Below, in pieces: positions 1 to 64,000 of a stretch of 64,000 nucleotides of DNA. The first letter of the stretch is position 1. Each line of letters begins with the position of its first letter. Origin of the DNA: Candidatus Magnetocorallium paracelense. Lineage in GTDB: Bacteria; Nitrospirota; Thermodesulfovibrionia; Thermodesulfovibrionales; Magnetobacteriaceae. Position numbers and translations under genes: made by a program. The stretch lies in assembly GCA_029001845.1 (NCBI GenBank), contig JAREWP010000015.1, positions 1-64,000 of the forward strand, in the 5' to 3' direction. Under the pieces are notes generated by a model. That model had not been told where the DNA came from and did not search any database. It worked only from the letters and a program-made list of their open reading frames with translations.

Positions 1-1664
1 TCTCCATTCAATATTTCGTAAGCCGTGATCGTTTCTGCTATTGTATCCTTATTCAGATTCTCCCTGACACTATCTTTGTATTGTGCAATAAGTCCGTCAT
101 TCTCCTTCGCTTCCAGCTTTGCCACGCATTCCTTAGCCTTGGTGAGTTTATCTTTTGCTAGGTGGGAGACTTTTATATCATTGGGAAGGTTCTTTGCAGA
201 ATCAAGCGCTTCACGAAAGTCTGATTCTGCTCTCTTACAATTTTGATTATTGAAAAAATCCTTTCCTGAATTATATGAGTTTTTAAATTTAAGAAGAGCA
301 TTAATAATTTTTGCTACTTCATCATACTTATTTTTCTCTGATCTTGTTACATCGTTTATGTACTCACCTGCTTTTGTAAGATTATCATACCCCTTGTCAA
401 ACTGCTTGGAAATATAACTCCACAGATCTTCTCTGCTCTTGGAAGCATTACGTATTGCATCTATTGCGTGTTCCCCGTTGTTTAAATAAATATTAAAGAA
501 TGCCTTTCCTATGTCGGCATCACAACTTTTATAAAGTAAACGACCCCCGTCACATATCCCTTCTGCTGTTTCCAGCTTCTTAATATCTTTATCTCTTTTT
601 CCTTCATAATAGGCGAAATAATAATCGATTGTGTTTTTCTGTTCTGATGTGAGTTTATCCCTTTGCTTAACAAGAGCTTTTAATCCATTATATCTGTCCT
701 GCTCACCTGCTACATTCAAGCTCTTTTCAAATTTTTCTCTTATGTTAGCCATGCTTGACAAAGTACTTATTAGATTTACCATCCTTGTATCATCATAATA
801 AACCACGCTAAGTTTAGCTAATGCTATTTTTGCAGAGTCCCAAGTAACATTACCACTTTCAGCTTTTTTGTATTTTACATAACCACTGAAAGTGTCAGAC
901 CATATATTAAATGGGTTTTTTATGTTCTTTGTATATACGGCATCGTTAAAATCCTTCTCTTTTACTTGAAAATATTTAAATAACAGAGCTATCTCATCAT
1001 TTTTGCCGGACACATAATCTATATTCTGCTCTCCTAAAATAGAGTCTTTGATATCAACAATTGCCTTATCAAACGATTCATACTTACCTTTAACCTCTTC
1101 AACTGCACCACAGAAATTATTCAGCTTCAACCTCTCAAGATGGACGCTCATAGATTTGCATTCTTCAAGTGCAGCGTCAAATTTCATTTCTTTAAAGTAT
1201 TTATTAATTTCTGACAAAATTTGATTTTTCAAAGCATCGATCTCTTTCTTTGCTTCAAGAGCAAAAGTACTTTCAATTCTGCCTTTTAAAAAGTGGTCAT
1301 ATGCTGCACTATAATTGAGTTTAGGCCCGTTCTTATAAATCAACCCCATATAATAATGACTTTCGCTTCTGTATTTTCTACTATTATTTATAACATCTTG
1401 AAATTCCTTTTCAGCCTGATCATAGTTCTTATCTTTTGTTAAATATAGGATGCCTAAATAATAGGTAGCTCTAAAATATTCTGCTGAATTTTTTCTGACT
1501 TGTGTCTTGCGAATATCTTCAAGCTCTTCAATATTTTCCTTTTTAAACCATTCATCTATATAGTCGCCTGCATATGAGATACTTACATACATTGCTGAAA
1601 AAAGAATCAAAAAGACGGATAATGTCCTATATCTTAACCGTATCAGAGATGAGATTCTTCTCAT
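1..1664 (-). CDS. Secreted helical-repeat protein, 3' end off window
   Basis: An open frame runs leftwards from ATG at 1664 to the window edge with no stop, giving about 554 residues so far. The start sits 5-10 bases after TAAGGAGGAA, which overlaps the stop of the upstream vWA gene, so the two are co-transcribed. The N-terminus has basic residues, a hydrophobic stretch (FLILFSAMYVSISYA) and a likely signal-peptidase site, so the product is probably periplasmic. The rest is charged, Lys/Glu-rich and helical. It has TPR-like stretches early on (YYLGILYLTKDKNYDQAEKEF) but no catalytic motif that I recognise. It is the last visible gene of the long minus-strand cluster. I infer a TPR/scaffold role only; the missing C-terminus could hold another domain. 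Confidence 0.8.
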   Translation of the reverse strand, partial: MRRISSLIRLRYRTLSVFLILFSAMYVSISYAGDYIDEWFKKENIEELEDIRKTQVRKNSAEYFRATYYLGILYLTKDKNYDQAEKEFQDVINNSRKYRSESHYYMGLIYKNGPKLNYSAAYDHFLKGRIESTFALEAKKEIDALKNQILSEINKYFKEMKFDAALEECKSMSVHLERLKLNNFCGAVEEVKGKYESFDKAIVDIKDSILGEQNIDYVSGKNDEIALLFKYFQVKEKDFNDAVYTKNIKNPFNIWSDTFSGYVKYKKAESGNVTWDSAKIALAKLSVVYYDDTRMVNLISTLSSMANIREKFEKSLNVAGEQDRYNGLKALVKQRDKLTSEQKNTIDYYFAYYEGKRDKDIKKLETAEGICDGGRLLYKSCDADIGKAFFNIYLNNGEHAIDAIRNASKSREDLWSYISKQFDKGYDNLTKAGEYINDVTRSEKNKYDEVAKIINALLKFKNSYNSGKDFFNNQNCKRAESDFREALDSAKNLPNDIKVSHLAKDKLTKAKECVAKLEAKENDGLIAQYKDSVRENLNKDTIAETITAYEILNG

Positions 1665-1677
1665 TTTTTATTCCTCC

Positions 1678-4008
1678 TTATTTAACTTCCTCCACCAGAC
1701 TCATGCCGAGCTCCTTTATATCCTGAAAAAAGTCCTCATTCTCTAAAATATGTGCTTTTTCTTCAGCAATGTTAAGGAATCTTCTGTGCTTTCGTCGTTG
1801 ATTAGGATCGTTGGAGATAAGTTTTTTAACGATATGAGCAACAGCAAATATCTCGATCTTATTCGATAATTCAGGGTAGTTGTCAGAAGGTAAACAGGAG
1901 AGCCCTGTTTTTAAAAGTGAACCCCATAAAACTATGCGATCGTCCTTTAATACAATTTTTTTGTGAAGCGCATTTGTCATATCAAAGATATCGGAGCATC
2001 TGCTTTTTTCAAAAATCTCTTCATAAGGAAAACGCTCAGGATCGTCTGATTGCTCAGGATCAAAAAAATCAAGAGCAAGCTTCTGATAACGATCTATCTC
2101 AACAGGATTTACTGAGTCTAAAGCTTTTTTGTGAATAATGGATGGTAAATTCAGATAAAAGGGAATGGCTATGACTCCGGTTCGACCGAATACCCTTGTT
2201 CCCTCATATCTCTGGATATACTTATTCACAGAAGCGCCGTTTAAAGTAATCGTTTTTACTAAGCCATCAGGAATGGGATCCTCCATAATCGCCTCCACTT
2301 CATATGTAGTTCCCCTAAGCAGAGAGCCGGCAGGTATTACTTCTCTCGCTTTACCTACCTTTAGACGATACTCGCCCTGCTCACCTTCCTGATTTTTAGG
2401 TCTGAAAATCACTTCTGCCCTGACATTCCCTTCGATTACAGTTTCTTTTGAGGCATCGATGCCTGATCTTATATATGTAAACAGCTCCTCTTCCGGAAAA
2501 TTTTTCTCATCTATAGGTATAGGAATATTTATTACCTGAGGAGCAGTTCTCCAGCCGCCTTGAAACGATTTCTCAGTAAGCGCCTCATCAATCATGTTCT
2601 CTCTTGAGCACTCCATGCCGCTCTCATGGCATGGGGATTTATCCTCAGGCCAGACTGATATTTTATAACCTGCTCTCTTTGGGATATAAAATGTAACATA
2701 GCCCTGCTCATCAATAGCGCCCAGTGTTTTTAGATCAAAATCTCTGAACATGCGCTCAGTGACATCCATGCCATTATTGAAGACAGATATTCCTGCATAC
2801 AAACCTGTGAGGTTATGGAAATTATTACCCTTACCATCGATGGTAACATGAAAAGTAATGGCCTCGGGATCGACAGGAACCATCTGGCTTACAATATCCT
2901 CTTCCATTTTAGGATATTTTTCTAAAAACTGCCTGACCAACTCCTTTTCCACACCAACCGATCTGTTGGTAAACACCTTTAACTCATACCCACTCTTGTG
3001 ACAACTGACAAGTCGAAAATTAAAACTCCTCGATCCCGGAGAATAGAGCAACAGAAGTCCGTGCAGCCTGATGTCTCTCATCAAGCCTGCAAGCCTTCTT
3101 GAATCGAAATTCTCCTCCCATGCCCATTCCAGATTTCCAACCTCTATTCTATTCATTAATACCTTTCTGAAATTTACATTTCTGTACGCCCTGGGCAGGG
3201 ACTGCAAGATGCCCTTATATAAATCTGAAAAGAGCTCCTCTTCACTTTCTGAGACAATACCGAGATTGAATTCTACCTCTTCATTAGGGGGAAACTCACG
3301 ACAATCGTATATAAATTGCGACTTTAGCAAGGTGTAAATCTTTTCAGCCCTCACTGTTTTAGGAAGCATGTCGCTTCCTCTGGCGCCGTCGTCTGCGAAA
3401 TATTGCATAAGTCTTGTATCTGCATTTTTTGAAAATGGAATTGTATAGAGAGTAACACCACTTGGTTTCATGTAATTGGCTATGAATTCCATAGAGTCCG
3501 TTTTATCGGCCATGGTTTTACGTCTTCTTTCATTTACTTTTCCTCTCTGATCGGGAATTCCGTCTGAAATCAGTATCACATATGATTCATCCTGTTTAGA
3601 AGTTTCTCCCAGGTTAAGAGTTTCATAAGCTTTTTTTAAGGCAGGTTTAAATATGGTCCATTTACCTGTGTAATCGAGTTTTTCGGAAAGTACATTGGAC
3701 AGATCGAATCTTTGAATGTCCAGTATGTCTCCTGTTTTCATAAGGGGAATCAATACTTCAGGCCATTCATGGAATTTGATAAGGGCCACTCTGTCTTCAT
3801 CGGGATGTTTCAATTGGAGTTGCTCGATAAAATCTTTTATTGAAGCGGGAATACGTCTCGTTTCGTCATACCCCTGGGTTTTCATGCTTCCGGAGTTGTC
3901 AACAAGGATAACGATATCCCTTGCCTCTGAAGAGGGGTTGTAAGTCAAAAATATAAACAGGGCAATTAAAAGTACTGAAATGAAAGTGTAATCACTCTTT
4001 TTCATCAT
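1678..4008 (-). CDS. Secreted or membrane-anchored von Willebrand factor A protein
   Basis: 776 aa. An N-terminal hydrophobic signal/anchor (residues 8-25) is followed at once by a vWA domain with an intact MIDAS: D-x-S-x-S at residues 37-41 (DNSGS), a Thr in the TGKWT region, and a later SDG motif. vWA domains of this kind bind a divalent metal and protein ligands. The remaining ~500 residues are unrecognised beta-rich sequence that may form Ig-like modules. GGAG lies just upstream of tandem ATG codons (4008 and 4005), and the second is at the better spacing. The gene follows the ABC transporter ATPase after a gap holding an inverted-repeat element, and it is tightly linked to the next gene. 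A sensor or adhesive role at the cell envelope is inference. Confidence 0.8.
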   Translation of the reverse strand: MMKKSDYTFISVLLIALFIFLTYNPSSEARDIVILVDNSGSMKTQGYDETRRIPASIKDFIEQLQLKHPDEDRVALIKFHEWPEVLIPLMKTGDILDIQRFDLSNVLSEKLDYTGKWTIFKPALKKAYETLNLGETSKQDESYVILISDGIPDQRGKVNERRRKTMADKTDSMEFIANYMKPSGVTLYTIPFSKNADTRLMQYFADDGARGSDMLPKTVRAEKIYTLLKSQFIYDCREFPPNEEVEFNLGIVSESEEELFSDLYKGILQSLPRAYRNVNFRKVLMNRIEVGNLEWAWEENFDSRRLAGLMRDIRLHGLLLLYSPGSRSFNFRLVSCHKSGYELKVFTNRSVGVEKELVRQFLEKYPKMEEDIVSQMVPVDPEAITFHVTIDGKGNNFHNLTGLYAGISVFNNGMDVTERMFRDFDLKTLGAIDEQGYVTFYIPKRAGYKISVWPEDKSPCHESGMECSRENMIDEALTEKSFQGGWRTAPQVINIPIPIDEKNFPEEELFTYIRSGIDASKETVIEGNVRAEVIFRPKNQEGEQGEYRLKVGKAREVIPAGSLLRGTTYEVEAIMEDPIPDGLVKTITLNGASVNKYIQRYEGTRVFGRTGVIAIPFYLNLPSIIHKKALDSVNPVEIDRYQKLALDFFDPEQSDDPERFPYEEIFEKSRCSDIFDMTNALHKKIVLKDDRIVLWGSLLKTGLSCLPSDNYPELSNKIEIFAVAHIVKKLISNDPNQRRKHRRFLNIAEEKAHILENEDFFQDIKELGMSLVEEVK

Positions 4009-4022
4009 TTATCTCCTTTTTT

Positions 4023-4178
4023 GGTAACAGTTCACGGGGGGCAGTGATCTGAGGTCGGTTATTACTATATTTTCTATAATTATTATTCGTTTTATTATCA
4101 TGTGCTCATATATACGGCTGCTTTGATTGGAATAAGACTCAACTGACCTCTGATCACTGACCCCTGTGAACTGTTACC
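4023..4178. repeat. MITE-like inverted-repeat element, copy 1
   Basis: The ends are perfect inverted repeats: GGTAACAGTTCAC at 4023-4035 and GTGAACTGTTACC at 4166-4178. Inside each end is a further matching block (GTGATCTGAGGTC on the left, GACCTCTGATCAC on the right). No coding frame is apparent. Related ends occur at 41657-41816 and 46872-47044. The element fills most of the gap between the ABC ATPase and vWA genes. Confidence 0.7.
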
Positions 4179-4266
4179 TTTTTTGTAATCTTTCAATGAT
4201 AAATATTATTTTTTTTGACCTCCTATTTGCAAACCTGAACCCAGGCATATTTGTTATTCACAGGAA

Positions 4267-6447
4267 TTACTTGTCATGATCAATTTTATCGCATGCTATC
4301 CAATGGAATTTTTTTCCGCTTTGTTTTAACGATAGTTCAGGAAAATTGTGACATCCGCCTGTTTGCGTCCTTGAGTCGCATAACTTCTGAAAAGGACACA
4401 TCTCTTTTTCAGAATTATCCGCTACCCAGTCGATTCCCTCCGGAGCAAAGAGAAGATCGGTATAAGGGTGGAGCAGTCCTTCTTTTTTCAAGTTCGGCAG
4501 ATCCTTTACCAATGCTATCTCGCATATCTGTCCGCCATAGGTCACGGCAAGTATCGAGGCCATCATTCTAATCATATCAAGATCATGGGATATATAGAGA
4601 TAGGTGATATTCTCCTTTTTTTTCCTTAGAAACAGAAATCTCAGAATGATCTCCTTGATATAGAGATCGATACCCCTTGTTACCTCATCGAGTATCAGTA
4701 TCTTTTTCACCCCCGGATCCGGATCGAGCGCAAGAAAGGCGCGGGCCAGAAAAATCCGACGGATTTCACCTCCGCTCAGGACGTGTGAGTACTTATATTT
4801 GATCTCCTCAGGCGCAAGACAGAGCTCTTTCAACAGAGGATCGATCTCCTTTTCAGGATTCCGCCCTGCAAGTACGCATGTCCTTTCAAGTATCTCACCT
4901 ACAGGTATCTTTTTGTTCAGCGCCTGATAGCAGTCCTGAAACACCAGTTGCACTCTCCTTCTGAAAAGAGCGTTCTTTTTATTGCCTATAATATCCCTTA
5001 CATTGTAATATTCACCGTCCTCCCAAAGATATGAAATATCGCCTTGATCGAAAGGTAATAATCCAACCAGTATATTGGCCATCGTGGACTTGCCTGAACC
5101 GCTCTCGCCGATAACGGCAAGATCATGGCCGTAAAAGAGATTGAGGTTTATATTGTCCAACACCTTCCTTGGTTCCCCTGAGGGCGATATGAATTGCTTG
5201 CAGAGTCCTTTGATTGTAATTAAAGGGGCGGATAAGTGGATGTCCCTGTTATTAAATCCATTGCCGGAGTGTTTTACACTGTTTCTTATCAATGCAGAGC
5301 TGTCATGATCAAAAACATCTGAGTATCCGAAAAAGCTCAAAACCGGTTCTCCTTCAAGTGTTTCATTAGAGCATACCGGTTCGGAGCAGAAGCAGATATT
5401 GGAAATATCGATTTCCTCTCCATTGTCGGTTGAGAGAGTTAAAGAGTGTTCTCTCTCATTATGATCAAATCCGTGATTACGATCATTGAACGATAATTGG
5501 CGAAGTTCCATCCTCTTTATTCTTCTCAAAGCCTCCTTAAGATGGTGAGTGTATGGATGGAGGTGAAAATCTTCCGATAAAAAGAGTTTATCCCATATCT
5601 CTTTTCTCTTCTGTCCATAAAGTTTGTAATTTTTTATGTCGATTATTTGGAGAATTCTACCATCTCTCATTACAACGATCCTGTCGGCAAGAAGTTTGAC
5701 CAGATTGAGATCATGACTGGCGAAGACAATGGTCAAATCGCCTTTATCCTCTTTTAATTTCATAATCTCTCTGACTATGCCTTCGCGTTTAGACGCGTCG
5801 AGATCGGTTGTAAATTCATCTATGAGAAGAAGAGTGAGATTTTTTTTCGCTCCCAGAGCGAGCGCAATTACGCCTCTCTGAGATTCGCCGCCGCTTAAGG
5901 TATGAGAGTAGATATTGTACGACGTTTCGCGGTTCTTTATCAGGTGATCGAGTTTGACCTGATTGATAATGCGATCTATATTCGCCATATCGGATGGGTG
6001 GTTATTTCTTTTGAGGATCATTTCGATCTGATTGCCAAGAGAGAGAAAGGGGTGGAGATGCTCAGGCGCGTTCTGAAAGATCATGGTCATCTCTCTTCCT
6101 CTGTATCTCTTCTGCTCTCTGCCAAAACTATTGAGCAAGGAGGTCGTCTTTTTTGTTTTAAATGTAAAGATATCCCCCAGTCCTTTTCCTCCGTTTTCAT
6201 TCACAAGAGAGCATCCATTTAAGCCGTTAAAGTAGTAATGGATATTACCGGATAGTCCTGATATATTCTCAGGTTTTACGCCAAGAATGGTTTTCATGAG
6301 CGTAGTCTTACCCGATCCTGTCTCACCTACGATACATGTAATATCGCCTTTTGATATATTTAACGATATGTCCCTCAGTATATGCCTGAGTCCATTATCA
6401 GGGCCCTGCATAGAGAGGGTGAGATTTTTTACTTCAATGATATTCAT
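4267..6447 (-). CDS. Fused two-domain oligopeptide-type ABC transporter ATPase
   Basis: 726 aa carrying two complete ABC modules in one chain, as if DppD and DppF were fused. Module 1 has Walker A GETGSGKT at 41-48, signature LSGGE at 184-188, Walker B LLLIDE ending at 211 and switch His at 245. Module 2 has GESGSGKS at 447-454, LSGGE at 557-561, LILDE at 584-588 and a later SHD. A Pro-Tyr-Thr motif and a Cys-containing tail resemble the oligopeptide/dipeptide ATPase C-terminal extension. It would power import through the two permeases upstream. The linker between modules (about 310-405) is long and unusual, with a CFCSEPVC Cys cluster. The start has only a weak ribosome site. Confidence 0.93.
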   Translation of the reverse strand: MNIIEVKNLTLSMQGPDNGLRHILRDISLNISKGDITCIVGETGSGKTTLMKTILGVKPENISGLSGNIHYYFNGLNGCSLVNENGGKGLGDIFTFKTKKTTSLLNSFGREQKRYRGREMTMIFQNAPEHLHPFLSLGNQIEMILKRNNHPSDMANIDRIINQVKLDHLIKNRETSYNIYSHTLSGGESQRGVIALALGAKKNLTLLLIDEFTTDLDASKREGIVREIMKLKEDKGDLTIVFASHDLNLVKLLADRIVVMRDGRILQIIDIKNYKLYGQKRKEIWDKLFLSEDFHLHPYTHHLKEALRRIKRMELRQLSFNDRNHGFDHNEREHSLTLSTDNGEEIDISNICFCSEPVCSNETLEGEPVLSFFGYSDVFDHDSSALIRNSVKHSGNGFNNRDIHLSAPLITIKGLCKQFISPSGEPRKVLDNINLNLFYGHDLAVIGESGSGKSTMANILVGLLPFDQGDISYLWEDGEYYNVRDIIGNKKNALFRRRVQLVFQDCYQALNKKIPVGEILERTCVLAGRNPEKEIDPLLKELCLAPEEIKYKYSHVLSGGEIRRIFLARAFLALDPDPGVKKILILDEVTRGIDLYIKEIILRFLFLRKKKENITYLYISHDLDMIRMMASILAVTYGGQICEIALVKDLPNLKKEGLLHPYTDLLFAPEGIDWVADNSEKEMCPFQKLCDSRTQTGGCHNFPELSLKQSGKKFHWIACDKIDHDK

Positions 6448-6491
6448 TTTGTTTTTTAGATGTTTAATTCATGTAACCGTTCTGTCCTTTT

Positions 6492-6515
6492 TTAGACAGG
6501 ATGACAGGATAATGT
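6492..6515. repeat. Short ACAGGAT-type dispersed repeat
   Basis: AGACAGGATGACAGGAT lies in the gap before the ABC ATPase. Related copies occur at 8612-8637, 13431-13460, 17347-17427, 45505-45535 and 60795-60825. Another, at 6545-6572, overlaps the 3' end of the neighbouring permease gene. Confidence 0.6.
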
Positions 6516-6539
6516 GGATAGAACCCTATATATTCAGTA

Positions 6540-7604
6540 TTAATAAATCTTGTTAATCCTGTCAGAATTTCCTTTAACTGAATATCTCCTTCTTTGGAGG
6601 ACTACGATTGTGCTTTCAATCAGTTTTCCGGCTACGTGAAAGAAGATAACTCCGGAAAAAATAGCATACAGTATGATCTTGCCTTCAAGCGTAAAATTTT
6701 CGTATACATTCAAACCGGCATCTCCTGTCCTTTCGAGATGAGCGAATATCCCGGCAAGGGCCGCTCCCAGAGATCTGAATTCAAATATATTCCTGTAGTC
6801 CACAAGATAGGCCATGCACGATTCCAAAAGTATCAGACTGCCAAGGACGAAGCAGACAAGTACAAGCACTATGGGAAGGCAGTAGTGACCTATCAGGTAG
6901 CGCCCGAATATACGCCATCTGTTTTCTCCGATTATAATTTCAGCATCATAAACCCTCCTTTGCAAAAAAGAGAGAGCGTGAGGGTGGAGTTGGCGATAGA
7001 AATGGGGCGCCATTGTCCAGCATATTGTCAGGCACCAAAAAAAGGGGACATATTTATCGTCCAGTCCAATCAGGTTCATTGCAACCATGAATATAAAAAA
7101 CTGAGGTATCAGCTCTACCCACCGTATAAAGATAAAATCGACAAAGCCGGCGCGAATCTTTCGATTCCTGAATCGAAAATAGGTGATGTATACGGTTATA
7201 AAAGTCATCAATATTACTGTAAGGACCCAGGCGAAAAGCCCGTTGTCATGATGGAAGTAGAATTCGAGATATGTGCTTACCCTGGCGGTTTCCCTTATGA
7301 AATCAGCGCCTTTGGGTTGTTCATTTATGGGCGGCTGAACCGGCGGAGAAGTTTCATCCATTTCAAAGGGAAAATCCAAATCCTCTTCCAGCGTAACATT
7401 TTCGCTCCCCTCCCCATGTTCCATTACTGCCGTTTTATCATCAACGGACAGAATGAAATCGGCAAAGGGCCAGAGGATCATCAACATTAGGAACGATAGG
7501 GCGATAAAAAACTGAAATCCGACCTGGCCCAGCAATTCCCTGACAATGGCGCACCAGAGCCTGAAATTCAGGATATTTTTTATACCGAAGAGTTTACTTT
7601 TCAT
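6540..7604 (-). CDS. ABC transporter permease, DppC-like
   Basis: 354 aa integral membrane protein. Several hydrophobic segments are visible: about residues 33-52, one near 125-145, others at 170-205 and 240-275, and a last one near 315-330. Its position beside a second permease, an oligopeptide-type binding protein and a double ATPase marks it as a binding-protein-dependent transport permease of the peptide/nickel class. The family's EAA loop is not clear-cut here. The N-terminal 110 residues include an acidic, probably extracytoplasmic insert. The start overlaps the upstream permease by 11 bases, suggesting translational coupling. The last codons and stop lie within a copy of the dispersed ACAGGATTAACAAG repeat. 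Confidence 0.8.
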   Translation of the reverse strand: MKSKLFGIKNILNFRLWCAIVRELLGQVGFQFFIALSFLMLMILWPFADFILSVDDKTAVMEHGEGSENVTLEEDLDFPFEMDETSPPVQPPINEQPKGADFIRETARVSTYLEFYFHHDNGLFAWVLTVILMTFITVYITYFRFRNRKIRAGFVDFIFIRWVELIPQFFIFMVAMNLIGLDDKYVPFFWCLTICWTMAPHFYRQLHPHALSFLQRRVYDAEIIIGENRWRIFGRYLIGHYCLPIVLVLVCFVLGSLILLESCMAYLVDYRNIFEFRSLGAALAGIFAHLERTGDAGLNVYENFTLEGKIILYAIFSGVIFFHVAGKLIESTIVVLQRRRYSVKGNSDRINKIY

Positions 7605-8577
7605 TTCGCATTAGGGGATCTATCTCTGCTTTATAATGGTTTACTACTGCCTGCAAAGAGATTGAAACAATGAGAACGGAAAAAAATATAGTTATGATTA
7701 GAGTTCTGTCTATATACCATAGATGTTTCATGTGACTGAACAGTTTAAAGCTCATACCTTCAAATGTGGGCCACCACGAATAATCATTATTAAAACGGGG
7801 TTCTACAAACACGGCGCCTCCCATGAGTATCAGGAAAAGGGGTCTCAATATATCCAGGATCATGAGCTTCATCCTTGGACCGAGATATTGTCTTCTTTTC
7901 AGGCCCATGGCCAGTGCAGTCTCCATATGCCTGGAGGACATCTCCTTTTTGATATTTTCTACAAAGTAGTCGTGTAAAAAGAGCCATATCAGATTTCCAA
8001 ATAAAAGCGCAGCAGCGCCATACATGGAGTATTCAATCGGGTCGGAATCTCCCCTGGTTCCGTACAGGCTTCTGAATATTTCTACATATATATAAATTGG
8101 AATACAGTTGAGAGGAACGAGAATCCAACGGGTGAACCATTTGCAATAAAAGACTTCCATTAAAGAGGTAAGGAGCGCTATAGAAACAATCAGAGTCATT
8201 GACGAAAAGATAAAGATAATAGAAAAATCGAGCCATTTCAGATGTGTGAAAATCTGATAAGCCGCTTTTGACAACGAAATTTCCCTGCCAAGGTCCCGCT
8301 CAAGAAGCATACAGAGCAGCGACATAATAATGACTCCGAGCGCCAGCTCCGCCAGGCATACCTTCTGGATGCGCCACACATCCTTTACACGAACGATAAA
8401 CAACTGCAATCCATTACTGTTCCACCCTAAGCGATTTATCGACAAGAAGGAACGGATCAGAATCGATAAAGTGAATGCAAGAATAAGCGAAATCATGTGG
8501 TTTGGCGCATTCAATATATAACGAAAGAAAATGAATAAAAAAAACAGTGATATTATGCTTTTTATTAAAGAGATCAT
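7594..8577 (-). CDS. ABC transporter permease, DppB-like
   Basis: About 327 aa with at least six hydrophobic segments. An EAA-like cytoplasmic loop (ETALAMGLKRRQYLGP) faces the ATPase in this family. I chose the ATG at 8577 because AAGGAG precedes it; an in-frame GTG at 8607 would add ten residues. It overlaps the second permease by 11 bases. Together with the binding protein, partner permease and fused ATPase it completes an oligopeptide-type importer. The N-terminus is shorter and more divergent than in standard DppB proteins, and the substrate cannot be read from the sequence. Confidence 0.8.
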   Translation of the reverse strand: MISLIKSIISLFFLFIFFRYILNAPNHMISLILAFTLSILIRSFLSINRLGWNSNGLQLFIVRVKDVWRIQKVCLAELALGVIIMSLLCMLLERDLGREISLSKAAYQIFTHLKWLDFSIIFIFSSMTLIVSIALLTSLMEVFYCKWFTRWILVPLNCIPIYIYVEIFRSLYGTRGDSDPIEYSMYGAAALLFGNLIWLFLHDYFVENIKKEMSSRHMETALAMGLKRRQYLGPRMKLMILDILRPLFLILMGGAVFVEPRFNNDYSWWPTFEGMSFKLFSHMKHLWYIDRTLIITIFFSVLIVSISLQAVVNHYKAEIDPLMRNEK

Positions 8578-8611
8578 TTTATTCAAACTCCTTGTAACTG
8601 CCTGCACTTAC

Positions 8612-8637
8612 TTTTTTAACAGGATTAACAGGATAAT
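8612..8637. repeat. Short ACAGGAT-type dispersed repeat
   Basis: TTAACAGGATTAACAGGATA is the clearest copy of the dispersed unit. It lies between the binding-protein gene and the first permease. Confidence 0.6.
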
Positions 8638-8718
8638 GCATAGTTACAACTCCTTTCGCTCATGCTCTGTAATACAAACACATAAACTTTCGGGTTCCGG
8701 TTACAAAAAGGTATATTC

Positions 8719-10464
8719 TTAATTTTTGAATACCTTACGCATAGACGATATATCAGGCCTGATTCTCCAGTCGTCTATGTTCTGAAACATATCGATATCG
8801 TTTATACCCGATGCTCCTGTATCGAGCACACTGCGGTATACTGTCTTATACTTCAGATTCCACATAAAGATGGCAACCGACTTTTCCGAGAGAAACCTGT
8901 TGAGTTCCGTCAATGCAGAGGCGCGGTCACTACCTGACGGAGGCTTCTTGAAATTGTTTATACGGCGTATTAAATCCGCTTTCACATCATTAGGCGCACC
9001 GCTTACATTTAATGGATGGTTCTCCTGGAAATTGTGAGTGATGTCAAAGGAGTAGTCATAATACTCGGTTTTAAGTACAAGATCGAAATCTCCTGCGCTG
9101 AGCCTTCTCTGCCAATCCGGCATATTACGGGCAGGCATGGCCTTTAGTATGATTCCGGCATCTCCCATTTTACTTTTTAATGTTTCCACAATCTGTTCGA
9201 GTTCAGTACCCATGGGGCCGAATATGGGAAACAAAATCCTGAATATGACAGGTGTATTTTGCTTCCCTATTTTAAGCAATCCTCTTTTATCCGGTTTGAC
9301 AAGACCGCTCATCATCAAACGTCTGCGTAAGTCATGCTGCATGTCATCTCTGCTGCTTGCTTTTAAACGATTCGGGCAGAACTTCATGCCGATGTATAAT
9401 CTCTCCAGGCCGGGTCTCTTATAAAGAGGACCGCAAAGCAACACTCCATGCCCCTCATCGAGCTGCAAAGTATTGGCGAATATCTCCTTCGTATTTACGA
9501 GCAGACTCAGATATTTACGGAATATTTCATTATGAAACAGCTTTCTTGGACTGTTATCGCCTTTATGTTTGTAATTAAAGGCGATCATCCAGAAGTTGTT
9601 GGAGTTTGGCGTCGTGATTCTGTATTTCATCGAGATCGACGGATCCTCATACGCATCGATCTCTTTTATGTTCATTTCAGGGATCATGTCAATACTATTC
9701 TCATCCCGTTTGTCCTGTCTCAGACGATCCCTCAGATTGCCGAATGTAGATACTATGACCTCTGCTCGATCGATTCCTCTGTTATAGTGATTTTTCTTTT
9801 TTACCATCATGAGTTTGCTCTCACCGACATCTTCAATAATAAATGACCCTGTGGAAGCATTATTAATTACAATCTTATCCTCTATTCCTTTGGGAATATA
9901 GTCAAAAAGAGAGCGTTTTTTTACAAGATGGAAATTGGCCCTGTACAGGGTATAGGCTTCATTTATCTTGATATGTAAATTATCGGGAGTATCAAAATGG
10001 ACCTGAGCCAGACTGTCTACATTGGATAAGGCAGGGTTCCGGCCCCAGCCGTAGAGGTAATAAGATTGCTTATAAAAAGTCCCCGGGTGAGTCATAAGTT
10101 TCAGGGTATAGATAAAATCGTCAGGTATGGCAGGTGAGTCGGCCTTGAAGTAGAGCACATAAGTTGTTCCGCTCTTTCTTAACGGGTTGTCGGGCACTAA
10201 GAAATTGGGTTTAAGTCCCGGATGGCTGTCTTTTTTAATACTTTTATCGTAATGAAACATCCTGCCGTAGAGAAGAGATGCGATTCTCTTTTCAACTGGG
10301 TACCTTGCCGTTATCGGCTCAAGGGTATGCCATCTGCTCTCTTCTCCGTACCTAAAGGTATTTTCGAACGACAGCGGCTGGGCGAATGCAGGCAAGGAAT
10401 GAATGAGTATAATTATTACTATGAAAGATAAGTAACCTCTTTTATTAATAATTTTTGTATACAT
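8719..10464 (-). CDS. Extracytoplasmic solute-binding protein, peptide/nickel family (SBP_bac_5)
   Basis: 581 aa. It has a signal peptide (hydrophobic 12-24, ending PAFAQ) and then a family-5 solute-binding fold. Conserved-looking elements include an N-terminal ITARYPVEKRIASLLYGRMF segment, the P-D-D region before the first lobe, and C-terminal LTELNRFLSEKSVAIFMWN. CGGAGG lies at good spacing before ATG at 10464. It would deliver peptides or similar ligands to the two downstream permeases. In this context it might instead act as a periplasmic sensor that reports ligand to the cluster; that is inference. Confidence 0.85.
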   Translation of the reverse strand: MYTKIINKRGYLSFIVIIILIHSLPAFAQPLSFENTFRYGEESRWHTLEPITARYPVEKRIASLLYGRMFHYDKSIKKDSHPGLKPNFLVPDNPLRKSGTTYVLYFKADSPAIPDDFIYTLKLMTHPGTFYKQSYYLYGWGRNPALSNVDSLAQVHFDTPDNLHIKINEAYTLYRANFHLVKKRSLFDYIPKGIEDKIVINNASTGSFIIEDVGESKLMMVKKKNHYNRGIDRAEVIVSTFGNLRDRLRQDKRDENSIDMIPEMNIKEIDAYEDPSISMKYRITTPNSNNFWMIAFNYKHKGDNSPRKLFHNEIFRKYLSLLVNTKEIFANTLQLDEGHGVLLCGPLYKRPGLERLYIGMKFCPNRLKASSRDDMQHDLRRRLMMSGLVKPDKRGLLKIGKQNTPVIFRILFPIFGPMGTELEQIVETLKSKMGDAGIILKAMPARNMPDWQRRLSAGDFDLVLKTEYYDYSFDITHNFQENHPLNVSGAPNDVKADLIRRINNFKKPPSGSDRASALTELNRFLSEKSVAIFMWNLKYKTVYRSVLDTGASGINDIDMFQNIDDWRIRPDISSMRKVFKN

Positions 10465-10495
10465 AGAAATCCTCCGAATTTTGATATCTTATTTA

Positions 10496-11866
10496 TCACA
10501 TTCTATTTATAAGTCCCCAGTAGTACATGATCGGGTATGCGCCGGGGTATAAATCTATGAAGCTCTTTACACTACCGTCTCCGGGAGGGCGTAAAAGGTA
10601 TTCATCCAACAGAGGTCTCACATCCTGTTCCAGCGCCGTATCGATCATTCGAGCCAGAAAAACCGGGTCATAACGATCCGCCTTGAGGCCATGGGAGTGG
10701 CGGTAAGTGAAATAGTAGCAATTAAACGCCGATTCCATGTCTCCTGATATTTGATAGATCCTTGCCATGGATCTGTAATAGAATCTCAAGGCCCTCTCTT
10801 TTTTCGCAAAGCCCCTGCTGCCTGAAAACGTTCTGCAAGCTTTCATAGAATCGGGCATATCAAAGGGCGGATTATCCATGAGATATCGATGCGCGCCTTT
10901 ATAATCACTATTTATTTCAGACATTATCATAACAGCGTAGAGACCGTGGATGTAAGATTTACCGCTTTTGAGAAAGTAATCGATTAATTCAGACGCTCTT
11001 TTCCTGTCACCGGATATGAGATATGCAGAGGCCAGTTGTAGCTCGATATAAGGGGGCGTCCCGCTCTTACCCGCCTGTTTCCGCAACTTTTTAAAATCAC
11101 GAATAATCTCGGCATGCCTTTCAAGCAGTAACAACGCATCCAGCAAATAATGAAGATATTTATATGAGGTAAGAGCCCTTTTTAAATCGGCGATACTCTC
11201 TGTAAGCAATATTTTACTCAGACAATAAGTCGTCATTGGATTATAGAGACGTACAGGTTCCCTCTGTCCAGGGACAGCAATCTCTGTGTAGTCGCCTTCG
11301 ATCAAGTCCGGTGTCAGGAGTTTCACTGTATCACCAAATCCCTTTGATCGATTGCTCTTTAGGTAGAGAGTGATTATTTTGTTTCCGTTTTTCTCCTGAT
11401 CTGAGAATACTCTCAATACTTCTTCTTCAGCATGAGGAGTTTTCAACTCTCCCTCCAACATCTCTTTTGTAATTATCGACAACTTGTCTGCTTTTTCGAT
11501 ATCCCCAACAGAAGCTGATGGATACTTCGCTTTAAGTCCCTTAAATACACCAGCCGCCTTAGTCAGAAACTCGATCCGATTTATTTCCTCCAATGCATTT
11601 ATGCCTAAAACCAGATAATCAAGTCCTCTGTAGAATTCGAATGTCCGGAGAGAAGCCGTTTTCTCTTCCACTCCGTATAGAATTGTGTCTATGGCATAGA
11701 GTTGATATGAAGCGACTGTAGATATCAGGTTTTTATAAACCTTACCCTTTATGTATGAATCCCTTTCCTCAACACCTTGTGCGTTATCAGAGTGCGACAG
11801 GACAGTAAACAGGAGTGAGAATGATAATAGTAAACATTTAAGATATCTTTTCTTTGCAAGGTACAC
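10496..11866 (-). CDS. Secreted TPR-like helical protein
   Basis: 456 aa starting at GTG 11866 with GGAG upstream. A signal peptide (residues 7-25 hydrophobic, KCLLLSFSLLFTVLS) precedes an all-helical protein rich in Leu, Ala and Tyr. Later helices look like TPR units (ELQLASAYLISGDRKRASEL; MARIYQISGDMESAFNCYYF). No catalytic motif is visible. It lies between the beta-propeller gene and the peptide-binding protein with about 30 bases on either side, so it is in the same transcript. A periplasmic scaffold or adaptor role is likely. Confidence 0.75.
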   Translation of the reverse strand: MYLAKKRYLKCLLLSFSLLFTVLSHSDNAQGVEERDSYIKGKVYKNLISTVASYQLYAIDTILYGVEEKTASLRTFEFYRGLDYLVLGINALEEINRIEFLTKAAGVFKGLKAKYPSASVGDIEKADKLSIITKEMLEGELKTPHAEEEVLRVFSDQEKNGNKIITLYLKSNRSKGFGDTVKLLTPDLIEGDYTEIAVPGQREPVRLYNPMTTYCLSKILLTESIADLKRALTSYKYLHYLLDALLLLERHAEIIRDFKKLRKQAGKSGTPPYIELQLASAYLISGDRKRASELIDYFLKSGKSYIHGLYAVMIMSEINSDYKGAHRYLMDNPPFDMPDSMKACRTFSGSRGFAKKERALRFYYRSMARIYQISGDMESAFNCYYFTYRHSHGLKADRYDPVFLARMIDTALEQDVRPLLDEYLLRPPGDGSVKSFIDLYPGAYPIMYYWGLINRM

Positions 11867-11895
11867 TTATTCTGATCTCCATTAGACGATTATGA

Positions 11896-13206
11896 TTAAA
11901 AACCGGACACCTTTCCAACAAAAATTCTATTGTGAGAACCATAGAGTAACATCCCCGATCTTTTTTTAAAATACTCATTGCCCCTTCTAAAACAACTCAA
12001 TGCAATGCGTCCGGTTGCCGGTGAGTATGCAATCTCATTTATCGTTAAAATAGTGCTCTCACCTGCATTCGGAGGGATAGGGATCAATTGACTACTTGCT
12101 TCTGTACGAATTGTAGACAAGAATATCCCGGTACTGTTATGTTTTTCAATATAAAGCAGTCTTCTGTCATCCACCCATGAGATATTCGGCATGCCATGAC
12201 GAAAATTGAGTTGCACAGCGTTATTTTCGCTTACTTGTATCCACCGATTTGCAGGCAATGGTAAGGTATTTGAATTTATTGTCTGTTCTATTTCTACTGC
12301 ATATATTCGCCAATCGCTTCTTTCATAAAAATCTATCGGCCTTTCATTATTATTCCCGGATATTCTTGAACTCCCGGTCAGGTCCCATTGATTACTTATA
12401 AATGCCAGATAACTGCCGCCTGGTGACAGATTTGGCATCATCTCAGTACTTACAGGATGATCCAGCAAGCTGACAGGTTTAGCATCTTTTTGTTGCAAAG
12501 CGATCCCGCAATTTAGCCGATCGTCATAGCGCTCAAAGAGAATTTGTGTCAGAGAGCGATAATAACCAGGGTTGCTGTCTCTGAAACCGGGAGACTTTCG
12601 AATCGCACCGAACAGCTTCTCTCTGTCTCCTATACCGGCGGTAAAAATATCTCCGTTTTTACCAAAAACAATGTTGTCGCCATGAATGCTCCACTTCGGA
12701 TATTCTCTGTATGACTTTTTCAGATCAAATGATACAGGAGTGCTGTCACTTCCTATATAAGCGTAATAGAGTCTGTTTCCATACTGAAAAAGTATTAGAT
12801 TATTTTCTTCAGGCGACCAGTTGACCATCTCCACCGCTCCTGTTCTTCCTGACACTTCTGATGAGTAAGACGGCATAGAGTCATCATCAACAGGAGGTTC
12901 ATCCTCCTTTCCGCTTGGAAAACGGAACACCTCTTTCCACCTGACATGACCGTCCCTTGAATCGATTTCAACGACAATGAGTGTTCCTCTGCCGGCGCTG
13001 CTTATCTCGATAAATGAAAGCATGGTTCCGCTCTTATTCCAGAGGGGTGAATAGTGGTCAGCAGGAGCAATGCGCCCACCTCCTGAGTTCTCATAACAAT
13101 ACTCACACTCAATCTCCATAATATCCCGAACAGACTGAGCATATAAAAGATCTAATGAAAAAATATTGAAGAGTATAAATACAATAAAAAATCTCCTTAT
13201 TAACAT
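11896..13206 (-). CDS. Secreted beta-propeller (PD40/TolB-like) protein
   Basis: 436 aa from ATG at 13206, preceded by AAAGGAG. A longer in-frame start at 13347 would read through an intergenic palindrome and was not used. The signal peptide is MLIRRFFIVFILFNIF...LYAQ. The mature part has repeated motifs typical of PD40/WD-type blades: PLWNKSGTMLSFIEIS, MVNWSPEENNLILFQYG, PKWSIHGDNIVFGKNGDIF, MPNLSPGGSYLAFIS and ISWVDDRRLLYIEK. It probably forms a six- or seven-bladed periplasmic propeller. It belongs to the secreted block (propeller, TPR protein, binding protein) downstream of the Ubl cassette. Confidence 0.78.
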   Translation of the reverse strand: MLIRRFFIVFILFNIFSLDLLYAQSVRDIMEIECEYCYENSGGGRIAPADHYSPLWNKSGTMLSFIEISSAGRGTLIVVEIDSRDGHVRWKEVFRFPSGKEDEPPVDDDSMPSYSSEVSGRTGAVEMVNWSPEENNLILFQYGNRLYYAYIGSDSTPVSFDLKKSYREYPKWSIHGDNIVFGKNGDIFTAGIGDREKLFGAIRKSPGFRDSNPGYYRSLTQILFERYDDRLNCGIALQQKDAKPVSLLDHPVSTEMMPNLSPGGSYLAFISNQWDLTGSSRISGNNNERPIDFYERSDWRIYAVEIEQTINSNTLPLPANRWIQVSENNAVQLNFRHGMPNISWVDDRRLLYIEKHNSTGIFLSTIRTEASSQLIPIPPNAGESTILTINEIAYSPATGRIALSCFRRGNEYFKKRSGMLLYGSHNRIFVGKVSGF

Positions 13207-13255
13207 GTAAGCTCCTTTTTCTTCTAAATAGCTTGATTGGCTACAAATAAGCAAA

Positions 13256-13359
13256 CCGTCATTCCGGCTTTCGCCGGAATACAAGGCGTTTTTGAACAAC
13301 AAATCATGAACCAATCCCTTGTTGCACCCCTGGATTCCGGTTTTCACCGGAATGACGGT
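13256..13359. repeat. Composite palindromic repeat
   Basis: A perfect 13-bp inverted repeat (ACCGTCATTCCGG and CCGGAATGACGGT) bounds two smaller hairpins: ATTCCGGCTTTCGCCGGAAT at 13261-13280 and ATTCCGGTTTTCACCGGAAT at 13334-13353. This is a REP/BIME-like layout. It lies in the 321-base gap between the propeller gene and the 509-aa protein. That gap otherwise holds only an ACAGGAT-type repeat at 13431-13460. Confidence 0.75.
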
Positions 13360-13430
13360 GTTGTATGGTTTTGTTTTTTAGTTGAATCGGTATCAATTTA
13401 TTCTCCTTGAGGTCAGGTGTTCTGAATGTA

Positions 13431-13460
13431 TTGTTTATCCTGTGATCCTGTCTGAATCGT
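13431..13460. repeat. Short ACAGGAT-type dispersed repeat
   Basis: TTATCCTGTGATCCTGTCTG, read on the other strand as CAGACAGGATCACAGGATAA, matches the unit seen at 8612-8637. Confidence 0.5.
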
Positions 13461-13527
13461 TAGTAATTTATTTTTATATCTAATCTGTGGTTTCGCCACT
13501 CTTTGTTTTTGATCAAACCGGAGCGGG

Positions 13528-15057
13528 TTAATCGTTGATTATAAGTTTCTTTAAAGGCCCCGGTTCATTCTTGATAAAAGGAAAAATATAGGTTTCAAAT
13601 AGATCGTCTCTAAAATCAGCCAGTTTTAAAAATATAAAAAATCCATCTTCCTCTATATGTACTGCCGGCTGCTCCCATGCCGTATATGGAAGGTCAACGA
13701 TTGCGACCTCCTTCTTTTTCCAATTTCTTGTCCCGGCAATTTTTTTGTATCGATATATATATAGTTTATTGCCCCCAAGTATGAGGTAGTATTTATTTAT
13801 ACCAGGTACAAGATTCATATGTACTGTCTCCTCTGAGCCGATATTAACTTCCTCTCCTTTGATAAGCTCTTTGAGAAAGCGGCCGCCATTTTCAGTGTTA
13901 AACTGATAATAGCTCAAATATGCATTTTTATTATCTTTAGTAACCACAGCAAGATAATAAAAATTTTTATTTCTAATCATCTGCTTGAATATTCTCAATT
14001 TCGATCCAAGAGATCCGCTCATCCTGCCTATTTGCGATATTCTCGGATTTGGGGACCTAAGTACCATTCTGTCCATAAAATAGACTAAGGTCTCTGCCTC
14101 ATGATGAGTGACCAGTATCAGACCACTGCCGTTTTCGTCCGAGAAAAGGAGGGGAGTAGAGATAGCCCCCTTAATATTTTCTATCTCCTTATGAGTACCT
14201 GTAGAATTGCTGTTAAGGCCATCTATTTCAAAAAGGTTCACGAAGACTTTGCCGCTTCTTTCATTTATATAGAGCAGTACGATTTGATCTACATCAATAA
14301 AGACGCCAATGGGTTTTATATTTCTCTGTAGGTTTATTGTCCGTTTTTTCTCCTCTCCCATACCTTCCTTAATAGTAACGTATTGGAGGGCGTATGACTT
14401 ATCTTGTCTACTTTGAGTAATAAATACAGTATCTATTCTGTGTCTCGGAAAAAGAGATTCATAGGAGTCAAACATCAAATACATGTCACTTAACGTCTTA
14501 ATCCTGTAATCTTTAAAATCAACGAAATAATCATAACCATCTCTGATATCCCTTATTTCAAGAACAGCACGCCTGTTTCCCTGATTGCTCAGAATGAATA
14601 TATAATTGGAGTTTTCGATTTTATAATGATCGGAAAAGAACACTCTTCCAGTCAGATCTCTCCTGGATTTGCTTCTATAATTCCACAGCACGTTTTTACT
14701 TTCAATGTCAATAATATCCATAGCACGCCCATTTTCTTTCATATGAAAATCGATCTTTCGATAATAACCTATCTTTGCATGTCTATTTTCACTACTCTCT
14801 TCTCCTTCCGCATTCATATCCGGTTTTACAGGGGGTGAAGAAGCCGGCCTGACATCGATTTCCGACGTCTCGGAAAGGGGGGGGACGAAGGATTCCTCCG
14901 TTCGCAACTCTCCACTTGTCTCAGATATCCCGGTGTCATAGATTTCCTCAGCCTGTATATATTCATACCGAAACAAAATCAAGCTAAAGATAAAAAGAGA
15001 TAAAACTACAAAGCAGGAATTTTTTATTCCGGTTATTCCTTTTTTTATTAACATCAT
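13528..15057 (-). CDS. Secreted, probably beta-propeller protein of unknown function
   Basis: 509 aa. An N-terminal hydrophobic segment (about residues 12-32) is a signal peptide or anchor. It is followed by an acidic, Ser/Pro/Glu-rich linker (35-90) and then about 400 residues of beta-rich sequence with repeated aromatic strands (NYIFILSNQGNRRAVLEIRD, FYYLAVVTKDNKNAYLSYY, KYYLILGGNKLYIYRY). This is consistent with a propeller, but I recognise no family. Its ATG overlaps the stop of the FHA membrane protein by four bases, so translation is coupled. It is probably a periplasmic part of the same membrane system. Confidence 0.72.
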   Translation of the reverse strand: MMLIKKGITGIKNSCFVVLSLFIFSLILFRYEYIQAEEIYDTGISETSGELRTEESFVPPLSETSEIDVRPASSPPVKPDMNAEGEESSENRHAKIGYYRKIDFHMKENGRAMDIIDIESKNVLWNYRSKSRRDLTGRVFFSDHYKIENSNYIFILSNQGNRRAVLEIRDIRDGYDYFVDFKDYRIKTLSDMYLMFDSYESLFPRHRIDTVFITQSRQDKSYALQYVTIKEGMGEEKKRTINLQRNIKPIGVFIDVDQIVLLYINERSGKVFVNLFEIDGLNSNSTGTHKEIENIKGAISTPLLFSDENGSGLILVTHHEAETLVYFMDRMVLRSPNPRISQIGRMSGSLGSKLRIFKQMIRNKNFYYLAVVTKDNKNAYLSYYQFNTENGGRFLKELIKGEEVNIGSEETVHMNLVPGINKYYLILGGNKLYIYRYKKIAGTRNWKKKEVAIVDLPYTAWEQPAVHIEEDGFFIFLKLADFRDDLFETYIFPFIKNEPGPLKKLIIND

Positions 15058-15983
15058 AATTGACCATCCTTTCTCTTTGCAGAGCGTTTTTCATGATATA
15101 TTAAATTAGTATTTCCAACCCTGATCCTGTCATGATCCAAAAGTATATGATTGTTTTTAATTTTTGTATTCCTTACAAAAGTATCCTTTGTATCGCTTAT
15201 ATTCATAATGATTAGAGAGTCATCCTCTCTCTTTATACGGGCATGGACCTGATCTACTTCGGTATCGGGGAGATAGATGTTCGCTTTCCAGGGATTACTG
15301 CCTATGGTAGCAGTAGATTTACTCATTTTAAAATTATGAATGTATTTACTGAGATTATAAATTTTTCCTGATAAATTGCCGTTTTGCACTACGATCCAGG
15401 CATCCATTAAAATTGTGGTTATTAACGAAACAAAACCTCCGATACAAAACCCCAGGGTGCTGAGGCCCACTGCTTTTCCAATTGCCCTTGTGTCGGTCAG
15501 TCTGGAAATGACCTCAAGGAATATACTGCCAACCAATCCTCCCAATGCCCCTCCCAATGCTCCCTTTAGGGCCTGGGCGCCGCTGTTGATACTGTCAGAA
15601 ATGCCAAGTACAATCCCGAAAACGATCCACCCGACTACTCTGCCGTATGCTCCGGCTCCGATCTCGGTGAAAATAAACTCTCCTGTCAACAATCCGACAC
15701 TCCCGCTTAAAGCGCCAAGGACGCCTCCTATCATGGCCTTTTTGAATGTATGCCTGAGAGAATACCTCAATGCGATATCGGCCATATTAATAAACACCCC
15801 GATAAATGCCCCTATTACAGCTCCGTGATATAAGGCCGTGAAGTAGATATTATTACCTGTATCAAGATGTATAAAAAGTTTCTCTGAAACCAGCCAGCTA
15901 AAAACGCCTCCAATTGCGCCGAAGATTCCGTAATAGTAGGTTTTTAATGTGAGCTGAATTTTATTTATATTGTTATTATCCAT
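15054..15983 (-). CDS. Membrane protein with C-terminal FHA domain
   Basis: 309 aa. Residues ~15-215 hold about six Gly/Ala-rich transmembrane helices with repeating G-x3-G patterns (GGVLGALSGSVGLLTGEFI; GALGGALGGLVGSIF). The C-terminal ~85 residues form a forkhead-associated domain: IGSNPWKANIYLPDTEVD, then the H-A-x-I core at VDQVHARI, then a late N (RVGNTNLIYH). FHA domains bind phosphothreonine peptides, so this gene suggests an unseen Ser/Thr kinase input, although no kinase is in the window. It overlaps the vWA-RING gene by eight bases and the 509-aa gene by four. Confidence 0.82.
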   Translation of the reverse strand: MDNNNINKIQLTLKTYYYGIFGAIGGVFSWLVSEKLFIHLDTGNNIYFTALYHGAVIGAFIGVFINMADIALRYSLRHTFKKAMIGGVLGALSGSVGLLTGEFIFTEIGAGAYGRVVGWIVFGIVLGISDSINSGAQALKGALGGALGGLVGSIFLEVISRLTDTRAIGKAVGLSTLGFCIGGFVSLITTILMDAWIVVQNGNLSGKIYNLSKYIHNFKMSKSTATIGSNPWKANIYLPDTEVDQVHARIKREDDSLIIMNISDTKDTFVRNTKIKNNHILLDHDRIRVGNTNLIYHEKRSAKRKDGQL

Positions 15984-17292
15984 TTATATGAAATCCAAAG
16001 ACCTTTACAAAACGGCTGCATGCACTACACGTATGATTATTTGCGATCCAGCAGTCAATATGATGAACCGCCCCACATTGGGGACAAATGACTATTTTCT
16101 TACAAAATTCCATGCTTATAGGAAATTCCTCACTATTTTCATAGGGACAGATAGTATCTATATAAGGCGAACTTTTATTTAACGACTGAACTGAAAAAAA
16201 ATTGAATTTTAAAGAACCGACAATATGGCTCGAACCTGAAAAAGCTTTCGGCATGAAAAGTAAAACCATCAGTGTCGTAAGTATGAAACTAAAGATTCGC
16301 CACGTAGGGTCGTAGCCTCTCTTTGCCAAAGTCGCTTTTTCCGACACAGGAATTATTCCGCCGGGATTGTAAGATGCTTCTACCCTGTAGATATTACCTT
16401 CATTGTCGATTGTTATTGTAAGGTCACGGTTAAAACCGTCTCGCGATCCGGATGCTCTATACTCAAAAAAATATTCAAATTGCATCTGTCTGGCAATAGA
16501 TGTGTACAGTTGGGACAACTCATTTCCCTGAGGTGTAAAAAAAGCCTTTCCTCCTGTCGCACCGGCCATATATTCAAGTACCTCTCTGTTTATTGTTTTT
16601 TCACTGCTTCCCAGACCGATTGTAAAAATCCTCACACCGGAAGAATTATCTACAACGGACTGCGGGTCTGTTATCACACCTGTTCTGTTTAAACCATCGG
16701 TAAGGAGAATAACCGATTTATCGCCTTTAACCGATTTCATTAAATCAATGGCCTTCATGGCTGCATCATAAAGAGCTGTTGAGTTGGCAGCTTCCAATGA
16801 AAATATTTTTCCTGTCAACAACTCTTTTTCGTCGGTAAATTCCTGATTTACATAGACCTCACGATTGAAACTGATAATGCCAATTCTGTCTTCAGGTTTC
16901 ATCATATTTATAAAATCGACTGACGCTTCCTGAGCCATTTCTAACTTACCCTCTTCCTCCATACTTCCACTGGTGTCAATGACAAGAGCTGTTGTTACGG
17001 GCTTGTCTATCAGGCTCTTGAAATCGAGGAGCTTTACCGGTGCGCTATCTTCTTCTATTACTATCTCATCTTCAAGCAATCCTTCCACAGGCTCGCCCAT
17101 GCTGCTTTCAGCGAGTAATCTTATTTGAATGAGAGGAAACTGTCTGCTGTCGACAACGCCGGTGAACAGATATGTTTCACTTTCCACTACGCTGCGATGA
17201 ATATTTTCTTCAACACAACCGGCAATAAATAGAACCGTAAAGAATAGAATAAACAGATACTTTCCTATCATTACTCCTGACCTGTTAAACAT
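15976..17292 (-). CDS. vWA lipoprotein with TM segment and C-terminal RING-like zinc domain
   Basis: 438 aa. The N-terminus has a lipobox (FIAGC, Cys26). A vWA domain with intact MIDAS follows: DTSGS at 106-110, then ANSTALYDA, then LLTDG. A single TM (IFSFILTTLMVLLFM) comes next, then a treble-clef/RING-like module at 382-425 (C382, C397, C403-x2-C406, H411, C414-W415, C422-x2-C425) of the Prok-RING type. The simplest topology puts the vWA in the periplasm and the RING in the cytosol, next to the Ubl machinery encoded just upstream. RING domains in Ub systems recruit charged E2. The start could also be the ATG eight codons in (MIGKYLF). A transmembrane E3 is inference. Confidence 0.83.
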   Translation of the reverse strand: MFNRSGVMIGKYLFILFFTVLFIAGCVEENIHRSVVESETYLFTGVVDSRQFPLIQIRLLAESSMGEPVEGLLEDEIVIEEDSAPVKLLDFKSLIDKPVTTALVIDTSGSMEEEGKLEMAQEASVDFINMMKPEDRIGIISFNREVYVNQEFTDEKELLTGKIFSLEAANSTALYDAAMKAIDLMKSVKGDKSVILLTDGLNRTGVITDPQSVVDNSSGVRIFTIGLGSSEKTINREVLEYMAGATGGKAFFTPQGNELSQLYTSIARQMQFEYFFEYRASGSRDGFNRDLTITIDNEGNIYRVEASYNPGGIIPVSEKATLAKRGYDPTWRIFSFILTTLMVLLFMPKAFSGSSHIVGSLKFNFFSVQSLNKSSPYIDTICPYENSEEFPISMEFCKKIVICPQCGAVHHIDCWIANNHTCSACSRFVKVFGFHING

Positions 17293-17346
17293 AAATTAAC
17301 TAAGATGCTTTCTTATCTCCTGCTATCCTAAAAGTGATCACGTAAC

Positions 17347-17427
17347 ATAAAAAGATTTAGACAGGATTAACAGGACAAACAAGATTTATTAAACCTGAAT
17401 CTCCTGTTAACCTGTTTAAATAATGGC
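17347..17427. repeat. Pair of ACAGGAT-type repeats in inverted orientation
   Basis: The 150-base gap between the JAB and vWA-RING genes holds AGACAGGATTAACAGGACAA at 17359-17378. An opposite-strand partner (TCTCCTGTTAACCTGTTTAA) lies at about 17400-17419, so the pair could form a hairpin. Confidence 0.55.
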
Positions 17428-17442
17428 CTAATCTGTAATGAA

Positions 17443-18582
17443 TCAACATGGGTAATCTTCAGCAAGCTCCGTTTCGTTTGCAGGTTCATTGCTATCAGGT
17501 TCCCTGTTTAACACCTTCTTCTTTTCCTCCGATTTGTCGTTCTTATTTTGAGCATCATCCGGAGTGCTATTTTCCTTTTTTAAGATATGTTCAAAATGCT
17601 CATTAAGCTTACGATCTAAATTATTTATTGCTTCAACAGCCCTTGTGATTTGGTCATCGCGAGACTGATCGGCAACATCACTTTTCACAGATCTCATTTT
17701 TATGAAATTTCTAAATTGTACTGCTTCCTGTCGGATTATATTAATGTTATAAAATAATATGACCATCAGAACAGTTAGTATGAAAAAAAACAGTGACTGA
17801 ACAAGTGGGAATGTAAAGCGTTTCTTCTCCTTTTTCAGCACCTTTTTTTTCTGTTCCTTTGGTTCATCAACTATCGCTACGTCCTTTATGCTCGATTCCT
17901 GAGCGTCACCAGCAATGGGATATTTCTCTTTATCAGACAGCTTCTCCTCAACCTGTTTTGCATAAGTCTTTGGCGGAGTGGGAAGGTTTTGCCATGAAAT
18001 CAAGGTTTCCTGTTTTAAGTCAGGAATCTCATAAAACGATCTTAGCACCCTTGGTTCGATTCTATTATCGATCCATTTAAAGAAACCACCCTCATTGCGC
18101 CTCGGATCGAGAACCAAAGCAATTTGATATGTTTCCCTGAAATAATTTTCATGAATGAAAATATCCCTGTCAGACAGAAAGACACCATGTCCCGGGTGTG
18201 AATGATACCATCCCAACACTTTTTTATCCGGAAAACGGCCCTGATGCTCCTCATATAATGAAGAAAAAGTCCTATTCGTAAACTCGAGCTCACAAAGAGC
18301 CGCTTTTGTATGAAGGGCTTCCAGGGAAGAGTCTATAACTATATATGGAATATAAGTTTCAACATCCTCGCAGTAATCGCCTAGAAGAAAACCGCCTGTT
18401 TCCCTATTCATATCCAATGAAACATGATCGACTATAATCTGGTAAACTCTTTGTGTAATATGAATATCTATGCTCTTTTCCTCATGCATTGTGTACAAAA
18501 GCCGTTGAGATGGCAGGGGTCTGGCTGAAGGTCCGTTTTGGGCATCTGTCGAGAGTATCCTTATCATCGGTTTCTTAATCAT
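17443..18582 (-). CDS. Membrane-anchored JAB/JAMM metallopeptidase (Ubl peptidase) A
   Basis: 379 aa. The JAB domain spans about residues 36-170 with every zinc-site element: E61 in ETGGFLLG, H127-S-H129-P-G, S137 and D140 (H-x-H-x7-S-x2-D). This family removes ubiquitin-like proteins from targets or trims their C-termini. A basic stretch precedes one TM (about 275-297), and a charged coiled-coil tail of about 80 residues follows. The catalytic domain should therefore be cytosolic and the tail periplasmic. It lies 17 bases downstream of a second JAB gene, which is unusual because one JAB usually suffices per cassette. The paralogue differs in having extra TM segments and a zinc ribbon. Confidence 0.92.
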   Translation of the reverse strand: MIKKPMIRILSTDAQNGPSARPLPSQRLLYTMHEEKSIDIHITQRVYQIIVDHVSLDMNRETGGFLLGDYCEDVETYIPYIVIDSSLEALHTKAALCELEFTNRTFSSLYEEHQGRFPDKKVLGWYHSHPGHGVFLSDRDIFIHENYFRETYQIALVLDPRRNEGGFFKWIDNRIEPRVLRSFYEIPDLKQETLISWQNLPTPPKTYAKQVEEKLSDKEKYPIAGDAQESSIKDVAIVDEPKEQKKKVLKKEKKRFTFPLVQSLFFFILTVLMVILFYNINIIRQEAVQFRNFIKMRSVKSDVADQSRDDQITRAVEAINNLDRKLNEHFEHILKKENSTPDDAQNKNDKSEEKKKVLNREPDSNEPANETELAEDYPC

Positions 18583-18599
18583 AATCCTCTTTTTTTTAT

Positions 18600-20309
18600 T
18601 TAAGGTTGATTTATAGAGAGCATCAATTCGGTTTCTTTAGTCATCGTGTTATTGTCACCGGATGTGAAGATAATGACAACCGGTTCTTCTTTGGCTATAT
18701 CGGTTTCTTTAATTTCATATTCAGATTGCCAGGGATTATTGCTTTCAGTTGCACTGTTTCCTAAACTATCCTCTAAATTAAGCGTCTCAGTTATATTACC
18801 GATCTTAAACAACCCTGATATAGGTTCTATAGAGTTATCGGTAAGCTCTACAGATAGCTTGATTATATCTCCTTTTGAAACACTGCTCTTTGATTGCAGT
18901 TTCTTCTCACCAATGTTTGTAAATTTGATTAACTTCACTTTCTCTATTTTTATTTGAGGCGTACTTGGAGTTTCATCTTTTCCCTTTTTGTCTGCTTCCG
19001 CTGTATCGACGTTAGTTTTATTTTCATCGCTGATTATATCTTCCGCAACGGCTAGTTGTTTATTATTATTGTTGAGGTTTTTATGGAGTGTCGGACTACT
19101 TGTATCCACTCGGTTCAAAATATCGGGCTTTAAGTGGATGTGAGCAGTAGCTGCACCGGTGTCATTAGTGGATGGCTTAGCGATATTTTCCTTTTTTTTA
19201 TTGTCTATAACAGGAAGCAATGTGATCGTTGAGCTGAGCATGAGAGCTAAAATAATTAATGAAAAAGACGCCATATCGATTAGACGATTTTTTATCGAAT
19301 TCTTAAAGAAACCTTTGATTAATATAATAATTGCGATATTGAATAAAAAAAAGGGCGAGCTTTTTTGTATGATATCAATTAAAGTATGGATTGGGATTTG
19401 GAATTTTCTTAGAAATAAATAAAACAATAAGCAATTCAGTGTAACACCGAATGACAGGAAGGCATAAAAGCTTATTTTTTGCTTCGCTGTTGATTGTTCC
19501 GGTTCATCGTGAACTAAAGCTTTATCCTCATGTTGAGTGGAGTCGTTAGTTTCTCTTATCTTAATTCCGAGCTTAGAAGAATCCTCTCCTTTCAATGCCA
19601 TGATATCGGATCGGTTGGATATAAACTTATCGAGCTCGAAATTTTTACAATCCTTTTCTGATAATATTCTGCCCTTTCCGATCCATGAAAAAAACCCGCC
19701 TCTGTTTTTCTTTGTATCCAACACAAGGGCAACCTGCCACGACTCTTTGAAAAGGCTTTCATGTATAAAAATATCAGGATCGGATAACATTATGCCGTGC
19801 CCCGGATGGCTGTGATACCACCCGACAACCTGACGATCAGGGAAACGCCTGTTTCGTTCATTATCGATTTGAATCCATGTCTTGTGATTAAATTCCAACT
19901 TATAGTAATTAGAGACAGCATATTGCGCTTCTATAATATCTTCAATCACTATAAATTCAAACCTCTCTATCTCCTCTATGTATGCCTGTCCGATAAGCAC
20001 TCCTCCACGCTCATTGTCAGTGTCTCCCAAAACATGTTTAATCGCTTTCTTCATAGCAAATTCAGAATAAAAGATATAAAACTTACCATCTTGAGTAGAT
20101 ATTTCTATTTTTTGCAGATCAATTCCCATAGGGGGGAATTTACCTTGCATTGGCTTCATCGCAGAGGGTTTCGTAACAAAAACCCTGGGAGGCTTACCTG
20201 AGCTTGAAACGGGATTTACACATTGAATACATATTCCGTTTTTCGTCGTAATTTGTCCATTACAAACGTCGCAAACTGCTTTCGTTCCGGTATTCATTTT
20301 TGCTTTCAC
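18600..20309 (-). CDS. Multi-pass membrane JAB/JAMM metallopeptidase B with N-terminal zinc ribbon
   Basis: 569 aa from GTG at 20309, overlapping the E2 stop codon by one base. A four-Cys ribbon lies at C13-x2-C16 and C27-x2-C30. The JAB domain at ~75-215 has E100, H166-S-H168-P-G, S176 and D179. About three hydrophobic segments between ~275 and ~370 form a membrane domain. The C-terminal ~190 residues are a polar linker plus a beta-rich module that is likely extracytoplasmic. It is expected to cleave Ubl conjugates at the inner face of the membrane. The zinc ribbon may bind the Ubl or E2. The closest relative in the window is the neighbouring JAB A, with near-identical GWYHSHPGHG motifs. Confidence 0.92.
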   Translation of the reverse strand: MKAKMNTGTKAVCDVCNGQITTKNGICIQCVNPVSSSGKPPRVFVTKPSAMKPMQGKFPPMGIDLQKIEISTQDGKFYIFYSEFAMKKAIKHVLGDTDNERGGVLIGQAYIEEIERFEFIVIEDIIEAQYAVSNYYKLEFNHKTWIQIDNERNRRFPDRQVVGWYHSHPGHGIMLSDPDIFIHESLFKESWQVALVLDTKKNRGGFFSWIGKGRILSEKDCKNFELDKFISNRSDIMALKGEDSSKLGIKIRETNDSTQHEDKALVHDEPEQSTAKQKISFYAFLSFGVTLNCLLFYLFLRKFQIPIHTLIDIIQKSSPFFLFNIAIIILIKGFFKNSIKNRLIDMASFSLIILALMLSSTITLLPVIDNKKKENIAKPSTNDTGAATAHIHLKPDILNRVDTSSPTLHKNLNNNNKQLAVAEDIISDENKTNVDTAEADKKGKDETPSTPQIKIEKVKLIKFTNIGEKKLQSKSSVSKGDIIKLSVELTDNSIEPISGLFKIGNITETLNLEDSLGNSATESNNPWQSEYEIKETDIAKEEPVVIIFTSGDNNTMTKETELMLSINQP

Positions 20310-20926
20310 TAACTTTTAGAAATAATTCTTATTTTATTTCCGGCTCTGGGATTAACTGTTATTTTCCCTGTACTTTTTAAATTAACATCCACTCTTTTGG
20401 GTCTGAGTAATTCTCTTGTATCCACAGGTTTATCGATGGAAAGAATCCCTTTAGGCTCCGCCCAATCGCGGACCCATTTAGCAGCCTCACCATCGTAGGG
20501 ATAGGGAGGCTCATTTTTGGCATGATAGTTTTTGTACTGAATCATCTCTCCAATCATAATACAAATGCTATCGAGAGTCCTGTTCGCCGCCCACCATGCA
20601 GGATTTATGCAAGGACGATGAGGTTCCTTGTGCTCTATATTGGGGTGCCAGACAGGAGTCAGGCATCTCATTTGAGGTTGCTTTTTAGGGTAGTCGGCAT
20701 GCAAATAGATCTCCACTTGATGTAACTCAGCATATATTGGCTCCTGATTGTCATCGATTCCTTTTATGCCTTTGCATTTGTATGTAACTTTATATTTATC
20801 CGGCGGCATATTAGGCGAGTGGTCAATAACTTCAAAGCTTATAAGATCACTTCTTCCCGCAAGAGCGACCATCCGATTATGATCGGAAATTTTCCGTCTG
20901 TTTTGCGGAGTTAATTCTATTGCCAT
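20309..20926 (-). CDS. E2-like ubiquitin-conjugating (UBC fold) protein, cassette 1
   Basis: 205 aa. The UBC core is recognisable from its E2-type HPN motif (H94-P95-N96) after LTPVW, then the candidate catalytic Cys106 in PHRPCINPAWW, with helices following (SICIMIGEMIQY). Strands before this (KYKVTYKCKGIK, HQVEIYLHADYPKKQPQM) match the E2 meander and its Y-P-x(4-5)-P feature. It would accept the Ubl from the E1 as a thioester and pass it to a target, perhaps with a RING protein's help. The insert between HPN and Cys is longer than in eukaryotic E2s. The ATG overlaps the Ubl stop by one base, so the two are translationally coupled. Confidence 0.92.
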   Translation of the reverse strand: MAIELTPQNRRKISDHNRMVALAGRSDLISFEVIDHSPNMPPDKYKVTYKCKGIKGIDDNQEPIYAELHQVEIYLHADYPKKQPQMRCLTPVWHPNIEHKEPHRPCINPAWWAANRTLDSICIMIGEMIQYKNYHAKNEPPYPYDGEAAKWVRDWAEPKGILSIDKPVDTRELLRPKRVDVNLKSTGKITVNPRAGNKIRIISKS

Positions 20927-21201
20927 TAGGAAACCTCCCCTGCAATGATACTCTGGGTAATCGCAAAACTGCTTCCTCCTCCAAGTCCTGCTGAAGCCAG
21001 AGTTTCGTTGTCACTTAGTTCACGCCCCAAATCCTTGTTGTGAATTTTGTAACTTACAGGTTGACCATCGTTAGCGACTGTGGGCAGTGAAAGAGCTGTG
21101 ACAAGCTCCGGTATTATGTCACTAATCGGAACATCGTCGGGCAGCTCCACCTCAGAGGTTCCTCCTGTAGGTACTGTAATCTTTACTTCAATACTGGCCA
21201 T
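20926..21201 (-). CDS. Ubiquitin-like modifier (YukD/EsaB-like fold), cassette 1
   Basis: 91 aa. An N-terminal beta-hairpin (SIEVKITVPTGGTSEVEL) leads into the hallmark helix of YukD-like Ubls, DDVPISDIIPELVTALSLP, then beta-strands to the end. The second Ubl in this window (33893-34147) shares the DVPIxDxxP core. There is no terminal Gly-Gly. The tail is IIAGEVS with Gly88 three residues from the end, so one of the linked JAB peptidases may have to trim it before activation. AGGAGG lies 8 bases before the ATG. The gene sits between the RING and E2 genes, the classic place for a bacterial Ubl. Confidence 0.9.
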   Translation of the reverse strand: MASIEVKITVPTGGTSEVELPDDVPISDIIPELVTALSLPTVANDGQPVSYKIHNKDLGRELSDNETLASAGLGGGSSFAITQSIIAGEVS

Positions 21202-21249
21202 TGTAATTTCCTCCTATTAAATGTCAGATTATATGTTCAAAAGCTCTCT

Positions 21250-21714
21250 TTATATTTTATGATTCACTGCGCATTTACCGTCATTAGCCTCCCAGCAATC
21301 CTTATGATACTTGGCATTACATGTGGGACAAACTTCGAAACCGCCATTGCTTTCTGTTAATTCATTGCAGCAATAGACGCATTTCACATTTTCATCTATA
21401 GAAACGGAAAAAGGTTTGCCTGCAATAATTCCGGTTATTGCAACAGTATTATTTCGCCTGCCTGATTCAACCGCCTGATCGGAAGCTTTATATCCGGGAG
21501 TTAATACTCTGACATATTGCTCCTTTTTTAGTACTTTGACACGATTTCCCGAATAATCCGACCCACAGGAAGTTGATAAATAATTTGTATTATTCAAACG
21601 TCTTTTTCTCAGCCTGAATAATATAAATATCAGCAGGACAACAACGGCCCCTCCGATCGGCGCATAAACTTCTAGAGGTATATTATGTAAAATCGAGAAC
21701 ATCGCCTGCGTCAC
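21250..21714 (-). CDS. Single-pass membrane RING-finger protein (candidate E3), cassette 1
   Basis: 154 aa from GTG at 21714; ATG at 21702 is an alternative. A hydrophobic segment (about 18-33) is followed by the strongly basic RLRKRR, so the C-terminus should be cytosolic. Residues ~60-110 look like a small beta domain. Residues 112-152 form a RING-like zinc module: C112-x2-C115 (and C116), C129-x2-C132, H137, C140-W141, C148, H152. Spacing from CPxC to CW to the last Cys matches the vWA-RING protein exactly. Prok-RING domains have been reported next to bacterial Ubl/E1/E2/JAB genes. The gene overlaps the E1 gene by 20-32 bases. Confidence 0.86.
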   Translation of the reverse strand: MTQAMFSILHNIPLEVYAPIGGAVVVLLIFILFRLRKRRLNNTNYLSTSCGSDYSGNRVKVLKKEQYVRVLTPGYKASDQAVESGRRNNTVAITGIIAGKPFSVSIDENVKCVYCCNELTESNGGFEVCPTCNAKYHKDCWEANDGKCAVNHKI

Positions 21715-22879
21715 CGGTCAACTCAAAACTCATTGAGCGTTCATTTCCTACTGCCCTGATAATATGAAGCGGAGGAACGCCTATTTCATAAAGAGTCTTG
21801 TGTGAAAAATCCTCTTTTCCGGTAATTTTATTCGTAGTGGAGGGAACCATTAATTTGCCGCATCGCCTACAGTCCGATTCTTCCAAAAAGACTCTGCCGG
21901 TCGGTCTTAATACAAGCTCTTCTCTCCCGCACTCCGGACATTTTAAAGTTACAACCAGCTCATAGCCAAGCTCAATTATCGCCTCCGCACCTAAATGTTC
22001 CCCGATTATCTCCAACATCTCCTTTATTGTAGTGTCTGAGGCCTTATTCTCCTTTAGCTCAACGGGATCAGGGTAAGTATAGTGACTCATGCACTCTTCC
22101 TTTACAGGATATTCGGTTGTATATATAAGATTCGTCAAACCATTAAATACAATGGCCTTTCCGGATAATGAAAAATCATTCATTCCATGGAGCAGTTTTA
22201 ACGCTTCCTGTGACTGAATCCCTGCAATTATGGATGAAATCGTAGGGGTTGTAGGCACCTTGCCAAGGGTAATATTTTTTAATGCCAGGTCTTTACAGGG
22301 CATTCTCTGATCCAACAATACCCAATCCTGCTCAGAGAGCGTGCATTCATAACATGCGCCGTTATCAGGAGCAAAGACACGGGCTATTCCATAAAGCTCC
22401 TCTATAGCGCCGTCTACCCAGGGTTTATTCATATAACGGCAGGAACGATTAACCGACAGTCTGGCCTCTCTGTTATCAAGACACCCTATAATTACATCCA
22501 TTCTGCGAAATACCCCCAAACCGAGATCATGGTTCACATCGCCATCGAAAGTCTTTACCTTTACGGAAGAATTCATAGTTCTGACAGCCGATGCAGCAGT
22601 GTCCGTTTTCTTTTTACCATTGTCCACCTCCCTGAACAAAACCGATCTGCTCAGGTTCGCCGCCTCGATAGTGTCAACATCCAGGATAAAAAGATTTCCA
22701 ATGCCCATGAGTGCCATGTTTTTTATAACCTCGTTCCCAAGGGCGCCTGCGCCTACTACCATTACCTTTGCCTTTTCTATCTTATCCTGATCCCACCATG
22801 AGATAAGACGCAGTGTTCCGGCGCGGTCCCTTGACAAATCGGGAATTTTGACAATGCAGGATTTTTTTTGTTCAGACAT
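21683..22879 (-). CDS. E1-like Ubl-activating enzyme (ThiF fold), cassette 1
   Basis: 398 aa. The N-terminal ThiF/UBA domain has the nucleotide loop G43-A-G-A-L-G48, Asp68, the N-L-S-R motif (75-78) and D135-N136. A Cys pair at C176-x2-C179 is followed by C195 (RMPCKDL), which sits where MoeB/E1 enzymes carry the catalytic Cys. PTTPTISS then leads into the helix near the adenylation site. The C-terminal ~120 residues include a four-Cys ribbon (CPEC...CRRC). It should adenylate the Ubl C-terminus and pass it to the linked E2. The extended C-terminal region is not the eukaryotic UFD and may bind the E2. Confidence 0.92.
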   Translation of the reverse strand: MSEQKKSCIVKIPDLSRDRAGTLRLISWWDQDKIEKAKVMVVGAGALGNEVIKNMALMGIGNLFILDVDTIEAANLSRSVLFREVDNGKKKTDTAASAVRTMNSSVKVKTFDGDVNHDLGLGVFRRMDVIIGCLDNREARLSVNRSCRYMNKPWVDGAIEELYGIARVFAPDNGACYECTLSEQDWVLLDQRMPCKDLALKNITLGKVPTTPTISSIIAGIQSQEALKLLHGMNDFSLSGKAIVFNGLTNLIYTTEYPVKEECMSHYTYPDPVELKENKASDTTIKEMLEIIGEHLGAEAIIELGYELVVTLKCPECGREELVLRPTGRVFLEESDCRRCGKLMVPSTTNKITGKEDFSHKTLYEIGVPPLHIIRAVGNERSMSFELTGDAGDVLDFT

Positions 22880-22961
22880 AACCTATACCACCTTTCCTAA
22901 AATAAGGAATCAGATTTCAGAAAACAGGAGACAGAATGAAAAAAGCCTTGAACGATCACTA

Positions 22962-25904
22962 TCATTTTTTAATAGTCCCGGCATGTTCTTGGTGTTTATC
23001 GGCATTGCTGTTTTCACTATAATCACTCTCATTGCTCTTGTCATGTTCTAACATGCCTGAATCGCTTTCTCCATGATTGTATCCTTTAAAACTTATTGAC
23101 AACTGCTCTTCCTGAATTCTTTTAATCTCATCGCTGGGAACCGACAGTTCGACTTTTTCTCTTCTTTTTAATATCTCATTTTCACGATTATTTATTATTG
23201 CATTCTTTTTATCATAGGACTCCTGAGTGATCTCTTCGTTAATTAACTGAAGATAGAGACTCTCCTTATCTTTAATGAGTCCCTCGAGTTCCGTTCGATC
23301 TCTTTCAAGAAGCATATTGAGTACCTTTTTATTATGGTCATAAAGAATATTATCCCTGTCAACAAGCCTTTTCAGCCCGTCCTCATAAGTTTCATAAGCT
23401 ATCTTTCTCATAGCTTTGTTTCGTTCCGTAATGACTCTTGTCTCCTCGGCTTTGGCGGCATTTAAAATTTCAATGTTTTGTTTGACCCATGTTATGCCTC
23501 GATATTCATTCCTGTTAAAGATATGTTTGACAATTTCTTCGCAGTTAGAATCGTCGGGGTCATTTTTTATTATATTATGCTGCCTTACAAATCCTTTTAA
23601 CTCCTCAATAATCACTTTTGTCAAGGCAGGCTCGTCAATCTTTTGAGCCTTCTCATCGATATATGTAATCGAGCCGCGAATGTGGTAGGTCTCTCCGTTT
23701 TTAGCGTTCACGGCAATAGACTCATGGTCAATGTCTAGATAGAGTATTCTTGTCTCCTTTGTAGGGGTGATAGTTACAGATAAATTTGATAATACAAAGG
23801 ATTGATCTCTATAGCCCGGGAAATCACGTATCCATTTATCGCACTCCTCTAATGAGAGATAGTGAGATTGAGAATTTTCAGCCTTCATTTTCAAATAAGA
23901 CGATAACCCGTTAATTAATCTCTCCTTTTCAAAGATATCTATTGCAATGGTATAACCATCGATAATACCCTCAAGAAGATAACCTTTACTATTTGCGGTT
24001 TCCAGCTCCACTTGAACAGAGAGGTTAAAAAATTTATTATAATCGTTCAGTTCTGGCAGAGTAGCCGTTGCCACAGTTATGTCCAAGCCTTCGATAAAAC
24101 CGATTTTTTCAATAATTTCCTGAACCATTACAGGCGTTAAAGGACCATTGATATCTCCTGCCTCTTTAATCAATATGGATTCCAGACGCGCTCTGATAAG
24201 ATTTACGATCTTTTCGTTATCGCTGTTTTCATTATTACCGGAGCCTCTGCAATAAACCGCCACATTTTCCAGATAATAGGAATGCCCTGTGTTGGTTCTT
24301 AGAAAATAGGAATCGCTCTCTTCTTTTCCAAGGATCACAGTGATGGAATGAGTAACATTTTCGATTGTTACAAGCACAGTGTTAACAAAAAAACCATAAA
24401 GCTCCTTTCTCCCTTCCTCCTGAATCAGGCTCTCACACTCTTCAACCTTAGGAATTCCTGTGACTGTTCTAAAATACTTTGTTAACTCGCCAACAAGGTG
24501 AGTCTTGAATCTATCTGCACCATTCCATTCTTCCCTGATCACAAGGCAATCCAATGCTGCGTGTAATCGACAGAAAAAACCATCTCTGCTGCGCAATGTC
24601 GTCTCTAAGGAAATCTCTTCCGATTGCATCCGTTTATCGAACCGAATATACCGGATGCCGTTAAATCTTAGCTTATACTCTTCCTCCAGATTCAGCTCCT
24701 TGATAAACCACCTGATATGTTCCTCTGACTGTAACTGCCCTCCTCCGACAGCCATTTGCAGTTGTTCTTTAAAATAGAGCTCTACCTCCTCACCGGGAGA
24801 TGTCCTTAGTTGCGTCAGATAACTTATCTTGGCCTCGATTTCAATGATAATTCCTTCTCCGGCCTTTAACTGCAAAGGTAAATCGGAGCGTCCTAAGTGA
24901 AGTTCGACAGCTCTGTAGGTTAGCCTGGGTTCACGGGGGACATCTACAGCGTCAATAACCGAGGAGAAGTCATCCGGTCTGGGAGTTTCAAGCACGGCAT
25001 TTATTATCCGCCCCTTACTGAGAAAAGTATCGAATTTCTCGGCAAACACCTTTAGATAATCCGCTATTTTAGTTCTAAGCTGACGGATATTATCATTGGA
25101 CTCACTTCCTGTTCTGCCACGAACCTCAACCCACACTTCATATGTCTCCTGAATCCCGCTTGTCAGTTCAAGACCCGGTTTATCGAATATTCCCTGAGAG
25201 GATTGGACCGGATTCTCCTGCGGACCACCGGTTAATATTTTAATCTTACCGCTCTTTTGTCCTTCATCGCTTCCCAACACCCTGACACGTCCTGAAGTAT
25301 TGTCGTCAACGGACCTCGATGTCTCACTTCTATTAGAATTGACAAGACGTATCTTCGTCTTTTTAACAACATGAGAATTAACGGGGCTAAATGTTATGTC
25401 ATCGTCCACATGAAGCCAGAAGGCGAACTGCTTTGATTTGTCAATAATCCTTATGTTATTTAACTCTTTTACAGATACTTCCTCTCCAATGAGAGGTTGT
25501 ACAAGCACTTCTCTGCATGAATCCTCATCCAGCTCAGGCATGGTTTTAGCCTTGTTATTGAGATTCTGCTTTTTACGTTCTATAAGCAAGGAGAGAGAAT
25601 CCTCATCGCCATGAAATTGTTCTGCAACGATATCCGATTTCCTGCATTCGCAAACCAAATCTACTTTGACCTGATAAATCAGACCATTTAAGGAAACAAC
25701 CTCCTGTTCAAAAGGCACACTTATCGATTTTCTGCTCACCCTGTATCCAGGCTTATTCTTTATTAAAGGCAACCTCTGTCCGAATGTGAAGATTTTTGAT
25801 TTGATCTCACCATGGGAATCTTGAATTTGCACGATATCATACCCCTCACGCTGTTTCCAGTCAGTTTGAACTACCATTTTATATAATGATGTAAGATTAG
25901 GCAT
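22962..25904 (-). CDS. Large cytosolic protein with tandem SPFH-like repeats and C-terminal coiled coil
   Basis: 980 aa with no signal peptide or TM. I see about six diverged units of 100-130 residues, each with a strand-turn-strand pattern around a Gly (SLNGLIYQVKVDL, SRDGFFCRLHAALDCLV, TNTGHSYYLENVAVY, AKNGETYHIRGSITY). Helices follow, and in some units an EEC[ED] motif (VEECESLI, LEECDKWI). The last unit ends GITWVKQNIEILNAAKAEE and runs into a long charged coiled coil (~820-935). This layout resembles SPFH/band-7 domains, which assemble membrane microdomains, but the match is by eye only. It lies two bases after the 704-aa gene and upstream of E1, so it is probably a core structural partner of cassette 1. 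Confidence 0.75.
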   Translation of the reverse strand: MPNLTSLYKMVVQTDWKQREGYDIVQIQDSHGEIKSKIFTFGQRLPLIKNKPGYRVSRKSISVPFEQEVVSLNGLIYQVKVDLVCECRKSDIVAEQFHGDEDSLSLLIERKKQNLNNKAKTMPELDEDSCREVLVQPLIGEEVSVKELNNIRIIDKSKQFAFWLHVDDDITFSPVNSHVVKKTKIRLVNSNRSETSRSVDDNTSGRVRVLGSDEGQKSGKIKILTGGPQENPVQSSQGIFDKPGLELTSGIQETYEVWVEVRGRTGSESNDNIRQLRTKIADYLKVFAEKFDTFLSKGRIINAVLETPRPDDFSSVIDAVDVPREPRLTYRAVELHLGRSDLPLQLKAGEGIIIEIEAKISYLTQLRTSPGEEVELYFKEQLQMAVGGGQLQSEEHIRWFIKELNLEEEYKLRFNGIRYIRFDKRMQSEEISLETTLRSRDGFFCRLHAALDCLVIREEWNGADRFKTHLVGELTKYFRTVTGIPKVEECESLIQEEGRKELYGFFVNTVLVTIENVTHSITVILGKEESDSYFLRTNTGHSYYLENVAVYCRGSGNNENSDNEKIVNLIRARLESILIKEAGDINGPLTPVMVQEIIEKIGFIEGLDITVATATLPELNDYNKFFNLSVQVELETANSKGYLLEGIIDGYTIAIDIFEKERLINGLSSYLKMKAENSQSHYLSLEECDKWIRDFPGYRDQSFVLSNLSVTITPTKETRILYLDIDHESIAVNAKNGETYHIRGSITYIDEKAQKIDEPALTKVIIEELKGFVRQHNIIKNDPDDSNCEEIVKHIFNRNEYRGITWVKQNIEILNAAKAEETRVITERNKAMRKIAYETYEDGLKRLVDRDNILYDHNKKVLNMLLERDRTELEGLIKDKESLYLQLINEEITQESYDKKNAIINNRENEILKRREKVELSVPSDEIKRIQEEQLSISFKGYNHGESDSGMLEHDKSNESDYSENSNADKHQEHAGTIKK

Positions 25905-25906
25905 TA

Positions 25907-28021
25907 TTATATCCTCCTTTGCTTAAGACGCTCCCTGGTAGAAGCAGAATAAACGGCCCTTCGTCCCTTTATCCCAAGCCTCCGCGAAACAGCGTTATAA
26001 ACCTCATGCTTAATATCGCCTATGGGTCTCTCCTCCCATGGTTTCAAAAAGAACCAGAAAATCTCCTGATAATCGGAACGCTTTGGCTTTCTCTTTACAC
26101 GCGCCAATACATTCCCGGAACGTCTTCCCGGCTGCCGGGACCGTGTTTCAGAGATTGGTTCAGAATTATTATCGGAGGACTCAAGCTCCTTGTAGAGTTC
26201 CACAAGCAGGTTTGTAATAATTTCACGCACCTCCGGTTCATAAGTACGCTCATTATCTTTATCCGAAAAGGCGTCGAGCCAATTCGCCAGCAGGTTTACA
26301 TTGATTTGGCTTATCAATATATTATAGAAGTCGGATATTTCCTCGGGATTGGAAGCAGAGCGAATGACTGAGGCAAAGACATTGATGATAGTTTTTTGGA
26401 TCTTGTCATCCATGCTTTGTGTGAACACCAGCCACAAAGCTTCCACACTCTTACGCCCCAGATTTTTTTGATTTACTATTCCCTCCTTACCATTATCGAG
26501 GAGTTCCTTTTTTATAATTCCAAGAAAAACATCCAACATTCTTTGAAAGAAGTCCACTTGTATTTTTTTTAGATTCTTATCTTGCTCCGATACGACCCAT
26601 TGGCTCAGCTTAGTCAACACATCGCGATAAAAGCCGCTCAAACCTAAGACAACAAGAGAATATATCACTGCATCCAAGAGATATTTTTTATGAGATAAAT
26701 CTGAAATCGTTCTTTGTTTTTTCAGTACATATTGTAGACAGTTTAGTGCAACATCTATATCCGCTTTACCGATCTCCTTGCATACGGAAGCGGATGTCCA
26801 CTGAAGTCTTATGTCTCCCGTATTAACCCAATCTTTCAAATATACAAAAATGCTCTCACGAGACAAACCGCTCTCAACTGCTTCGGTCAATATAAATCCA
26901 CTGGCAGCTCTAATGCCTAAATCGTTGCTGATCGCCCAGGTACTTGTTAAGAGGTTGAAGACATATCCGGCGCCATGTTTCATAAATCCGCCGATTGCAT
27001 GCCCTATTTGACGACGATCTTCCCATGATAGATCCGGGCCGGTGATGATAATGTCGAATAATATTGGAATTATCTGAGTGATTGCTATATCTCTGTGCTT
27101 TTGACGAATAAAGTTGTCGATCTCAGGTAAATGCTTACTGTCAAAACAAACCACATCTATTGTGTGGCCTCCGATTTCACGGGTTTCTACCCGGGCATCG
27201 ATTCTGTCAAGAGCAGACATAAAGCTTTCTTCTAAAATGGATGGTTGTACCTGGGCTTGTGCATTTTGGTCGTTGTTTATACTGCTTTGAAATCTATTCG
27301 CCTTTTGTTCTCCTATTGTGGGTATGCCTAAACTATTTACAACTCTGTTAAATATCGATTGAAGAGTCACCCACTCGATTTGAGGAAACATAATTATAAG
27401 AATTGAAATTATTATGTCTCTGTCATACAGTTCGTCCCTACACTGCAATAGTCTGGCTTCTCCTGCTGCATGTGAAGTATCTCCGCCTGTGTTTTCACTT
27501 TGTAGTCTATTGATCTTCTCTGCGTATTCATTCGCTTCTTTTGTATACTCCTCGATAGCCAGCTTAGCCTTATTAAAATTCTCCGGGTTGAATACCGGAT
27601 CGGTTGCGTTCTTAACTTTTAACCAGCGATCTAATAAATCCTCGGCTGTATGCTTTAGCTGCAAGTTATAACGTATTTCATTATCTCTGGAACTAAAAAG
27701 TCGACTTTCTAACCCCCTTACCAACTCCTTGTCGGATAATATTTCATCGATTATTGAGTTGTTGTCAGTGATGGTGTGTTCGTCATTTATACTCTCCCGA
27801 TTGTCAGATTCGGAAGTAAGTGACACCGGGTCCGCCTCTTCATCTACTGCTGTATCCGCTCCATCTGAAACAGTAGTTCCTCCGTCTCTATCGGTTACAA
27901 CATCACCTGTATCAGTACTTTCGCCTGAGATATTTCCCTCCGGTTGTTCCATGCTCTGAGCACTCTGGCTCTCAGAGACAGGAGTCGTTTCGGAAGAAGA
28001 TCGATTTTCCTCTGTTGACAT
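25907..28021 (-). CDS. Large helical protein with disordered acidic N-terminus
   Basis: 704 aa of no family I recognise. Residues 1-95 are Ser/Thr/Glu/Asp-rich and probably disordered. Residues ~98-175 are helical and carry a segment (TDPVFNPENFNKAKLAIEEY, 140-159) that matches the C-terminal segment of the neighbouring TIR protein (TDPIHDPERYEEIKLKIEVY). The middle (~190-620) looks like HEAT/ARM-type helices; the tail is basic and Arg-rich (GRRAVYSASTRERLKQRR). It is translationally coupled to the 980-aa gene with a two-base gap. A scaffold that brings the TIR effector to the 980-aa protein is a reasonable guess. Confidence 0.72.
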   Translation of the reverse strand: MSTEENRSSSETTPVSESQSAQSMEQPEGNISGESTDTGDVVTDRDGGTTVSDGADTAVDEEADPVSLTSESDNRESINDEHTITDNNSIIDEILSDKELVRGLESRLFSSRDNEIRYNLQLKHTAEDLLDRWLKVKNATDPVFNPENFNKAKLAIEEYTKEANEYAEKINRLQSENTGGDTSHAAGEARLLQCRDELYDRDIIISILIIMFPQIEWVTLQSIFNRVVNSLGIPTIGEQKANRFQSSINNDQNAQAQVQPSILEESFMSALDRIDARVETREIGGHTIDVVCFDSKHLPEIDNFIRQKHRDIAITQIIPILFDIIITGPDLSWEDRRQIGHAIGGFMKHGAGYVFNLLTSTWAISNDLGIRAASGFILTEAVESGLSRESIFVYLKDWVNTGDIRLQWTSASVCKEIGKADIDVALNCLQYVLKKQRTISDLSHKKYLLDAVIYSLVVLGLSGFYRDVLTKLSQWVVSEQDKNLKKIQVDFFQRMLDVFLGIIKKELLDNGKEGIVNQKNLGRKSVEALWLVFTQSMDDKIQKTIINVFASVIRSASNPEEISDFYNILISQINVNLLANWLDAFSDKDNERTYEPEVREIITNLLVELYKELESSDNNSEPISETRSRQPGRRSGNVLARVKRKPKRSDYQEIFWFFLKPWEERPIGDIKHEVYNAVSRRLGIKGRRAVYSASTRERLKQRRI

Positions 28022-28162
28022 AACAAGCCTCCATGTACAAGTATGAATTCAATTTGAAAAACTTAATATAAAAGGACGCTGGGGGTTATTAACCTCAACT
28101 TAACGAGTAATTACATTTTTCAAAGAATCCTGCATGAGTCAGGTAGATAAAAATAATACAAT

Positions 28163-28894
28163 TTATTCCATTGATTTCAACTCTATCTCTAATTTATCTA
28201 GCTCCTGAGAGTAGACCTCAATCTTTAATTTGATCTCTTCATATCTTTCGGGATCATGAATCGGATCCGTCACCTTAAAAATCTTTCTAAAATGCTGTAT
28301 ACGCTCCTGAATATTTATAATCTGCTCTTCCCATGCATCTATTTTACTTTTATGGGCATGACACTTTTTGTTTCTACGAGTTTCTTTCAAATAATTCTCT
28401 ATTCTTTTATATTTAAAGTTAATTTGTTCGTTAAAAAATCCTTCTTTAATCAGATCACATATGCCTTGAACAACGTTATTAAAGGCTTCATCTATATTAG
28501 GCCAGCTTGTTACCGCCTTCCCGTTATGTGGGAGAGCTTGAAGTTTACCTAAAGGTGTAACATCCCAATGACAATCACGGAGAATAACTGGTACGATAAC
28601 AGCATCACCAAAATTCTGCCTCGCCATTGCATGCTTCATTTCAACACCATAACAGAAATCAGATTGAATAAAATCCGATGAAATAAGAAGCAGGATTATA
28701 TGGGCATTATCTAAATGCTCATTTATTTCCCCTTCCCACTCTTGTCCGGATAGAATTTCACGATCATGCCAAATATTAATAAGACCACAACGCTTTAAAG
28801 CCATAAGGTGACTTTTAAGATTATTTTTTAATTCCTCATCCTTGTGAGAGTAGGATATGAAAAGGTTAATAGGTGTATTTAAATATTTATACAT
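28163..28894 (-). CDS. TIR-domain protein with C-terminal helical adaptor segment
   Basis: 243 aa. Residues ~8-150 form a bacterial TIR domain (TIR_2 type): NLFISYSHKDEEL, NIWHDREILSGQEW, HIILLLISSDFIQSDFCYGVEM with candidate catalytic Glu85, VIVPVILRDC, LQALPHNGKAVTSWPN. Many bacterial TIRs cleave NAD+ on activation in immunity, and others act as scaffolds. Residues ~160-243 are a coiled coil ending in a segment shared with the 704-aa protein downstream. The start lies 12 bases after the ATPase-phosphoesterase stop. Its place between two Ubl cassettes suggests a regulated effector, but toxicity cannot be judged from sequence. Confidence 0.9.
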   Translation of the reverse strand: MYKYLNTPINLFISYSHKDEELKNNLKSHLMALKRCGLINIWHDREILSGQEWEGEINEHLDNAHIILLLISSDFIQSDFCYGVEMKHAMARQNFGDAVIVPVILRDCHWDVTPLGKLQALPHNGKAVTSWPNIDEAFNNVVQGICDLIKEGFFNEQINFKYKRIENYLKETRRNKKCHAHKSKIDAWEEQIINIQERIQHFRKIFKVTDPIHDPERYEEIKLKIEVYSQELDKLEIELKSME

Positions 28895-28906
28895 CGTTTG
28901 AATTTA

Positions 28907-30958
28907 TTATAAATCAAAGTCACCTGAGTTACTATCTTTGAAAATATTATTATCTGAGTCATAGATGTTTCTGATTATTTTATATGATTGTGAATTGTTA
29001 TGATTAAAGATTAAAAGATTAAAACCAGAAATTTTATTATTTTTTTTGCATAAAGATCCTGCGTCAATGGATAAAGGAGGTATGGTTTTAAAATTATCTA
29101 CTGACAAACAACGCTTATAAGTGTAAAGATGAAAATGGCCATGCAGAATCATATGAAACTTATAATCGGTCAAGAACTTTAAAAACATGGCAGAGTTTTT
29201 TAATTTTAACAATGAATTATGATATCTTCTTATAAGTAGTGGCACACTACTATCGTTAATCTCAGTCGGGCTATGATGAAGAGCAGCTATTCTAATAGTA
29301 TTGTTTGAAGGCTTTTCTGCGATTAATTTATTGTTCATTATATCTTTGAGTTGAAGCTCTGAAACAATCCCCTTTGCTTTATATTTACGTTTCTTTGAAG
29401 GTGTAGAATGAAAATAGAAAATTTCAAAATTAATATTCTTTATTTCAATCTTTAGATTGGGTGATAACATTCCTGTATAAGGAAATAACTCTTTTACTTT
29501 GGCATCATGAGCTGGTGGTACATCAGCATTCTTATGATAGTCATGATTTCCAAAGCCTATGATCATTCTTTGATGTTTAGGAGAATTTGATAAATAAGCG
29601 AGGTCAATTTCATTGAATTCTCTACTTGCATCGATAAACTCTTCTGGTTTACCTGATTCAGTTATATCACCAGTTATGATTAGTATATGAGGTCTTATAA
29701 TATTAATTTTTTCTATAGCAGCTTTTAATACAAAAGAATCATGTTTTCCTATATGAGTATCTGAAAGATGTACTATTCTAACATCATTTTTTTCTCTAAT
29801 AAATTTAGGGAAAATAAGCGGATTAATTGTTAAAAATTTATTATAGTCTGATGAGTTTGATGATGCATCCATGTTTAATATTTCAGGAGTGCTTTTTATT
29901 TTAAGTATTTTTTTACCGATAAGTGTATTAATGGCTTTTTGAATGTTAGCTTGTTCATAGTTATGTTTTTCATTTATTTTATTGATCAAAACGTGTTTAT
30001 CGACAGCATATTTAAAATTGGTCGTTATATCCTTTTTAATGTAAGTAATCTCTGTTAATAAATCTTTTTCTTCATTTGACAATTTATTATAGTGTTTATC
30101 AAAGGTATCAAGTTCCATATGCTTTAATTCATTGACAATAACACAATTTATAAAATCAGCATTTATTGTAGAAATATTATTATTAACGCAATACTTTACT
30201 ATATGGCTGAATATGAGTTGAAACCAAAAGGGGAGTCCACCAGAAAGATTGTATATTGTGGAGATTGTATCATCAAGATTATTAAAGGTTATGTTATATA
30301 TTTTTTTTATTAAAGGATAATAATACTCCTTTATTTTATTGGTATCAATATAATCAAGAGTAAATAGTTCAATTTTTAAAGTCCCAATATTTCTAAAAAT
30401 AGTGTCAGCAATAGGTAGAAAAATATCCTTCAATTTACTTTGAAGTATATTTTTATCTTTTACCAGCTCACCTTCATGATCAGTGATCGAGAGTGAAATA
30501 AAACTGATTATATTAGCGCTGCAGATAATATTTAGCAGCTCCATTAAATATTTTGTCTGGTCATTGTTGGTATCTTTAAAATAGCTTTTAATGGTAAATA
30601 ATAAATGTAAATCGTCTATTATATAAACAATATTAGAATGCTTTTTTAATTCATTGTTTAATTGTTGAAATTTACTATCAATAAAGGTTTCATTAAAATG
30701 TCGGTTTGTAATAGCAAAAAAAATCTTTTCAATAAGCTGACTAATTAAATTATTATAATTATCTGATTTACAGTCAAACTCTTTCAAATGAAGAGTAACA
30801 GGTTTATAATCATTCTTTAACCTTAAATGCAATAATGTTAAAAGCGTAGTTTTACCCATTTGAGATAGAGAATTAATAAAAAAGAGTTTTGCCTCTATCT
30901 TTTTTACATCATCTTTTATTTCATTTTTTTTATTTTTTTTAATACTTTTACTACTCAT
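28907..30958 (-). CDS. P-loop ATPase fused to calcineurin-like metallophosphoesterase
   Basis: 683 aa. The N-terminal part is an AAA/STAND-like ATPase with a Walker A variant S30-L-S-Q-M-G-K-T37 (first Gly replaced), Walker B VYIIDD at 111-116, and a later GGLPFWFQLI motif typical of STAND/orc-type ATPases. A winged-helix-like region (~290-355) follows. Residues ~393-660 are a calcineurin-like phosphoesterase with all motifs: D400-T-H402, G430-D431, GNHD at 470-473, a later HH, and GHFH. The gene is much more AT-rich than its neighbours (16 G/C in the 60 bases 30001-30060). A sensor ATPase controlling a nuclease or phosphatase is my reading. Confidence 0.88.
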   Translation of the reverse strand: MSSKSIKKNKKNEIKDDVKKIEAKLFFINSLSQMGKTTLLTLLHLRLKNDYKPVTLHLKEFDCKSDNYNNLISQLIEKIFFAITNRHFNETFIDSKFQQLNNELKKHSNIVYIIDDLHLLFTIKSYFKDTNNDQTKYLMELLNIICSANIISFISLSITDHEGELVKDKNILQSKLKDIFLPIADTIFRNIGTLKIELFTLDYIDTNKIKEYYYPLIKKIYNITFNNLDDTISTIYNLSGGLPFWFQLIFSHIVKYCVNNNISTINADFINCVIVNELKHMELDTFDKHYNKLSNEEKDLLTEITYIKKDITTNFKYAVDKHVLINKINEKHNYEQANIQKAINTLIGKKILKIKSTPEILNMDASSNSSDYNKFLTINPLIFPKFIREKNDVRIVHLSDTHIGKHDSFVLKAAIEKINIIRPHILIITGDITESGKPEEFIDASREFNEIDLAYLSNSPKHQRMIIGFGNHDYHKNADVPPAHDAKVKELFPYTGMLSPNLKIEIKNINFEIFYFHSTPSKKRKYKAKGIVSELQLKDIMNNKLIAEKPSNNTIRIAALHHSPTEINDSSVPLLIRRYHNSLLKLKNSAMFLKFLTDYKFHMILHGHFHLYTYKRCLSVDNFKTIPPLSIDAGSLCKKNNKISGFNLLIFNHNNSQSYKIIRNIYDSDNNIFKDSNSGDFDL

Positions 30959-31005
30959 ATCATAATTCCTTATTTTATGGATAATATTTTTTTAACAGCA
31001 TCATC

Positions 31006-32502
31006 TCATGTTACCTTTTTTATAATATGCTCCACTAAGTCGCTTTTATGATCGTTAAAGATGATAGATTCATCCTTAATAGAATGATTCATATCAAAGA
31101 TGTTAATATTATCCTCATGAAAGCGCATTCTTCCTATCACTTTTTGCATATAATAGATTGTATATGAAGTATTCATATTTATTATATGCATGACTCCCAC
31201 CTGCTTAGCAGTATGAGTTAAACGTATACTTATTTTATTTGAAAGTTGAGTTATTAATGACGGTAACTTATCCTCTCTTTTTATTAAGAATAAAATTGAT
31301 GAATCATCTATTTTTTTATCGCTTATAACAGTTAACTCCATATTATCAGCAAAACAGACTGCATACTCTTTACCCGGTTTAACTAGACTGCATGATACAT
31401 ACCTGAGCTTACTATTTTGTAAATGCATGAAATGCTCATTTGGGACAATAATCAATGTATGTTCGAATTTAGCATATGTACTTGATGGCGGTTCAACGCC
31501 AATAGGTTTACCTGTTTTAATATTGAAATAATATCTCTTTTTATTAATAGTACAGATTATATAACTGCCTTTTGATTGAGTGTAATCATTTTTCCAGGAT
31601 AAAATACTTTCCAAACTTTCCTTTGATAAGTTACCACCCTCATCAATAAATACTTGAGAGTATTTCATATCGTTCAGTTCTTTGTTCCCATTTAAACGTT
31701 TACTGCTTTTACCAAAGGCAAATACAATTAATCCAAAAGATACTATAGTAATTAACACTAATGAAACGAATTGAATTCTTATCGCATAAAATAGAAAGTT
31801 ATTACTATAATCAACAAGACCATATAGAAACTTATCTACCTGCCCCAAATTGTTTGAACTTATCTCTTCTGAAATTGCAGTATGTAATTCTATAAATGTT
31901 CTTCTGCTTATTCTCTCATACCCTTCCTCAACATTGAGAAGCTTCCAAAAAAATAACAATGCATTATCAAGTTTTTGAAACTCAGTATTTGTAAATTTTA
32001 TAAAATCATCTGTTTGGTTATTTATAGTTTTACTTTTTTTATCTTTTCTTTTTAACTTACCCTCTAACACTGAGTTTGAAGAAAATTTAGTGTAGTTTAT
32101 ACCACTAGATAAAAGTAATACTTTGTAATTCTCAAAAGGGTTGTTTTTCGCTATATCTATTGCTTTCTGTACAGCACCTTTTAAATCTGATTCAGTCTGT
32201 TTTTTTATGTTATTACTGTTGTTTTTGATAAATTGATATATTGCATTAATATCGTCTTCTTTTTCATTTGTTTTATTACCAGTTGTAATAACAGATATAT
32301 CATCACCCTCTGCTGTTTCTTCTAAAGCACTAATGATCTCTTTTATCAGATCATAATCTTCTTTTGTATATAAATCCGATAAGTCAAGCAAAATAATATA
32401 CTTAAATTGCTTGACCTCATAATTAAAAAAATAACTGTAATAGCAAACATTAAAAGTAATTACGGCTACTATCAAAAGTGAATATACATATCTTCTAATC
32501 AT
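31006..32502 (-). CDS. Membrane protein with degenerate vWA-like domain
   Basis: 498 aa. An N-terminal TM (about 5-27) is followed by a vWA-like fold: YIILLDLSDLYTKEDYDLIK stands where a MIDAS D-x-S-x-S would be but lacks the final Ser, and LLLSSG stands for the usual SDG. A second TM (~245-265) precedes a C-terminal ~230-residue domain of mixed strands that I do not recognise. Metal binding is thus doubtful. It plays the same positional part in cassette 2 that the vWA-RING protein plays in cassette 1: next to JAB and membrane-spanning. AT-rich like the ATPase-phosphoesterase gene. Confidence 0.72.
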   Translation of the reverse strand: MIRRYVYSLLIVAVITFNVCYYSYFFNYEVKQFKYIILLDLSDLYTKEDYDLIKEIISALEETAEGDDISVITTGNKTNEKEDDINAIYQFIKNNSNNIKKQTESDLKGAVQKAIDIAKNNPFENYKVLLLSSGINYTKFSSNSVLEGKLKRKDKKSKTINNQTDDFIKFTNTEFQKLDNALLFFWKLLNVEEGYERISRRTFIELHTAISEEISSNNLGQVDKFLYGLVDYSNNFLFYAIRIQFVSLVLITIVSFGLIVFAFGKSSKRLNGNKELNDMKYSQVFIDEGGNLSKESLESILSWKNDYTQSKGSYIICTINKKRYYFNIKTGKPIGVEPPSSTYAKFEHTLIIVPNEHFMHLQNSKLRYVSCSLVKPGKEYAVCFADNMELTVISDKKIDDSSILFLIKREDKLPSLITQLSNKISIRLTHTAKQVGVMHIINMNTSYTIYYMQKVIGRMRFHEDNINIFDMNHSIKDESIIFNDHKSDLVEHIIKKVT

Positions 32503-32555
32503 TAGATGTATCCTATAATATAGTTATTACTATAATACATTTTTTATATATAAAA

Positions 32556-33218
32556 TCATTTAATTTTTGATTGTACATTTTTAGAAATATTACTTTTAAA
32601 TAAAGTGAATCCTGTTTTTTTACCTATTTCCATGCTTCCCTGATCTGTATAGTGCCAAAAAAAAACACCTGCATCGCTATTTATAGGATCTATAATTAAT
32701 GAAATGTGCCATGGTTCAAAAAAAATAGTTCTGAATGTTTCAATATCTGTGGAAGACATAAAGACCGTATAGCCGGGATGGCTGTGATACATTCCCAGCC
32801 TTATTATTTCAGGGTCCTTTCTGTTGACTTCTTCAAGATATTCGTCCAACATTATAAAAAAAGTATGTGTGAACCTCATAAGAGCAGGAGCTGAAAAATT
32901 TTCGTTCACCTCCGGTTTAGCAGGGAAGACATCGAAGATCATATTGAAGCATTGGTCCGTTTCATTATCCTTACAATACTTTCCCAACAAGGCGCCTCCG
33001 ACTTCGTTACGCATATCGCTTTCAGCGTGTGCGCAAATCCTTTGATAAGTATCTTCCTCTATGAATGTAATCAACGATTCATGATATGGATGAGACAAAT
33101 TACTGTGTTGAGGTTCCTGAATACATTCAATGTCAGGGTGAAAAAAGGGCAGTCTTATCTTTATCGGCTCACCAAATGGTTGTTCATTTAAGGATCTATT
33201 TTCCATTTTCATAATCAT
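32556..33218 (-). CDS. Soluble JAB/JAMM metallopeptidase, cassette 2
   Basis: 220 aa made up almost wholly of a JAB domain. The zinc ligands and catalytic residues are all present: E72 in NEVGGALLG, H145-S-H147-P-G, S155 and D158. Unlike the two JABs of cassette 1 there is no TM and no tail, so it is cytosolic. Expected role: removal of Ubl from targets or trimming of the Ubl tail. It lies six bases after the E2 stop in the order E1-Ubl-E2-JAB. A start two codons in (MKMENRS) is also possible. Confidence 0.92.
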   Translation of the reverse strand: MIMKMENRSLNEQPFGEPIKIRLPFFHPDIECIQEPQHSNLSHPYHESLITFIEEDTYQRICAHAESDMRNEVGGALLGKYCKDNETDQCFNMIFDVFPAKPEVNENFSAPALMRFTHTFFIMLDEYLEEVNRKDPEIIRLGMYHSHPGYTVFMSSTDIETFRTIFFEPWHISLIIDPINSDAGVFFWHYTDQGSMEIGKKTGFTLFKSNISKNVQSKIK

Positions 33219-33224
33219 AAACTT

Positions 33225-33803
33225 TCATTTCTTTAGAACTGTAACTTTAACTGAAGTCTTTTTTTTAATATTAATATTGACTTCTTTTTTAGGTAATACC
33301 TTAACGGTGGGAGCATCGGCAACATTAAAATCGATATCTGAAAGAGGAATCCGATGAGTACGAATCCACCCCTGCCAGCCGTTCTCAGATAATGTGCCCC
33401 TTGCCGGACTGTCCAAATTATATGAATCCCGAGAAAAACGAATCATATTTCCAATATCGTAGACTAACTGGTCTATGTCATAAGCGAATGTCCAGCTTTG
33501 ATGAGTAAATCCCAAACATACATTGCCATTTACAAATACATTCGGGTGCCATAATTCATCAAGAAACTTAAACATGGGAGCTTCATTAATGGGATAGCCT
33601 CCTGGAAAAAACATCTCTACATGGTGAGTATCACGAGTCAGACCTTCTTCATTTACATACCCGGGAACCTGATAAATGAGTAAATATTTATAGGGCGGAC
33701 TTCCATCTATGGGCTCAATAGAAATATATTGGCTTTTATTGTTGACATTCATAAGTATTTTTTGATCATTCGTTAATCTGCGCAAACGCAAGGCATTGCT
33801 CAT
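33225..33803 (-). CDS. E2-like ubiquitin-conjugating protein, cassette 2
   Basis: 192 aa with a UBC core: strands YKYLLIYQVPGYV and HHVEMFFPGGYPINEAPMF, the HPN motif at 86-88, and candidate catalytic Cys96 in VNGNVCLGF, at spacing very close to eukaryotic E2s (HPN-x7-C). Helices follow (QLVYDIGNMIRFS). A basic C-terminal tail (KKEVNINIKKKTSVKV) resembles the tail of the cassette-1 E2 (RPKRVDVNLKSTGKITV), so the two are paralogues. AGGTGAG lies upstream of ATG 33803. It should form a thioester with the Ubl encoded next door. Confidence 0.92.
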   Translation of the reverse strand: MSNALRLRRLTNDQKILMNVNNKSQYISIEPIDGSPPYKYLLIYQVPGYVNEEGLTRDTHHVEMFFPGGYPINEAPMFKFLDELWHPNVFVNGNVCLGFTHQSWTFAYDIDQLVYDIGNMIRFSRDSYNLDSPARGTLSENGWQGWIRTHRIPLSDIDFNVADAPTVKVLPKKEVNINIKKKTSVKVTVLKK

Positions 33804-33892
33804 ATTCTCACCTGTATAATATAAAAGCTTTATTCCTCTTAATTCTCATTTAGAGAGCAGGTTAGTGGGTATTATCCAACTATATATCGATT

Positions 33893-34147
33893 TTATACGC
33901 CAAATTCCGGCTCATATGTTAAAAGACAAACGTCATTTTCATTCGTATCCCTGCTTAAAAGTGTGTCATCGTCGTTATATTCAAAGCTTTGAGTCTTATT
34001 AATAAGCTTTCTGCTCCCTGATTGAGGAATAGTAAGCTTATTTGAAATGTCAGGCAACAGGTCTCTAATCGGAACATCAACAGGAAACTCATCCTGTATT
34101 TGCTTGCCTGTAACACCATCCCTGATTATAAGATTCAGTTTTGCCAT
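33893..34147 (-). CDS. Ubiquitin-like modifier (YukD/EsaB-like fold), cassette 2
   Basis: 84 aa. A beta-hairpin (LNLIIRDGVTGKQIQDEF) precedes the helix VDVPIRDLLPDISNKLTIP, which matches the cassette-1 Ubl, then strands to the end. The C-terminus is LLTYEPEFGV: Gly83 is followed by a single Val, so removal of one residue would expose a terminal Gly. There is no Gly-Gly. GGAGG precedes the ATG. It lies between E1 and E2. YukD/EsaB proteins of type VII secretion share the fold but lack E1/E2 neighbours, so modifier function is favoured here. Confidence 0.88.
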   Translation of the reverse strand: MAKLNLIIRDGVTGKQIQDEFPVDVPIRDLLPDISNKLTIPQSGSRKLINKTQSFEYNDDDTLLSRDTNENDVCLLTYEPEFGV

Positions 34148-34189
34148 GCTGTATCCTCCATGAAAATAGTTTTCATAATTATTAAATTT

Positions 34190-35365
34190 TTATAAATAAC
34201 GATCATTTAAGAGATAATACCTAAATCTGATATCATCTTCATTGAGTTTATAGGCTTTTATTATAGACTTCGGTGCGATACCGATTTCTCTCAGCTTACA
34301 GTTGATAAAAGGTTCCTTTCCTGTAATCTGACTGTAAACGTTGTCCGACATAATGGATTCGATTTTTTGTTTTCCTTCGTTCAAACAATCGGGGCAAAGT
34401 ATCTCATCCTCAAATATTGAGCCTCGTTTTTTTAATATGTCTTTGTTGTTATTGTGCGAAGAGCAATGGACATCCGTTATTAAATCGAATTCAAGATCGA
34501 TAGTCGCCCCGGTTCCCAAATCGCCTACAACTTTCTCGTACAACTCAAGACATGTCGATTCGATAGTAAGCTCCAGAGTCATAATATCATCGGTCTCGAT
34601 AACGCCGCATTTATAATGAGTAGGACAGTGCGGATTTTTATTAAGCCTGACTACTGAAAAATCATTGAGATGGCCATGGACAGCGATTCTATGGTTAAAT
34701 GGAATGTTCATATTATGGAGATGTTTTACAGCAAATTGAACCTGTAAAGCGGCGATAACGGAAGATATGGTTGGAGCTGTCGGGCCGCTTGGACGCTCGC
34801 CATTACGTGAGCGTAATTTAAGGCAAGAGTGTCTTCGCCATGCTTCGTTGCGTAATTCCCTGGTTAACAAACAGTCAAAACAAACTTCATAACCGGAGCC
34901 AAAAATCTTTAAATCTCCGTCAATACCATGCAATCCGGCATCAATATATAACTTGTTTGTGAGCATGCAGCTTTTTGTCAAATCTATGCGCGCCTGAATA
35001 TTGTCTAAACATCCAAATATCACATCAAAGTCGTAAAAAGCGCCACTGCCCAAACAATGCTGAAATTCACCAACAATACTATGAGTCTGAATGCTTGCAT
35101 CGATTTCAACAGCCCTTTCGGCCGCAATTACCGACTTAAATTTATCGATATCGCCTTCTCTGAATAAAACCGAACGGGTTAGATTCGAATTCTCAATCGA
35201 GTCCATATCTATAATTACAATGGCGCCAACACCCAGTAAAGCAAGATTTTTTATGACTTCGTTACCTAGGGCTCCGGCGCCTACAACCAGGCAACGCATG
35301 TTTTTTAATATATCCATGCTCCAGCCTAACTGAGTGAGGCGAATATATCGATCATCAGCTTTCAT
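34190..35365 (-). CDS. E1-like Ubl-activating enzyme (ThiF fold), cassette 2
   Basis: 391 aa. Nucleotide loop G29-A-G-A-L-G34, Asp53, N-L-T-R motif (61-64) and D121-N122 in GCLDN. C162-x2-C165 is followed by C181 (RRHSCLKLR), at the place of the E1/MoeB Cys, and then PTAPTISS. A C-terminal extension of about 130 residues has further Cys/His (CGVIET, CSSHNN, CPDC) and ends IGIAPKSIIKAYK, close to IGVPPLHIIRAVG in the cassette-1 E1. The two E1s are therefore full-length paralogues. It should activate the adjacent Ubl. The ribosome site is weak. Confidence 0.92.
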   Translation of the reverse strand: MKADDRYIRLTQLGWSMDILKNMRCLVVGAGALGNEVIKNLALLGVGAIVIIDMDSIENSNLTRSVLFREGDIDKFKSVIAAERAVEIDASIQTHSIVGEFQHCLGSGAFYDFDVIFGCLDNIQARIDLTKSCMLTNKLYIDAGLHGIDGDLKIFGSGYEVCFDCLLTRELRNEAWRRHSCLKLRSRNGERPSGPTAPTISSVIAALQVQFAVKHLHNMNIPFNHRIAVHGHLNDFSVVRLNKNPHCPTHYKCGVIETDDIMTLELTIESTCLELYEKVVGDLGTGATIDLEFDLITDVHCSSHNNNKDILKKRGSIFEDEILCPDCLNEGKQKIESIMSDNVYSQITGKEPFINCKLREIGIAPKSIIKAYKLNEDDIRFRYYLLNDRYL

Positions 35366-35439
35366 AGTTATAATTGAACCTTAGAAAAAAATACTATTGA
35401 TAAACAAATATCTTATAGAACTCTATCACGCTTCAACCC

Positions 35440-36030
35440 TCATTCTCCCAACCAAAATTCATCCTCATGAGACCTTATACATTCATTTCCGGGACAAACA
35501 GTACATTTATTACCAACAGATACCCAGCTTTCATAAAGCTGATAAATTTTGCAGCTTCTACACAAAACTATTTCTATTAAATCCTGAGAGGATAAATTAA
35601 CTCTGGTAATTGGATCGATCCTGTCAAAATAAGGCGCAAGCGTTGAATCGTAATACACAGTGAAAGATACTCGCGCTTCAGAGAATTCGTTAGAGGTGAG
35701 GCTCTTATTAAAGACCGTTATCGTGTTTGTTCTGCCGGAAAGGTGAATTTTGAAAAAAAAGAATTTACCATTTTCATCTGCAATCGTATCGATTAGATCT
35801 TGATCTCTGGCTTTTAATTGTAATTTGTTCATTGGCTTGACTGTCCCCCTGACATCGACATAAGGTCTTGCCGTCCTGTACTCATCGGGAGGAAAATCTA
35901 TTGTAGGCGGCGGATATAATTTAGCAGGAGTTAATACGATTTTTTTTCCCTTTGAAAGTTTTCTCCTCTCCTCTATCTTTTCCTTGGTTAAAATAATTTT
36001 GGATGTAGATGTATTTTGTAAATTTGACAT
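35440..36030 (-). CDS. Beta-domain protein with degenerate RING-like C-terminus, cassette 2
   Basis: 196 aa from ATG at 36030; a TTG at 36066 would add twelve residues with no gain. The middle (about 45-130) looks like an Ig/carboxypeptidase-regulatory beta-sandwich (VRGTVKPMNKLQLKARD, DENGKFFFFKIHLSG). The C-terminus has C157-x2-C160, W169, C176-x2-C179. The C-C-W-C-C spacing (W nine residues after the second Cys, next Cys seven after W) is identical to the two RING-like proteins of cassette 1, but the His and Cys between and the first Cys pair are missing. It is first in cassette 2. I read it as a decayed or reduced RING partner; no function is proven. Confidence 0.7.
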   Translation of the reverse strand: MSNLQNTSTSKIILTKEKIEERRKLSKGKKIVLTPAKLYPPPTIDFPPDEYRTARPYVDVRGTVKPMNKLQLKARDQDLIDTIADENGKFFFFKIHLSGRTNTITVFNKSLTSNEFSEARVSFTVYYDSTLAPYFDRIDPITRVNLSSQDLIEIVLCRSCKIYQLYESWVSVGNKCTVCPGNECIRSHEDEFWLGE

Positions 36031-36066
36031 AACACAGAAAAAACTATAGAAAAGGTACAAGATCAA

Positions 36067-36396
36067 TTAAGGATCATCTCTTTTTCTTATGAACAAAAAA
36101 TAAACATTATTAATTCTAAATTTGTACTTAGCGGAAATAACGATCTTGGAAGCATTTACACCTTTATTTTCAAGTATCAGTTCCAGAGTCTGCCCTGCTT
36201 CGGACTGCCTGAAGGTAAAAGGATCCTTATTGCAAAAAAGACAAACAGAACAGCACCGCAATGACCACAGTATAAATCGCTTTCATTACAATACCACAAG
36301 CCGCAATTTTTGCATTAATACCTGGAATCATAGCAGCAACCACATTTTCTCTTCAGCAGGAAGCGCAATCAGCCCCCATATGGCGTAGAAATTCAT
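36067..36396 (-). pseudogene. Possible small membrane/lipoprotein gene broken by frameshifts
   Basis: Three short frames line up into one plausible protein: ATG 36396 (FYAIWGLIALPAEE), then a second frame (VVAAMIPGINAKIAACGIV, MKAIYTVVIAVLFCLSF), then a third (CNKDPFTFRQSEAGQTLELI, ending RKRDDP at 36067). The last switch falls at a run of T. The hydrophobic centre before a Cys looks like a lipobox. It is either a decayed first gene of the cluster, or an intact one with sequencing errors at homopolymers. Confidence 0.3.
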
Positions 36397-36860
36397 AACA
36401 ATTGAGTTCAACTAACCCGGCATATAAACAAGAAGGATATCAACAATAATTACACAAAAGGTATTAGTAATTATACTTCATTAGAAACAAAAAAGCAACA
36501 TAATCATAAAATACACATTTTGCAATAAAGTTGACAAAAATTAGAACTATATTGCAAAAAGTACAGCATCAAAAGTTTACTTTATTACAACCAAAGATTG
36601 TATAACACAGATTTACACACACTATATAGATAGTAATTATCAAGTAAAAAAACTTAAAATTCAACAAGTTAAGAGTGTAAGAGTTAAAAAAAATGTCATT
36701 GGCTGTAGAGAAGAGAAAAATAAATTATAATTATGGCTTTAGAATACATGATAATCCAATATTTAATTTGCAAGCAAAGATCCATGCACCCAGATCACCA
36801 CACTGTATGAAAATGGAGTGAAAGAGCTCTATATTCTTTAACCACGAAACATACATCAAA
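36397..36860. other. AT-rich divergent intergenic region
   Basis: This gap lies between the minus-strand Ubl supercluster and the plus-strand PHP gene. I see no coding frame with a ribosome site. It is strongly AT-rich and carries the best promoter candidate for the cluster (36508-36537) and two copies of TTGCAAAA on the minus strand near it. Regulation of the whole supercluster would be expected to act here. Confidence 0.5.
36508..36537 (-). promoter_or_regulatory. Candidate sigma-70 promoter for the Ubl supercluster
   Basis: On the minus strand TTGTCA (36537-36532) is followed after 18 bases by TATTTT (36513-36508). It points into the cluster and lies about 110 bases before the first possible gene. 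The spacing is one base long and the -10 is imperfect, so this is a candidate only. Confidence 0.3.
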
Positions 36861-36882
36861 GAGACGCAAGATTTTGCGTCTC
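36861..36882. repeat. Perfect short hairpin upstream of the PHP gene
   Basis: GAGACGCAA-GATT-TTGCGTCTC is a perfect 9-bp inverted repeat with a 4-base loop, about 90 bases before the PHP start. It could be an operator or a transcript hairpin; no T-run follows. Confidence 0.5.
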
Positions 36883-36971
36883 AACAGGGCTCAATTGATA
36901 AGGAGCACCCGACTTGATTTACAGACCATAAATTTGTTAATGTTTTGCGATTATCAGATTATGGTAAACAT

Positions 36972-37577
36972 ATGAAAATAGACATGCACGTTCATACGAA
37001 CCGCTACTCCTCTTGCAGCCTGATAAACCCCTATGATCTGGCCCATGGGATAAACAACTCAGGTGTGGACGGTATCGTTATTACAGAACATAATGTAAGC
37101 TGGCCCCTTCACGAACGGGAGGAGCTGAGAAATCATGTGAAGGACAAACTGCTTCTCTGGGGAGTGGAGTTAAGCGGAGCAAGCGGTACGCACTATCTCA
37201 TATATTACGGAGACGACCTTGGTAAGCTGAATTTTTATGAAGACATGGAGGACTACGACATTTTCAGAATTGTGCAGGAAAAAGGCGCTGTTATTGTACC
37301 TGCCCATATATTCAGATTCGGAAGAAATATCAGCATACTTGAAATATCAAGGCTTCAAATTCACGGCTTAGAGGTGAGAAGCAGAAATATCGATGTTGCT
37401 GAAATGCGCAGGTCCATTGATGTCGCCGAAAAACTACACCTCTGTCAGATAGCAGGAAGCGACGGCCACTCTCTGGACGCAATAGGCGATTTCTACACTG
37501 AATTTCATACTGATATATCGAATGAACAGGATCTGGTCAATGCTGTCAGAAACAATCTGTGCACGCCGGTCTATTGA
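36972..37577 (+). CDS. PHP-domain phosphoesterase-like protein
   Basis: 201 aa from ATG at 36972; a TTG at 36945 would add nine residues. The start MKIDMHVHTNRYSSCSLINP carries the PHP metal-binding H-x-H motif. Further PHP elements follow: GVDGIVITEHNV, PAHIFRF and a late GSDGHSLDAIGDFYTEF. PHP proteins are metal-dependent phosphoesterases acting on nucleotides, histidinol phosphate or DNA ends; the substrate here is unknown. It stands alone on the plus strand, and its 3' end overlaps the purL stop by seven bases, so the two converge without a terminator between them. Confidence 0.85.
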   Translation: MKIDMHVHTNRYSSCSLINPYDLAHGINNSGVDGIVITEHNVSWPLHEREELRNHVKDKLLLWGVELSGASGTHYLIYYGDDLGKLNFYEDMEDYDIFRIVQEKGAVIVPAHIFRFGRNISILEISRLQIHGLEVRSRNIDVAEMRRSIDVAEKLHLCQIAGSDGHSLDAIGDFYTEFHTDISNEQDLVNAVRNNLCTPVY

Positions 37578-40500
37578 CGTTCACACCACTCACGGGCGTT
37601 CTGAAACATCCTTAACCACGGCGAAGCATCTAAATCCTTTTTCCACTCCTCGGGCATCCACGGCCACTGCCATTTTAGAAAGACCCTTTCCGGATGAGGC
37701 ATCATTGCCAGATGCCTGCCGTCTTCAGAACACAGGGCCGTTATACCGTATGGAGAGCCATTGGGATTAAAGGGATAGGTCTCTGTAATCTCCCCGTAAT
37801 CGTCTACATACCTCACAGGGGCCAGGTTTTTATAAATAGCCTCCTTAAGAATAGTATTGTCAGGGAAGAGCAATCTGCCCTCTCCGTGGGCGACCCAAAC
37901 GCCAAGCACGGAATCCTCCATGCCGGCAAGCATGATCGAAGGGCTCGATAAAATCTTTACAGTTGAAAATCTGGATTCAAAACGTGATGATATATTATGA
38001 ATAAACCTTGGTTGTCGTTTTTCATCGGACTCCTTAAAAGGAACCCATCCCAGTAAAGCCATAAGCTGACAACCATTGCAAACGCCCAGACTAAATGTGT
38101 CGGTACGATTGTAAAAACTCTCGAACTCTCTGTAAATTCTCTCGTTGTAACGGATAACACCTGCCCATCCCTTAGCCGAGCCAAGAACGTCGGCATAGCT
38201 GAATCCTCCCACAAAAGCGATACCATTAAATCGATTTAAAGAGACCTTACACTCAATCAGATCGGACATCGTTATATCCCACACCTCGAATCCTGCGTGA
38301 AAAAAAGCAGACGCCATCTCTCTGTCTCCGTTACTTCCCTCTTCCCTGATAACGGCAACTGCCGGCTTCCCGGTTTTATTTAAAATTTCGGCGGAAGTCT
38401 CCCGTGGCGTAAAGGAGAGCTTATAATCAGGCCCCGGCCTGTCGAAAATATTCCTCTTCTCCTCATCAGCGCACTGAGGCGTAACCTGAAGTCTCTCTAT
38501 TTGATAACTCGTTTCCTCCCATAGATCCCTTAAAAGAGTCATCGACTCATCGAGTACAATTTTTTTATTGTGCGAGATTTTAATCCTCTTTTCTTTAAGA
38601 GTCTCTCCAATAGTAAGGAATGGAACATTGTATCGATCCAGGATATCTCCTATGAGTTCTCTGTCCTTATCAAGATATTCGATTACAAAACCGAGTTCTT
38701 CGGAAAACAATATGGCAAGCGGATCGTTGTTATCAATGTTCAGTTCGATATTCAGCCCCCCGTTACCGGCAAAGGCCATTTCCAGTAAAGCCGTTATAAG
38801 GCCTCCGTCGCTCCTGTCATGACCGGACAGTATCACGCCTCTGCCGATCAGTTCCTGAATGGCGTTAAATGAATTCTTTAGCAATAGAGAGTCGTCTACA
38901 TCGGGAGAAGTATCGCCTGTCTGTTCATACACATGGGCAAGGGCGCTGCCTCCTGTCCTGTATTTTCCTCTACCCAAATCGATATACAAAAGCTTGGATT
39001 CGCCGGGCCTCTTAATATCCTGAGATACAACCTTGGTTATATCGTCACAAGTCACATAAGCAGAAATAACGAGTGTACCTGGAGATTTAACGATTTCTTT
39101 GGACGACTCCTTTCCCTGCACCAGCGCAGCCATAGAGAGGCTGTCCTTTCCACCGTCGATTGCGATACCCAGTTCAATAAGAATGTTCTTTAAAGCGACG
39201 GCTGCATTATATAGTAAAAGGCCCTCTCCCGGAAGTTTCGGCGCCCACATCCAGTTTCCCGAACATTTTATATCTCTAAGAGACGTTACCTTGGCCCACA
39301 CCATATTGGTCAACGCCTCTCCCAGGCTCATTCTCGCCATTGCGCCTGTGTCCAAAAGCCCTTTTACAGGCTGCTCGCCAATAGATATGGCGGCGCCGGT
39401 AAGAGAAAAATGACTCTGCGCGATAACAGCCGTGTCCGATATGGTTAACTGAAGCGGCCCTGTACACTGCTGCTTTACAATAAGGCCGGTTACGCTTCTG
39501 TCAACCTTGTTTGTGAGAAATCGTTTTGAACCGACAGACAGCAGGCGAAGTACTCTGTCAAGAGCCTCTCTGACAGTAAGACCTTCAGGGAGTTTTAAGG
39601 GGAGATGTTTTTGTGGCTCACTATCGAGATGATAGGTTTTTTGAGGCATTTTGCCAAGTACTTTGGAAAGGTCAAGATTTACGGGAGTATCCTGGTTAAC
39701 AGAGTCGTGAAGAACGATATACCCGCTGCCGGTAATCTCTCCTATTACGGAAAAAGGTGTTTTTTCTCTCTTGCAAAGTTGTTTAAATAAATCAAGATGT
39801 TCCGGTTTTATTAAGAGGGCGTCATTTTCCTGATATTCAGCGCCCCATATTTCCAAAACGGAAAGTGTGGTGTCTCCAAGCAGCAGGTCTCTGATTTCTA
39901 TATCAGCCCCGGCCGGATATATGATCTCTTTTACAACATTCGAATTACCTCCGGCGCCCTGATCGTGTATACTGACAATTGGATTGGCCTTACCCATTTC
40001 TACACATGCTCTTATGACTCTGTTTACCTTTTGCTCCATCTCTGCATCACCCCTCTGGACAGCGCTGAAATCGAGCTCTTCTACATTTTCTCCCTGAATC
40101 ATGCTGGAAGCAGCGCCGCCGCCTATTCCGATCCTGTAAGCAGGGCCACCGATTTTAATGACTAACATACCCCGATCGGGTTCATGCTTTTCTATATGAT
40201 CGAAATCAATCTGCCCTACCCCGCCGGTAAACATTATTGGTTTTATCCATTCGACTCTTTCGTTATCGGCAGTTCTCAGCCCGAAAGAACGAGTATACCC
40301 CTGAATCAGAGGTTCACCAAACTTATTTCCGTAATCGGAAGCTCCGTTGCTCGCCTGAATTTCAATATGTAATGGCGTTGCAAGATTGGAGGGATAAATA
40401 AAGGACTTATTTTCCCAGGGAAGATCGTAACCGGGAATATTCAGATTACCGACACAATAAGCTGCTGTACCGGCCACGACAAGGGAGCCCGTCCCGGTTG

Positions 40501-41542
40501 CATGCACATCCCTGATTCTTCCGCCCGTACCTGTCTCGGCGCCGGGAAAAGGAGCGACACCGGTGGGGAAATTGTGAGTTTCTGCAGTAAAGATCAAAGC
40601 GTAGTTACGTTTGGTTAAATCCATGGCAGATGGTTCGCCGGGCCGGCCGGGGACCATGGTTTCAATATCAAAACCTGCGATAGCGCTTGAGTTATCTTTA
40701 AATGCAATAAGGCTGTTTTCAGGATTTTTATTTAACGGGAGGCTCAGGATATCCATCAGATTTTCATCTGATTCCTTTCCGTTTACAATAAGCCTGCCTT
40801 TAAAAAACCAGTGCCTCGAGTGCTCGCTGTTTGACTGCCCGAGATCAAAACACTCCACATTTGTGGGATTACGCCCTATGATATTTACAAAGAGATCGTA
40901 ATAATACTCGATATCCCTTTCGTCCAATCCAAGACCAAGGGAACGGTTTAACTCAATCAGGGCATCCCTTCCTCTCTCAATAAGAGGAATTGAATATACC
41001 TGGTCCGGTACAATTCCCGTATCAAATGACTCCAACCTCTCGGGATAGAGACAATCGACCATTCTGTCATTTATATGGGGCAGAATAAGGGGAGTCAGCT
41101 TATGACCGACGCTTTCTCCTGCTTTTGTTCCCGTAAAAAAGCGGAATCGTCTTGAACGCTCGATTCTGTTTACTTTTTTCAGACCACAGGAGAAACAGAT
41201 GGAAACAGCGTTTGTGGACCATGCCGTTGTAAAATTAAGCCTCGGTCCTGTTTCTATAATAAAAGAGGGATCCTCTGCATCCGATTTCTTTTCAAAAAAA
41301 GAGCTCCTGGAAATACTGTCTTTTTCAAAACCGTCGGAAATAAGCCATTTGAGGCGATTGTATTCATCCTCTGTAAGCGGTTCCACAGAGCGAATATAGA
41401 AGCAGTTTTCGCTTTCGATACCTCTGATATCTTCCGATACCGATGCTCTGAGAAGGTCAAGCAGGCTCTCTCGCTCCCTCTCTCTTAAGTATGGTTTCTT
41501 ATATATATAATCAATGATTGACAAAGCGTTGGAACATAACAT
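37571..41542 (-). CDS. purL: Phosphoribosylformylglycinamidine synthase, single-chain
   Basis: 1323 aa, the long single-polypeptide form found in proteobacteria and eukaryotes (about 1300 aa), not the small three-subunit type. It converts FGAR, glutamine and ATP to FGAM in purine synthesis. Visible signatures are ETHNFPTGVAPFPGAETGTG in the first AIRS-like half, SIHDQGAGGNSNVVKE, a second AIRS-like half with DGGKDSLSMAA and SGHDRSDGG, and a C-terminal class I glutamine amidotransferase with nucleophile Cys in GVCNGCQLMALLG and catalytic His in MPHPERVF. All domains are intact. The ATG at 41542 has no strong ribosome site. It is a housekeeping gene that appears unrelated to the cluster on its left. 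Confidence 0.97.
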   Translation of the reverse strand: MLCSNALSIIDYIYKKPYLRERERESLLDLLRASVSEDIRGIESENCFYIRSVEPLTEDEYNRLKWLISDGFEKDSISRSSFFEKKSDAEDPSFIIETGPRLNFTTAWSTNAVSICFSCGLKKVNRIERSRRFRFFTGTKAGESVGHKLTPLILPHINDRMVDCLYPERLESFDTGIVPDQVYSIPLIERGRDALIELNRSLGLGLDERDIEYYYDLFVNIIGRNPTNVECFDLGQSNSEHSRHWFFKGRLIVNGKESDENLMDILSLPLNKNPENSLIAFKDNSSAIAGFDIETMVPGRPGEPSAMDLTKRNYALIFTAETHNFPTGVAPFPGAETGTGGRIRDVHATGTGSLVVAGTAAYCVGNLNIPGYDLPWENKSFIYPSNLATPLHIEIQASNGASDYGNKFGEPLIQGYTRSFGLRTADNERVEWIKPIMFTGGVGQIDFDHIEKHEPDRGMLVIKIGGPAYRIGIGGGAASSMIQGENVEELDFSAVQRGDAEMEQKVNRVIRACVEMGKANPIVSIHDQGAGGNSNVVKEIIYPAGADIEIRDLLLGDTTLSVLEIWGAEYQENDALLIKPEHLDLFKQLCKREKTPFSVIGEITGSGYIVLHDSVNQDTPVNLDLSKVLGKMPQKTYHLDSEPQKHLPLKLPEGLTVREALDRVLRLLSVGSKRFLTNKVDRSVTGLIVKQQCTGPLQLTISDTAVIAQSHFSLTGAAISIGEQPVKGLLDTGAMARMSLGEALTNMVWAKVTSLRDIKCSGNWMWAPKLPGEGLLLYNAAVALKNILIELGIAIDGGKDSLSMAALVQGKESSKEIVKSPGTLVISAYVTCDDITKVVSQDIKRPGESKLLYIDLGRGKYRTGGSALAHVYEQTGDTSPDVDDSLLLKNSFNAIQELIGRGVILSGHDRSDGGLITALLEMAFAGNGGLNIELNIDNNDPLAILFSEELGFVIEYLDKDRELIGDILDRYNVPFLTIGETLKEKRIKISHNKKIVLDESMTLLRDLWEETSYQIERLQVTPQCADEEKRNIFDRPGPDYKLSFTPRETSAEILNKTGKPAVAVIREEGSNGDREMASAFFHAGFEVWDITMSDLIECKVSLNRFNGIAFVGGFSYADVLGSAKGWAGVIRYNERIYREFESFYNRTDTFSLGVCNGCQLMALLGWVPFKESDEKRQPRFIHNISSRFESRFSTVKILSSPSIMLAGMEDSVLGVWVAHGEGRLLFPDNTILKEAIYKNLAPVRYVDDYGEITETYPFNPNGSPYGITALCSEDGRHLAMMPHPERVFLKWQWPWMPEEWKKDLDASPWLRMFQNAREWCERQ

Positions 41543-41656
41543 AAAAAAAGGCGAAATAACAACAAAAAAAAGCCGCCTCCATTGCCGGGCACAGATTTTT
41601 ATTTGACATAAAATTAACTAATTATATATTATTCTGATACTCTTGATTCGCCTGCC

Positions 41657-41816
41657 TGTTCACAGTGATTTGAGGACAGAGGTCTGTGTAAGATAAAGAA
41701 GTTGTTTATATCTTTTTGTAATTTCCAAACAGACAGGCCCGGGGTATAAAGAGATATTAATATAATAAATTTTTTTATCTTTTACTGACCTCTGACCTCA
41801 GATCACTGTGAACAAT
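41657..41816. repeat. MITE-like inverted-repeat element, copy 2
   Basis: The left end TGTTCACAGTGATTTGAGGA matches in inverted orientation the right end CTCAGATCACTGTGAACAAT. The right half (CTGACCTCTGACCTCAGATC) is repeated almost exactly in copy 3 at 46872-47044. It occupies the 338-base gap between divergent purL and glgB, which holds no other feature I can see. Confidence 0.65.
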
Positions 41817-41880
41817 TACATATTAAAAACGCAATAATCGAGAACAGCCATATAATATATCAATGAGGAGATAATAAGTC

Positions 41881-44208
41881 ATGAGCTTGCAGGAACAATT
41901 CGATTTAATAGTAAATTCGGCGCACAGTGATCCTTTTTCCGTATTGGGGGCGCACATTGTGAAAATGGACGGAAAAGATGTCCTAGTGATCAGGACATTC
42001 CAACCCGATGCAAAAGAGGTCTTTATAATAGACCTCAGAGAAACACCAAAGCCAAAAGCCAGAGGCGCGGCAATCAAAAAAACCGCTGCCCGGGATACTT
42101 CCGAAAAGAAAGATGACTATAAGGAATATCCTATGAACAGAATACATAATGACGGAATCTTCGAGCTTATTTTAGAAGACAACGACACGCTGTTTCCATA
42201 CAAAATAAAAAACCTCTATGAAGATGACAACACATCAGTTTTTTACGATCCTTACTCCTTTATGCCGGTGCTGACTGATTATGACATTCATCTGATCAGT
42301 GAAGGCACTCATTACAGAAAATATGAGAAACTGGGCGCTCATGCCATTGAAGTAAATAATATCAAAGGCGTGTTTTTCGCCGTATGGGCGCCAAATGCTC
42401 TCAGAGTCAGTGTCACAGGCGCATTTAATAACTGGGACGGCAGAAAGCATCCTATGAGACTAAGAGGCATGGCTGGCATCTGGGAAATATTCATACCGGA
42501 ACTTGGAGAGGGAGACCTCTATAAGTTTGAAGTAAAATCAAAATACAGAGGATATATTGGCGAGAAGTCGGATCCCTATGCATTTTTCTCGGAAATCAGA
42601 CCGAAAAGCTCATCTGTCGTATATGACATAACCAGATATCAATGGAATGACGATAAATGGATGAAAGAGAGAGCCCAAAAGGACTGGCTCAAAGCGCCGA
42701 TTTCAGTCTATGAAGTACATCTGGGATCATGGCAAAGGGCGCCTGATGAAGACAATCGCTGGCTCACATATCGTGAGCTTGCCGATGTGCTTGTATCCTA
42801 TGTAAAAGACTTGGGATATACCCATATCGAACTGCTCCCTGTTACCGAACACCCCCTTGATGAATCCTGGGGTTATCAGACAATAGGTTATTTCTCGATC
42901 ACCAGCCGATTCGGCACTCCAGACGATTTCATGTACTTTGTAGACAAATGCCATCAAGAGGGAATCGGCGTGATAATGGACTGGGTCCCTGCTCATTTCC
43001 CGAAAGACGCCCATGGTCTTGCCTATTTTGACGGTACGGCTCTTTATGAACATGAGGACCCGCGCAAGGCTGAACACAGGGATTGGGGCACCCTCATTTT
43101 TAATTACGGGAGAACGGAGGTGGCGAATTTCCTCCTTGCCAACGCCCTTTTCTGGCTCGACAAATATCATCTCGACGGTCTCAGAGTCGATGCTGTCGCC
43201 TCCATGCTTTATCTCGATTATTCAAGAGAAGAAGGCGATTGGATACCAAATGAGTACGGCGGCAATGAAAATCTGGAGGCAGTCGCCTTTATCAAGAGGT
43301 TTAACGAACTGACCCATGAGTATCACCCCGGAGTAATAACAATAGCCGAGGAATCTACTGCCTGGCCAATGGTTTCCCGTCCGACTTACCTTGGAGGTCT
43401 CGGTTTCAGTATGAAGTGGAATATGGGCTGGATGCATGACATACTCGAGTACTTCTCAAAGGATCCGATTTACAGAAAACACCACCACAACAATCTTACA
43501 TTCGCCCTTTTATATGCTTTTTCAGAGAATTTCATAAGTGTCTTTTCCCATGACGAGGTTGTTTACGGGAAATGTTCCATGATTAACAAAATGCCTGGCG
43601 ACCAGTGGCAAAAATTCGCCAATCTCAGACTCCTGTACACTTATATGTATTGCCAACCCGGGAAAAAACTCCTTTTCATGGGAAGCGAATTCGGACAGTG
43701 GAACGAATGGGTATCCGGTCAGAGTCTTGACTGGCATCTGCTCGAGTTCGAACCCCACAGGAAACTCTTGGACTTTGTCAGAGATATCAATAGTGTATAT
43801 AAACAGGAAGCACCGCTTTATGAAATCGATTTTGACCATGAAGGCTTTGAGTGGATAGACTTTGGAGACTATGAGTCCAGCATTGTATCCTTTATGAGGA
43901 AGACGAAGGATGAAGATAATTTCCTGGTATGTGTCTTTAACTTCACTCCAATGCCAAGACATGAATACAAGGTGGGAGTTCCGAAGGAAGGCTTTTACAG
44001 AGAGATATTAAACAGCGATTCAGAAAAGTACTGGGGCGGTAATATAGGCAACTTTGGCGGGATCGAAGCTGAACAGTCATGGTGGCAGGAGCGACCTTAT
44101 TCCATAGCCCTCAATGTACCTCCACTCGGCGCGCTCATTCTGAAATACGAAAAGGGTAATGAAACAACTTCGGAATCAACAGCAGTTTCAGATCCAATAA
44201 GTTTATAA
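41881..44208 (+). CDS. glgB: 1,4-alpha-glucan branching enzyme
   Basis: 775 aa, family GH13, making alpha-1,6 branches in glycogen. The N-terminal domain ([11 protein letters not shown]) is followed by a CBM48 module ([20 protein letters not shown]), the barrel entry [12 protein letters not shown], and the catalytic regions: [13 protein letters not shown] with the nucleophile Asp near residue 436, TIAEESTAW with the acid/base Glu near 490, and [12 protein letters not shown]-terminal beta domain is present. GAGGAG precedes the ATG. It is somewhat longer than E. coli GlgB because of an insert near 60-80 rich in Lys/Ala. No other glycogen gene is nearby. Confidence 0.97.
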
Positions 44209-44248
44209 AAAAGAATAAGAACCACGAACGGCCTTAAGAGTAGAACAC

Positions 44249-44287
44249 AAAAAAGGCGTTTTGCCCTTGTGACAAAACGCCTTTTTT
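44249..44287. terminator. Bidirectional intrinsic terminator
   Basis: AAAAAAGGCGTTTTG and CAAAACGCCTTTTTT form a perfect 15-bp stem with a 9-base loop. The A-run and T-run at the two ends let it work on both strands. It lies between the convergent glgB and 3D-domain genes. Confidence 0.93.
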
Positions 44288-44291
44288 ATTT

Positions 44292-44831
44292 TTAACCGTT
44301 AAATGAAGTATTGTTTTCTACGTTAGTATAATAGACCTTGAGTTTTTGTCTGCCAAATCTCTTGGCGTCTTCATACTTATCAAAGTAAATATCGATAATT
44401 TTACCTTTTATCAATCTGCCTGTATCCTCTGCGACTCTCCATCCAATACCCTCTATGTAAACAAGAGAGCCCAAGGGAATAATTTTCGGATCCACGGCGA
44501 CTGTTCTCAAACTGTTTGGCGTTGTGCCTGTTTTGGTCTTTTTGTGCTTCGCCCATTTTCCGCAGCTTTTATAGGAAGGATCGTATGCTGTCACCTCGAA
44601 AAGGTCAGAGCTGTAACTGGAAAAAAGAGATACATTCTCTTCTTCGACTTCGAACAACTGCCTGTTAAGGGAAACGTTCTCGTCTTTCAACTCAAGATTT
44701 GTACTGTTAAGCACGGTATTACTGCTTTTAAGCTCTGCTATCTCTCCCTCTACCTTGTAAAAGTAAGTACCTGATGTAAATATAAATGTGATACTTAAAA
44801 AAAGGAGTAAGATCATCGCCTTTTTACACAT
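44292..44831 (-). CDS. 3D-domain protein (putative peptidoglycan-active)
   Basis: 179 aa. An N-terminal TM/signal segment (5-22) leads into a short coiled coil (~28-65), then a 3D domain: FEVTAYDPSYKSCG, TVAVDPKIIPLGSLVYI, AEDTGRLIKGKIIDIYF. The DTG and DIYF aspartates are the conserved ones in the family. The fold is shared with the catalytic part of MltA-type lytic transglycosylases and with resuscitation-promoting proteins, so it probably acts on peptidoglycan outside the inner membrane. AGGAGGT lies at ideal spacing. Single gene with its own terminator. Confidence 0.88.
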   Translation of the reverse strand: MCKKAMILLLFLSITFIFTSGTYFYKVEGEIAELKSSNTVLNSTNLELKDENVSLNRQLFEVEEENVSLFSSYSSDLFEVTAYDPSYKSCGKWAKHKKTKTGTTPNSLRTVAVDPKIIPLGSLVYIEGIGWRVAEDTGRLIKGKIIDIYFDKYEDAKRFGRQKLKVYYTNVENNTSFNG

Positions 44832-45373
44832 AAAGAAGTTACCTCCTGAAAATTATATTAGTCTTTTCTAAATCATAATGATGAAGAGTATGGATTAATA
44901 TGCAAAATAATTGCCGGCTCCTTCATACAAGACTAATTTTGTCCTTTTTGCATAAAAAACAAGGATTCGCTTGTTATACGACTGTCAGGCAAGGGCTAAA
45001 AAACAGTGCATCAATATTACAATTCTGTGGCTGGATTACAACACTCTATATGAAATCAGAAACACTGCCAATCAAAGGCCCTTATCCTCTGTAACAGGAA
45101 AATTCAAAGCCATGGCATAAAGTTTCCTGTCAGCTCTTGCCTCGCCATAAAGTCTGTTAAGAGTCAATAGAGCTTTTCTATTCATATGCTTCACATCCCG
45201 GGAAAAGTGTTATATTATTGCACCCATTGTGGATTATTATTGTTTTTGATGTGATTTATACTTACCTTTGACTGGTATATCATTATTAATGACAGGAAGT
45301 CACAGTATGTCCTGTTCGTTGAAATTACGCCCTTTATTATGATATCCTCAATAGTCAGGCAATATTCAATACT
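44832..45373. other. Intergenic region without a convincing gene
   Basis: About 540 bases lie between the 3D-domain gene and the palindromic element. Short frames on both strands lack ribosome sites or recognisable products. A 37-codon minus-strand frame at 45072-45185 looks protein-like but unsupported. Confidence 0.5.
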
Positions 45374-45493
45374 ATTAACTTAAGGAGTGAAGCACCTTCC
45401 GACGGAAGCGGGTCATGTTTGAGAAGGCGCAGCGAAGCGGAGCCTTCGAGTTTAGCCGCTGAAGGCGGATGGTGCTTTGCTCCTTAAGTTAAT
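45374..45493. repeat. Structured palindromic repeat element
   Basis: The ends ATTAACTTAAGGAGTGAAGC and GCTCCTTAAGTTAAT pair over more than 20 positions with few mismatches, continuing as GCACC/GGTGC. Inside are two smaller GC-rich hairpins (AAGGC...GCCTT at 45424-45445 and CCGCTGAAGGCGG). The element would fold into a branched structure and is much more GC-rich than its surroundings. Confidence 0.7.
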
Positions 45494-45504
45494 GACAGTG
45501 AGGC

Positions 45505-45535
45505 AATATTGTTAATCCTGCCTGAATCTTTTTAC
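45505..45535. repeat. Short ACAGGAT-type dispersed repeat
   Basis: TTGTTAATCCTGCCTGAATC matches the minus-strand form of the unit at 8612-8637. It directly precedes the FHA-cyclase gene. Confidence 0.45.
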
Positions 45536-45569
45536 AGACAAGCAATTACTTGTTTTTCTATATCAAACT

Positions 45570-46766
45570 TTGAAGCAACAGAGAATAGATAAAACGAATC
45601 CATTGATTTCTCAGAGCGATATTCAGGACTCCGATAACCAATGGTTTGACAAAACCATTGTAGGCAGCATAGAAATGCTCGACCCCCTAACCGAGGACAA
45701 GGGGCTTACTCTTAAAATCGAATATACCAATCTCCCTCTCACAATGACTCCTGTTATAATTGGACGCGACCCCAAGTGTACATTGCAGATTAGGGACGGT
45801 AAAGTCTCCAGGTTTCATGCAATTGTTTACAGATTTGGCAAAAACTTTATTATCCGTGATCTTAACTCAACAAACGGCGTTTTTCTTAATGGAGTGAAAA
45901 TATCCGCCAAGGAGCTTCAAAAGGACGACGAGATTACTATCAGCAATCATACAATTGTTGTCACTGAAGGTCCGCCTCTTTTAGCCGGCTATTCCAATGA
46001 ATGCGCCATTCTATTTTACGACATAGCGAATTCTACAAACCTCTGCGAAATATATGGCGATAAATTTTTAAATTATGTAAAGAGACTGGTAGAAACACTA
46101 TACAACAAGACGCTGTTACATAACGGTTGCCCTGTTAAAAATCTTGGAGACGGCATGATGGCGGCTTTTGGAATTTGGGACGATGGAATCATCGAAAAAT
46201 CGCCTGTAGAAGAAGCATTGGCATTCGCCATAGAGGCATCCGCCCTGCCGGGCATTCGCGACCTTCCTGAAATTCATAAAAGAATCGGTATCGCATTCGG
46301 CCCTGTTACGAAAGACGAAACAGACGGTCTCGATCTGTATGGAGATACAGTCAATCTGGCCTCCAGGATCGAATTTTCCAACAAACTCTACGGAACCGCC
46401 ATTATGATGGATTCCGAATGTTATGACAGGATGACAGATAAGAAGTTTCTTCGTGAAATCGACAAAGTACGCGTTCAGGGCAAAAACGCCGCTGTCACAA
46501 TATATTCCTATGACTTACAGGCTCAATCGATTGGAGCAGGCGAATCGATGAAATCGATTATCGAGAGGAACAAGGTCTATCGCGCCGGTATAAATGCTTA
46601 TCGGGCGGGAGATTTTCAAAAGGCCCTTCTGTTTTTTACAAAAGGCGCCGTGATGAAAGATCCTCCCAGTCGTCATATGAAACAACGAGTGGAAACGATA
46701 TTAAACAAAAAAACAAAATTAACGATTGGGAACTGGGATGGTATCTGGAATATTGAAAAAGAATAG
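45570..46766 (+). CDS. FHA-domain class III adenylate/guanylate cyclase
   Basis: 398 aa. The FHA domain lies at ~50-130 (VIIGRDPKCTLQIRDGKVSR, FHAIVYRFG, DLNSTNGVFLNG), with the usual phosphothreonine-binding R, S, H and N residues. The class III cyclase domain is at ~145-320: AILFYDIANST and KNLGDGMMAAFG supply the two metal Asp, and LYGDTVNLASRIE the transition-state Asn and Arg. The C-terminus has a TPR-like helix pair. It should make cyclic nucleotide under control of a phosphoprotein partner. The start is uncertain: TTG at 45570 is the best available, and there is no ribosome site or earlier ATG. Confidence 0.88.
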   Translation: MKQQRIDKTNPLISQSDIQDSDNQWFDKTIVGSIEMLDPLTEDKGLTLKIEYTNLPLTMTPVIIGRDPKCTLQIRDGKVSRFHAIVYRFGKNFIIRDLNSTNGVFLNGVKISAKELQKDDEITISNHTIVVTEGPPLLAGYSNECAILFYDIANSTNLCEIYGDKFLNYVKRLVETLYNKTLLHNGCPVKNLGDGMMAAFGIWDDGIIEKSPVEEALAFAIEASALPGIRDLPEIHKRIGIAFGPVTKDETDGLDLYGDTVNLASRIEFSNKLYGTAIMMDSECYDRMTDKKFLREIDKVRVQGKNAAVTIYSYDLQAQSIGAGESMKSIIERNKVYRAGINAYRAGDFQKALLFFTKGAVMKDPPSRHMKQRVETILNKKTKLTIGNWDGIWNIEKE

Positions 46767-46871
46767 ATGACACGATAAATCCTATGCTCAACAAATCGAA
46801 TGTAGGTAAATTACCTACATAAAAATCGGCTTTTTACCACATATTTTTTTGCCCCAATTACTTTATTATTC

Positions 46872-47044
46872 GTAACTGTTAAAAGAGTTTAAGGATCGGT
46901 GGTCTGTTTAAAAAGATTCCTCTTGTTTTTATGGTAAGAACTCCGAAAAGGGTGGAAATGCCTGTTATGCTCATGAAATTCAATAAAAAAGCTCCATTTT
47001 ACCTTTAACTGACCTCTGACCTCAGATCACTGTGAACAGTTACA
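46872..47044. repeat. MITE-like inverted-repeat element, copy 3
   Basis: The right end TGACCTCTGACCTCAGATCA and CTGTGAACAGTTACA match copy 2 almost exactly. The left end CGTAACTGTTAAAAGAG is a decayed inverted partner. It occupies most of the 371-base gap between the FHA-cyclase and GAF-ATPase genes. Confidence 0.6.
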
Positions 47045-47137
47045 TAATTTCTTGCATTCTGTTTCCATAACTACTATACTATCATACTGCTATTAATATC
47101 GGCCTGCTTCCATAGCAGTTATCACCGAGAATATATA

Positions 47138-49405
47138 ATGGAAAAAGAAAAATCTAAATACAGCAATCGGTTTATTAATTTAATAAACCGAATTCACTCG
47201 GCCAAATCACTGGACGATATATTGGTCGGTGCGAAAGACCGTATTATTACATTTGTAGACGCCGATCGTATGACAATTTATGGTATAGACGCTTATAACA
47301 AAGAGCTTTACTCGAAATTTATGAGTGAAGGGGAAGTGAAAGAGATCAGAGTGCCTATTTCCCCCAAAAGCATCTCCGGATACTGCGCTTATAAAAACAG
47401 TCTTTTGAATGTTGCCGATGTTTACAACAATGCGGAACTTGCAAAAATCGACATCGATCTTGCCTTCAATAAAAGCTGGGACGAAAAAACAGGCTACAGA
47501 ACCAAACAGGTACTTGCCGCCCCTATCAGACATGAGAACAATCTCTATGGTGTCATTCAGTTTATAAATAAAAAAAACGGAGATCATTTTACCGATGATG
47601 ACATATCGGGCGTTCTTGATATAGCGAATGTCCTTGGGATCGCATTTTACAACCTGAAAATGAGATCAAAGACAAAATTCGTCTATCTTCTGAATCAGGC
47701 ATTAATAACGGAAAATGAATTAAATAAAGCAATGGAAAAGGCCAGAGAAACAAAAACGGATGTAGAATCCGTAATTATGAACGATTATAAAATCGGGAAA
47801 GACGATATACTGAAATCTCTCTCCAATTTTTACGGTTATCAGGCTTTTGACAAAACCGATAACATCATTATTCCCGATGATCTTTTAAAAGGTCTGAACC
47901 TTGTTTATCTTAAGAAAGTATTATGGATACCAGTTAAAAGAGAAGAGAGAACAATAGTCATCGCCGTTCATGAACCCTCTCAGGTAATTACAGGCGAAAT
48001 TAAAACATTGATAAAGTCGGATGAATATGAATTCAGGATAGCCTTAAAAAACGATATTATAAAACTGATTAACTCTGCTCAATCCAAAAAATTCGAAGAT
48101 GGCGCCTCTGCCACCGATCTTGTAGGACAGCTCGAGGTTATCGATGAGGAAGTGAACGAAGAAGGAGGCATGGATGAAAGCGACAGCGCCATCGTAAGAA
48201 TAGCCAATCAGATTATTGTAGACGGTTTTAAAAAAGGCGCTTCCGACATACATATCGATCCCGATATAACCAGAAGGATAGTGGATATCAGATACAGAAT
48301 TGACGGCACATGTTTTAATCATCTCGAAATACCATATAGCCATGCAAACGCAATGGTTTCAAGAATAAAGATTATGTCCAATCTCGACATATCCGAAAAA
48401 AGACTGCCACAGGACGGAAAGATTAAATTCTACTATAAACCTGCAAAAAGAAATATCGAACTTAGAGTTGCGACTGTTCCAAGCGCCAAAGGCGAAAATA
48501 TCGTCATGAGAATCCTCGCTGCAAGCGAACCGATTCCGCTTGAAAAACTAAGGCTTTCGAAATGGAACTACGAAAAATTCAGTGAGATTATAAAAAGACC
48601 TTACGGTATTGTTCTCGTTGTAGGACCGACAGGCTCAGGTAAAACCACTACCCTTCACAGTGCATTGGGAAAAATTAACACTCCGACCAAAACGATATGG
48701 ACAGCCGAAGATCCGGTTGAAATAACGCAAAAAGGATTAAAACAGGTACAGGTACAGGCAAAGATAGGATATACCTTTGCCTCGGCAATGCGTGCCTTTC
48801 TCAGAGCTGACCCCGATATTATCATGGTTGGTGAAATGAGAGACGAAGAGACAGCCGGAACCGGCATAGAGGCTTCATTAACAGGGCATCTTGTTTTCAG
48901 CACACTGCATACAAACAGCGCTCCCGAAACGATCACAAGGCTTTTGGACATGAATCTGGACCCCTATAATTTCGCCGACGCTCTGTTGGGCATTCTGGCT
49001 CAGAGACTTCTTAAAACTCTTTGTAAAGAGTGCCGGATAGAATACCAACCGTCAAGAGATGAATTCGACAGATATGTGAAAGATTATAATGAGTTCGGAG
49101 AGGACCATTTTACAGGACTGGGAATTAAATACAACAACGATTTTAAGTTATTTAAGAGGAGCGAGAAGGGATGCGATTTTTGTATGGGCTCAGGTTATAA
49201 AGGAAGAATCGGCGTACATGAAATGCTTATCGGCACCGGTGATGTTAAAAATGCGATTCAAAGAAGGGCATCCATAGAAGATCTTAGAAAAATCGCCATC
49301 AAGGACGGCATGAGGACTCTTTATCAGGACGGAATTGAGAAAGTGTTGCAGGGACATACAGACCTTGAGGAAGTAAGAAATGTAGTAAAGAGCCAGGCAG
49401 ATTAG
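47138..49405 (+). CDS. GAF-domain secretion/pilus ATPase (GspE/PilB family)
   Basis: 755 aa. A GAF domain (~15-175) is fused to an N1E/MshEN-like region (~185-300), followed by the T2S/T4P assembly ATPase core: ASDIHIDPD, Walker A GPTGSGKTTT near 495, Asp box, Walker B DPDIIMVGEMRD near 557, and HLVFSTLHTN. The zinc site is C-K-E-C near 628 and CDFCMGSGYKGRIG. GAF at the N-terminus suggests control by a small ligand, perhaps the cyclic nucleotide of the FHA-cyclase just upstream (inference). It powers a type IV pilus or type II secretion machine encoded elsewhere. The ribosome site is weak. Confidence 0.92.
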   Translation: MEKEKSKYSNRFINLINRIHSAKSLDDILVGAKDRIITFVDADRMTIYGIDAYNKELYSKFMSEGEVKEIRVPISPKSISGYCAYKNSLLNVADVYNNAELAKIDIDLAFNKSWDEKTGYRTKQVLAAPIRHENNLYGVIQFINKKNGDHFTDDDISGVLDIANVLGIAFYNLKMRSKTKFVYLLNQALITENELNKAMEKARETKTDVESVIMNDYKIGKDDILKSLSNFYGYQAFDKTDNIIIPDDLLKGLNLVYLKKVLWIPVKREERTIVIAVHEPSQVITGEIKTLIKSDEYEFRIALKNDIIKLINSAQSKKFEDGASATDLVGQLEVIDEEVNEEGGMDESDSAIVRIANQIIVDGFKKGASDIHIDPDITRRIVDIRYRIDGTCFNHLEIPYSHANAMVSRIKIMSNLDISEKRLPQDGKIKFYYKPAKRNIELRVATVPSAKGENIVMRILAASEPIPLEKLRLSKWNYEKFSEIIKRPYGIVLVVGPTGSGKTTTLHSALGKINTPTKTIWTAEDPVEITQKGLKQVQVQAKIGYTFASAMRAFLRADPDIIMVGEMRDEETAGTGIEASLTGHLVFSTLHTNSAPETITRLLDMNLDPYNFADALLGILAQRLLKTLCKECRIEYQPSRDEFDRYVKDYNEFGEDHFTGLGIKYNNDFKLFKRSEKGCDFCMGSGYKGRIGVHEMLIGTGDVKNAIQRRASIEDLRKIAIKDGMRTLYQDGIEKVLQGHTDLEEVRNVVKSQAD

Positions 49406-49415
49406 TTTTTAGCCT

Positions 49416-49562
49416 TAAAAACAGCAGTCAGCTTTCAGCGAAGGAAAATTAAAGCGCTACGTTTAAAATAGCGCTCACCTAAAAGTGATATGCAGGTTAT
49501 TAAGCAAAACGTTGAAAACAGAGAGCTGACCGCTGAATGCTGATAGCTGACGGCTGTTTTTA
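49416..49562. repeat. Imperfect long inverted repeat
   Basis: AAAACAGCAGTCAGCTTTCAGCG on the left pairs imperfectly with CGCTGAATGCTGATAGCTGA plus CGGCTGTTTTTA on the right. It separates the convergent GAF-ATPase and lipoprotein genes and could serve as a two-way terminator. Confidence 0.6.
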
Positions 49563-49590
49563 GTTTAAAAGTAAAATGGGATAAATTCCT

Positions 49591-51573
49591 TCATTTGGCG
49601 ATTACTTTATCCTTTATCTTTACATCTTCTCCCTTTTCACTTATTAGCGCAACTGAAAACTCTTTATATATATCCTTTAATCTTGCCTCTCCCAAATCTA
49701 CGGATTCGGCGCCGAGAGACTTGCCTGTGAGAGGATGTATAATCTCGGGGCCCGTTCTATAGATAATGAACTTTATCCCCTCTTTTATTTTGCTGTCAAT
49801 GCCGAGATCGATATAGATGCTGTTACCGTCCTTTTTAATAACAATTCCTTCTGACAAAGGAAAATCGCGACTGAACTTATACGCCAGCCCGTCCATCAAC
49901 GTTTTTACGACAGGGAGGCTTTTATCCTCTTCAAATACATCGTTAGCAGTCAGTATGGCGCTTGTCTCTGTATCCACCATTCTTGCGATGACTTCAATGG
50001 AACTCTCCTTTTCTATTATACTGCCGGTAATGATGCTCTCAGCTCCGAGAATGCGCCCTGTCTTTACGGCGGACGAGCGATCCACCAGTTCCGTACTGCT
50101 CAGTTTCAGCTCATTGAGGACTTCATCAATCTTACTCCTTTCTACAACCTTGAATCTCCCGTCCTCTACAAAAGAAGAAATCAGGTTGTCATAAACAGCG
50201 TCTCCCGTAACGGTGCCGGTTCCCTTTCTCTCAAATGGCATCAAGGCCACGCTCATTCTTGATGTTCCTTTCCTGACGGACTGAACCTTTCTTCTAATCG
50301 AAAACTCCTTGACGCTCCTGTTTCCCCCTTTGTCACGGACAGTTATAATAATTCTGTTGTTCCCCTTGCCAAGAGCAATCATATGGGAGAAGAATATCGT
50401 TTTCCCGCTTCGTTTTAAAATTTCCTCATCATTGATTTTCAGAGACTCTATTCTGTTGTCATCGGTCGCCTTTCCCTCTATAAATAATTTGTCGTCATAT
50501 ATCTCAATGTCATCAAAGAGTTGTTTTAAAGTAATTACCGGAGGATTCTTATCCAGGATCGAACCAATTCCAAGTGCAAAGAGATCATTTTTTCCGGCAA
50601 AAAGCGGCCATGTTTCAAATATCGAAACCTCTTCATGTAAACCGGTCTCGGCAACTGTCATATTGCCGGCCCTGTCCATTGCAGTAAGAACAATATCATC
50701 GCTCCCCTCAGGCAAAGGGAATTCCTCTTTGAAATCGATCTCCTTTGCCGGAACAATATCAACTGTACGATTCTCTATAGTCAGTCCCGTAACTTCTGAT
50801 TTGTCATAAATATATCCCTCTATTACCAACTTGCCCTCTTTTGTGTAAAGCTCCTCTATATTAATGATCGGGCCCTGACGATCTCCATATATTCGGAAGG
50901 TTTTGAGAATTGTTTTCCCTGAAAGATCACCGGCTTTTATCTCTATAGAATTCAGACCTTCCTGTAATTGAAGATTGCCTGAAAAGGGGTATCTCTTTTT
51001 TGCAAGTTCAATAAAGAGCGGCCTTTTATTGATTGACAGGGAAGAGACATAGTGGTCATCACTTGCTACGCCTTCTATTTTCACTGTCAGTGAGTTGGTG
51101 ACAAGAGGCAGAGGAGACAATTCCAGTACAGGAGGGAGAGTATCGGAACGATTGTCTTCAAGCCGGGCTTTACGGCTCTTGTTCAGGAAATAACAGGCCC
51201 TTGCGCTTTTGGCAGTGGACAGGGAGGACTCAAGCTCTTTAATTGCATCATCGATTTTCCCGATCTTAAAATATTGAATTCCCAGTTCTCTGTGGGGAAA
51301 GTAGTCCTGAAAATGCATGCCATAGGTGCGGGCCATCCATTTGTCATAGCCCCTCTGTTTTACAGCCTCTTTAAAGTCATTCATCGCCTCTTTGTAGAAG
51401 CCACCTTCTCCAAAGGAGACTCCCCTTTCATAGTAATTCCACCATCTGTGCCTGAAAAGTCCGCTCGTAACACCGTACTGATCACCGTCCTTTATATATT
51501 GCGATTCCTGAGAAGCGCAACTAAGTGTGATACAAAGAAGTAGAAGGATTATCGTTTTCCTTAAAATTAACAT
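49591..51573 (-). CDS. Probable lipoprotein with TPR, Ig-like repeats and FlgO/CsgG-like C-terminus
   Basis: 660 aa. The signal peptide ends in a possible lipobox (ITLSCAS). Two or three TPR-like helices (EGGFYKEAMNDFKEAV, GIQYFKIGKIDDAIKELE) precede Ig-like beta repeats (KLVIEGYIYDKSEVTGLTIE; KLFIEGKATDDNRIESLKIN). A FlgO/CsgG-like domain starts at MSVALMPFERKG (about 440) with FKVVERSKIDEVLNEL and LGAESIITGSII, then a small beta domain. The last ~220 residues parallel the C-terminus of the cyclase-CHAT protein encoded 26 bases upstream (VVDRALLDKLLEELKLGSSE). It is likely an outer-envelope partner of that protein. Confidence 0.82.
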   Translation of the reverse strand: MLILRKTIILLLLCITLSCASQESQYIKDGDQYGVTSGLFRHRWWNYYERGVSFGEGGFYKEAMNDFKEAVKQRGYDKWMARTYGMHFQDYFPHRELGIQYFKIGKIDDAIKELESSLSTAKSARACYFLNKSRKARLEDNRSDTLPPVLELSPLPLVTNSLTVKIEGVASDDHYVSSLSINKRPLFIELAKKRYPFSGNLQLQEGLNSIEIKAGDLSGKTILKTFRIYGDRQGPIINIEELYTKEGKLVIEGYIYDKSEVTGLTIENRTVDIVPAKEIDFKEEFPLPEGSDDIVLTAMDRAGNMTVAETGLHEEVSIFETWPLFAGKNDLFALGIGSILDKNPPVITLKQLFDDIEIYDDKLFIEGKATDDNRIESLKINDEEILKRSGKTIFFSHMIALGKGNNRIIITVRDKGGNRSVKEFSIRRKVQSVRKGTSRMSVALMPFERKGTGTVTGDAVYDNLISSFVEDGRFKVVERSKIDEVLNELKLSSTELVDRSSAVKTGRILGAESIITGSIIEKESSIEVIARMVDTETSAILTANDVFEEDKSLPVVKTLMDGLAYKFSRDFPLSEGIVIKKDGNSIYIDLGIDSKIKEGIKFIIYRTGPEIIHPLTGKSLGAESVDLGEARLKDIYKEFSVALISEKGEDVKIKDKVIAK

Positions 51574-51599
51574 ATACTAAAATTTCCTCAGAGAGCATT

Positions 51600-54389
51600 T
51601 TAGAATCCACCTCCCCTTTCAAAGTAACACCTTCCGCTGACGTCATAAATGTAGCCGCAGGCTTCAGCCTGTGCCCGGGTTCGGCTTACCAGAGGAAACT
51701 TGTAGAGAATAAATCTCTTGCTCCACTGAATCTCACGTACTTTCAACCCCTCATTAATCTTAAAATCCTCAGAAGTCGACTTCACATTCGCTCTGTTACT
51801 TTGCACAGAGACAACCTTTAACGTACCTGAACTTATATCATCCTCAGATAAAACTTCGAACTCCATTCCCTTTTCAACCCCCACATTAGAACCGATATTT
51901 ATTATAGCTCTATTGCCGGTGACAGAGACAATATTCCCCTGAAGAGGATACTCCTTAATAATCCTGTCCAAAATATTTCCGGCCAGCACCTTTGCAGAGT
52001 CGTCAGGGGTCTCTGCTTTTATAGTCGTAGCAACAGCCGCTTTGACTGAAGTTGTTTCAGTTTCTATAATTCTCAATGTCATCATCCAATCGTTTTTATC
52101 TCTTACAATTTTACCTGTTGAAATAAGTCGGGCTGACAAAACACGCCCTATTTTCAGGGCCGTTGCAGGGTCGGCAAGCTCTGATGATCCCAGTTTCAGT
52201 TCCTCTAAAAGCTTGTCAAGCAAGGCCCTGTCAACAACCTGAATCCTGCCTGAAATATACAGCTCCTCATTGATTTTGTTTAATATATATTCCCTTTCTG
52301 ATTCCGATATCCCTGTTACAGAGATACCTAAAAAAGCCAATGCAAGAGGCGCTGAAGTCCATTCGTCACTTTGACCGGCAGTGGCTGGCGCTTCCTCACG
52401 ATATCTCTTTATAAGTTCTGCAACCAGTTTATCTATATTTTCCTTATTCTCTTTTTTTGTCTTCTCCCGGTTTATATCCGAGGTTTGCAGTAGTGGATGA
52501 TTTCTTTCGATTCCGGCAGGCGAATTATTTTGGATTCCTGATCGGAAAACAAATACGATTACAACGATCAACATCAATGCAGCACCTACATAAAGCCACT
52601 TCATCAGGAAATTGTACGGATCGTTTCCCTGTTTTGGAGAATCGACAGAGGACTCTCTTTTCGATTCGGCCTCCTTATGACTCTCCCCCTGTTTTTCCGA
52701 TGACTTAGAGAGTTCAATATATCGGAATGTAGGATCGCCGTATAATAAATAGCTTGACCAGACAAGGCTTTTTTCTCCATATTTATCTATGAGACGAAGT
52801 CTTGCACTTTTAACGGCCTCTCCTATCATAGCGCCTTTATTAAGTTCGGAATAAAAAAAGAGGGCGAAATCCATTGCCCCATCGTCCTCTACTTCCCAAA
52901 ACGTTCCTATAAAGTGACGAACTCCGCCTATAAGAAAGGCGTTGGCCAAACTGTATACATTTTCATAACCTTTCCATTTTTCGGTCCTGCCGGAATGACA
53001 GGCGTTTAGAAAAACCAGAGAGGGCATAGGCTTGGCGCCTTTAAATGCGTTTGTATCGGTGGCTTTCAGATTACCGTCCTTTAAAATTAAACTTGCATCG
53101 TTATCGTTGAAGTCTGCATGGCCTGCATAGTGTAACAGGTCATACTCTTTTATGTTTTTCTCCACAAAATCGACACTTACATCAGAGTTTTTGATATTTA
53201 TGTCTATATGGGCGTCGTTATCAGTCAACTTTTCTCTCAATGCCTGACCTTCTTCAAAAGAGGCTGGGAGATTGCCCTGAGGATCTGCTATAACGAGCAT
53301 TTTCAATGGAGACGAGAGTTCTCGCTTACCTGAAACAAAATTACTCCTTGTACTTACAACTCTGCCGATATTGAATCTTTGGCACAAAAACTCCGTTCCG
53401 TCAAAAATAAGCTCCCATGGAATGTTAATAAGGGAGTCGTCAATATTCAGAATAAGGTTTTCAGCGTTCGCTTCATTTAGTCTTTCTCTTGTATTGAGAG
53501 AGAAAAATTCATTATATAAATGGTATCCAGACTCTTTTAATTTCGTTAGTATTCGATCGTCGGCTTTATCTGCCATGCAGGCGCTTCTTAATATACTCAT
53601 GGTAAAGTTTGTCTGCTCTTCGACTTTTGACGACGATATCTCGAAATCTTCAAAGTAGTTGAGGGTCTTTGCCTCTTCCTTTCCGCTTTCATAACTCTTT
53701 ATTCTTATTTTTTCCCCTTCTCTGTTAAACTCGATATAGAAAATCTTATCAGTTGCTTCCTCTTTCTCTTCCGTTCTTTCTCCGCCTCTAAACTTTACGG
53801 AACCGGTTTCCTCTTTCCTCCAAATAATCTGATAAATCGTTAAGGGATCTGATTTTCCTTTTACTGTTCTCTCTCCCACATAATTACAGGAAAAATCTCT
53901 TGACTCTTTTATCTTTTCATACACATTTTTCGTAATGTATATACCGTCGATCTCTGTCAGAGATTCCACCCTTGCAGCGACATTGACTTCATCTCCGACT
54001 AAATCATTGTTTTCCTCGAATACATAACCTGCATTTATGCCAATACGAATATGTATCTGCTTTCTGTCCTCTTTATCTGCATTATATTCCAGCAAGGCCT
54101 TTTGAATTTCTACGGCCGCCTTTACCGCTGTCCCTGTGTCGTTGAAATAGGACATAACTCCGTCGCCAATGGTTCTTAAACCGGAATGCCCTTCCAGAAA
54201 AGGGAATATGGTCTCCCTGCACCTTTTAACCATTCCCGCACCCTCTATGTCACCCCACTTGTCAAAATAATCTGTAGACCCTTTGATATCAATAAAAATA
54301 ATCGCCATCCACTTCCTGAGCCGATGGAGTTCGTCATCCAGCTGCTCACGCTCTTTTAGCAGATTTTCCAAATTCAACTTATCTTCCAT
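51600..54389 (-). CDS. Class III cyclase - CHAT protease - TM - FlgO-like fusion protein
   Basis: 929 aa. An N-terminal coiled coil (1-25) leads to a class III cyclase domain (~28-185): IIFIDIKGST, RTIGDGVMSYF, LVGDEVNVAARVE, all metal and catalytic residues present. A CHAT (caspase-like) domain follows with catalytic His424 in YAGH and Cys464 in NACHSG, then the GTFWEVEDDGA motif. A TM at ~595-613 is followed by a periplasmic FlgO/CsgG-like domain (VVDRALLDKLLEELKL) and a terminal beta domain. The protein thus joins signal synthesis, proteolysis and envelope sensing in one chain. AGAGG precedes the ATG; it is co-transcribed with the 660-aa lipoprotein. Confidence 0.9.
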   Translation of the reverse strand: MEDKLNLENLLKEREQLDDELHRLRKWMAIIFIDIKGSTDYFDKWGDIEGAGMVKRCRETIFPFLEGHSGLRTIGDGVMSYFNDTGTAVKAAVEIQKALLEYNADKEDRKQIHIRIGINAGYVFEENNDLVGDEVNVAARVESLTEIDGIYITKNVYEKIKESRDFSCNYVGERTVKGKSDPLTIYQIIWRKEETGSVKFRGGERTEEKEEATDKIFYIEFNREGEKIRIKSYESGKEEAKTLNYFEDFEISSSKVEEQTNFTMSILRSACMADKADDRILTKLKESGYHLYNEFFSLNTRERLNEANAENLILNIDDSLINIPWELIFDGTEFLCQRFNIGRVVSTRSNFVSGKRELSSPLKMLVIADPQGNLPASFEEGQALREKLTDNDAHIDINIKNSDVSVDFVEKNIKEYDLLHYAGHADFNDNDASLILKDGNLKATDTNAFKGAKPMPSLVFLNACHSGRTEKWKGYENVYSLANAFLIGGVRHFIGTFWEVEDDGAMDFALFFYSELNKGAMIGEAVKSARLRLIDKYGEKSLVWSSYLLYGDPTFRYIELSKSSEKQGESHKEAESKRESSVDSPKQGNDPYNFLMKWLYVGAALMLIVVIVFVFRSGIQNNSPAGIERNHPLLQTSDINREKTKKENKENIDKLVAELIKRYREEAPATAGQSDEWTSAPLALAFLGISVTGISESEREYILNKINEELYISGRIQVVDRALLDKLLEELKLGSSELADPATALKIGRVLSARLISTGKIVRDKNDWMMTLRIIETETTSVKAAVATTIKAETPDDSAKVLAGNILDRIIKEYPLQGNIVSVTGNRAIINIGSNVGVEKGMEFEVLSEDDISSGTLKVVSVQSNRANVKSTSEDFKINEGLKVREIQWSKRFILYKFPLVSRTRAQAEACGYIYDVSGRCYFERGGGF

Positions 54390-54423
54390 AAACGACCTCT
54401 TTTGCTACAGATTAATCTATTAT

Positions 54424-54618
54424 TCAATCTACAATAACACTTATATAATCAAAATAGAGCGACTCCCAGGTTATATCCCCGTCCATTTCCAAATCTACGC
54501 CAAAGTAAAACCAATATTCACCTTCCATGAGGTCCGTTATTTCCAGTACCAAGGGAGACCATTCCCCGGGATTGAAGCTAAATAAGTCCCTCTGGTGTAG
54601 TGTCGTGTCAAGCGTTAA
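54424..54618 (-). pseudogene. Remnant C-terminus of a secreted beta-domain protein
   Basis: An open frame with no start ends at 54424 and reads FSFNPGEWSPLVLEITDL, then MEGEYWFYFGVDLEMDGDI and YFDYISVIVD. The GEYxxYFxxD pattern resembles the C-terminal domain of the NHL-peptidase protein (GEYTYYFEIDFN). Upstream, the frame runs into TGACACGACACT-type sequence with no start. It is a truncated gene end left by rearrangement. Confidence 0.55.
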
Positions 54619-54645
54619 TCGACGTAAGCAATTTTATGCCTGCGG

Positions 54646-54774
54646 TCAGGAATAGTATTTCGCCTTACTTAAAGCCTTGCCCAACAAGAAACGGATAATC
54701 TCTTTACTCGATGTGGTTTCAGCTATGTCAGCAGGTAAATTAATCTTGATTTCCTTAAACACCGTTTTTTGCAT
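54646..54774 (-). CDS. Small antitoxin-like protein, probably truncated
   Basis: 42 aa: MQKTVFKEIKINLPADIAET, then SSKEIIRFLLGKALSKAKYYS. AGAGGTAATCGGGT precedes the ATG. The strand-then-helix layout resembles the DNA-binding half of short antitoxins, which usually continue for another 30-40 residues; the frame stops early here. No toxin gene follows. It could be a functional short protein or a fragment. Confidence 0.45.
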   Translation of the reverse strand: MQKTVFKEIKINLPADIAETTSSKEIIRFLLGKALSKAKYYS

Positions 54775-54891
54775 ACCCGATTACCTCTTTGCTTGAAAAT
54801 TTATATTATCTTCAGAACTGTGATAAAAATATTTTGGAAACGTTAAAATGTTCTCCCATTTAAAAGTACTTTTAATCCATTAATGAACACT

Positions 54892-55074
54892 TCATTTATC
54901 GAAAATATTGCGTGGGAGATTAAATTCTTCAATTATGCCTTTAAAATAGCTTTTCGATATTTCAGGATTACGAGAATGTACTTTCAAAGGATAAACATGA
55001 TAAACATCTGTCCCCTGAATTAACCCCATTACTTTTAAAAGGATGTTTTCCATGGCCAGTATTCTCAATCTCAA
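54892..55074 (-). pseudogene. Possible HicA-type toxin C-terminal fragment
   Basis: 60 codons from TTG at 55074. VYPLKVHSRNPEISKSYFKG followed by IIEEFNLPRNIFD resembles the C-terminal half of HicA-like toxins (basic H-S motif, then the helix K-x2-I-I-x2-F). The first half of HicA is missing and a stop lies just upstream in frame. A HicB-like gene sits 135 bases upstream, so this may be the decayed partner. Confidence 0.35.
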
Positions 55075-55209
55075 GTTGATATATTTTTAAAATTTTTCGT
55101 TTATCATTAAGTCTATGCATACTGTAATGAAAATTTGTCTTTGCTTACCAGGAGTCTGTCAATAGCTTCTTTATTAGCCGAAGATAGCTCTAATCCCTCT
55201 TTAAATATC

Positions 55210-55482
55210 TCAGTTCAAAAAACATGCGCCAATATTCCGTTGGTGAGGGCTTAAATAAATTCTGCTTTCCGGTAAGTCTGTTAGATAAATATAGATAGCC
55301 TCCTGTATGTTCTCTTTACACTCATTTATAGTATCTCCACAAGACATAATACCAAAATCAAGACATCTGATATAAAAAGCATCAGACTCATAAGTTATAA
55401 GAAAGTCCAGTCTGATTTTTTCCATACCCGGGAGATTTAGAAAACCGGTTAATGCTTCTTTAAGCTCTATTTGTATACCCAT
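55210..55482 (-). CDS. HicB-family antitoxin-like protein
   Basis: 90 aa from ATG at 55482, with AGGAGG 11 bases upstream. The core YESDAFYIRCLDFGIMSCGD followed by TINECKENIQEAIYIYL is typical of the HicB partial-RNase-H fold (strands Y-I-x-C-x-x-x-G then G-D-T-x-x-E-x-x-x-N-x-x-E-A). HicB neutralises HicA mRNA interferase, but only a HicA-like fragment is found downstream, so it may be an orphan. There is no separate DNA-binding domain. Confidence 0.7.
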   Translation of the reverse strand: MGIQIELKEALTGFLNLPGMEKIRLDFLITYESDAFYIRCLDFGIMSCGDTINECKENIQEAIYIYLTDLPESRIYLSPHQRNIGACFLN

Positions 55483-55528
55483 TATTGTATTTTCCTCCTG
55501 ACTCAGAGCAGCGGTCAACAAACAAGGT

Positions 55529-57289
55529 TTAAACCATCTCCTCTATATAAACTAATTCCCAGCCTGAAAATACCAGAATAATCCTCTTCAGTTTATGACT
55601 CTCCTCTATTCTCTCCACCCTTGGATCTTTGTCATACCTGTTCAATTGCACCCGGGCCTCTTCTATCTTTTCTTTCTTCTTTCCCTCTGTATACTCTCCC
55701 CTGCTTATATACTTTACCTCAATCAGATACCCGTAATGTATACCTTCATACCTGGCACTGAATGGCTCTAAAATCAAATCAGCAAAGCCCTTGTTTGTTT
55801 CTACCTCGCTTTGGATTATATAATAGTCTGTTATGTTCAGATAGGCAAGTAAAAAACCTACTAAAACCTTTTCACCGTTCAGGTAATCTCTAATCCCTGT
55901 CTGTTTGTTTAACTCACTCGCCAGAAATTCGAATAGATCCACCCAATTTCCTTCATAAGCCGCTTTTCTCATCAGATTACTAAACTTATATACATCCAGC
56001 CTGAATTTGTCTGTGTCTTTATATCCTTTTCTCAGATAACCATAAAACAACCTTTTTATGGTTTCATTTGGTATCTTCAAAAGATTGCTGCCTTTACTCT
56101 CTCTTTTTATAGTCAGAAGTCCCAGAAAATATAAAAGGGATATAAAATTCTCAGGATACAGCAACTCCTCTACAGGAAAGCTGATGTTTATATCAGAAAC
56201 AATCTCATTATCCTCCATGATTTCTTTAAGCCTGTTGAAATTACCATTGAACTCTTTATCCAGTACAATTAAATGTTTCAACTTCCCATAGTCAATTCTT
56301 ACATTCTGGTCTATCAGATTATCTGGCATCATTCCGGACAGAATAAAATTATCTATATAGTAAAGCACCATATCCGAGTTAAACACGCTCTTTTCCGCTT
56401 TCCTGGAAAATCTGTAATTGCCATACCATTGTGACATGATTTCAAAATGGTGTTCTATATCCTCCTCTATTACATTTAGATCTTTGTAATACCGGAGCAT
56501 CTTCACAACCTCTTCTTTTGTAAACCCGATCATCTCATTGAATTCAGGGGTCATGGTTATGTTTTTCCCTATATTGAAACCGCTGGTCACATCATCCATG
56601 GTTACGGGCGAGACACCTGTTATAAATAACTTCGAAAGCCCTGATGACGAATCGCTTGTCCCTCCCTTTAGTACATTGAAAAAATGTCTGAAAAATCCCT
56701 CTCCATGAGTCAGGGCCATATACCTCTCTTTCCCCTCTGTGGTCAGGATTGTGTTGGCAAAGTTGTCATACTCATCTATTTCCACAAATACCTTTAATCC
56801 CTCAAACCTTGCATACCTAAATAGAAAATCAAGCTTTGCATAACTTGTGCTTCTTTTTTCCATCTCTCTGTAGAAGGAATCACTTAAAAACCTTCTGTAC
56901 TGCTCCCCAAACATGAAAAAAACTGTATCGCAATGATCCTCAAAAGACCTCTCCACTTTGGAAAGAGCAGGATTTACCACTGAAAAATTGAAATTCAATA
57001 ACAGATAGGAACTCCTCTCTTCTGTAGGGTTGTCAGAGATATATGTATCTTTAAAAACCATATCATATTTATTTTCCAGAAAATGGTCATAGTAACAGGC
57101 CAGAGTCGTTAACCACAGGGATTTACCAAATCTCCTCGGCCTTATCAAAAACAGATAATCGCCCGTCATCTCCAAAATCGGTATATATCCGGTTTTATCC
57201 ACATAGTAGAGGTTTTTTTGCCGTATACTCACTATGTCAGCCTTCCCGTAAGGCAGCCTTTTGGCTTTGCTGTTGATTGGCAGTTTCAT
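55529..57289 (-). CDS. AAA-ATPase-like / PD-(D/E)XK nuclease-like protein
   Basis: 586 aa. The N-terminus PYGKADIVSIRQKNLYYVDK and FLIRPRRFGKSLWLTTL are hallmarks of the AAA-ATPase-like family (Pfam AAA-ATPase_like), with a degenerate P-loop RPRRFGKS. The C-terminus carries a PD-(D/E)XK-type core (GFADLILEPFSARYEGIHYG and YLIEVKYIS), matching the PDDEXK_9 family that always follows it. Members are often multi-copy and of unknown role, suggested to be mobile or defence-linked. It is tightly upstream of the HicB-like gene. Confidence 0.88.
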   Translation of the reverse strand: MKLPINSKAKRLPYGKADIVSIRQKNLYYVDKTGYIPILEMTGDYLFLIRPRRFGKSLWLTTLACYYDHFLENKYDMVFKDTYISDNPTEERSSYLLLNFNFSVVNPALSKVERSFEDHCDTVFFMFGEQYRRFLSDSFYREMEKRSTSYAKLDFLFRYARFEGLKVFVEIDEYDNFANTILTTEGKERYMALTHGEGFFRHFFNVLKGGTSDSSSGLSKLFITGVSPVTMDDVTSGFNIGKNITMTPEFNEMIGFTKEEVVKMLRYYKDLNVIEEDIEHHFEIMSQWYGNYRFSRKAEKSVFNSDMVLYYIDNFILSGMMPDNLIDQNVRIDYGKLKHLIVLDKEFNGNFNRLKEIMEDNEIVSDINISFPVEELLYPENFISLLYFLGLLTIKRESKGSNLLKIPNETIKRLFYGYLRKGYKDTDKFRLDVYKFSNLMRKAAYEGNWVDLFEFLASELNKQTGIRDYLNGEKVLVGFLLAYLNITDYYIIQSEVETNKGFADLILEPFSARYEGIHYGYLIEVKYISRGEYTEGKKKEKIEEARVQLNRYDKDPRVERIEESHKLKRIILVFSGWELVYIEEMV

Positions 57290-57305
57290 TTAGTTATACA
57301 ACTCC

Positions 57306-57345
57306 CTGAAAACAGACCTAATTTTTAAATTAGGTCTGTTTTCAG
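57306..57345. repeat. Perfect 19-bp hairpin
   Basis: CTGAAAACAGACCTAATTT and AAATTAGGTCTGTTTTCAG pair perfectly around a 2-base loop. No T-run follows on either strand. It lies after the NHL-peptidase gene and just before the start of the AAA-ATPase-like gene, and could limit read-through or protect a 3' end. Confidence 0.8.
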
Positions 57346-57435
57346 TAATAACTTGTGTAAGTAGATGATTAATGCATATAAAAAAACCTCTTTAAAGCAT
57401 AATCAGTCGTGTCTATTAATCAGTCCGTTTAAATA

Positions 57436-60400
57436 TCACTTTATCGTTACTTTCACACTATCGGAGTAACCTTTGTCTTTTATTTCATCCATGTTAAAAT
57501 CTATTTCAAAGTAGTAAGTATACTCTCCAAGTGTTAAAGTTGATGTTCTTAGTATCTCTATCGGATTTGGCAGTGACATCAGATTACCCTGATATGAAAC
57601 ATCGCTACCGGATTTCCATATTTTTCCGTCTATTACATCTAAGTAAAGGTTGCCAGTCGGTGTCTCAGCCCATATCCACCAATCCGCGGTTTGACCTTCG
57701 TAATTTTTTGGATCTAAGGTGATTGTAATGCTTACCGGATAGCTTTGAGACACAGTTATCTCATCTGCTCCATTAGCCTTTATGTCCGGTACAGGATTTC
57801 CACCTCTGTCTTGATGTACTTTAGTAGCTTTAGGCAAGGACTGGATCAAATCACTGTCCATAGCATATATGTTAATCTCGTAAGTACCTTCAACAGAGAA
57901 GTCGTTATATGTTCCCTCATACCTTCCGTCATTATCCTCATCTCTTAATTCCAAGTCCGGTAAGTCCACAACCGGCTCCGATGTTGATTCCGGCTGAAAA
58001 TCAGGTGGTCTTATCACTGCCCACACTTTTATTATTCTCCCTGTCGTTACTATATCATCAGCCCAGATAGCAGATGATGTTTCACCGGACAGGTTCAGTT
58101 CATGTGATACCGAGCCTATGACAGGAATATCTCCTGCCTGAGCTACCCCGTTTCCTATACTGTACGTTTGTGCTATCTCACCGTCACTCTTCTCATTTCC
58201 TACTCCATTTCCATTATCATCTATAACTGCGTTTTGATCGGAGACTGTAAATGAAACACTGTCGTCCGCCGTCTCAAATGCATCGTACAAATTAGCTCCA
58301 CTGAAAATCTGCCCCCAAAAATAATAGGAAAACGATATTGTTCCATTACTTACAAAGTAAGCATTCTCTTTAGCGGATGTGCTTGTAATTATGATTCTCT
58401 CCTTACCGGCAGGCGGTGTTAATATAGGCACAAAGCTTCCTGATTCACAGGCGTCATAAATTACTATTACTGAGCCGACAATATTCTCCTGCAATATATC
58501 CAGCCATGCGCCTAAATCTTCTGCATACATTATCTCTGTTTCACTCATCTTGAATGTACCATCTCCGCCGTGATCTATTAAATACACAATCACATCCTCA
58601 GCATCAATTGCCCAATCGGTTAAGGCATGCCGAAGATTATTGCCGGTAGCATCTGCATCTACATCGTCATATATTCCGTTACCGTCAAGATCAAGATCTG
58701 TATCTGAGCTTAGATAATAAATACTATCTTTTGTAAAGCCCTGATACTGTAATGTCCTGTAAGCATAGTTGGTATTCATTTCAGTATCATCCCATATGTT
58801 GTTTCCCTGATAAGGTCCTCCCCCTGCTACTATGATGGCTTTGCTTTTGTTGTTTTTTACAGACGTTGAGAAGAGTTGGATCCTATTGTTGTTTTGATCG
58901 GAAACATATACATCTCCATCATCGTTAAATGCTATTTGAGCAGGAAATTTAAACTGTCCCGGATTACTTCCCGGGCCTCCGAATTTTGTGATTAATTTAC
59001 CGTTTAAGCCATCTAATGCAAATTGCAAAATCTGCTCTTTCCCTCCGCCTGCATCCACAACATATACACTTTCATTTTTATCTATTCCTATCCCTACAGG
59101 AAAGTCAAAGTCACCATCATCGTTTCTATTATAACCATGCCATTTGGTGATAAACTGTCCATCCGATGTAAACATCTGAATTCGAACATTTAGAGTATCA
59201 GTAACATAGATATTGTTATTTGCATCTGTTGCTATGTCTGTAGGTAGAAAAAACTGTCCATCACCATTACCAAAGCTTCCCCATTTTGTGATGTATTGCC
59301 CTTCTGAAGTGAATTTCTGTATTCGATTATTTGCAGTGTCAACTACGTAAACATTGTCACTACTATCCAAAGCGACACCAAGCGGGCCCTCGAAATACAC
59401 AAATTCATCAGTGCTGAACTCCAAGCCAAATTGACCGTCACTGCTTCCCAGGCTGCCCCACTTAGTTAGAAGCTGAAATTCCGATGTAAATTTCTGTATA
59501 CGTAAATTCAATGAGTCCACGACATATAAATTACCACTTGAGTCAAATGCAATATCTGAGGGGCCATTGAAATTAACGCCTTTATTTGCTTCCCCTCCAC
59601 ACTTCGTAATGAATTGGCCTTCCTCTGTGAATACCTGAATGCGGTGATTATTTTTATCCACTACATTAATATTTCCTGCTGAATCTACAACTATACCTCG
59701 AGGTGCGTTAAACTTTCCGTCTTCACGACCTGAGTTACCCCATGCAATAACAGATGTTTGCTGTGAATTAAAAATTTGAATTCTATGATTTCCATTTTCT
59801 GCAATATATATATAGTTGTTTCTATTATCTGCGGCAATTCCTGTCGGATCCCAAAACTCGCCATTTCCACTGCCAAAGCGACCCCACCGCGTTAAAAACT
59901 TCCCCTCTGATGTAAACATCTGAACCCTCTGATTCTTCATGTCAGAAGCATAGACATTGTCTGTGCTGTCAATTGCCAATCCGATACCACCACCGTATTT
60001 ATCTGAATTAAACTGTCCGTTCCCTTTTCCCTTACTGCCCCACTTTGTAATGAAGGCACCATTGGATGTAAATTTCTGTATGCGATAATTACCAATATCA
60101 CCTACATAAACATAATCGCTTCCGTCTATTGCTATTCCGAATCGTATTTGTTTGGAATCATGATATGGTATTGTTTCAAACTGCCCGTCACCTGCTCCCT
60201 TACTACCCCATTTTGTAATGAAGGCGCCATCGGATGTAAACTTCTGTATGCGGTGATTATACATATCAGCAACATAGACATGATCCATACTATCAACAGC
60301 TATACCATAGGGCATATTAAATTGGCCGTTGTCTGACCCTTCACTCCCCCATTTTCTAATAAAACTTCCATCAGATCTAAATACTTGTATACGATGATTT

Positions 60401-60732
60401 CTTGTATCAGCTACGTAGACATAACCATTTGAATCGATAGCTATACCTTGTGGAAATATAAATTGGCTATTTTCGCTTCCCCATTCTCCCCATTTTGTTA
60501 TTAATTGCCCGCTTGAAGTAAGCACCTTGATACCGTGATTACCGGAATCTAAAATATAAACATTTCCTTCAGTATCAACATCTATGTCATATGGTTGATT
60601 AAAATACCACGGTTGTTCAAGCACAGGCCACATGAACTCGTATTGATAGGTTGCAGTTTCATCCGATAAAACCAGAGAGGGGGTAATCAACAGAATTATA
60701 AAACCAATGATCAAAACAGTATTCGTTTTCAA
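57436..60732 (-). CDS. Secreted NHL-repeat protein fused to C13-like peptidase
   Basis: 1098 aa from TTG at 60732 with GAGGAG just upstream. The signal peptide is LIIGFIILLITPSLVLS. Twelve NHL repeats fill ~30-645 (pattern P-x-G-I-A-x-D-x-x-x-x-V-Y-V-A-D-x-x-N-H-R-I-Q-x-F), enough for two six-bladed propellers. A caspase-like C13 peptidase follows, with His721 in YLIDHGG and Cys762 in YDACESGS, and an Asp-rich DLDLDGNGIYDDVD loop that may bind calcium. A C-terminal domain (983-1098) is shared with the N-terminal part of the 380-aa protein encoded next upstream. It is an extracellular or periplasmic protease with a binding surface; the target is unknown. Confidence 0.9.
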   Translation of the reverse strand: MKTNTVLIIGFIILLITPSLVLSDETATYQYEFMWPVLEQPWYFNQPYDIDVDTEGNVYILDSGNHGIKVLTSSGQLITKWGEWGSENSQFIFPQGIAIDSNGYVYVADTRNHRIQVFRSDGSFIRKWGSEGSDNGQFNMPYGIAVDSMDHVYVADMYNHRIQKFTSDGAFITKWGSKGAGDGQFETIPYHDSKQIRFGIAIDGSDYVYVGDIGNYRIQKFTSNGAFITKWGSKGKGNGQFNSDKYGGGIGLAIDSTDNVYASDMKNQRVQMFTSEGKFLTRWGRFGSGNGEFWDPTGIAADNRNNYIYIAENGNHRIQIFNSQQTSVIAWGNSGREDGKFNAPRGIVVDSAGNINVVDKNNHRIQVFTEEGQFITKCGGEANKGVNFNGPSDIAFDSSGNLYVVDSLNLRIQKFTSEFQLLTKWGSLGSSDGQFGLEFSTDEFVYFEGPLGVALDSSDNVYVVDTANNRIQKFTSEGQYITKWGSFGNGDGQFFLPTDIATDANNNIYVTDTLNVRIQMFTSDGQFITKWHGYNRNDDGDFDFPVGIGIDKNESVYVVDAGGGKEQILQFALDGLNGKLITKFGGPGSNPGQFKFPAQIAFNDDGDVYVSDQNNNRIQLFSTSVKNNKSKAIIVAGGGPYQGNNIWDDTEMNTNYAYRTLQYQGFTKDSIYYLSSDTDLDLDGNGIYDDVDADATGNNLRHALTDWAIDAEDVIVYLIDHGGDGTFKMSETEIMYAEDLGAWLDILQENIVGSVIVIYDACESGSFVPILTPPAGKERIIITSTSAKENAYFVSNGTISFSYYFWGQIFSGANLYDAFETADDSVSFTVSDQNAVIDDNGNGVGNEKSDGEIAQTYSIGNGVAQAGDIPVIGSVSHELNLSGETSSAIWADDIVTTGRIIKVWAVIRPPDFQPESTSEPVVDLPDLELRDEDNDGRYEGTYNDFSVEGTYEINIYAMDSDLIQSLPKATKVHQDRGGNPVPDIKANGADEITVSQSYPVSITITLDPKNYEGQTADWWIWAETPTGNLYLDVIDGKIWKSGSDVSYQGNLMSLPNPIEILRTSTLTLGEYTYYFEIDFNMDEIKDKGYSDSVKVTIK

Positions 60733-60794
60733 AAAGCTCCTCGTAAATTCTTAATTTTTTTAGTAGTTAACCATGATCGACATAATTTTTTGAT

Positions 60795-60825
60795 TTGTTA
60801 TCCTGTAATCTTGTCAGAATGGTTA
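60795..60825. repeat. Short ACAGGAT-type dispersed repeat
   Basis: TTGTTATCCTGTAATCTTGT, on the other strand ACAAGATTACAGGATAACAA, lies between the two secreted-protein genes. Confidence 0.5.
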
Positions 60826-60848
60826 GTTGTTGTTTTTTTATCTCTCAA

Positions 60849-61991
60849 TTAAAATATGGATTCCATTGAAAAGTCCTTTGTAACGGTGCAAAAAGCGCAT
60901 ACCTCTACAGTATCGGTAAGTGTTTTATAACCATCTGCTTCGACGGTAATCGTAAAAGTCCCCTCCGGATGGCTCATTAAATAATATCCGTTGGGCAGGC
61001 TTATGGCTGTTACATCCATGTCAGTCTTTAAAATGGCCATTGCAATCGGTTCGCCGGTAACGGAATCGGTCACTTCTCCCTGGATAAACCCGGCTTCAGC
61101 GCCTCTGGGATTATATACAGAGAGTTCGTATTCCGTGTTTTCACCAAAGTTATCGGGATAGGCATGACTTATTTTTACATAATAAATACCATCCTTTTCA
61201 ATGGTCCTGTCTAAGGACTCATCTTCTCCATACCATCTTCTGTCCTCCTGATGCAACATGGTCATGCTGTCGCTGTCATAAAGCTCTATTACAGGATCGC
61301 AATAAGAACCGGGATTGGATACCTCTATTGTATATATCTGGCCTGCAACACCATAGAACATCACCCAGTCTTCATCTCCGTAATCGTGGAAATTGTGGCT
61401 TTGTGGTTCTGTATCGTTCAGGATAATGACACTTGCTTTGTCATATGAGTCATCCTCTTCATATGAATCACCTTCTTCATTGGAGGAAGATCGAACGTTT
61501 ACTTCAACGGAGTCGTTTGTTGTACCATCATAAATACCGTCTCCATTATTATCTATCGAAAAGGTGAATTTGTATCGCCCCTCCTCAAAGGTGGTATTAA
61601 AAACCTCGTATTCCAAGAGAGAGAAAAGGGGGGACCGGAGGGAGAGCTTTAATCCGGACTCCCACAAGCCGGATGGGAGAAAAGTGTATATACCAGACTC
61701 TGTTTCTACGAAAAGAAACCAATCCACCGGATCGCCTCCCTGTATATCGGTCTCAACACTCACTGTCAGTGAAACAGGCGTTACCGGAGAAACAGTTAAT
61801 TCGTCATCGATCCCGTTGGCTTTAATATTCACACCGAATCCTCCTGATAAGAAGTTGAGTTCTTTTAAAAGGGAGGTATTCGGACTTTCTTCATTAGAAG
61901 CCCGGAGAGCGTCTGCACTATTGAATGGCATCAATAAAAAAGCCGATAAGAAGAGTATAAAAAGAAAATACTGCCGATTTGGTTTTGTCAT
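60849..61991 (-). CDS. Secreted protein with PPC and carboxypeptidase-regulatory-like domains
   Basis: 380 aa. A signal peptide (8-27) is followed by a beta domain starting at VNIKANGIDDELTVSPVTPV, which parallels the C-terminus of the NHL-peptidase protein. A bacterial pre-peptidase C-terminal (PPC) domain comes next (YGDEDWVMFYGVAGQIYTIE, YYVKISHA), then a CarboxypepD_reg-like module (IQGEVTDSVTGEPIAMAIL, GYYLMSHPEGTFTITVEADG). There is no catalytic domain, so it is likely a non-enzymatic envelope or surface partner. The CAFC motif near the end may form a disulfide. Confidence 0.83.
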   Translation of the reverse strand: MTKPNRQYFLFILFLSAFLLMPFNSADALRASNEESPNTSLLKELNFLSGGFGVNIKANGIDDELTVSPVTPVSLTVSVETDIQGGDPVDWFLFVETESGIYTFLPSGLWESGLKLSLRSPLFSLLEYEVFNTTFEEGRYKFTFSIDNNGDGIYDGTTNDSVEVNVRSSSNEEGDSYEEDDSYDKASVIILNDTEPQSHNFHDYGDEDWVMFYGVAGQIYTIEVSNPGSYCDPVIELYDSDSMTMLHQEDRRWYGEDESLDRTIEKDGIYYVKISHAYPDNFGENTEYELSVYNPRGAEAGFIQGEVTDSVTGEPIAMAILKTDMDVTAISLPNGYYLMSHPEGTFTITVEADGYKTLTDTVEVCAFCTVTKDFSMESIF

Positions 61992-62041
61992 AATATTTCT
62001 CCTTTAAGGTAACTAACAGCCCTCAGTCTTTGACCTTTAAA

Positions 62042-63370
62042 TTACAGATGTATAATCACCGAAGAATAGAAAGTGTGTTCTTCTATATCCTCCGAAAAAT
62101 CAAAGCCATGGAGATTTGCCCCTCCTACATCATTGCCGAACCTGTACTGATAGGCTATATCGAAAATAAATCTTCCGCCGGCTATGCCGGCGCCTAAGCT
62201 AAAACCGTAATAGTCGTCATTACTTTCCATTGCAGGGGCGGGATCGTAAAAAAGTCCTCCCCTGAGCGGGATAATATATTTGTTTCCGATAAAAAGCTTT
62301 TCAACGCCTAATCTGAGTTGTATGGCGGGCTCGATATCGGATTCATCCTCATGAAGGCCGGTTACGGAAGAGGTCTTGTTTCCCTCTGCATCTTCTAAGA
62401 CAAAATCATCCCACTCCGTTCTGTGAATATCCGCAGAAATGGTCAGTGTGTCGGAAAAACGATAGGCCACTCCGATTCCATAAGAGGCAGGCATGTCAAC
62501 CTCTTCATTTTTAGTATAAGAGATGGTTGTAGGAGGGGAATCAAATCCTGTTAAATCGGGATAGGTAATAAGAGAATAAAATGACGACTTATGTCTGAGA
62601 TCAGCAGTGAATGGCGTCTTAAAAACAGCACCAATGGTGAAACGGGAATTTACGTTCCATAAAATACCGATATTGGTATTAAAACCCTCAAATGAATATT
62701 CGTCTCTACCCTTGACAAGTGCGTTAAATGCGTACCCCCCGAGGTCTCCGGAAGCTGTCAGGTCGTTATTCTTTGTCCATCCGTTATTATAGAGGTCGTT
62801 ACTCCAGAAGTTAAAGGTCGCTCCAATAGAAAGGAGCGGTGTGATCTGAGCACAGTAAGATAATCCCAGGGCCCTCAGATTTCCTTCCTGGTCAAAGTCG
62901 ACATCCTTTGTCATTGCAGTGCCCTGCGAATCATTGATAAGTGTAAAATCCCACTCCCTGTCAAAATTATAGAGTTGCCGGAAATTTAGAGAAAGCACCA
63001 TATTATGATTAAAGAGAGTAAAGGGGTATACCATACTCATGAAATTGATCTCTTCAAATGTAACGGTTTCCATACCTGATGCTTCGCTGTTGTCGCCAAA
63101 ATAATTATCCTCCTCTCTGTGAATAAAAGCACCGACAATAGAAACCTCAGGTCTTTCGAGCTGAATCAATCCAGCCGGGTTCCAGGAAGCGGCAGTTGCA
63201 TCGTCTGCGATAGCTATAAAGGCTCCTCCCATGCCCAATGCCCTGGCGCCTGAGCCGACCGGATTGGGAGAAGAGGATATATCAATACTTTCAATTAGCT
63301 GTGAATGAGATTGATTCACAAGGAATATTTGAGGAGTAATAACTATGATTATGCATAAAAGTAATTTCAT
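62042..63370 (-). CDS. Outer-membrane beta-barrel protein, OMPP1/FadL-like
   Basis: 442 aa. The signal peptide (MKLLLCIIIVITPQIFLVNQ) precedes a typical FadL-family start: GARALGMGGAFIAIADDATA, then SWNPAGL. The rest alternates amphipathic strands with aromatic girdles (FGFSLGAG-type, FDIAYQYRFG) and ends in a strand (TFYSSVIIHL). FadL proteins move hydrophobic compounds across the outer membrane, while related PorV/PorQ proteins serve secretion. Its presence shows a diderm envelope. It is the upstream gene of the run 62.0-57.4 kb, so it may help export or anchor the two secreted proteins. Confidence 0.88.
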   Translation of the reverse strand: MKLLLCIIIVITPQIFLVNQSHSQLIESIDISSSPNPVGSGARALGMGGAFIAIADDATAASWNPAGLIQLERPEVSIVGAFIHREEDNYFGDNSEASGMETVTFEEINFMSMVYPFTLFNHNMVLSLNFRQLYNFDREWDFTLINDSQGTAMTKDVDFDQEGNLRALGLSYCAQITPLLSIGATFNFWSNDLYNNGWTKNNDLTASGDLGGYAFNALVKGRDEYSFEGFNTNIGILWNVNSRFTIGAVFKTPFTADLRHKSSFYSLITYPDLTGFDSPPTTISYTKNEEVDMPASYGIGVAYRFSDTLTISADIHRTEWDDFVLEDAEGNKTSSVTGLHEDESDIEPAIQLRLGVEKLFIGNKYIIPLRGGLFYDPAPAMESNDDYYGFSLGAGIAGGRFIFDIAYQYRFGNDVGGANLHGFDFSEDIEEHTFYSSVIIHL

Positions 63371-63745
63371 AAAAAAGTGGTAACAAAGTTAATGATTTCG
63401 TTTTATATCATATCTTTTCTCACGCAAAAGCGCAAGAATAAAAACAATAACTTGCATTGTTCATTATAATATTTTTTATGTAGATATTGCGAATTAATTT
63501 ACAGGTTTGCGCACGCTTTTATTTATAAGCGACTAAAAATAACCCTTAAATCAATCTAATATATACCCTCAAGACTGAGTTAATTGAACAGATATAATTA
63601 CATGTATCGTAACTACTTAGGTCTATAGACTGAAGGCTGAAGACTATTAGGTAAAATATGCGTTACCAGTAAAACTAAAAGTGTCCGCCCTTCCCAGTTG
63701 TCTTTGTTCTATCTTACAGCCACTTTTAGGGACTTTATGAAAGAG
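63371..63745. other. Intergenic region, 3' exon side of a group II intron
   Basis: About 375 bases lie between the FadL-like gene and the intron end. No gene is evident. The 50 bases adjoining the intron (63690-63745) look more GC-rich and may be a fragment of the interrupted target; I cannot name it. Confidence 0.5.
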
Positions 63746-64000
63746 GTGAGTAGGCCGGCGGAACTTCCCCATCAGCCTCTCGCAAAACGGAGCGTGAACC
63801 TCTCAATTCACTCCGCTTCCATTAGGCAAACGCACCTTGCATCCCATTTCGCCAGTGTACAAACAGCTCAGGGTTTTGTTCTGCTATTCGCTCCATGAAT
63901 AATGCAGCCCTGATTTTCCGATGCCTCAAAGGTTTGTATTTCCTTCTCGCCCATCGTATCAGCGTTTTGTTGAAATGCCGCCACACGCCATACATTGCTG
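63746..64000 (-). mobile_element. Group II intron, 3' end (domains IV-VI), 5' part off window
   Basis: After the maturase stop codon the minus strand shows a domain-V-like hairpin at 63784-63819 (AGCGGAGTGAA / GGTTCACGCTCCGTTTT with the AGC triad at its foot). A domain-VI-like stretch follows, and the sequence CCTACTCAC at 63746-63754 has the usual A-Y intron end. The element enters from the right edge; its 5' end is not in the window. Confidence 0.82.
63822..64000 (-). CDS. ltrA: Group II intron reverse transcriptase/maturase, C-terminal part
   Basis: 59 codons run from the right edge to TAA at 63824-63822. The reading TLIRWARRKYKPLRHRKIRA and ELFVHWRNGMQGAFA is characteristic of the thumb/X-domain end of group II intron-encoded proteins (GIIM region). 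The protein splices the intron RNA and copies it into new sites. The RT domain lies outside the window. It is followed by intron domains V and VI, as expected for an ORF in domain IV. Confidence 0.85.
   Translation of the reverse strand, partial: AMYGVWRHFNKTLIRWARRKYKPLRHRKIRAALFMERIAEQNPELFVHWRNGMQGAFA

Follow-up and report, generated by a model that had tools for sequence, protein, structure and literature searches.

A vWA-transmembrane protein with a RING-like tail in a bacterial Ubl-conjugation operon

The operon and its vWA-TM gene

We analyzed a stretch of 64,000 nucleotides from Candidatus Magnetocorallium paracelense (assembly GCA_029001845.1, contig JAREWP010000015.1, positions 1 to 64,000), referred to here as the window. 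It contains a Ubl-conjugation operon with all genes on the same strand (Table 1). In order of transcription, these encode two large proteins, an E1, a TM-RING protein, a YukD-type Ubl, an E2, two JAB peptidases, a vWA-TM protein, and a multi-TM FHA protein. The genes are separated by short gaps or overlap, except for 150 bp ahead of the vWA gene. The location of the vWA gene beside Ubl machinery, asserted in a preliminary description of this DNA, is therefore that of a gene within the operon. The same description had suggested modelling a complex of the RING with a cassette-1 E2; the likely partner is instead the E2 of this operon, encoded 3 kb upstream.

Table 1. Features of the Ubl-conjugation operon and of the vWA-TM protein (positions in the window)
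Feature	Position	Strand	Evidence
Multi-TM protein, C-terminal FHA; overlaps vWA gene by 8 bp	15054..15983	(-)	PF00498 1.9e-9; vWA neighbour in 46 Anaerolineae loci
vWA-TM-RING-like protein, 438 aa	15976..17292	(-)	ORF, Pfam, NCBIfam TIGR03436, AlphaFold model pLDDT 78.5
Predicted RING-like (Prok-RING_1-like) C4HC3 treble-clef tail (res 382-425), 7/8 ligands	16018..16149	(-)	
Single TM helix (res 329-353)	16234..16308	(-)	Hydropathy; H329-353 in model
Beta-sandwich, C-terminal strands (res 273-308)	16369..16476	(-)	Model strands E273-279, E289-297, E300-308
vWA domain, MIDAS intact (DTSGS 106-110, T172, D199)	16504..16992	(-)	PF00092 6.4e-15; invariant columns
Beta-sandwich, N-terminal half, flanks vWA (res 42-93)	17014..17169	(-)	Model strands E42-48, E54-62, E77-81, E88-93; Foldseek
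Hydrophobic signal segment and lipobox IAGC (res 9-26, Cys26)	17215..17268	(-)	Sequence, hydropathy
JAB peptidase, C-terminal TM	17443..18582	(-)	PF01398 3.3e-12
JAB peptidase, N-terminal zinc-ribbon-like Cys pairs, TMs	18600..20309	(-)	PF01398 5.1e-7; sequence
E2 (HPN motif, Cys107), C-terminal basic motif KIRII	20309..20926	(-)	PF00179 2e-8; sequence
YukD-type Ubl ending ..IIAG-EVS	20926..21201	(-)	PF08817 7.7e-13; C-terminus comparison
Separate TM + Prok-RING_1 protein, 8/8 ligands	21250..21714	(-)	PF14446 3e-6; family alignment
E1 (ThiF-type)	21683..22879	(-)	PF00899 1.7e-54
980-aa protein, two basic motifs (GRVRVLG, GKIKILT), without Pfam domain, operon upstream	22962..25904	(-)	
704-aa protein without Pfam domain, operon upstream	25907..28021	(-)	

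We found that the vWA-TM gene is a single uninterrupted frame with an ATG start, and that its 3' end overlaps the FHA gene. A frameshift artefact was rejected on the basis of the open frame and this tight overlap. The order of features proposed earlier (lipobox, vWA domain with an intact MIDAS, one TM helix, C-terminal Cys/His cluster) was borne out by sequence, Pfam, NCBIfam, hydropathy and the structural model. The vWA domain matched PF00092 over residues 103-263 (E=6.4e-15, 56.2 bits, cut-off 23.8), and the protein passed the cut-off for TIGR03436 (89.4 bits, cut-off 81.25). The MIDAS residues D106, S108, S110, T172 and D199 did not vary across 36 aligned sequences. Cys26 of the lipobox follows the signal segment, and lipidation is predicted from this arrangement. 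The lipobox is not kept among the orthologs, which mostly have ordinary Sec signals.

In the full-length AlphaFold model the vWA domain is inserted within a beta-sandwich. Confidence was high in the vWA domain, the flanking sandwich and the TM helix, and poor in the tail (pLDDT about 40-56). The best Foldseek matches for the vWA domain plus sandwich were inter-alpha-inhibitor HC1, ArnAB/Sec23-24-like proteins and other proteins combining vWA with a sandwich.

Within the system, the conserved RING is that of the separate TM-RING protein, which is also a better RING than the tail of the vWA-TM protein. The two proteins that head the operon (22962-28021) had no relative within the 80 E1 loci described below and no Pfam match. 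Among 396 genomes of the phylum, the E2 was present in this one alone, and for that reason we suggest that the operon was probably gained by horizontal transfer.

The window also contains a second, divergent Ubl cassette (28163-36066), which encodes an E1, a small Ubl, an E2, a JAB peptidase, a TIR protein, an NTPase-metallophosphatase and a vWA-TM protein. The Ubl of this cassette (33893-34147) ends in EPEFGV. Its vWA-TM protein (31006-32502) has a degenerate MIDAS, in which DxSGS reads DLSDL. A 208-aa protein (35440-36066) has a degenerate RING-like cluster at its C-terminus (CRSC..YQLYESW..CTVC) that keeps just the outer zinc site.

The RING-like tail

The Cys and His residues of the tail are C382, C397, C403, C406, H410, H411, C414, C422 and C425. 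Paired as in Prok-RING domains (C382 with E385, C403/C406, H411/C414, C422/C425), they supply seven of the eight C4HC3 ligands canonical for Prok-RING_1. Alignment with RING proteins from the same kind of operon put Glu385 at the position of the second Cys; C397 might take over the role of this missing residue. A domain search of the isolated tail, as advised in the preliminary description, gave 25.1 bits against Prok-RING_1 (PF14446), under the curated Pfam cut-off of 29.1 bits. The full-length protein gave a partial match under the same cut-off (residues 396-420, E=3.3e-5, 24.2 bits). In a scan of its own genome the tail scored 22.9 bits, also under the cut-off, and no second copy of the tail was found. 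Assignment of the cluster to the Prok-RING type was thus upheld in part: the weak match and the seven ligands favor it, but the scores and the Glu in place of a Cys do not.

We found that the Cys/His pattern is not due to chance. The core pattern, C..C-x(3-5)-H..C-x(5-12)-C..C, was absent from all 200,000 shuffles of the vWA-TM protein (0/200,000), and a chance origin of the cluster was therefore rejected.

When an alignment of other RINGs was supplied, the tail folded into a compact model (pLDDT about 84-91 for model residues 11-60, pTM 0.66) with a beta-hairpin and a helix (E40-43, E50-52, H53-58). A good fold was obtained only with this alignment. The nearest PDB folds in Foldseek were a C1 domain (GEFH1), ranked first, the RNF13 RING, TFIIH p44 and RNF12, all non-significant (E at least 0.16), and a PDB profile search gave nothing stronger than weak PHD, RING and ribosomal zinc matches. 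The modeled fold appears treble-clef-like, with RING and C1 both among its nearest neighbours. The preliminary description had staked its proposal on a treble clef at this site, and the RING-alignment model is compatible with one.

We found strongly basic tails in 47 orthologs (median net charge +9, range +6 to +12). By the positive-inside rule, this places the tail in the cytosol and the vWA domain outside the cytoplasm, as had been proposed, and a periplasmic tail was rejected because the basic tails extend across all orthologs. The TM flanks of the window protein taken alone were ambiguous for this rule.

The tail is encoded with a cognate E1, E2 and Ubl, as is looked for in a RING E3. A built-in E3 in the tail would be plausible; E3 activity itself we regard as possible but doubtful. 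An alternative is a zinc-binding treble clef of C1/RING-like type that has a docking or structural role and no E3 activity, which would leave the TM-RING protein as the sole E3-like factor; in our view this is rather unlikely. We would only tentatively name the partner that such a non-catalytic dock might hold (the FHA protein, the Ubl, a JAB peptidase or a lipid). The spacing C-x2-C-x4-H-x2-C-x7-C is that of the latter half of the C1 signature, and to this can be added the Foldseek rank of the C1 domain, the C1_1 score of the sister TM-RING protein (0.0064, Pfam) and the Cys missing at the first zinc site. In Planctomycetes, domains of the Prok-RING type are found in serine proteases, TPR proteins and others as well, and the orthologs described below manage without a RING tail. 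In contrast, the tail is encoded within an E1/E2/Ubl operon, and the best Pfam family for both RING-like proteins is Prok-RING_1, not C1.

Conservation of the vWA-TM protein and variation of its tail

We found that the vWA-TM protein is a core part of the Anaerolineae operon. Species genomes scanned with both E1s yielded 80 loci, mainly from Anaerolineae (most at 52-57% identity), with some from Ardenticatenia-like Chloroflexi and Planctomycetes. The vWA-TM protein was present with E2, Ubl, JAB, FHA and RING in every complete Anaerolineae-type locus, that is, every one with sufficient downstream sequence (46/46). For RING this count holds by construction, because the loci were selected for the RING gene; the other five components were not selected for. 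The FHA gene adjoins the vWA gene in these 46 loci.

The type of tail varies among relatives. The cytosolic tail of the Anaerolineae proteins is about 33 aa long (range 16-50), has a net charge of +9 (+6 to +12), and ends in RIKLK. The RING cluster was missing from all vWA-TM orthologs examined and is therefore not a defining property of the protein. In Ardenticatenia-like operons, we saw no vWA gene next to those of the Ubl machinery. These operons encode two RING proteins, one with a TM, and the window tail aligns with the TM-bearing one over 28-32 residues (46-54% identity). One planctomycete has a vWA-TM/TM-FHA pair on a contig separate from its Ubl locus, and this vWA protein ends almost directly past the TM helix. 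A planctomycete cluster (L156, 10659-16123) has an Hsp70-like protein fused to vWA adjoining such a pair, at a distance from the Ubl locus of its genome. Tails are thus of three types (none, basic motif, RING). The RING tail is a lineage-specific variant of the vWA-TM protein. This tail swap, like the anatomy, the operon and the conserved association, is a computational observation.

The vWA and FHA proteins might instead be a membrane module in their own right, BatA-like or adhesion-like, which happens to neighbour the Ubl operon, with a tail unrelated to Ubl conjugation. We consider this quite improbable. The planctomycete pair away from its Ubl locus, the promiscuity of the vWA domain and the 150-bp gap ahead of the window gene are in its favor, but both genes are in 46/46 Anaerolineae Ubl loci, the terminal motif of the vWA tail is common to E1 and E2, and the second cassette of the window also has a vWA-TM protein.

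Searches with the full-length protein or the tail found no other vWA-TM-RING fusion in 60 relatives, 392 genomes of the phylum, 294 Planctomycetota, 400 Chloroflexota, 21 genomes with Ubl loci, or plasmids (about 1,100 sampled genomes in all). Most of the weak tail matches within the phylum were interrupted by stops. Because no such fusion turned up elsewhere, conservation does not back a function of the RING tail. A recent and degenerate fusion, which put a functionless piece of a captured RING gene on a receptor working through its vWA domain and FHA partner only, is very unlikely: the tail is a singleton among the sampled genomes, with a Cys missing and no second copy in the genome, but its frame is open, its second zinc site and HxxCW core are intact, and its pattern occurred in zero shuffles.

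E1, E2 and vWA-TM proteins of Anaerolineae (loci L035-L113) have a common basic motif, [KR][IV][KR][ILV], usually at or near the C-terminus. We counted 1.31 motifs per E1, 1.31 per E2 and 0.80 per vWA protein, compared to 0.04-0.12 in shuffles (10 to 20-fold enrichment) and 0.05 in unrelated neighbours (about 15 to 25-fold). The Anaerolineae Ubl is strongly acidic (mean net charge -7.7, pI 4.3). Ardenticatenia-like and planctomycete loci lack the motif, and their Ubl is less acidic. At the ends of planctomycete E2 tails there are instead hydrophobic stretches with acidic flanks, which resemble SUMO-interacting motifs (e.g., DDIMFIN). Similar basic stretches are found in the E2, the TM-RING protein and the 980-aa protein of the window, and not in its vWA-TM protein. 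From these sequences, which represent few independent lineages, we infer that the basic motif may act as a docking site, akin to a SUMO-interacting motif, for the Ubl or some other common partner.

Nearly all complete YukD-type Ubl orthologs (L035-L114) terminate precisely in ..[TV]AG. The window Ubl continues past this point with EVS, and one planctomycete Ubl ends VAG-ACQ. These extensions suggest a three-residue tail for trimming by JAB, and the C-terminus of the YukD-type Ubl would be Ala-Gly in place of the usual Gly-Gly.

Proposed role and relation to known systems

A membrane receptor or scaffold wired to Ubl conjugation is well supported by these results. We give somewhat better than an even chance to the fuller proposal that the vWA-TM protein is the receptor or scaffold of a membrane-bound bacterial Ubl system, that its tail docks E2~Ubl, and that the RING form may aid transfer. 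Ligand binding, E2 docking, E3 activity and substrates are the parts that we infer. The MIDAS vWA domain, in its integrin/ITIH-like beta-sandwich outside the cytoplasmic membrane, would bind either a ligand or another protein. One TM helix would join it to the cytosolic tail, which would tether the conjugation machinery (E2~Ubl) to the membrane. The short RIKLK-type motif might do the holding in most relatives. In this genome, the RING-like treble clef most likely docks the E2 or E2~Ubl of the operon, and it may help discharge Ubl onto nearby membrane proteins. The JAB peptidases would reverse the tagging, and the FHA partner would add phospho-dependent recognition.

A further-reaching version, in which the extracellular integrin-like vWA domain has direct control over a built-in RING E3, and this E3 attaches the YukD-type Ubl to membrane targets, strikes us as unlikely; if true, it would be outside-in ubiquitin-type signalling within one polypeptide. 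We are similarly skeptical of its corollary that the RING evolved by replacing the short docking motif common to E1 and E2. The receptor or scaffold proposal links a vWA receptor at the cell surface with a complete bacterial Ubl pathway in a conserved seven-gene operon (46/46 Anaerolineae loci), and suggests that bacterial Ubl conjugation acts in some cases as a membrane signalling system. That a RING can stand in for a short basic motif on this tail provides a testable rule for E2 recruitment.

Eukaryotic PA-TM-RING ligases (RNF13/GRAIL type) have a signal peptide, an extracellular binding domain, one TM and a cytosolic RING. The window protein has the same layout, and the RNF13 RING is among the non-significant nearest folds of its tail. 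However, it has a vWA domain and no Pfam match to the PA domain of those ligases, a bacterial lipobox, a degenerate first zinc site, and no sequence relationship to them. In 2011, Burroughs, Iyer and Aravind reportedly described Prok-RING_1 E3 candidates in bacterial E1-E2-Ubl-JAB operons. The predicted C4HC3 treble clef and the operon with E1, E2, Ubl and JAB are the same here, but the tail is a second RING-like copy, fused behind a secreted vWA domain and a TM, with one ligand missing. A bacterial vWA-TM-RING protein, undescribed according to the preliminary description, was not found in the literature searched or in the roughly 1,100 genomes. The vWA component itself may already have been mentioned in the 2011 Prok-RING paper.

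The operon has the E1, E2, JAB and Ubl logic of BilABCD and CBASS-linked E1-E2-JAB defence. In contrast to those systems, it has a separate E1 and E2, a YukD-type Ubl, and RING, FHA and vWA membrane parts. Defence-system profiles gave only weak generic E1, BilD and JAB matches, and none for the E2, Ubl, RING, FHA or vWA proteins of the operon. Membership in Bil or CBASS was rejected since the matches to system-specific component profiles were lacking.

Prokaryotic RING E3 candidates are known from bacterial E1-E2-Ubl-JAB operons (PMC7159879, PMC11354881). In vWA-MoxR FtsH-ternary systems with complete Ubl conjugation, one operon encodes a prokaryotic RING E3, E1, E2, JAB and a vWA that is joined to beta-propeller or ClpN domains (PMC7159879). 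In contrast, the vWA protein described here is a TM receptor, and MoxR and FtsH were not found in the window operon. Integrin beta and ITIH heavy chains share with it the MIDAS vWA domain inserted in a beta-sandwich, and integrins also share the single TM and the short cytosolic tail with a docking motif, but here the cytosolic partner would be a Ubl conjugation system. RINGs encoded in bacterial Ubl operons are already known, as are vWA proteins in certain conflict systems that contain Ubl (PMC7159879); what appears to be new is the vWA-TM protein as a fixed component of the Anaerolineae operon, with a basic tail whose RIKLK motif is also carried by E1 and E2.

Follow-up and report, generated by a model that had tools for sequence, protein, structure and literature searches.

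Bacterial ubiquitin-like systems examined to date have mainly been regarded as soluble anti-phage systems. In 2011, Burroughs, Iyer and Aravind reportedly described RING-containing bacterial E1-E2-Ubl-JAB operons. The window analyzed here, a single stretch of 64,000 nucleotides, contains a cassette (cassette 1) of this already known RING/Ubl type, and it is a variant with membrane-anchored JAB peptidases. Its E1, E2, Ubl, JAB and RING genes are adjacent on one strand, within a co-directional minus-strand series in the order 704-aa protein, 980-aa protein, E1, RING-TM, Ubl, E2, JAB1, JAB2, vWA-TM-RING and FHA-TM (Table 1).

Catalytic Domains and Cassette Partners

Both JAB1 and JAB2 score above the Pfam curated cut-offs for JAB/MPN (PF01398, E 5e-7 and 3e-12, respectively) and for Prok-JAB (PF14464). 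A preliminary description of this DNA had assigned a complete JAMM site to each of the two tandem proteins, and the coordinates, the strand and the E, H-x-H, S and D residues were all verified. The JAMM residues also show no variation when 56 related JABs, most of them of the TM type, are aligned. From their sequences, JAB1 and JAB2 are two adjacent and apparently active JAMM peptidases. Compared with solved folds, the JAB1 model comes nearest to the Caldiarchaeum Rpn11 homologue and to Rpn11, with Cap3 also among the fold matches. A sequence search with the JAB2 domain agrees, its best PDB matches being of the Rpn11 type and including the archaeal Rpn11-homologue:ubiquitin complex. In the AlphaFold model of JAB1 (32 aligned sequences), the JAB domain has a pLDDT of about 95. 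The N-terminal zinc ribbon described for JAB1 stands as a cysteine pattern, C13-x2-C16...C27-x2-C30, while the DZR_2 match (E 0.017) falls below the threshold. JAB1 and JAB2 are mutual closest relatives by identity (41-46%), and their pairing in the tree is weakly supported (86/18). The pair is likely, but not certain, to have arisen by local duplication.

Table 1. Positions in the window of the cassette 1 genes, their JAB subfeatures and the cassette 2 JAB
Feature	Positions	Strand	Basis
E1 (ThiF) with C-terminal extension	21683..22879	-	Pfam 2e-54
N-terminal TM + Prok-RING_1, candidate E3	21250..21714	-	Pfam 3e-6, slightly below cut-off; above cut-off in whole-genome search
Ubl, YukD family, C-terminus IIAG-EVS	20926..21201	-	Pfam 8e-13; C-terminus comparison
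E2 (UQ_con)	20309..20926	-	Pfam 2e-8
JAB1: CxxC-CxxC N-terminus, JAB/MPN+ domain, three TM, ~200 aa tail	18600..20309	-	Pfam JAB 5e-7; TM analysis; AlphaFold
JAB1 putative zinc ribbon, C13 C16 C27 C30	20220..20273	-	sequence; DZR_2 E 0.017, below cut-off
JAB1 catalytic domain, E100 H166 H168 S176 D179	19674..20075	-	Pfam; alignment; fold match to Rpn11 homologue 6fnn, E 1e-9
JAB1 TM1, residues 281-302	19404..19469	-	hydropathy; helix in AlphaFold model
JAB1 TM2, residues 319-336, weakest of three	19302..19355	-	hydropathy; helix in AlphaFold model
JAB1 TM3, residues 346-368	19206..19274	-	hydropathy; helix in AlphaFold model
JAB1 tail, predicted extracytoplasmic	18603..19205	-	odd TM count; no Pfam match; low pLDDT
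JAB2: JAB/MPN+ domain, one TM, ~100 aa charged tail	17443..18582	-	Pfam JAB 3e-12
JAB2 catalytic domain, E61 H127 H129 S137 D140	18031..18483	-	Pfam; alignment
JAB2 TM, residues 256-278, hydropathy 2.5	17749..17817	-	hydropathy
JAB2 charged tail, predicted extracytoplasmic	17446..17748	-	no Pfam match above cut-off
vWA-TM-RING with lipoprotein-type signal	15976..17292	-	Pfam VWA 6e-15; TM; Prok-RING_1 3e-5, below cut-off; RING, local profile 2e-10
Multi-TM protein, C-terminal FHA domain	15054..15983	-	Pfam FHA 2e-9; homologues in related cassettes
Cassette 2 JAB, soluble	32556..33218	-	no TM

The JAB1 start codon is GTG and overlaps the stop codon of E2, the two frames sharing one base. The cassette 1 Ubl is a single 91-aa protein with one YukD match in Pfam. 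Its C-terminus reads IIAG-EVS, and clipping would leave ...AG. Among the Ubls of related loci, AG is the usual ending and GG occurs in some; several have a short extension beyond it (ITAG-KE in L018, ITAG-ALS in L137). The comparison suggests a maturation site shared among related Ubls, and for the window Ubl, cleavage by a JAB behind AG is the obvious, predicted maturation step. The protein at 15976-17292 is predicted to combine an extracytoplasmic vWA domain and a cytosolic RING in one chain, and is a candidate E3. The Pfam scan gave no informative match for the 980-aa and 704-aa proteins. The 704-aa protein (25907-28021), upstream of E1, matches a Chloroflexi Ubl-operon protein (L031:3414-5051, E 2e-14) and is probably a conserved helical-repeat partner.

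Membrane Segments and Orientation of the Tails

Hydropathy places TM segments C-terminal to the JAMM domain in both proteins, as first described, with three in JAB1 and one in JAB2. When the tails were shuffled (20,000 trials), the best segment was equaled in 3 shuffles for JAB2 and in 451 for JAB1. All three JAB1 segments are helices in the AlphaFold model, with block mean pLDDT values of 67-91.

The orientation of these segments can be approached through the relatives. LysM binds peptidoglycan and requires an extracytoplasmic location; therefore, the LysM-bearing relatives must be N-in/C-out. Of the 56 related JABs, mostly TM-type and a few with sub-threshold segments, 28 have a LysM domain according to Pfam; this set was gathered by TM-type JAB profiles and its rows are related, so that its fractions are not population estimates. 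Wherever the arrangement was mapped in full loci (13/13), LysM lies C-terminal to the hydrophobic segment. No export signal was found N-terminal to the JAB domain in the JABs examined. The single N-terminal segment that was flagged, in L032, sits inside a fused Ubl domain. Of 16 single-TM proteins, 13 have unequal flank charges, and 11 of these favor N-in (Wilcoxon p 0.004; the rows are related). An outside position of the tail is thus a well-founded reading for the JAB family, drawn from the LysM domains of relatives.

For the two window proteins, the claim that the tails lie outside is largely supported by our topology analysis. It agrees with the LysM tails of relatives and with the flanks of the JAB2 segment, where 9 K/R fall in the 15 residues before it versus 2 after it. 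Conversely, the JAB1 charges are ambiguous, with K/R-rich stretches on both sides of TM3 that favor neither topology. Three segments, an odd number, would give JAB1 the same N-in/C-out orientation as its relatives. Should one of them fail to span the membrane, JAB1 would have two TMs and a cytosolic tail, and only the JAB2 tail would be outside. TM2 is indeed the weakest segment, and lysine-rich stretches (KKK) follow TM3. However, the AlphaFold model has three separate helices, the related proteins are C-out, and the JAB1 tail is free of cysteine, with an N/T/D-rich linker. We therefore regard a cytosolic JAB1 tail as quite unlikely. Most likely, both JAB1 and JAB2 have a cytosolic catalytic domain and an outside tail.

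The tails themselves carry neither LysM nor any other domain recognized by Pfam, and no recognizable sensor. A folded domain in the JAB1 tail was not confirmed; the tail has no Pfam match and an AlphaFold pLDDT of about 30-40. A β-sandwich hinted at by the strand pattern was not adopted; modeled alone, the tail reached a pLDDT of 34. A search of its own genome gave no second copy of the JAB1 tail, and the sole weak match among 295 genomes of the phylum, inside a ferredoxin-type oxidoreductase, was judged to be due to chance. JAB1 and JAB2 thus fall outside the JAB-TM-LysM class, in which LysM follows the TM. Among the open-access papers searched, none describes a JAB with LysM in a Ubl-operon setting, and an earlier description is possible. 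Tails vary widely among the relatives, from LysM, TPR (L017), NTF2-like and helical types to almost none (L021 g06, L029 g01). In the JAB-TM protein L147:3839-5350, the tail matches the NTF2-like family Cds6_C.

Distribution of Anchored JABs and Their Partner Genes

Relatives were collected by a scan of genome contigs, which gave 26 named loci; profiles made in this work then served to map the neighboring genes, both there and in a further 40 longer stretches. The 26 loci come from Armatimonadota, Bacillota, Actinomycetota, Cyanobacteriota, Chloroflexota, Planctomycetota, Bacteroidota, Ignavibacteriota and others. In the phylum of the window, the related JAB is uncommon: 2 of 395 genomes have it, including the source genome, which is too few for a comparison of close synteny. 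In the phylum samples of L017, L031 and L029, matches occurred in 53 of 291, 12 of 301 and 21 of 294 genomes, respectively. No JAB2 relative was found in the viral contigs searched.

A TM follows the JAB domain in 39 of 85 homologous JABs (about 69 loci, a biased sample), and one further protein, with LysM, lies just below the threshold. By comparison, just 3 of the 168 E1, E2 and Ubl proteins encoded in these loci have a segment above the TM threshold. The preliminary description had held that Ubl-operon JABs are as a rule soluble. This premise fails for the JAB1/JAB2 family, in which a C-terminal TM is common (about 40 of the 85 homologues) and is seen again and again in at least six phyla. 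Its example, the JAB of cassette 2, is correctly described as soluble. Cassette 2 (28163-35365) has a lower GC content and its own E1, Ubl and E2, and adjoins vWA-TM, AAA-metallophosphoesterase and TIR proteins. Because the assumption of rarity is wrong for the family, JAB1 and JAB2 become a less singular find, and the class to which they belong becomes more interesting.

In a tree of 84 JAB domains, well-supported branches force at least 5 label changes for soluble and at least 7 for TM without LysM. Anchoring has therefore arisen or disappeared on repeated occasions. L017 and L021, too, have two TM-JABs in a single locus, and a TM-JAB next to a soluble one is a common arrangement. Several loci have unusual architectures. 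L009:7330-10986, from the same family as the source, encodes an E2-JAB-TM-tail fusion, and the adjoining TM protein combines PEGA and lytic-transglycosylase (SLT_2) domains. L019:8523-9951 (Clostridiaceae) has a Ubl and a JAB-TM-LysM protein, with neither E1 nor E2 found within 18 kb. In L032:6822-9372, a Ubl-CHAT peptidase fusion adjoins a Ubl-JAB fusion.

The neighbors of anchored JABs also differ from those of other JABs. A RING, FHA-TM or trypsin-TM gene is present in 24 of 29 TM-JAB loci versus 9 of 32 loci that lack such a JAB (Fisher p 3e-5, an optimistic value, as the loci are related). The main exception is in Chloroflexota (L148-L155), where the JABs are soluble yet RING-TM and FHA-TM genes are present. 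In Planctomycetota cassettes, the RING, the TMs and a trypsin-like domain are fused in one protein (L140:4586-5950, L137:4424-5731). The catalytic and RING parts would all lie on the cytosolic side, with the vWA, LysM and trypsin-like parts outside. This is the layout expected of a trans-envelope system, which may have a sensing role.

Proposed Working and Comparison with Known Systems

We propose, as a rather probable reading, that JAB1 and JAB2 are JAMM Ubl peptidases of the cytoplasmic membrane, with cytosolic catalysis and outside tails, serving a membrane-based Ubl cascade. The domains, the intact active sites, the TMs, the cassette and the LysM-after-TM arrangement of relatives were computed, and from them we infer the activity, the cleavage site and the topology in the window. 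The cascade would be partly membrane-based through two RING proteins, one with an extracytoplasmic vWA domain, and the FHA protein. A JAB would trim EVS from the Ubl precursor and expose ...IIAG; E1, E2 and a membrane RING would then join the Ubl to membrane-proximal targets, and the JABs would remove it again at the same membrane. The outside tails, LysM in many relatives, would keep the peptidase at the cell wall, and through them its activity or location may be linked to the state of the envelope.

Gating of the JABs by envelope signals, as first suggested, is plausible and speculative. In its strongest form, the JABs would be transmembrane, wall-coupled deubiquitinase-like receptors, and the rate of Ubl removal from inner-membrane proteins would be set by the outside domain when it binds peptidoglycan or fragments of it. 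We hold this to be somewhat unlikely; if true, it would constitute a bacterial ubiquitin-like envelope-sensing pathway. It is quite possible instead that the anchors serve for positioning only, the tails being passive spacers or wall anchors on constitutive JABs whose main work is to mature and recycle the Ubl; the envelope would not be sensed. Such a passive role is consistent with the lack of a recognizable sensor in either window tail and with the diversity of tail types across relatives, and the ligand of LysM is a structural polymer, so that it could be a fixed anchor. However, the cassette partners repeatedly bear extracytoplasmic domains of the vWA or trypsin-like kind, the RING-TM-trypsin fusions among them, which suggests that trans-membrane signaling belongs to the system.

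If a widespread branch has its peptidases, ligases and partners in the membrane and exposes peptidoglycan-binding, vWA or protease domains on the outside, a role in envelope biology would be indicated, and the question arises whether the wall controls Ubl removal. The bacteria concerned probably run Ubl tagging tied to the cell envelope, and possibly this tagging is controlled from the envelope.

The cassette could also be an anti-phage system of the Bil or CBASS kind, anchored for phage detection at the envelope. The E1-E2-Ubl-JAB bacterial operons studied to date are apparently mainly anti-phage (PMC12687455), and cassette 2, with its TIR and AAA/phosphoesterase genes, lies nearby. Against this, PADLOC matches only generic E1-E2 and JAB models, the BilC and BilD matches are weak, and cassette 1 has neither a tandem Ubl nor an E1-E2 fusion. 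An anti-phage function of this kind therefore appears unlikely.

The known systems share parts of cassette 1 to different extents. The Rpn11-type enzymes, including the archaeal Rpn11 homologue, have the JAB fold and the JAMM residues in common with JAB1 and JAB2, but they are soluble or belong to the proteasome lid, whereas JAB1 and JAB2 are membrane-anchored and belong to a bacterial operon. Type II CBASS combines E1/E2 chemistry and a JAB peptidase (Cap2/Cap3), as does cassette 1; its E1 and E2 are fused in Cap2, whereas those of cassette 1 are separate genes, and no CD-NTase was found among the cassette proteins scanned with Pfam. BilABCD also brings together Ubl, E1, E2 and JAB peptidase. 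However, its Ubl (BilA) has tandem domains, and cassette 1 has a single Ubl, a RING and membrane partners. The RING-type operons reportedly described in 2011 share with cassette 1 separate genes for E1, E2, a YukD-like Ubl, a JAB and a Prok-RING protein. Cassette 1 appears to differ from them in its two membrane-anchored JABs and its lipoprotein vWA-TM-RING.

Follow-up and report, generated by a model that had tools for sequence, protein, structure and literature searches.

A membrane-anchored RING-type protein encoded beside E1 in a bacterial ubiquitin-like operon is a plausible E3-like component

The window analyzed here is a 64,000-nucleotide stretch of DNA (positions 1 to 64,000 of contig JAREWP010000015.1) from Candidatus Magnetocorallium paracelense. 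A tight operon on its minus strand, which we call operon A, spans positions 15054-28021 and carries genes for a 704-aa protein, a 980-aa protein, E1, a membrane RING protein, Ubl, E2, two JAB peptidases, a vWA-TM-RING protein, and a TM-FHA protein in that order, along with further genes beyond those named (Table 1). The RING gene lies between the genes for E1 and Ubl, and the positions of the open reading frames agree with a previous sequence-only reading on this point. Its overlap with the E1 gene is 32 nt from the GTG start and would shrink to 20 nt if translation began at an in-frame ATG at codon 5 instead. The RING and Ubl genes are separated by 48 nt, and the Ubl/E2 and E2/JAB1 pairs each overlap by one base. 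A scan of the coding strand for terminators from E1 to Ubl returned only one weak hairpin, which is located within the RING gene. The 980-aa protein has no Pfam match and no relative in seven related genomes.

Table 1. Window coordinates of features in the two ubiquitin-like operons.
Feature	Position	Strand	Basis or remark
TM-FHA protein, conserved in Chloroflexota operons	15054..15983	(-)	FHA E=1.9e-9; 36% over 292 aa to L071 protein
vWA-TM protein, C-terminal degenerate RING	15976..17292	(-)	VWA E=6.4e-15; Prok-RING_1 3.3e-5, partial
JAB/JAMM peptidase 2, 379 aa	17443..18582	(-)	JAB E=3.3e-12
JAB/JAMM peptidase 1, 569 aa	18600..20309	(-)	JAB E=5.1e-7
E2, 205 aa, putative catalytic Cys C106 in RPCINPAWW	20309..20926	(-)	UQ_con E=2e-8
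YukD-like Ubl, 91 aa, ends IIAG-EVS	20926..21201	(-)	YukD E=7.7e-13; standalone relatives end ..TAG
Membrane RING protein, 154 aa, GTG start	21250..21714	(-)	ORF; Prok-RING_1; aligned homologues
RING-type treble-clef module, residues 108-154	21253..21393	(-)	Ligands, alignment, AlphaFold, fold comparison
Predicted transmembrane helix, residues about 14-35, then RLRKRR	21610..21675	(-)	Hydropathy; AlphaFold helix 14-42
E1-like ThiF protein, 398 aa, overlaps RING gene	21683..22879	(-)	ThiF E=1.7e-54; 53-57% identity to Chloroflexota E1s
980-aa operon protein, unknown family	22962..25904	(-)	ORF
704-aa operon protein	25907..28021	(-)	Weakly similar to L064 679-aa protein: 19% over 366 aa, E=2e-8
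Operon B RING-like protein, 196-208 aa, before E1	35440-36030		C-terminus in RING frame

The membrane RING protein has a single transmembrane helix near its N-terminus and a zinc module at its C-terminus, joined by a disordered linker. Hydropathy reaches its maximum at residues 14-32, residues 14-42 form a helix in the AlphaFold model (block pLDDT 87-97 over residues 11-40), and the basic stretch RLRKRR follows on the C-terminal side, all of which bears out the proposal of a transmembrane segment with an inside-positive flank. By the positive-inside rule, this arrangement would place the RING module on the cytoplasmic side, together with E1 and E2. The linker is poorly modeled (pLDDT <50 at residues 47-97 and 99-106), and residues 110-153 are modeled with confidence (block pLDDT 91-95 for residues 111-150).

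The frame CPxC-x4-H-x2-CW-x6-C that had been noticed in both this protein and the vWA protein is present in each, as CPTC in the former and CPQC in the latter. The five ligands it comprises were rightly described, but C112, C115, and H152 had been overlooked, and the total therefore comes to eight potential ligands (C112, C115, C129, C132, H137, C140, C148, and H152). Their spacing, C-x2-C-x13-C-x2-C-x4-H-x2-C-x7-C with C148-x3-H152 as the last pair, follows the order of RING/treble-clef modules, and from these putative ligands we propose that the module binds zinc. The resulting C4HC2H order, with four residues between C4 and H, matches neither of the canonical eukaryotic arrangements, C3HC4 and C3H2C3.

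The best Pfam match of the protein is Prok-RING_1 (PF14446), which reportedly represents the prokaryotic RING fingers of Burroughs, Iyer, and Aravind (2011). The match (E=3e-6) scores 27.5 bits, just under the whole-protein cut-off of 29.1, and rises above the cut-off in a genome search (31.7 bits). The same profile matches all 12 of the aligned homologues. Like the family, the module has the Prok-RING_1 ligand frame and spacing and is linked to E1, E2, Ubl, and JAB genes, and many family members in our sample also have membrane helices. The differences are that the last ligand pair is C-x3-H, with His in eighth place, instead of C-x4-C, and that our protein combines a single N-terminal transmembrane helix with a RING at the very C-terminus.

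A second Pfam match, to C1_1 (E=0.0064, 16.7 bits versus a cut-off of 26.5), raises the question of whether the module might be a PHD- or C1-like reader, recognizing a peptide tail or a lipid at the membrane to sense a pathway signal. Furthermore, the PHD profile matches three of the 12 homologues, and the confident part of the RING model aligns with both RING and PHD structures at similar Z-scores (about 3.2-4.2). The aligned structures include RNF165 and ZNRF1, which are RINGs solved with E2. The Z-scores are low, and the fold comparison does not discriminate RING from PHD. A Foldseek search with the model gave no match at E <0.001, and a family missing from the match list is not thereby excluded. 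However, the Prok-RING_1 match is far stronger, and the recurrent linkage with E1 and E2 also speaks against a reader function, which we consider quite improbable. The N-terminal His ligand of C1 domains does not occur about 13 residues before C112.

The linkage with E1 was evaluated by sampling E1 loci from GTDB genomes with a DNA pattern for GAGxxGNExxKN-x23-RSxxFR, a motif that the two E1 genes in the window share. This yielded at least 80 loci, each examined over up to 8 kb, and the frequencies given here hold for the matches listed only. Among these matches, a strict RING motif (a seven-ligand pattern) is found in 22 of 80 loci and 25 of 627 ORFs, and most of the loci are without it within 8 kb. 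Because the motif is absent from all 200 residue-shuffled ORF sets, chance is excluded as an explanation. All 25 of the genes are on the same strand as E1.

The RING gene directly follows E1 in the Chloroflexota loci L046, L070, L071, L072, L092, L101, L115, and L116, plus L044, and these nine loci have the E1-RING-(Ubl-)E2 order in common as far as the locus reaches E2. Eight Chloroflexota loci meet the strict pattern, with gaps of -88 to +23 nt between E1 and RING. In those eight proteins, the RING comes last in the chain, with three to five residues after the C-x3-H, as compared to two in our protein. Outside this set, the last ligand pair is mostly C-x4-C. The protein closest to ours in architecture, among the matches listed, is a 210-aa protein in L064 with one N-terminal transmembrane helix and a C-terminal RING, which is encoded just before E1 and Ubl.

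Identity between the membrane RING protein and its homologues is low outside the zinc module, as might be expected if the gene were a decayed or misannotated zinc protein and a mere passenger of the operon. Yet a second phylum preserves the ligands, the transmembrane segment, and the place of the gene, and we regard this explanation as very improbable indeed. The overlap with E1 had also been taken to indicate matched expression. The case for co-expression with E1 is good, because Chloroflexota loci show both the E1-RING-(Ubl-)E2-JAB order and the close spacing of the E1 and RING genes again.

The similarity to the E1-RING-(Ubl-E2)-JAB-FHA-vWA operons of Chloroflexota (Anaerolineales; L046, L071, L072, and L115) extends beyond gene order to the C-terminal C-x3-H RING, to E1 proteins that are 53-57% identical, and to the TM-FHA and vWA genes. 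However, the Chloroflexota RING proteins have two to four transmembrane helices rather than one, their operons encode a Ubl-E2 fusion and mostly a separate Ubl where ours has Ubl and E2 split, and their vWA proteins are without the RING carried by ours. In an E1 tree, the operon A protein adjoins the Chloroflexota RING clade with modest support (85/65), inside a well-supported group of 37 rows (98/91). Searches for RING and E2 in 199 and 395 genomes of the relatives and phylum of the host gave matches in the host only, and this suggests that the island was acquired laterally, most simply from a Chloroflexota-like source. No match came from scanning genomes with only the E1 protein as query, from two scans of viral contigs with E1 alignments, or from a search of plasmids for E2; the second viral-scan alignment included two single-substitution copies of the window E1, solely to widen the pattern.

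The presence of two RING proteins in one operon had been suggested to reflect two targets or a heterodimer, and this proposal is weakened by our findings. The module of the vWA protein is without its second Cys (CPYE, with Glu instead) and matches only part of the Prok-RING_1 profile. Moreover, the vWA orthologues in eight Chloroflexota genomes are without a RING and end in a short, mostly basic tail, and thus the vWA RING was either gained in the lineage of the window or lost in the others. Elsewhere, two RING-type genes are found in the operons of L042 and L099 and three in those of G443 and G449. Several RINGs per operon are therefore a recurrent but variable trait rather than a fixed pair. 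An obligate RING-RING heterodimer was set aside, as the vWA RING is degenerate and missing from the orthologues.

Directly upstream of operon A, and on the same strand, is a divergent second ubiquitin-like operon (operon B, 28163-36066). It encodes TIR, AAA-metallophosphatase, vWA-TM, JAB, E2, Ubl, and E1 proteins, and the 196-208-aa RING-like protein stands before E1. The TIR protein is ThsB-like (183 bits), and the E1 has its closest counterpart in Bacteroidota (45% identity). In the RING-like protein, the His and one Cys of the RING frame are replaced (CRSC-x4-L-x2-SW-x6-CTVC). Its model has a strand-strand-helix core (pLDDT 91-93), where the alignment of RING homologues that was used presupposes the relation. 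These predictions suggest that a RING-like protein adjacent to E1 has been retained despite the loss of zinc ligands.

Taking this evidence together, we think it somewhat probable that the membrane RING protein is a membrane-anchored, cytoplasm-facing representative of the Prok-RING_1 type that serves as an E3-like component in the Ubl pathway of the operon. E3 activity is plausible on the strength of the gene itself, the predicted transmembrane helix, the eight potential ligands, the predicted treble-clef fold, the synteny with E1 and E2, and the conserved E2 Cys, with the position of C106 invariant in the E2 alignment. Indeed, the products of a similarly composed archaeal operon form an E1/E2/RING-E3 cascade in vitro (PMC5654768). 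Of 30 modules, 29 have a hydrophobic residue directly ahead of the second Cys, at a position of RING-E2 contact, and in our protein this residue is Tyr114.

Of three canonical RING features, this hydrophobic contact residue alone is conserved. None of the 30 modules has the canonical Trp at the fourth position beyond the sixth ligand; most have Asn or Thr there, our protein has Asn144, and its W141 comes directly after C140. The linchpin Arg/Lys position after the last ligand is basic in only six of 30 modules; our protein has K153. On the side of E2, the loop at the RING-contact position (YPF/YPL) usually offers Phe or Leu, and the operon A protein has Lys there. In addition, a locus in a genome of the host's own family (L036, in G005 C33, 6905-9489) encodes two multi-TM Prok-RING_1 proteins in a sialic-acid/capsule-type setting without ubiquitin genes. 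The occurrence of such proteins away from ubiquitin genes means that the domain alone is no proof of E3 function.

The canonical activating residues, being absent or not conserved, would also fit a protein that acts as a non-catalytic zinc adaptor, tethering E1/E2 or Ubl to the membrane for localization and assembly without activating E2~Ubl. The coupling of the RING gene to E1 rather than E2 agrees with this alternative, as does the loss of ligands from the RING-like protein beside E1 in operon B, as if full zinc binding were dispensable. In addition, a C-terminal peptide such as KPRIKLK is common to E1, E2, and vWA proteins of the relatives, and the similar stretches RVKVLKK and YVRVL occur in our RING protein; this suggests assembly by short docking motifs. 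However, eight ligands and the hydrophobic E2-contact residue are kept in nearly all of the relatives, and the RING of the similarly composed archaeal operon is an E3 (PMC5654768). We therefore judge a purely adaptor role to be rather unlikely, while taking it seriously.

The peptide merits description in its own right. Otherwise unrelated proteins of the Chloroflexota operons share a near-identical end, with KPKIKLK in E2, KKPRIKIK in vWA, and SGRVRLRD in E1, and the peptide is present in L046, L071, L072, L115, L116, L101, and L186-L193. The pattern [IV][KR][LIVF][KR][DN]?$ fits 21 of 750 complete ORFs, some of them counted twice as a result of overlapping loci, and 20 of the 21 are E1, E2, or vWA proteins of Chloroflexota operons. 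The E2 of operon A ends in NKIRIISKS, and the two similar stretches of the RING protein lie in linker residues 58-71. Thus, the shared peptide may be a docking tag.

If the membrane RING protein does act as an E3, the pathway might proceed as follows. A JAB peptidase would cut Ubl from ..IIAG-EVS to ..IIAG, E1 would activate the trimmed Ubl, and Ubl would then be passed to E2 at C106. The RING would bind E2~Ubl, perhaps stimulating transfer, and keep it at the membrane, where proteins in the vicinity would become modified. Substrates could be the vWA, FHA, and JAB membrane proteins of the operon itself. In relatives, the last three residues of the standalone Ubls are TAG, and the Ubls at 20926-21201 and 33893-34147 are tailed (IIAG-EVS and EFG-V, respectively); these tails would need removal if the Gly is the conjugated end. 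The host has one PF00227 gene (191 aa), which is probably HslV rather than a proteasome link because the same search also matches in E. coli and B. subtilis. A more specific proposal, which we offer only tentatively, is that the protein is a membrane RING E3 with a C4HC2H order and no contact Trp, working with a Ubl that ends in -AG and with enzymes joined by a basic-hydrophobic peptide. If true, bacteria would have an E1-E2-RING cascade that uses a docking code of its own.

A RING-type E3 component in an E1/E2/JAB operon is of a kind already described. For bacteria, E3 components of the RING type that accompany E1, JAB, and Ubl-E2 are on record (PMC7159879, citing Burroughs 2011), and a review gives bacterial RINGs as C4HC3, some without two ligand pairs (PMC11354881). 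The operon of Caldiarchaeum subterraneum likewise brings together E1, E2, Ub, RING, and a JAMM peptidase, and its small RING protein srfp is a proven E3 (PMC5654768). However, srfp is a RING-H2 (C3H2C3) protein with functional E2-contact Ile and Trp residues and a linchpin Arg (PMC5654768), as opposed to a membrane-anchored C4HC2H module with the Trp missing. The FtsH ternary conflict tri-ligase Ubl system shares E1, a RING-type E3, Ubl-E2, JAB, and vWA with operon A (PMC7159879), but it includes the ATPases MoxR and FtsH, and its Ubl and effectors are fused to EAD1 (PMC7159879); operon A shows FHA and vWA. Among the operon proteins scanned, Pfam revealed no MoxR, FtsH, or EAD1, where EAD1 may have no Pfam model. 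Bil and Bub operons also encode bacterial E1, E2, Ubl, and a JAB-type peptidase (PMC13373217). Bil differs in having a two-domain Ubl and a BilD-type E1, whereas operon A has a single YukD-like Ubl of 91 aa and a RING; its E1 matches BilD only weakly (2e-6 over 66 residues).

In the literature searched, which did not include Burroughs 2011, we found neither the C-terminal C4HC2H membrane form with a fixed E1-RING-(Ubl-)E2 order nor a description of the C-terminal peptide shared by E1, E2, and vWA. To our knowledge, no bacterial RING of this type is known as an E3 for a bacterial Ubl, and none appeared in the literature searched. The consistent recurrence of the gene order, zinc ligands, and membrane anchor makes the ligase role directly testable. 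Operon A is well suited for this purpose, as it is compact and has all components, including a RING of approximately 45 residues that could be produced apart from its anchor, a candidate E2 Cys, and an identifiable Ubl end. It could serve as a test system for RING activation outside the archaeal-eukaryotic line and for the role of membrane-directed tagging in bacteria.

Two other genes in the window were noticed by eye. The cyclase protein encoded at 51600-54389 contains a stretch that resembles CHAT proteases (HYAGHAD, NACHSG), and the repeat protein encoded at 57436-60732 contains one that resembles caspases (DHGGDG, DACESG).
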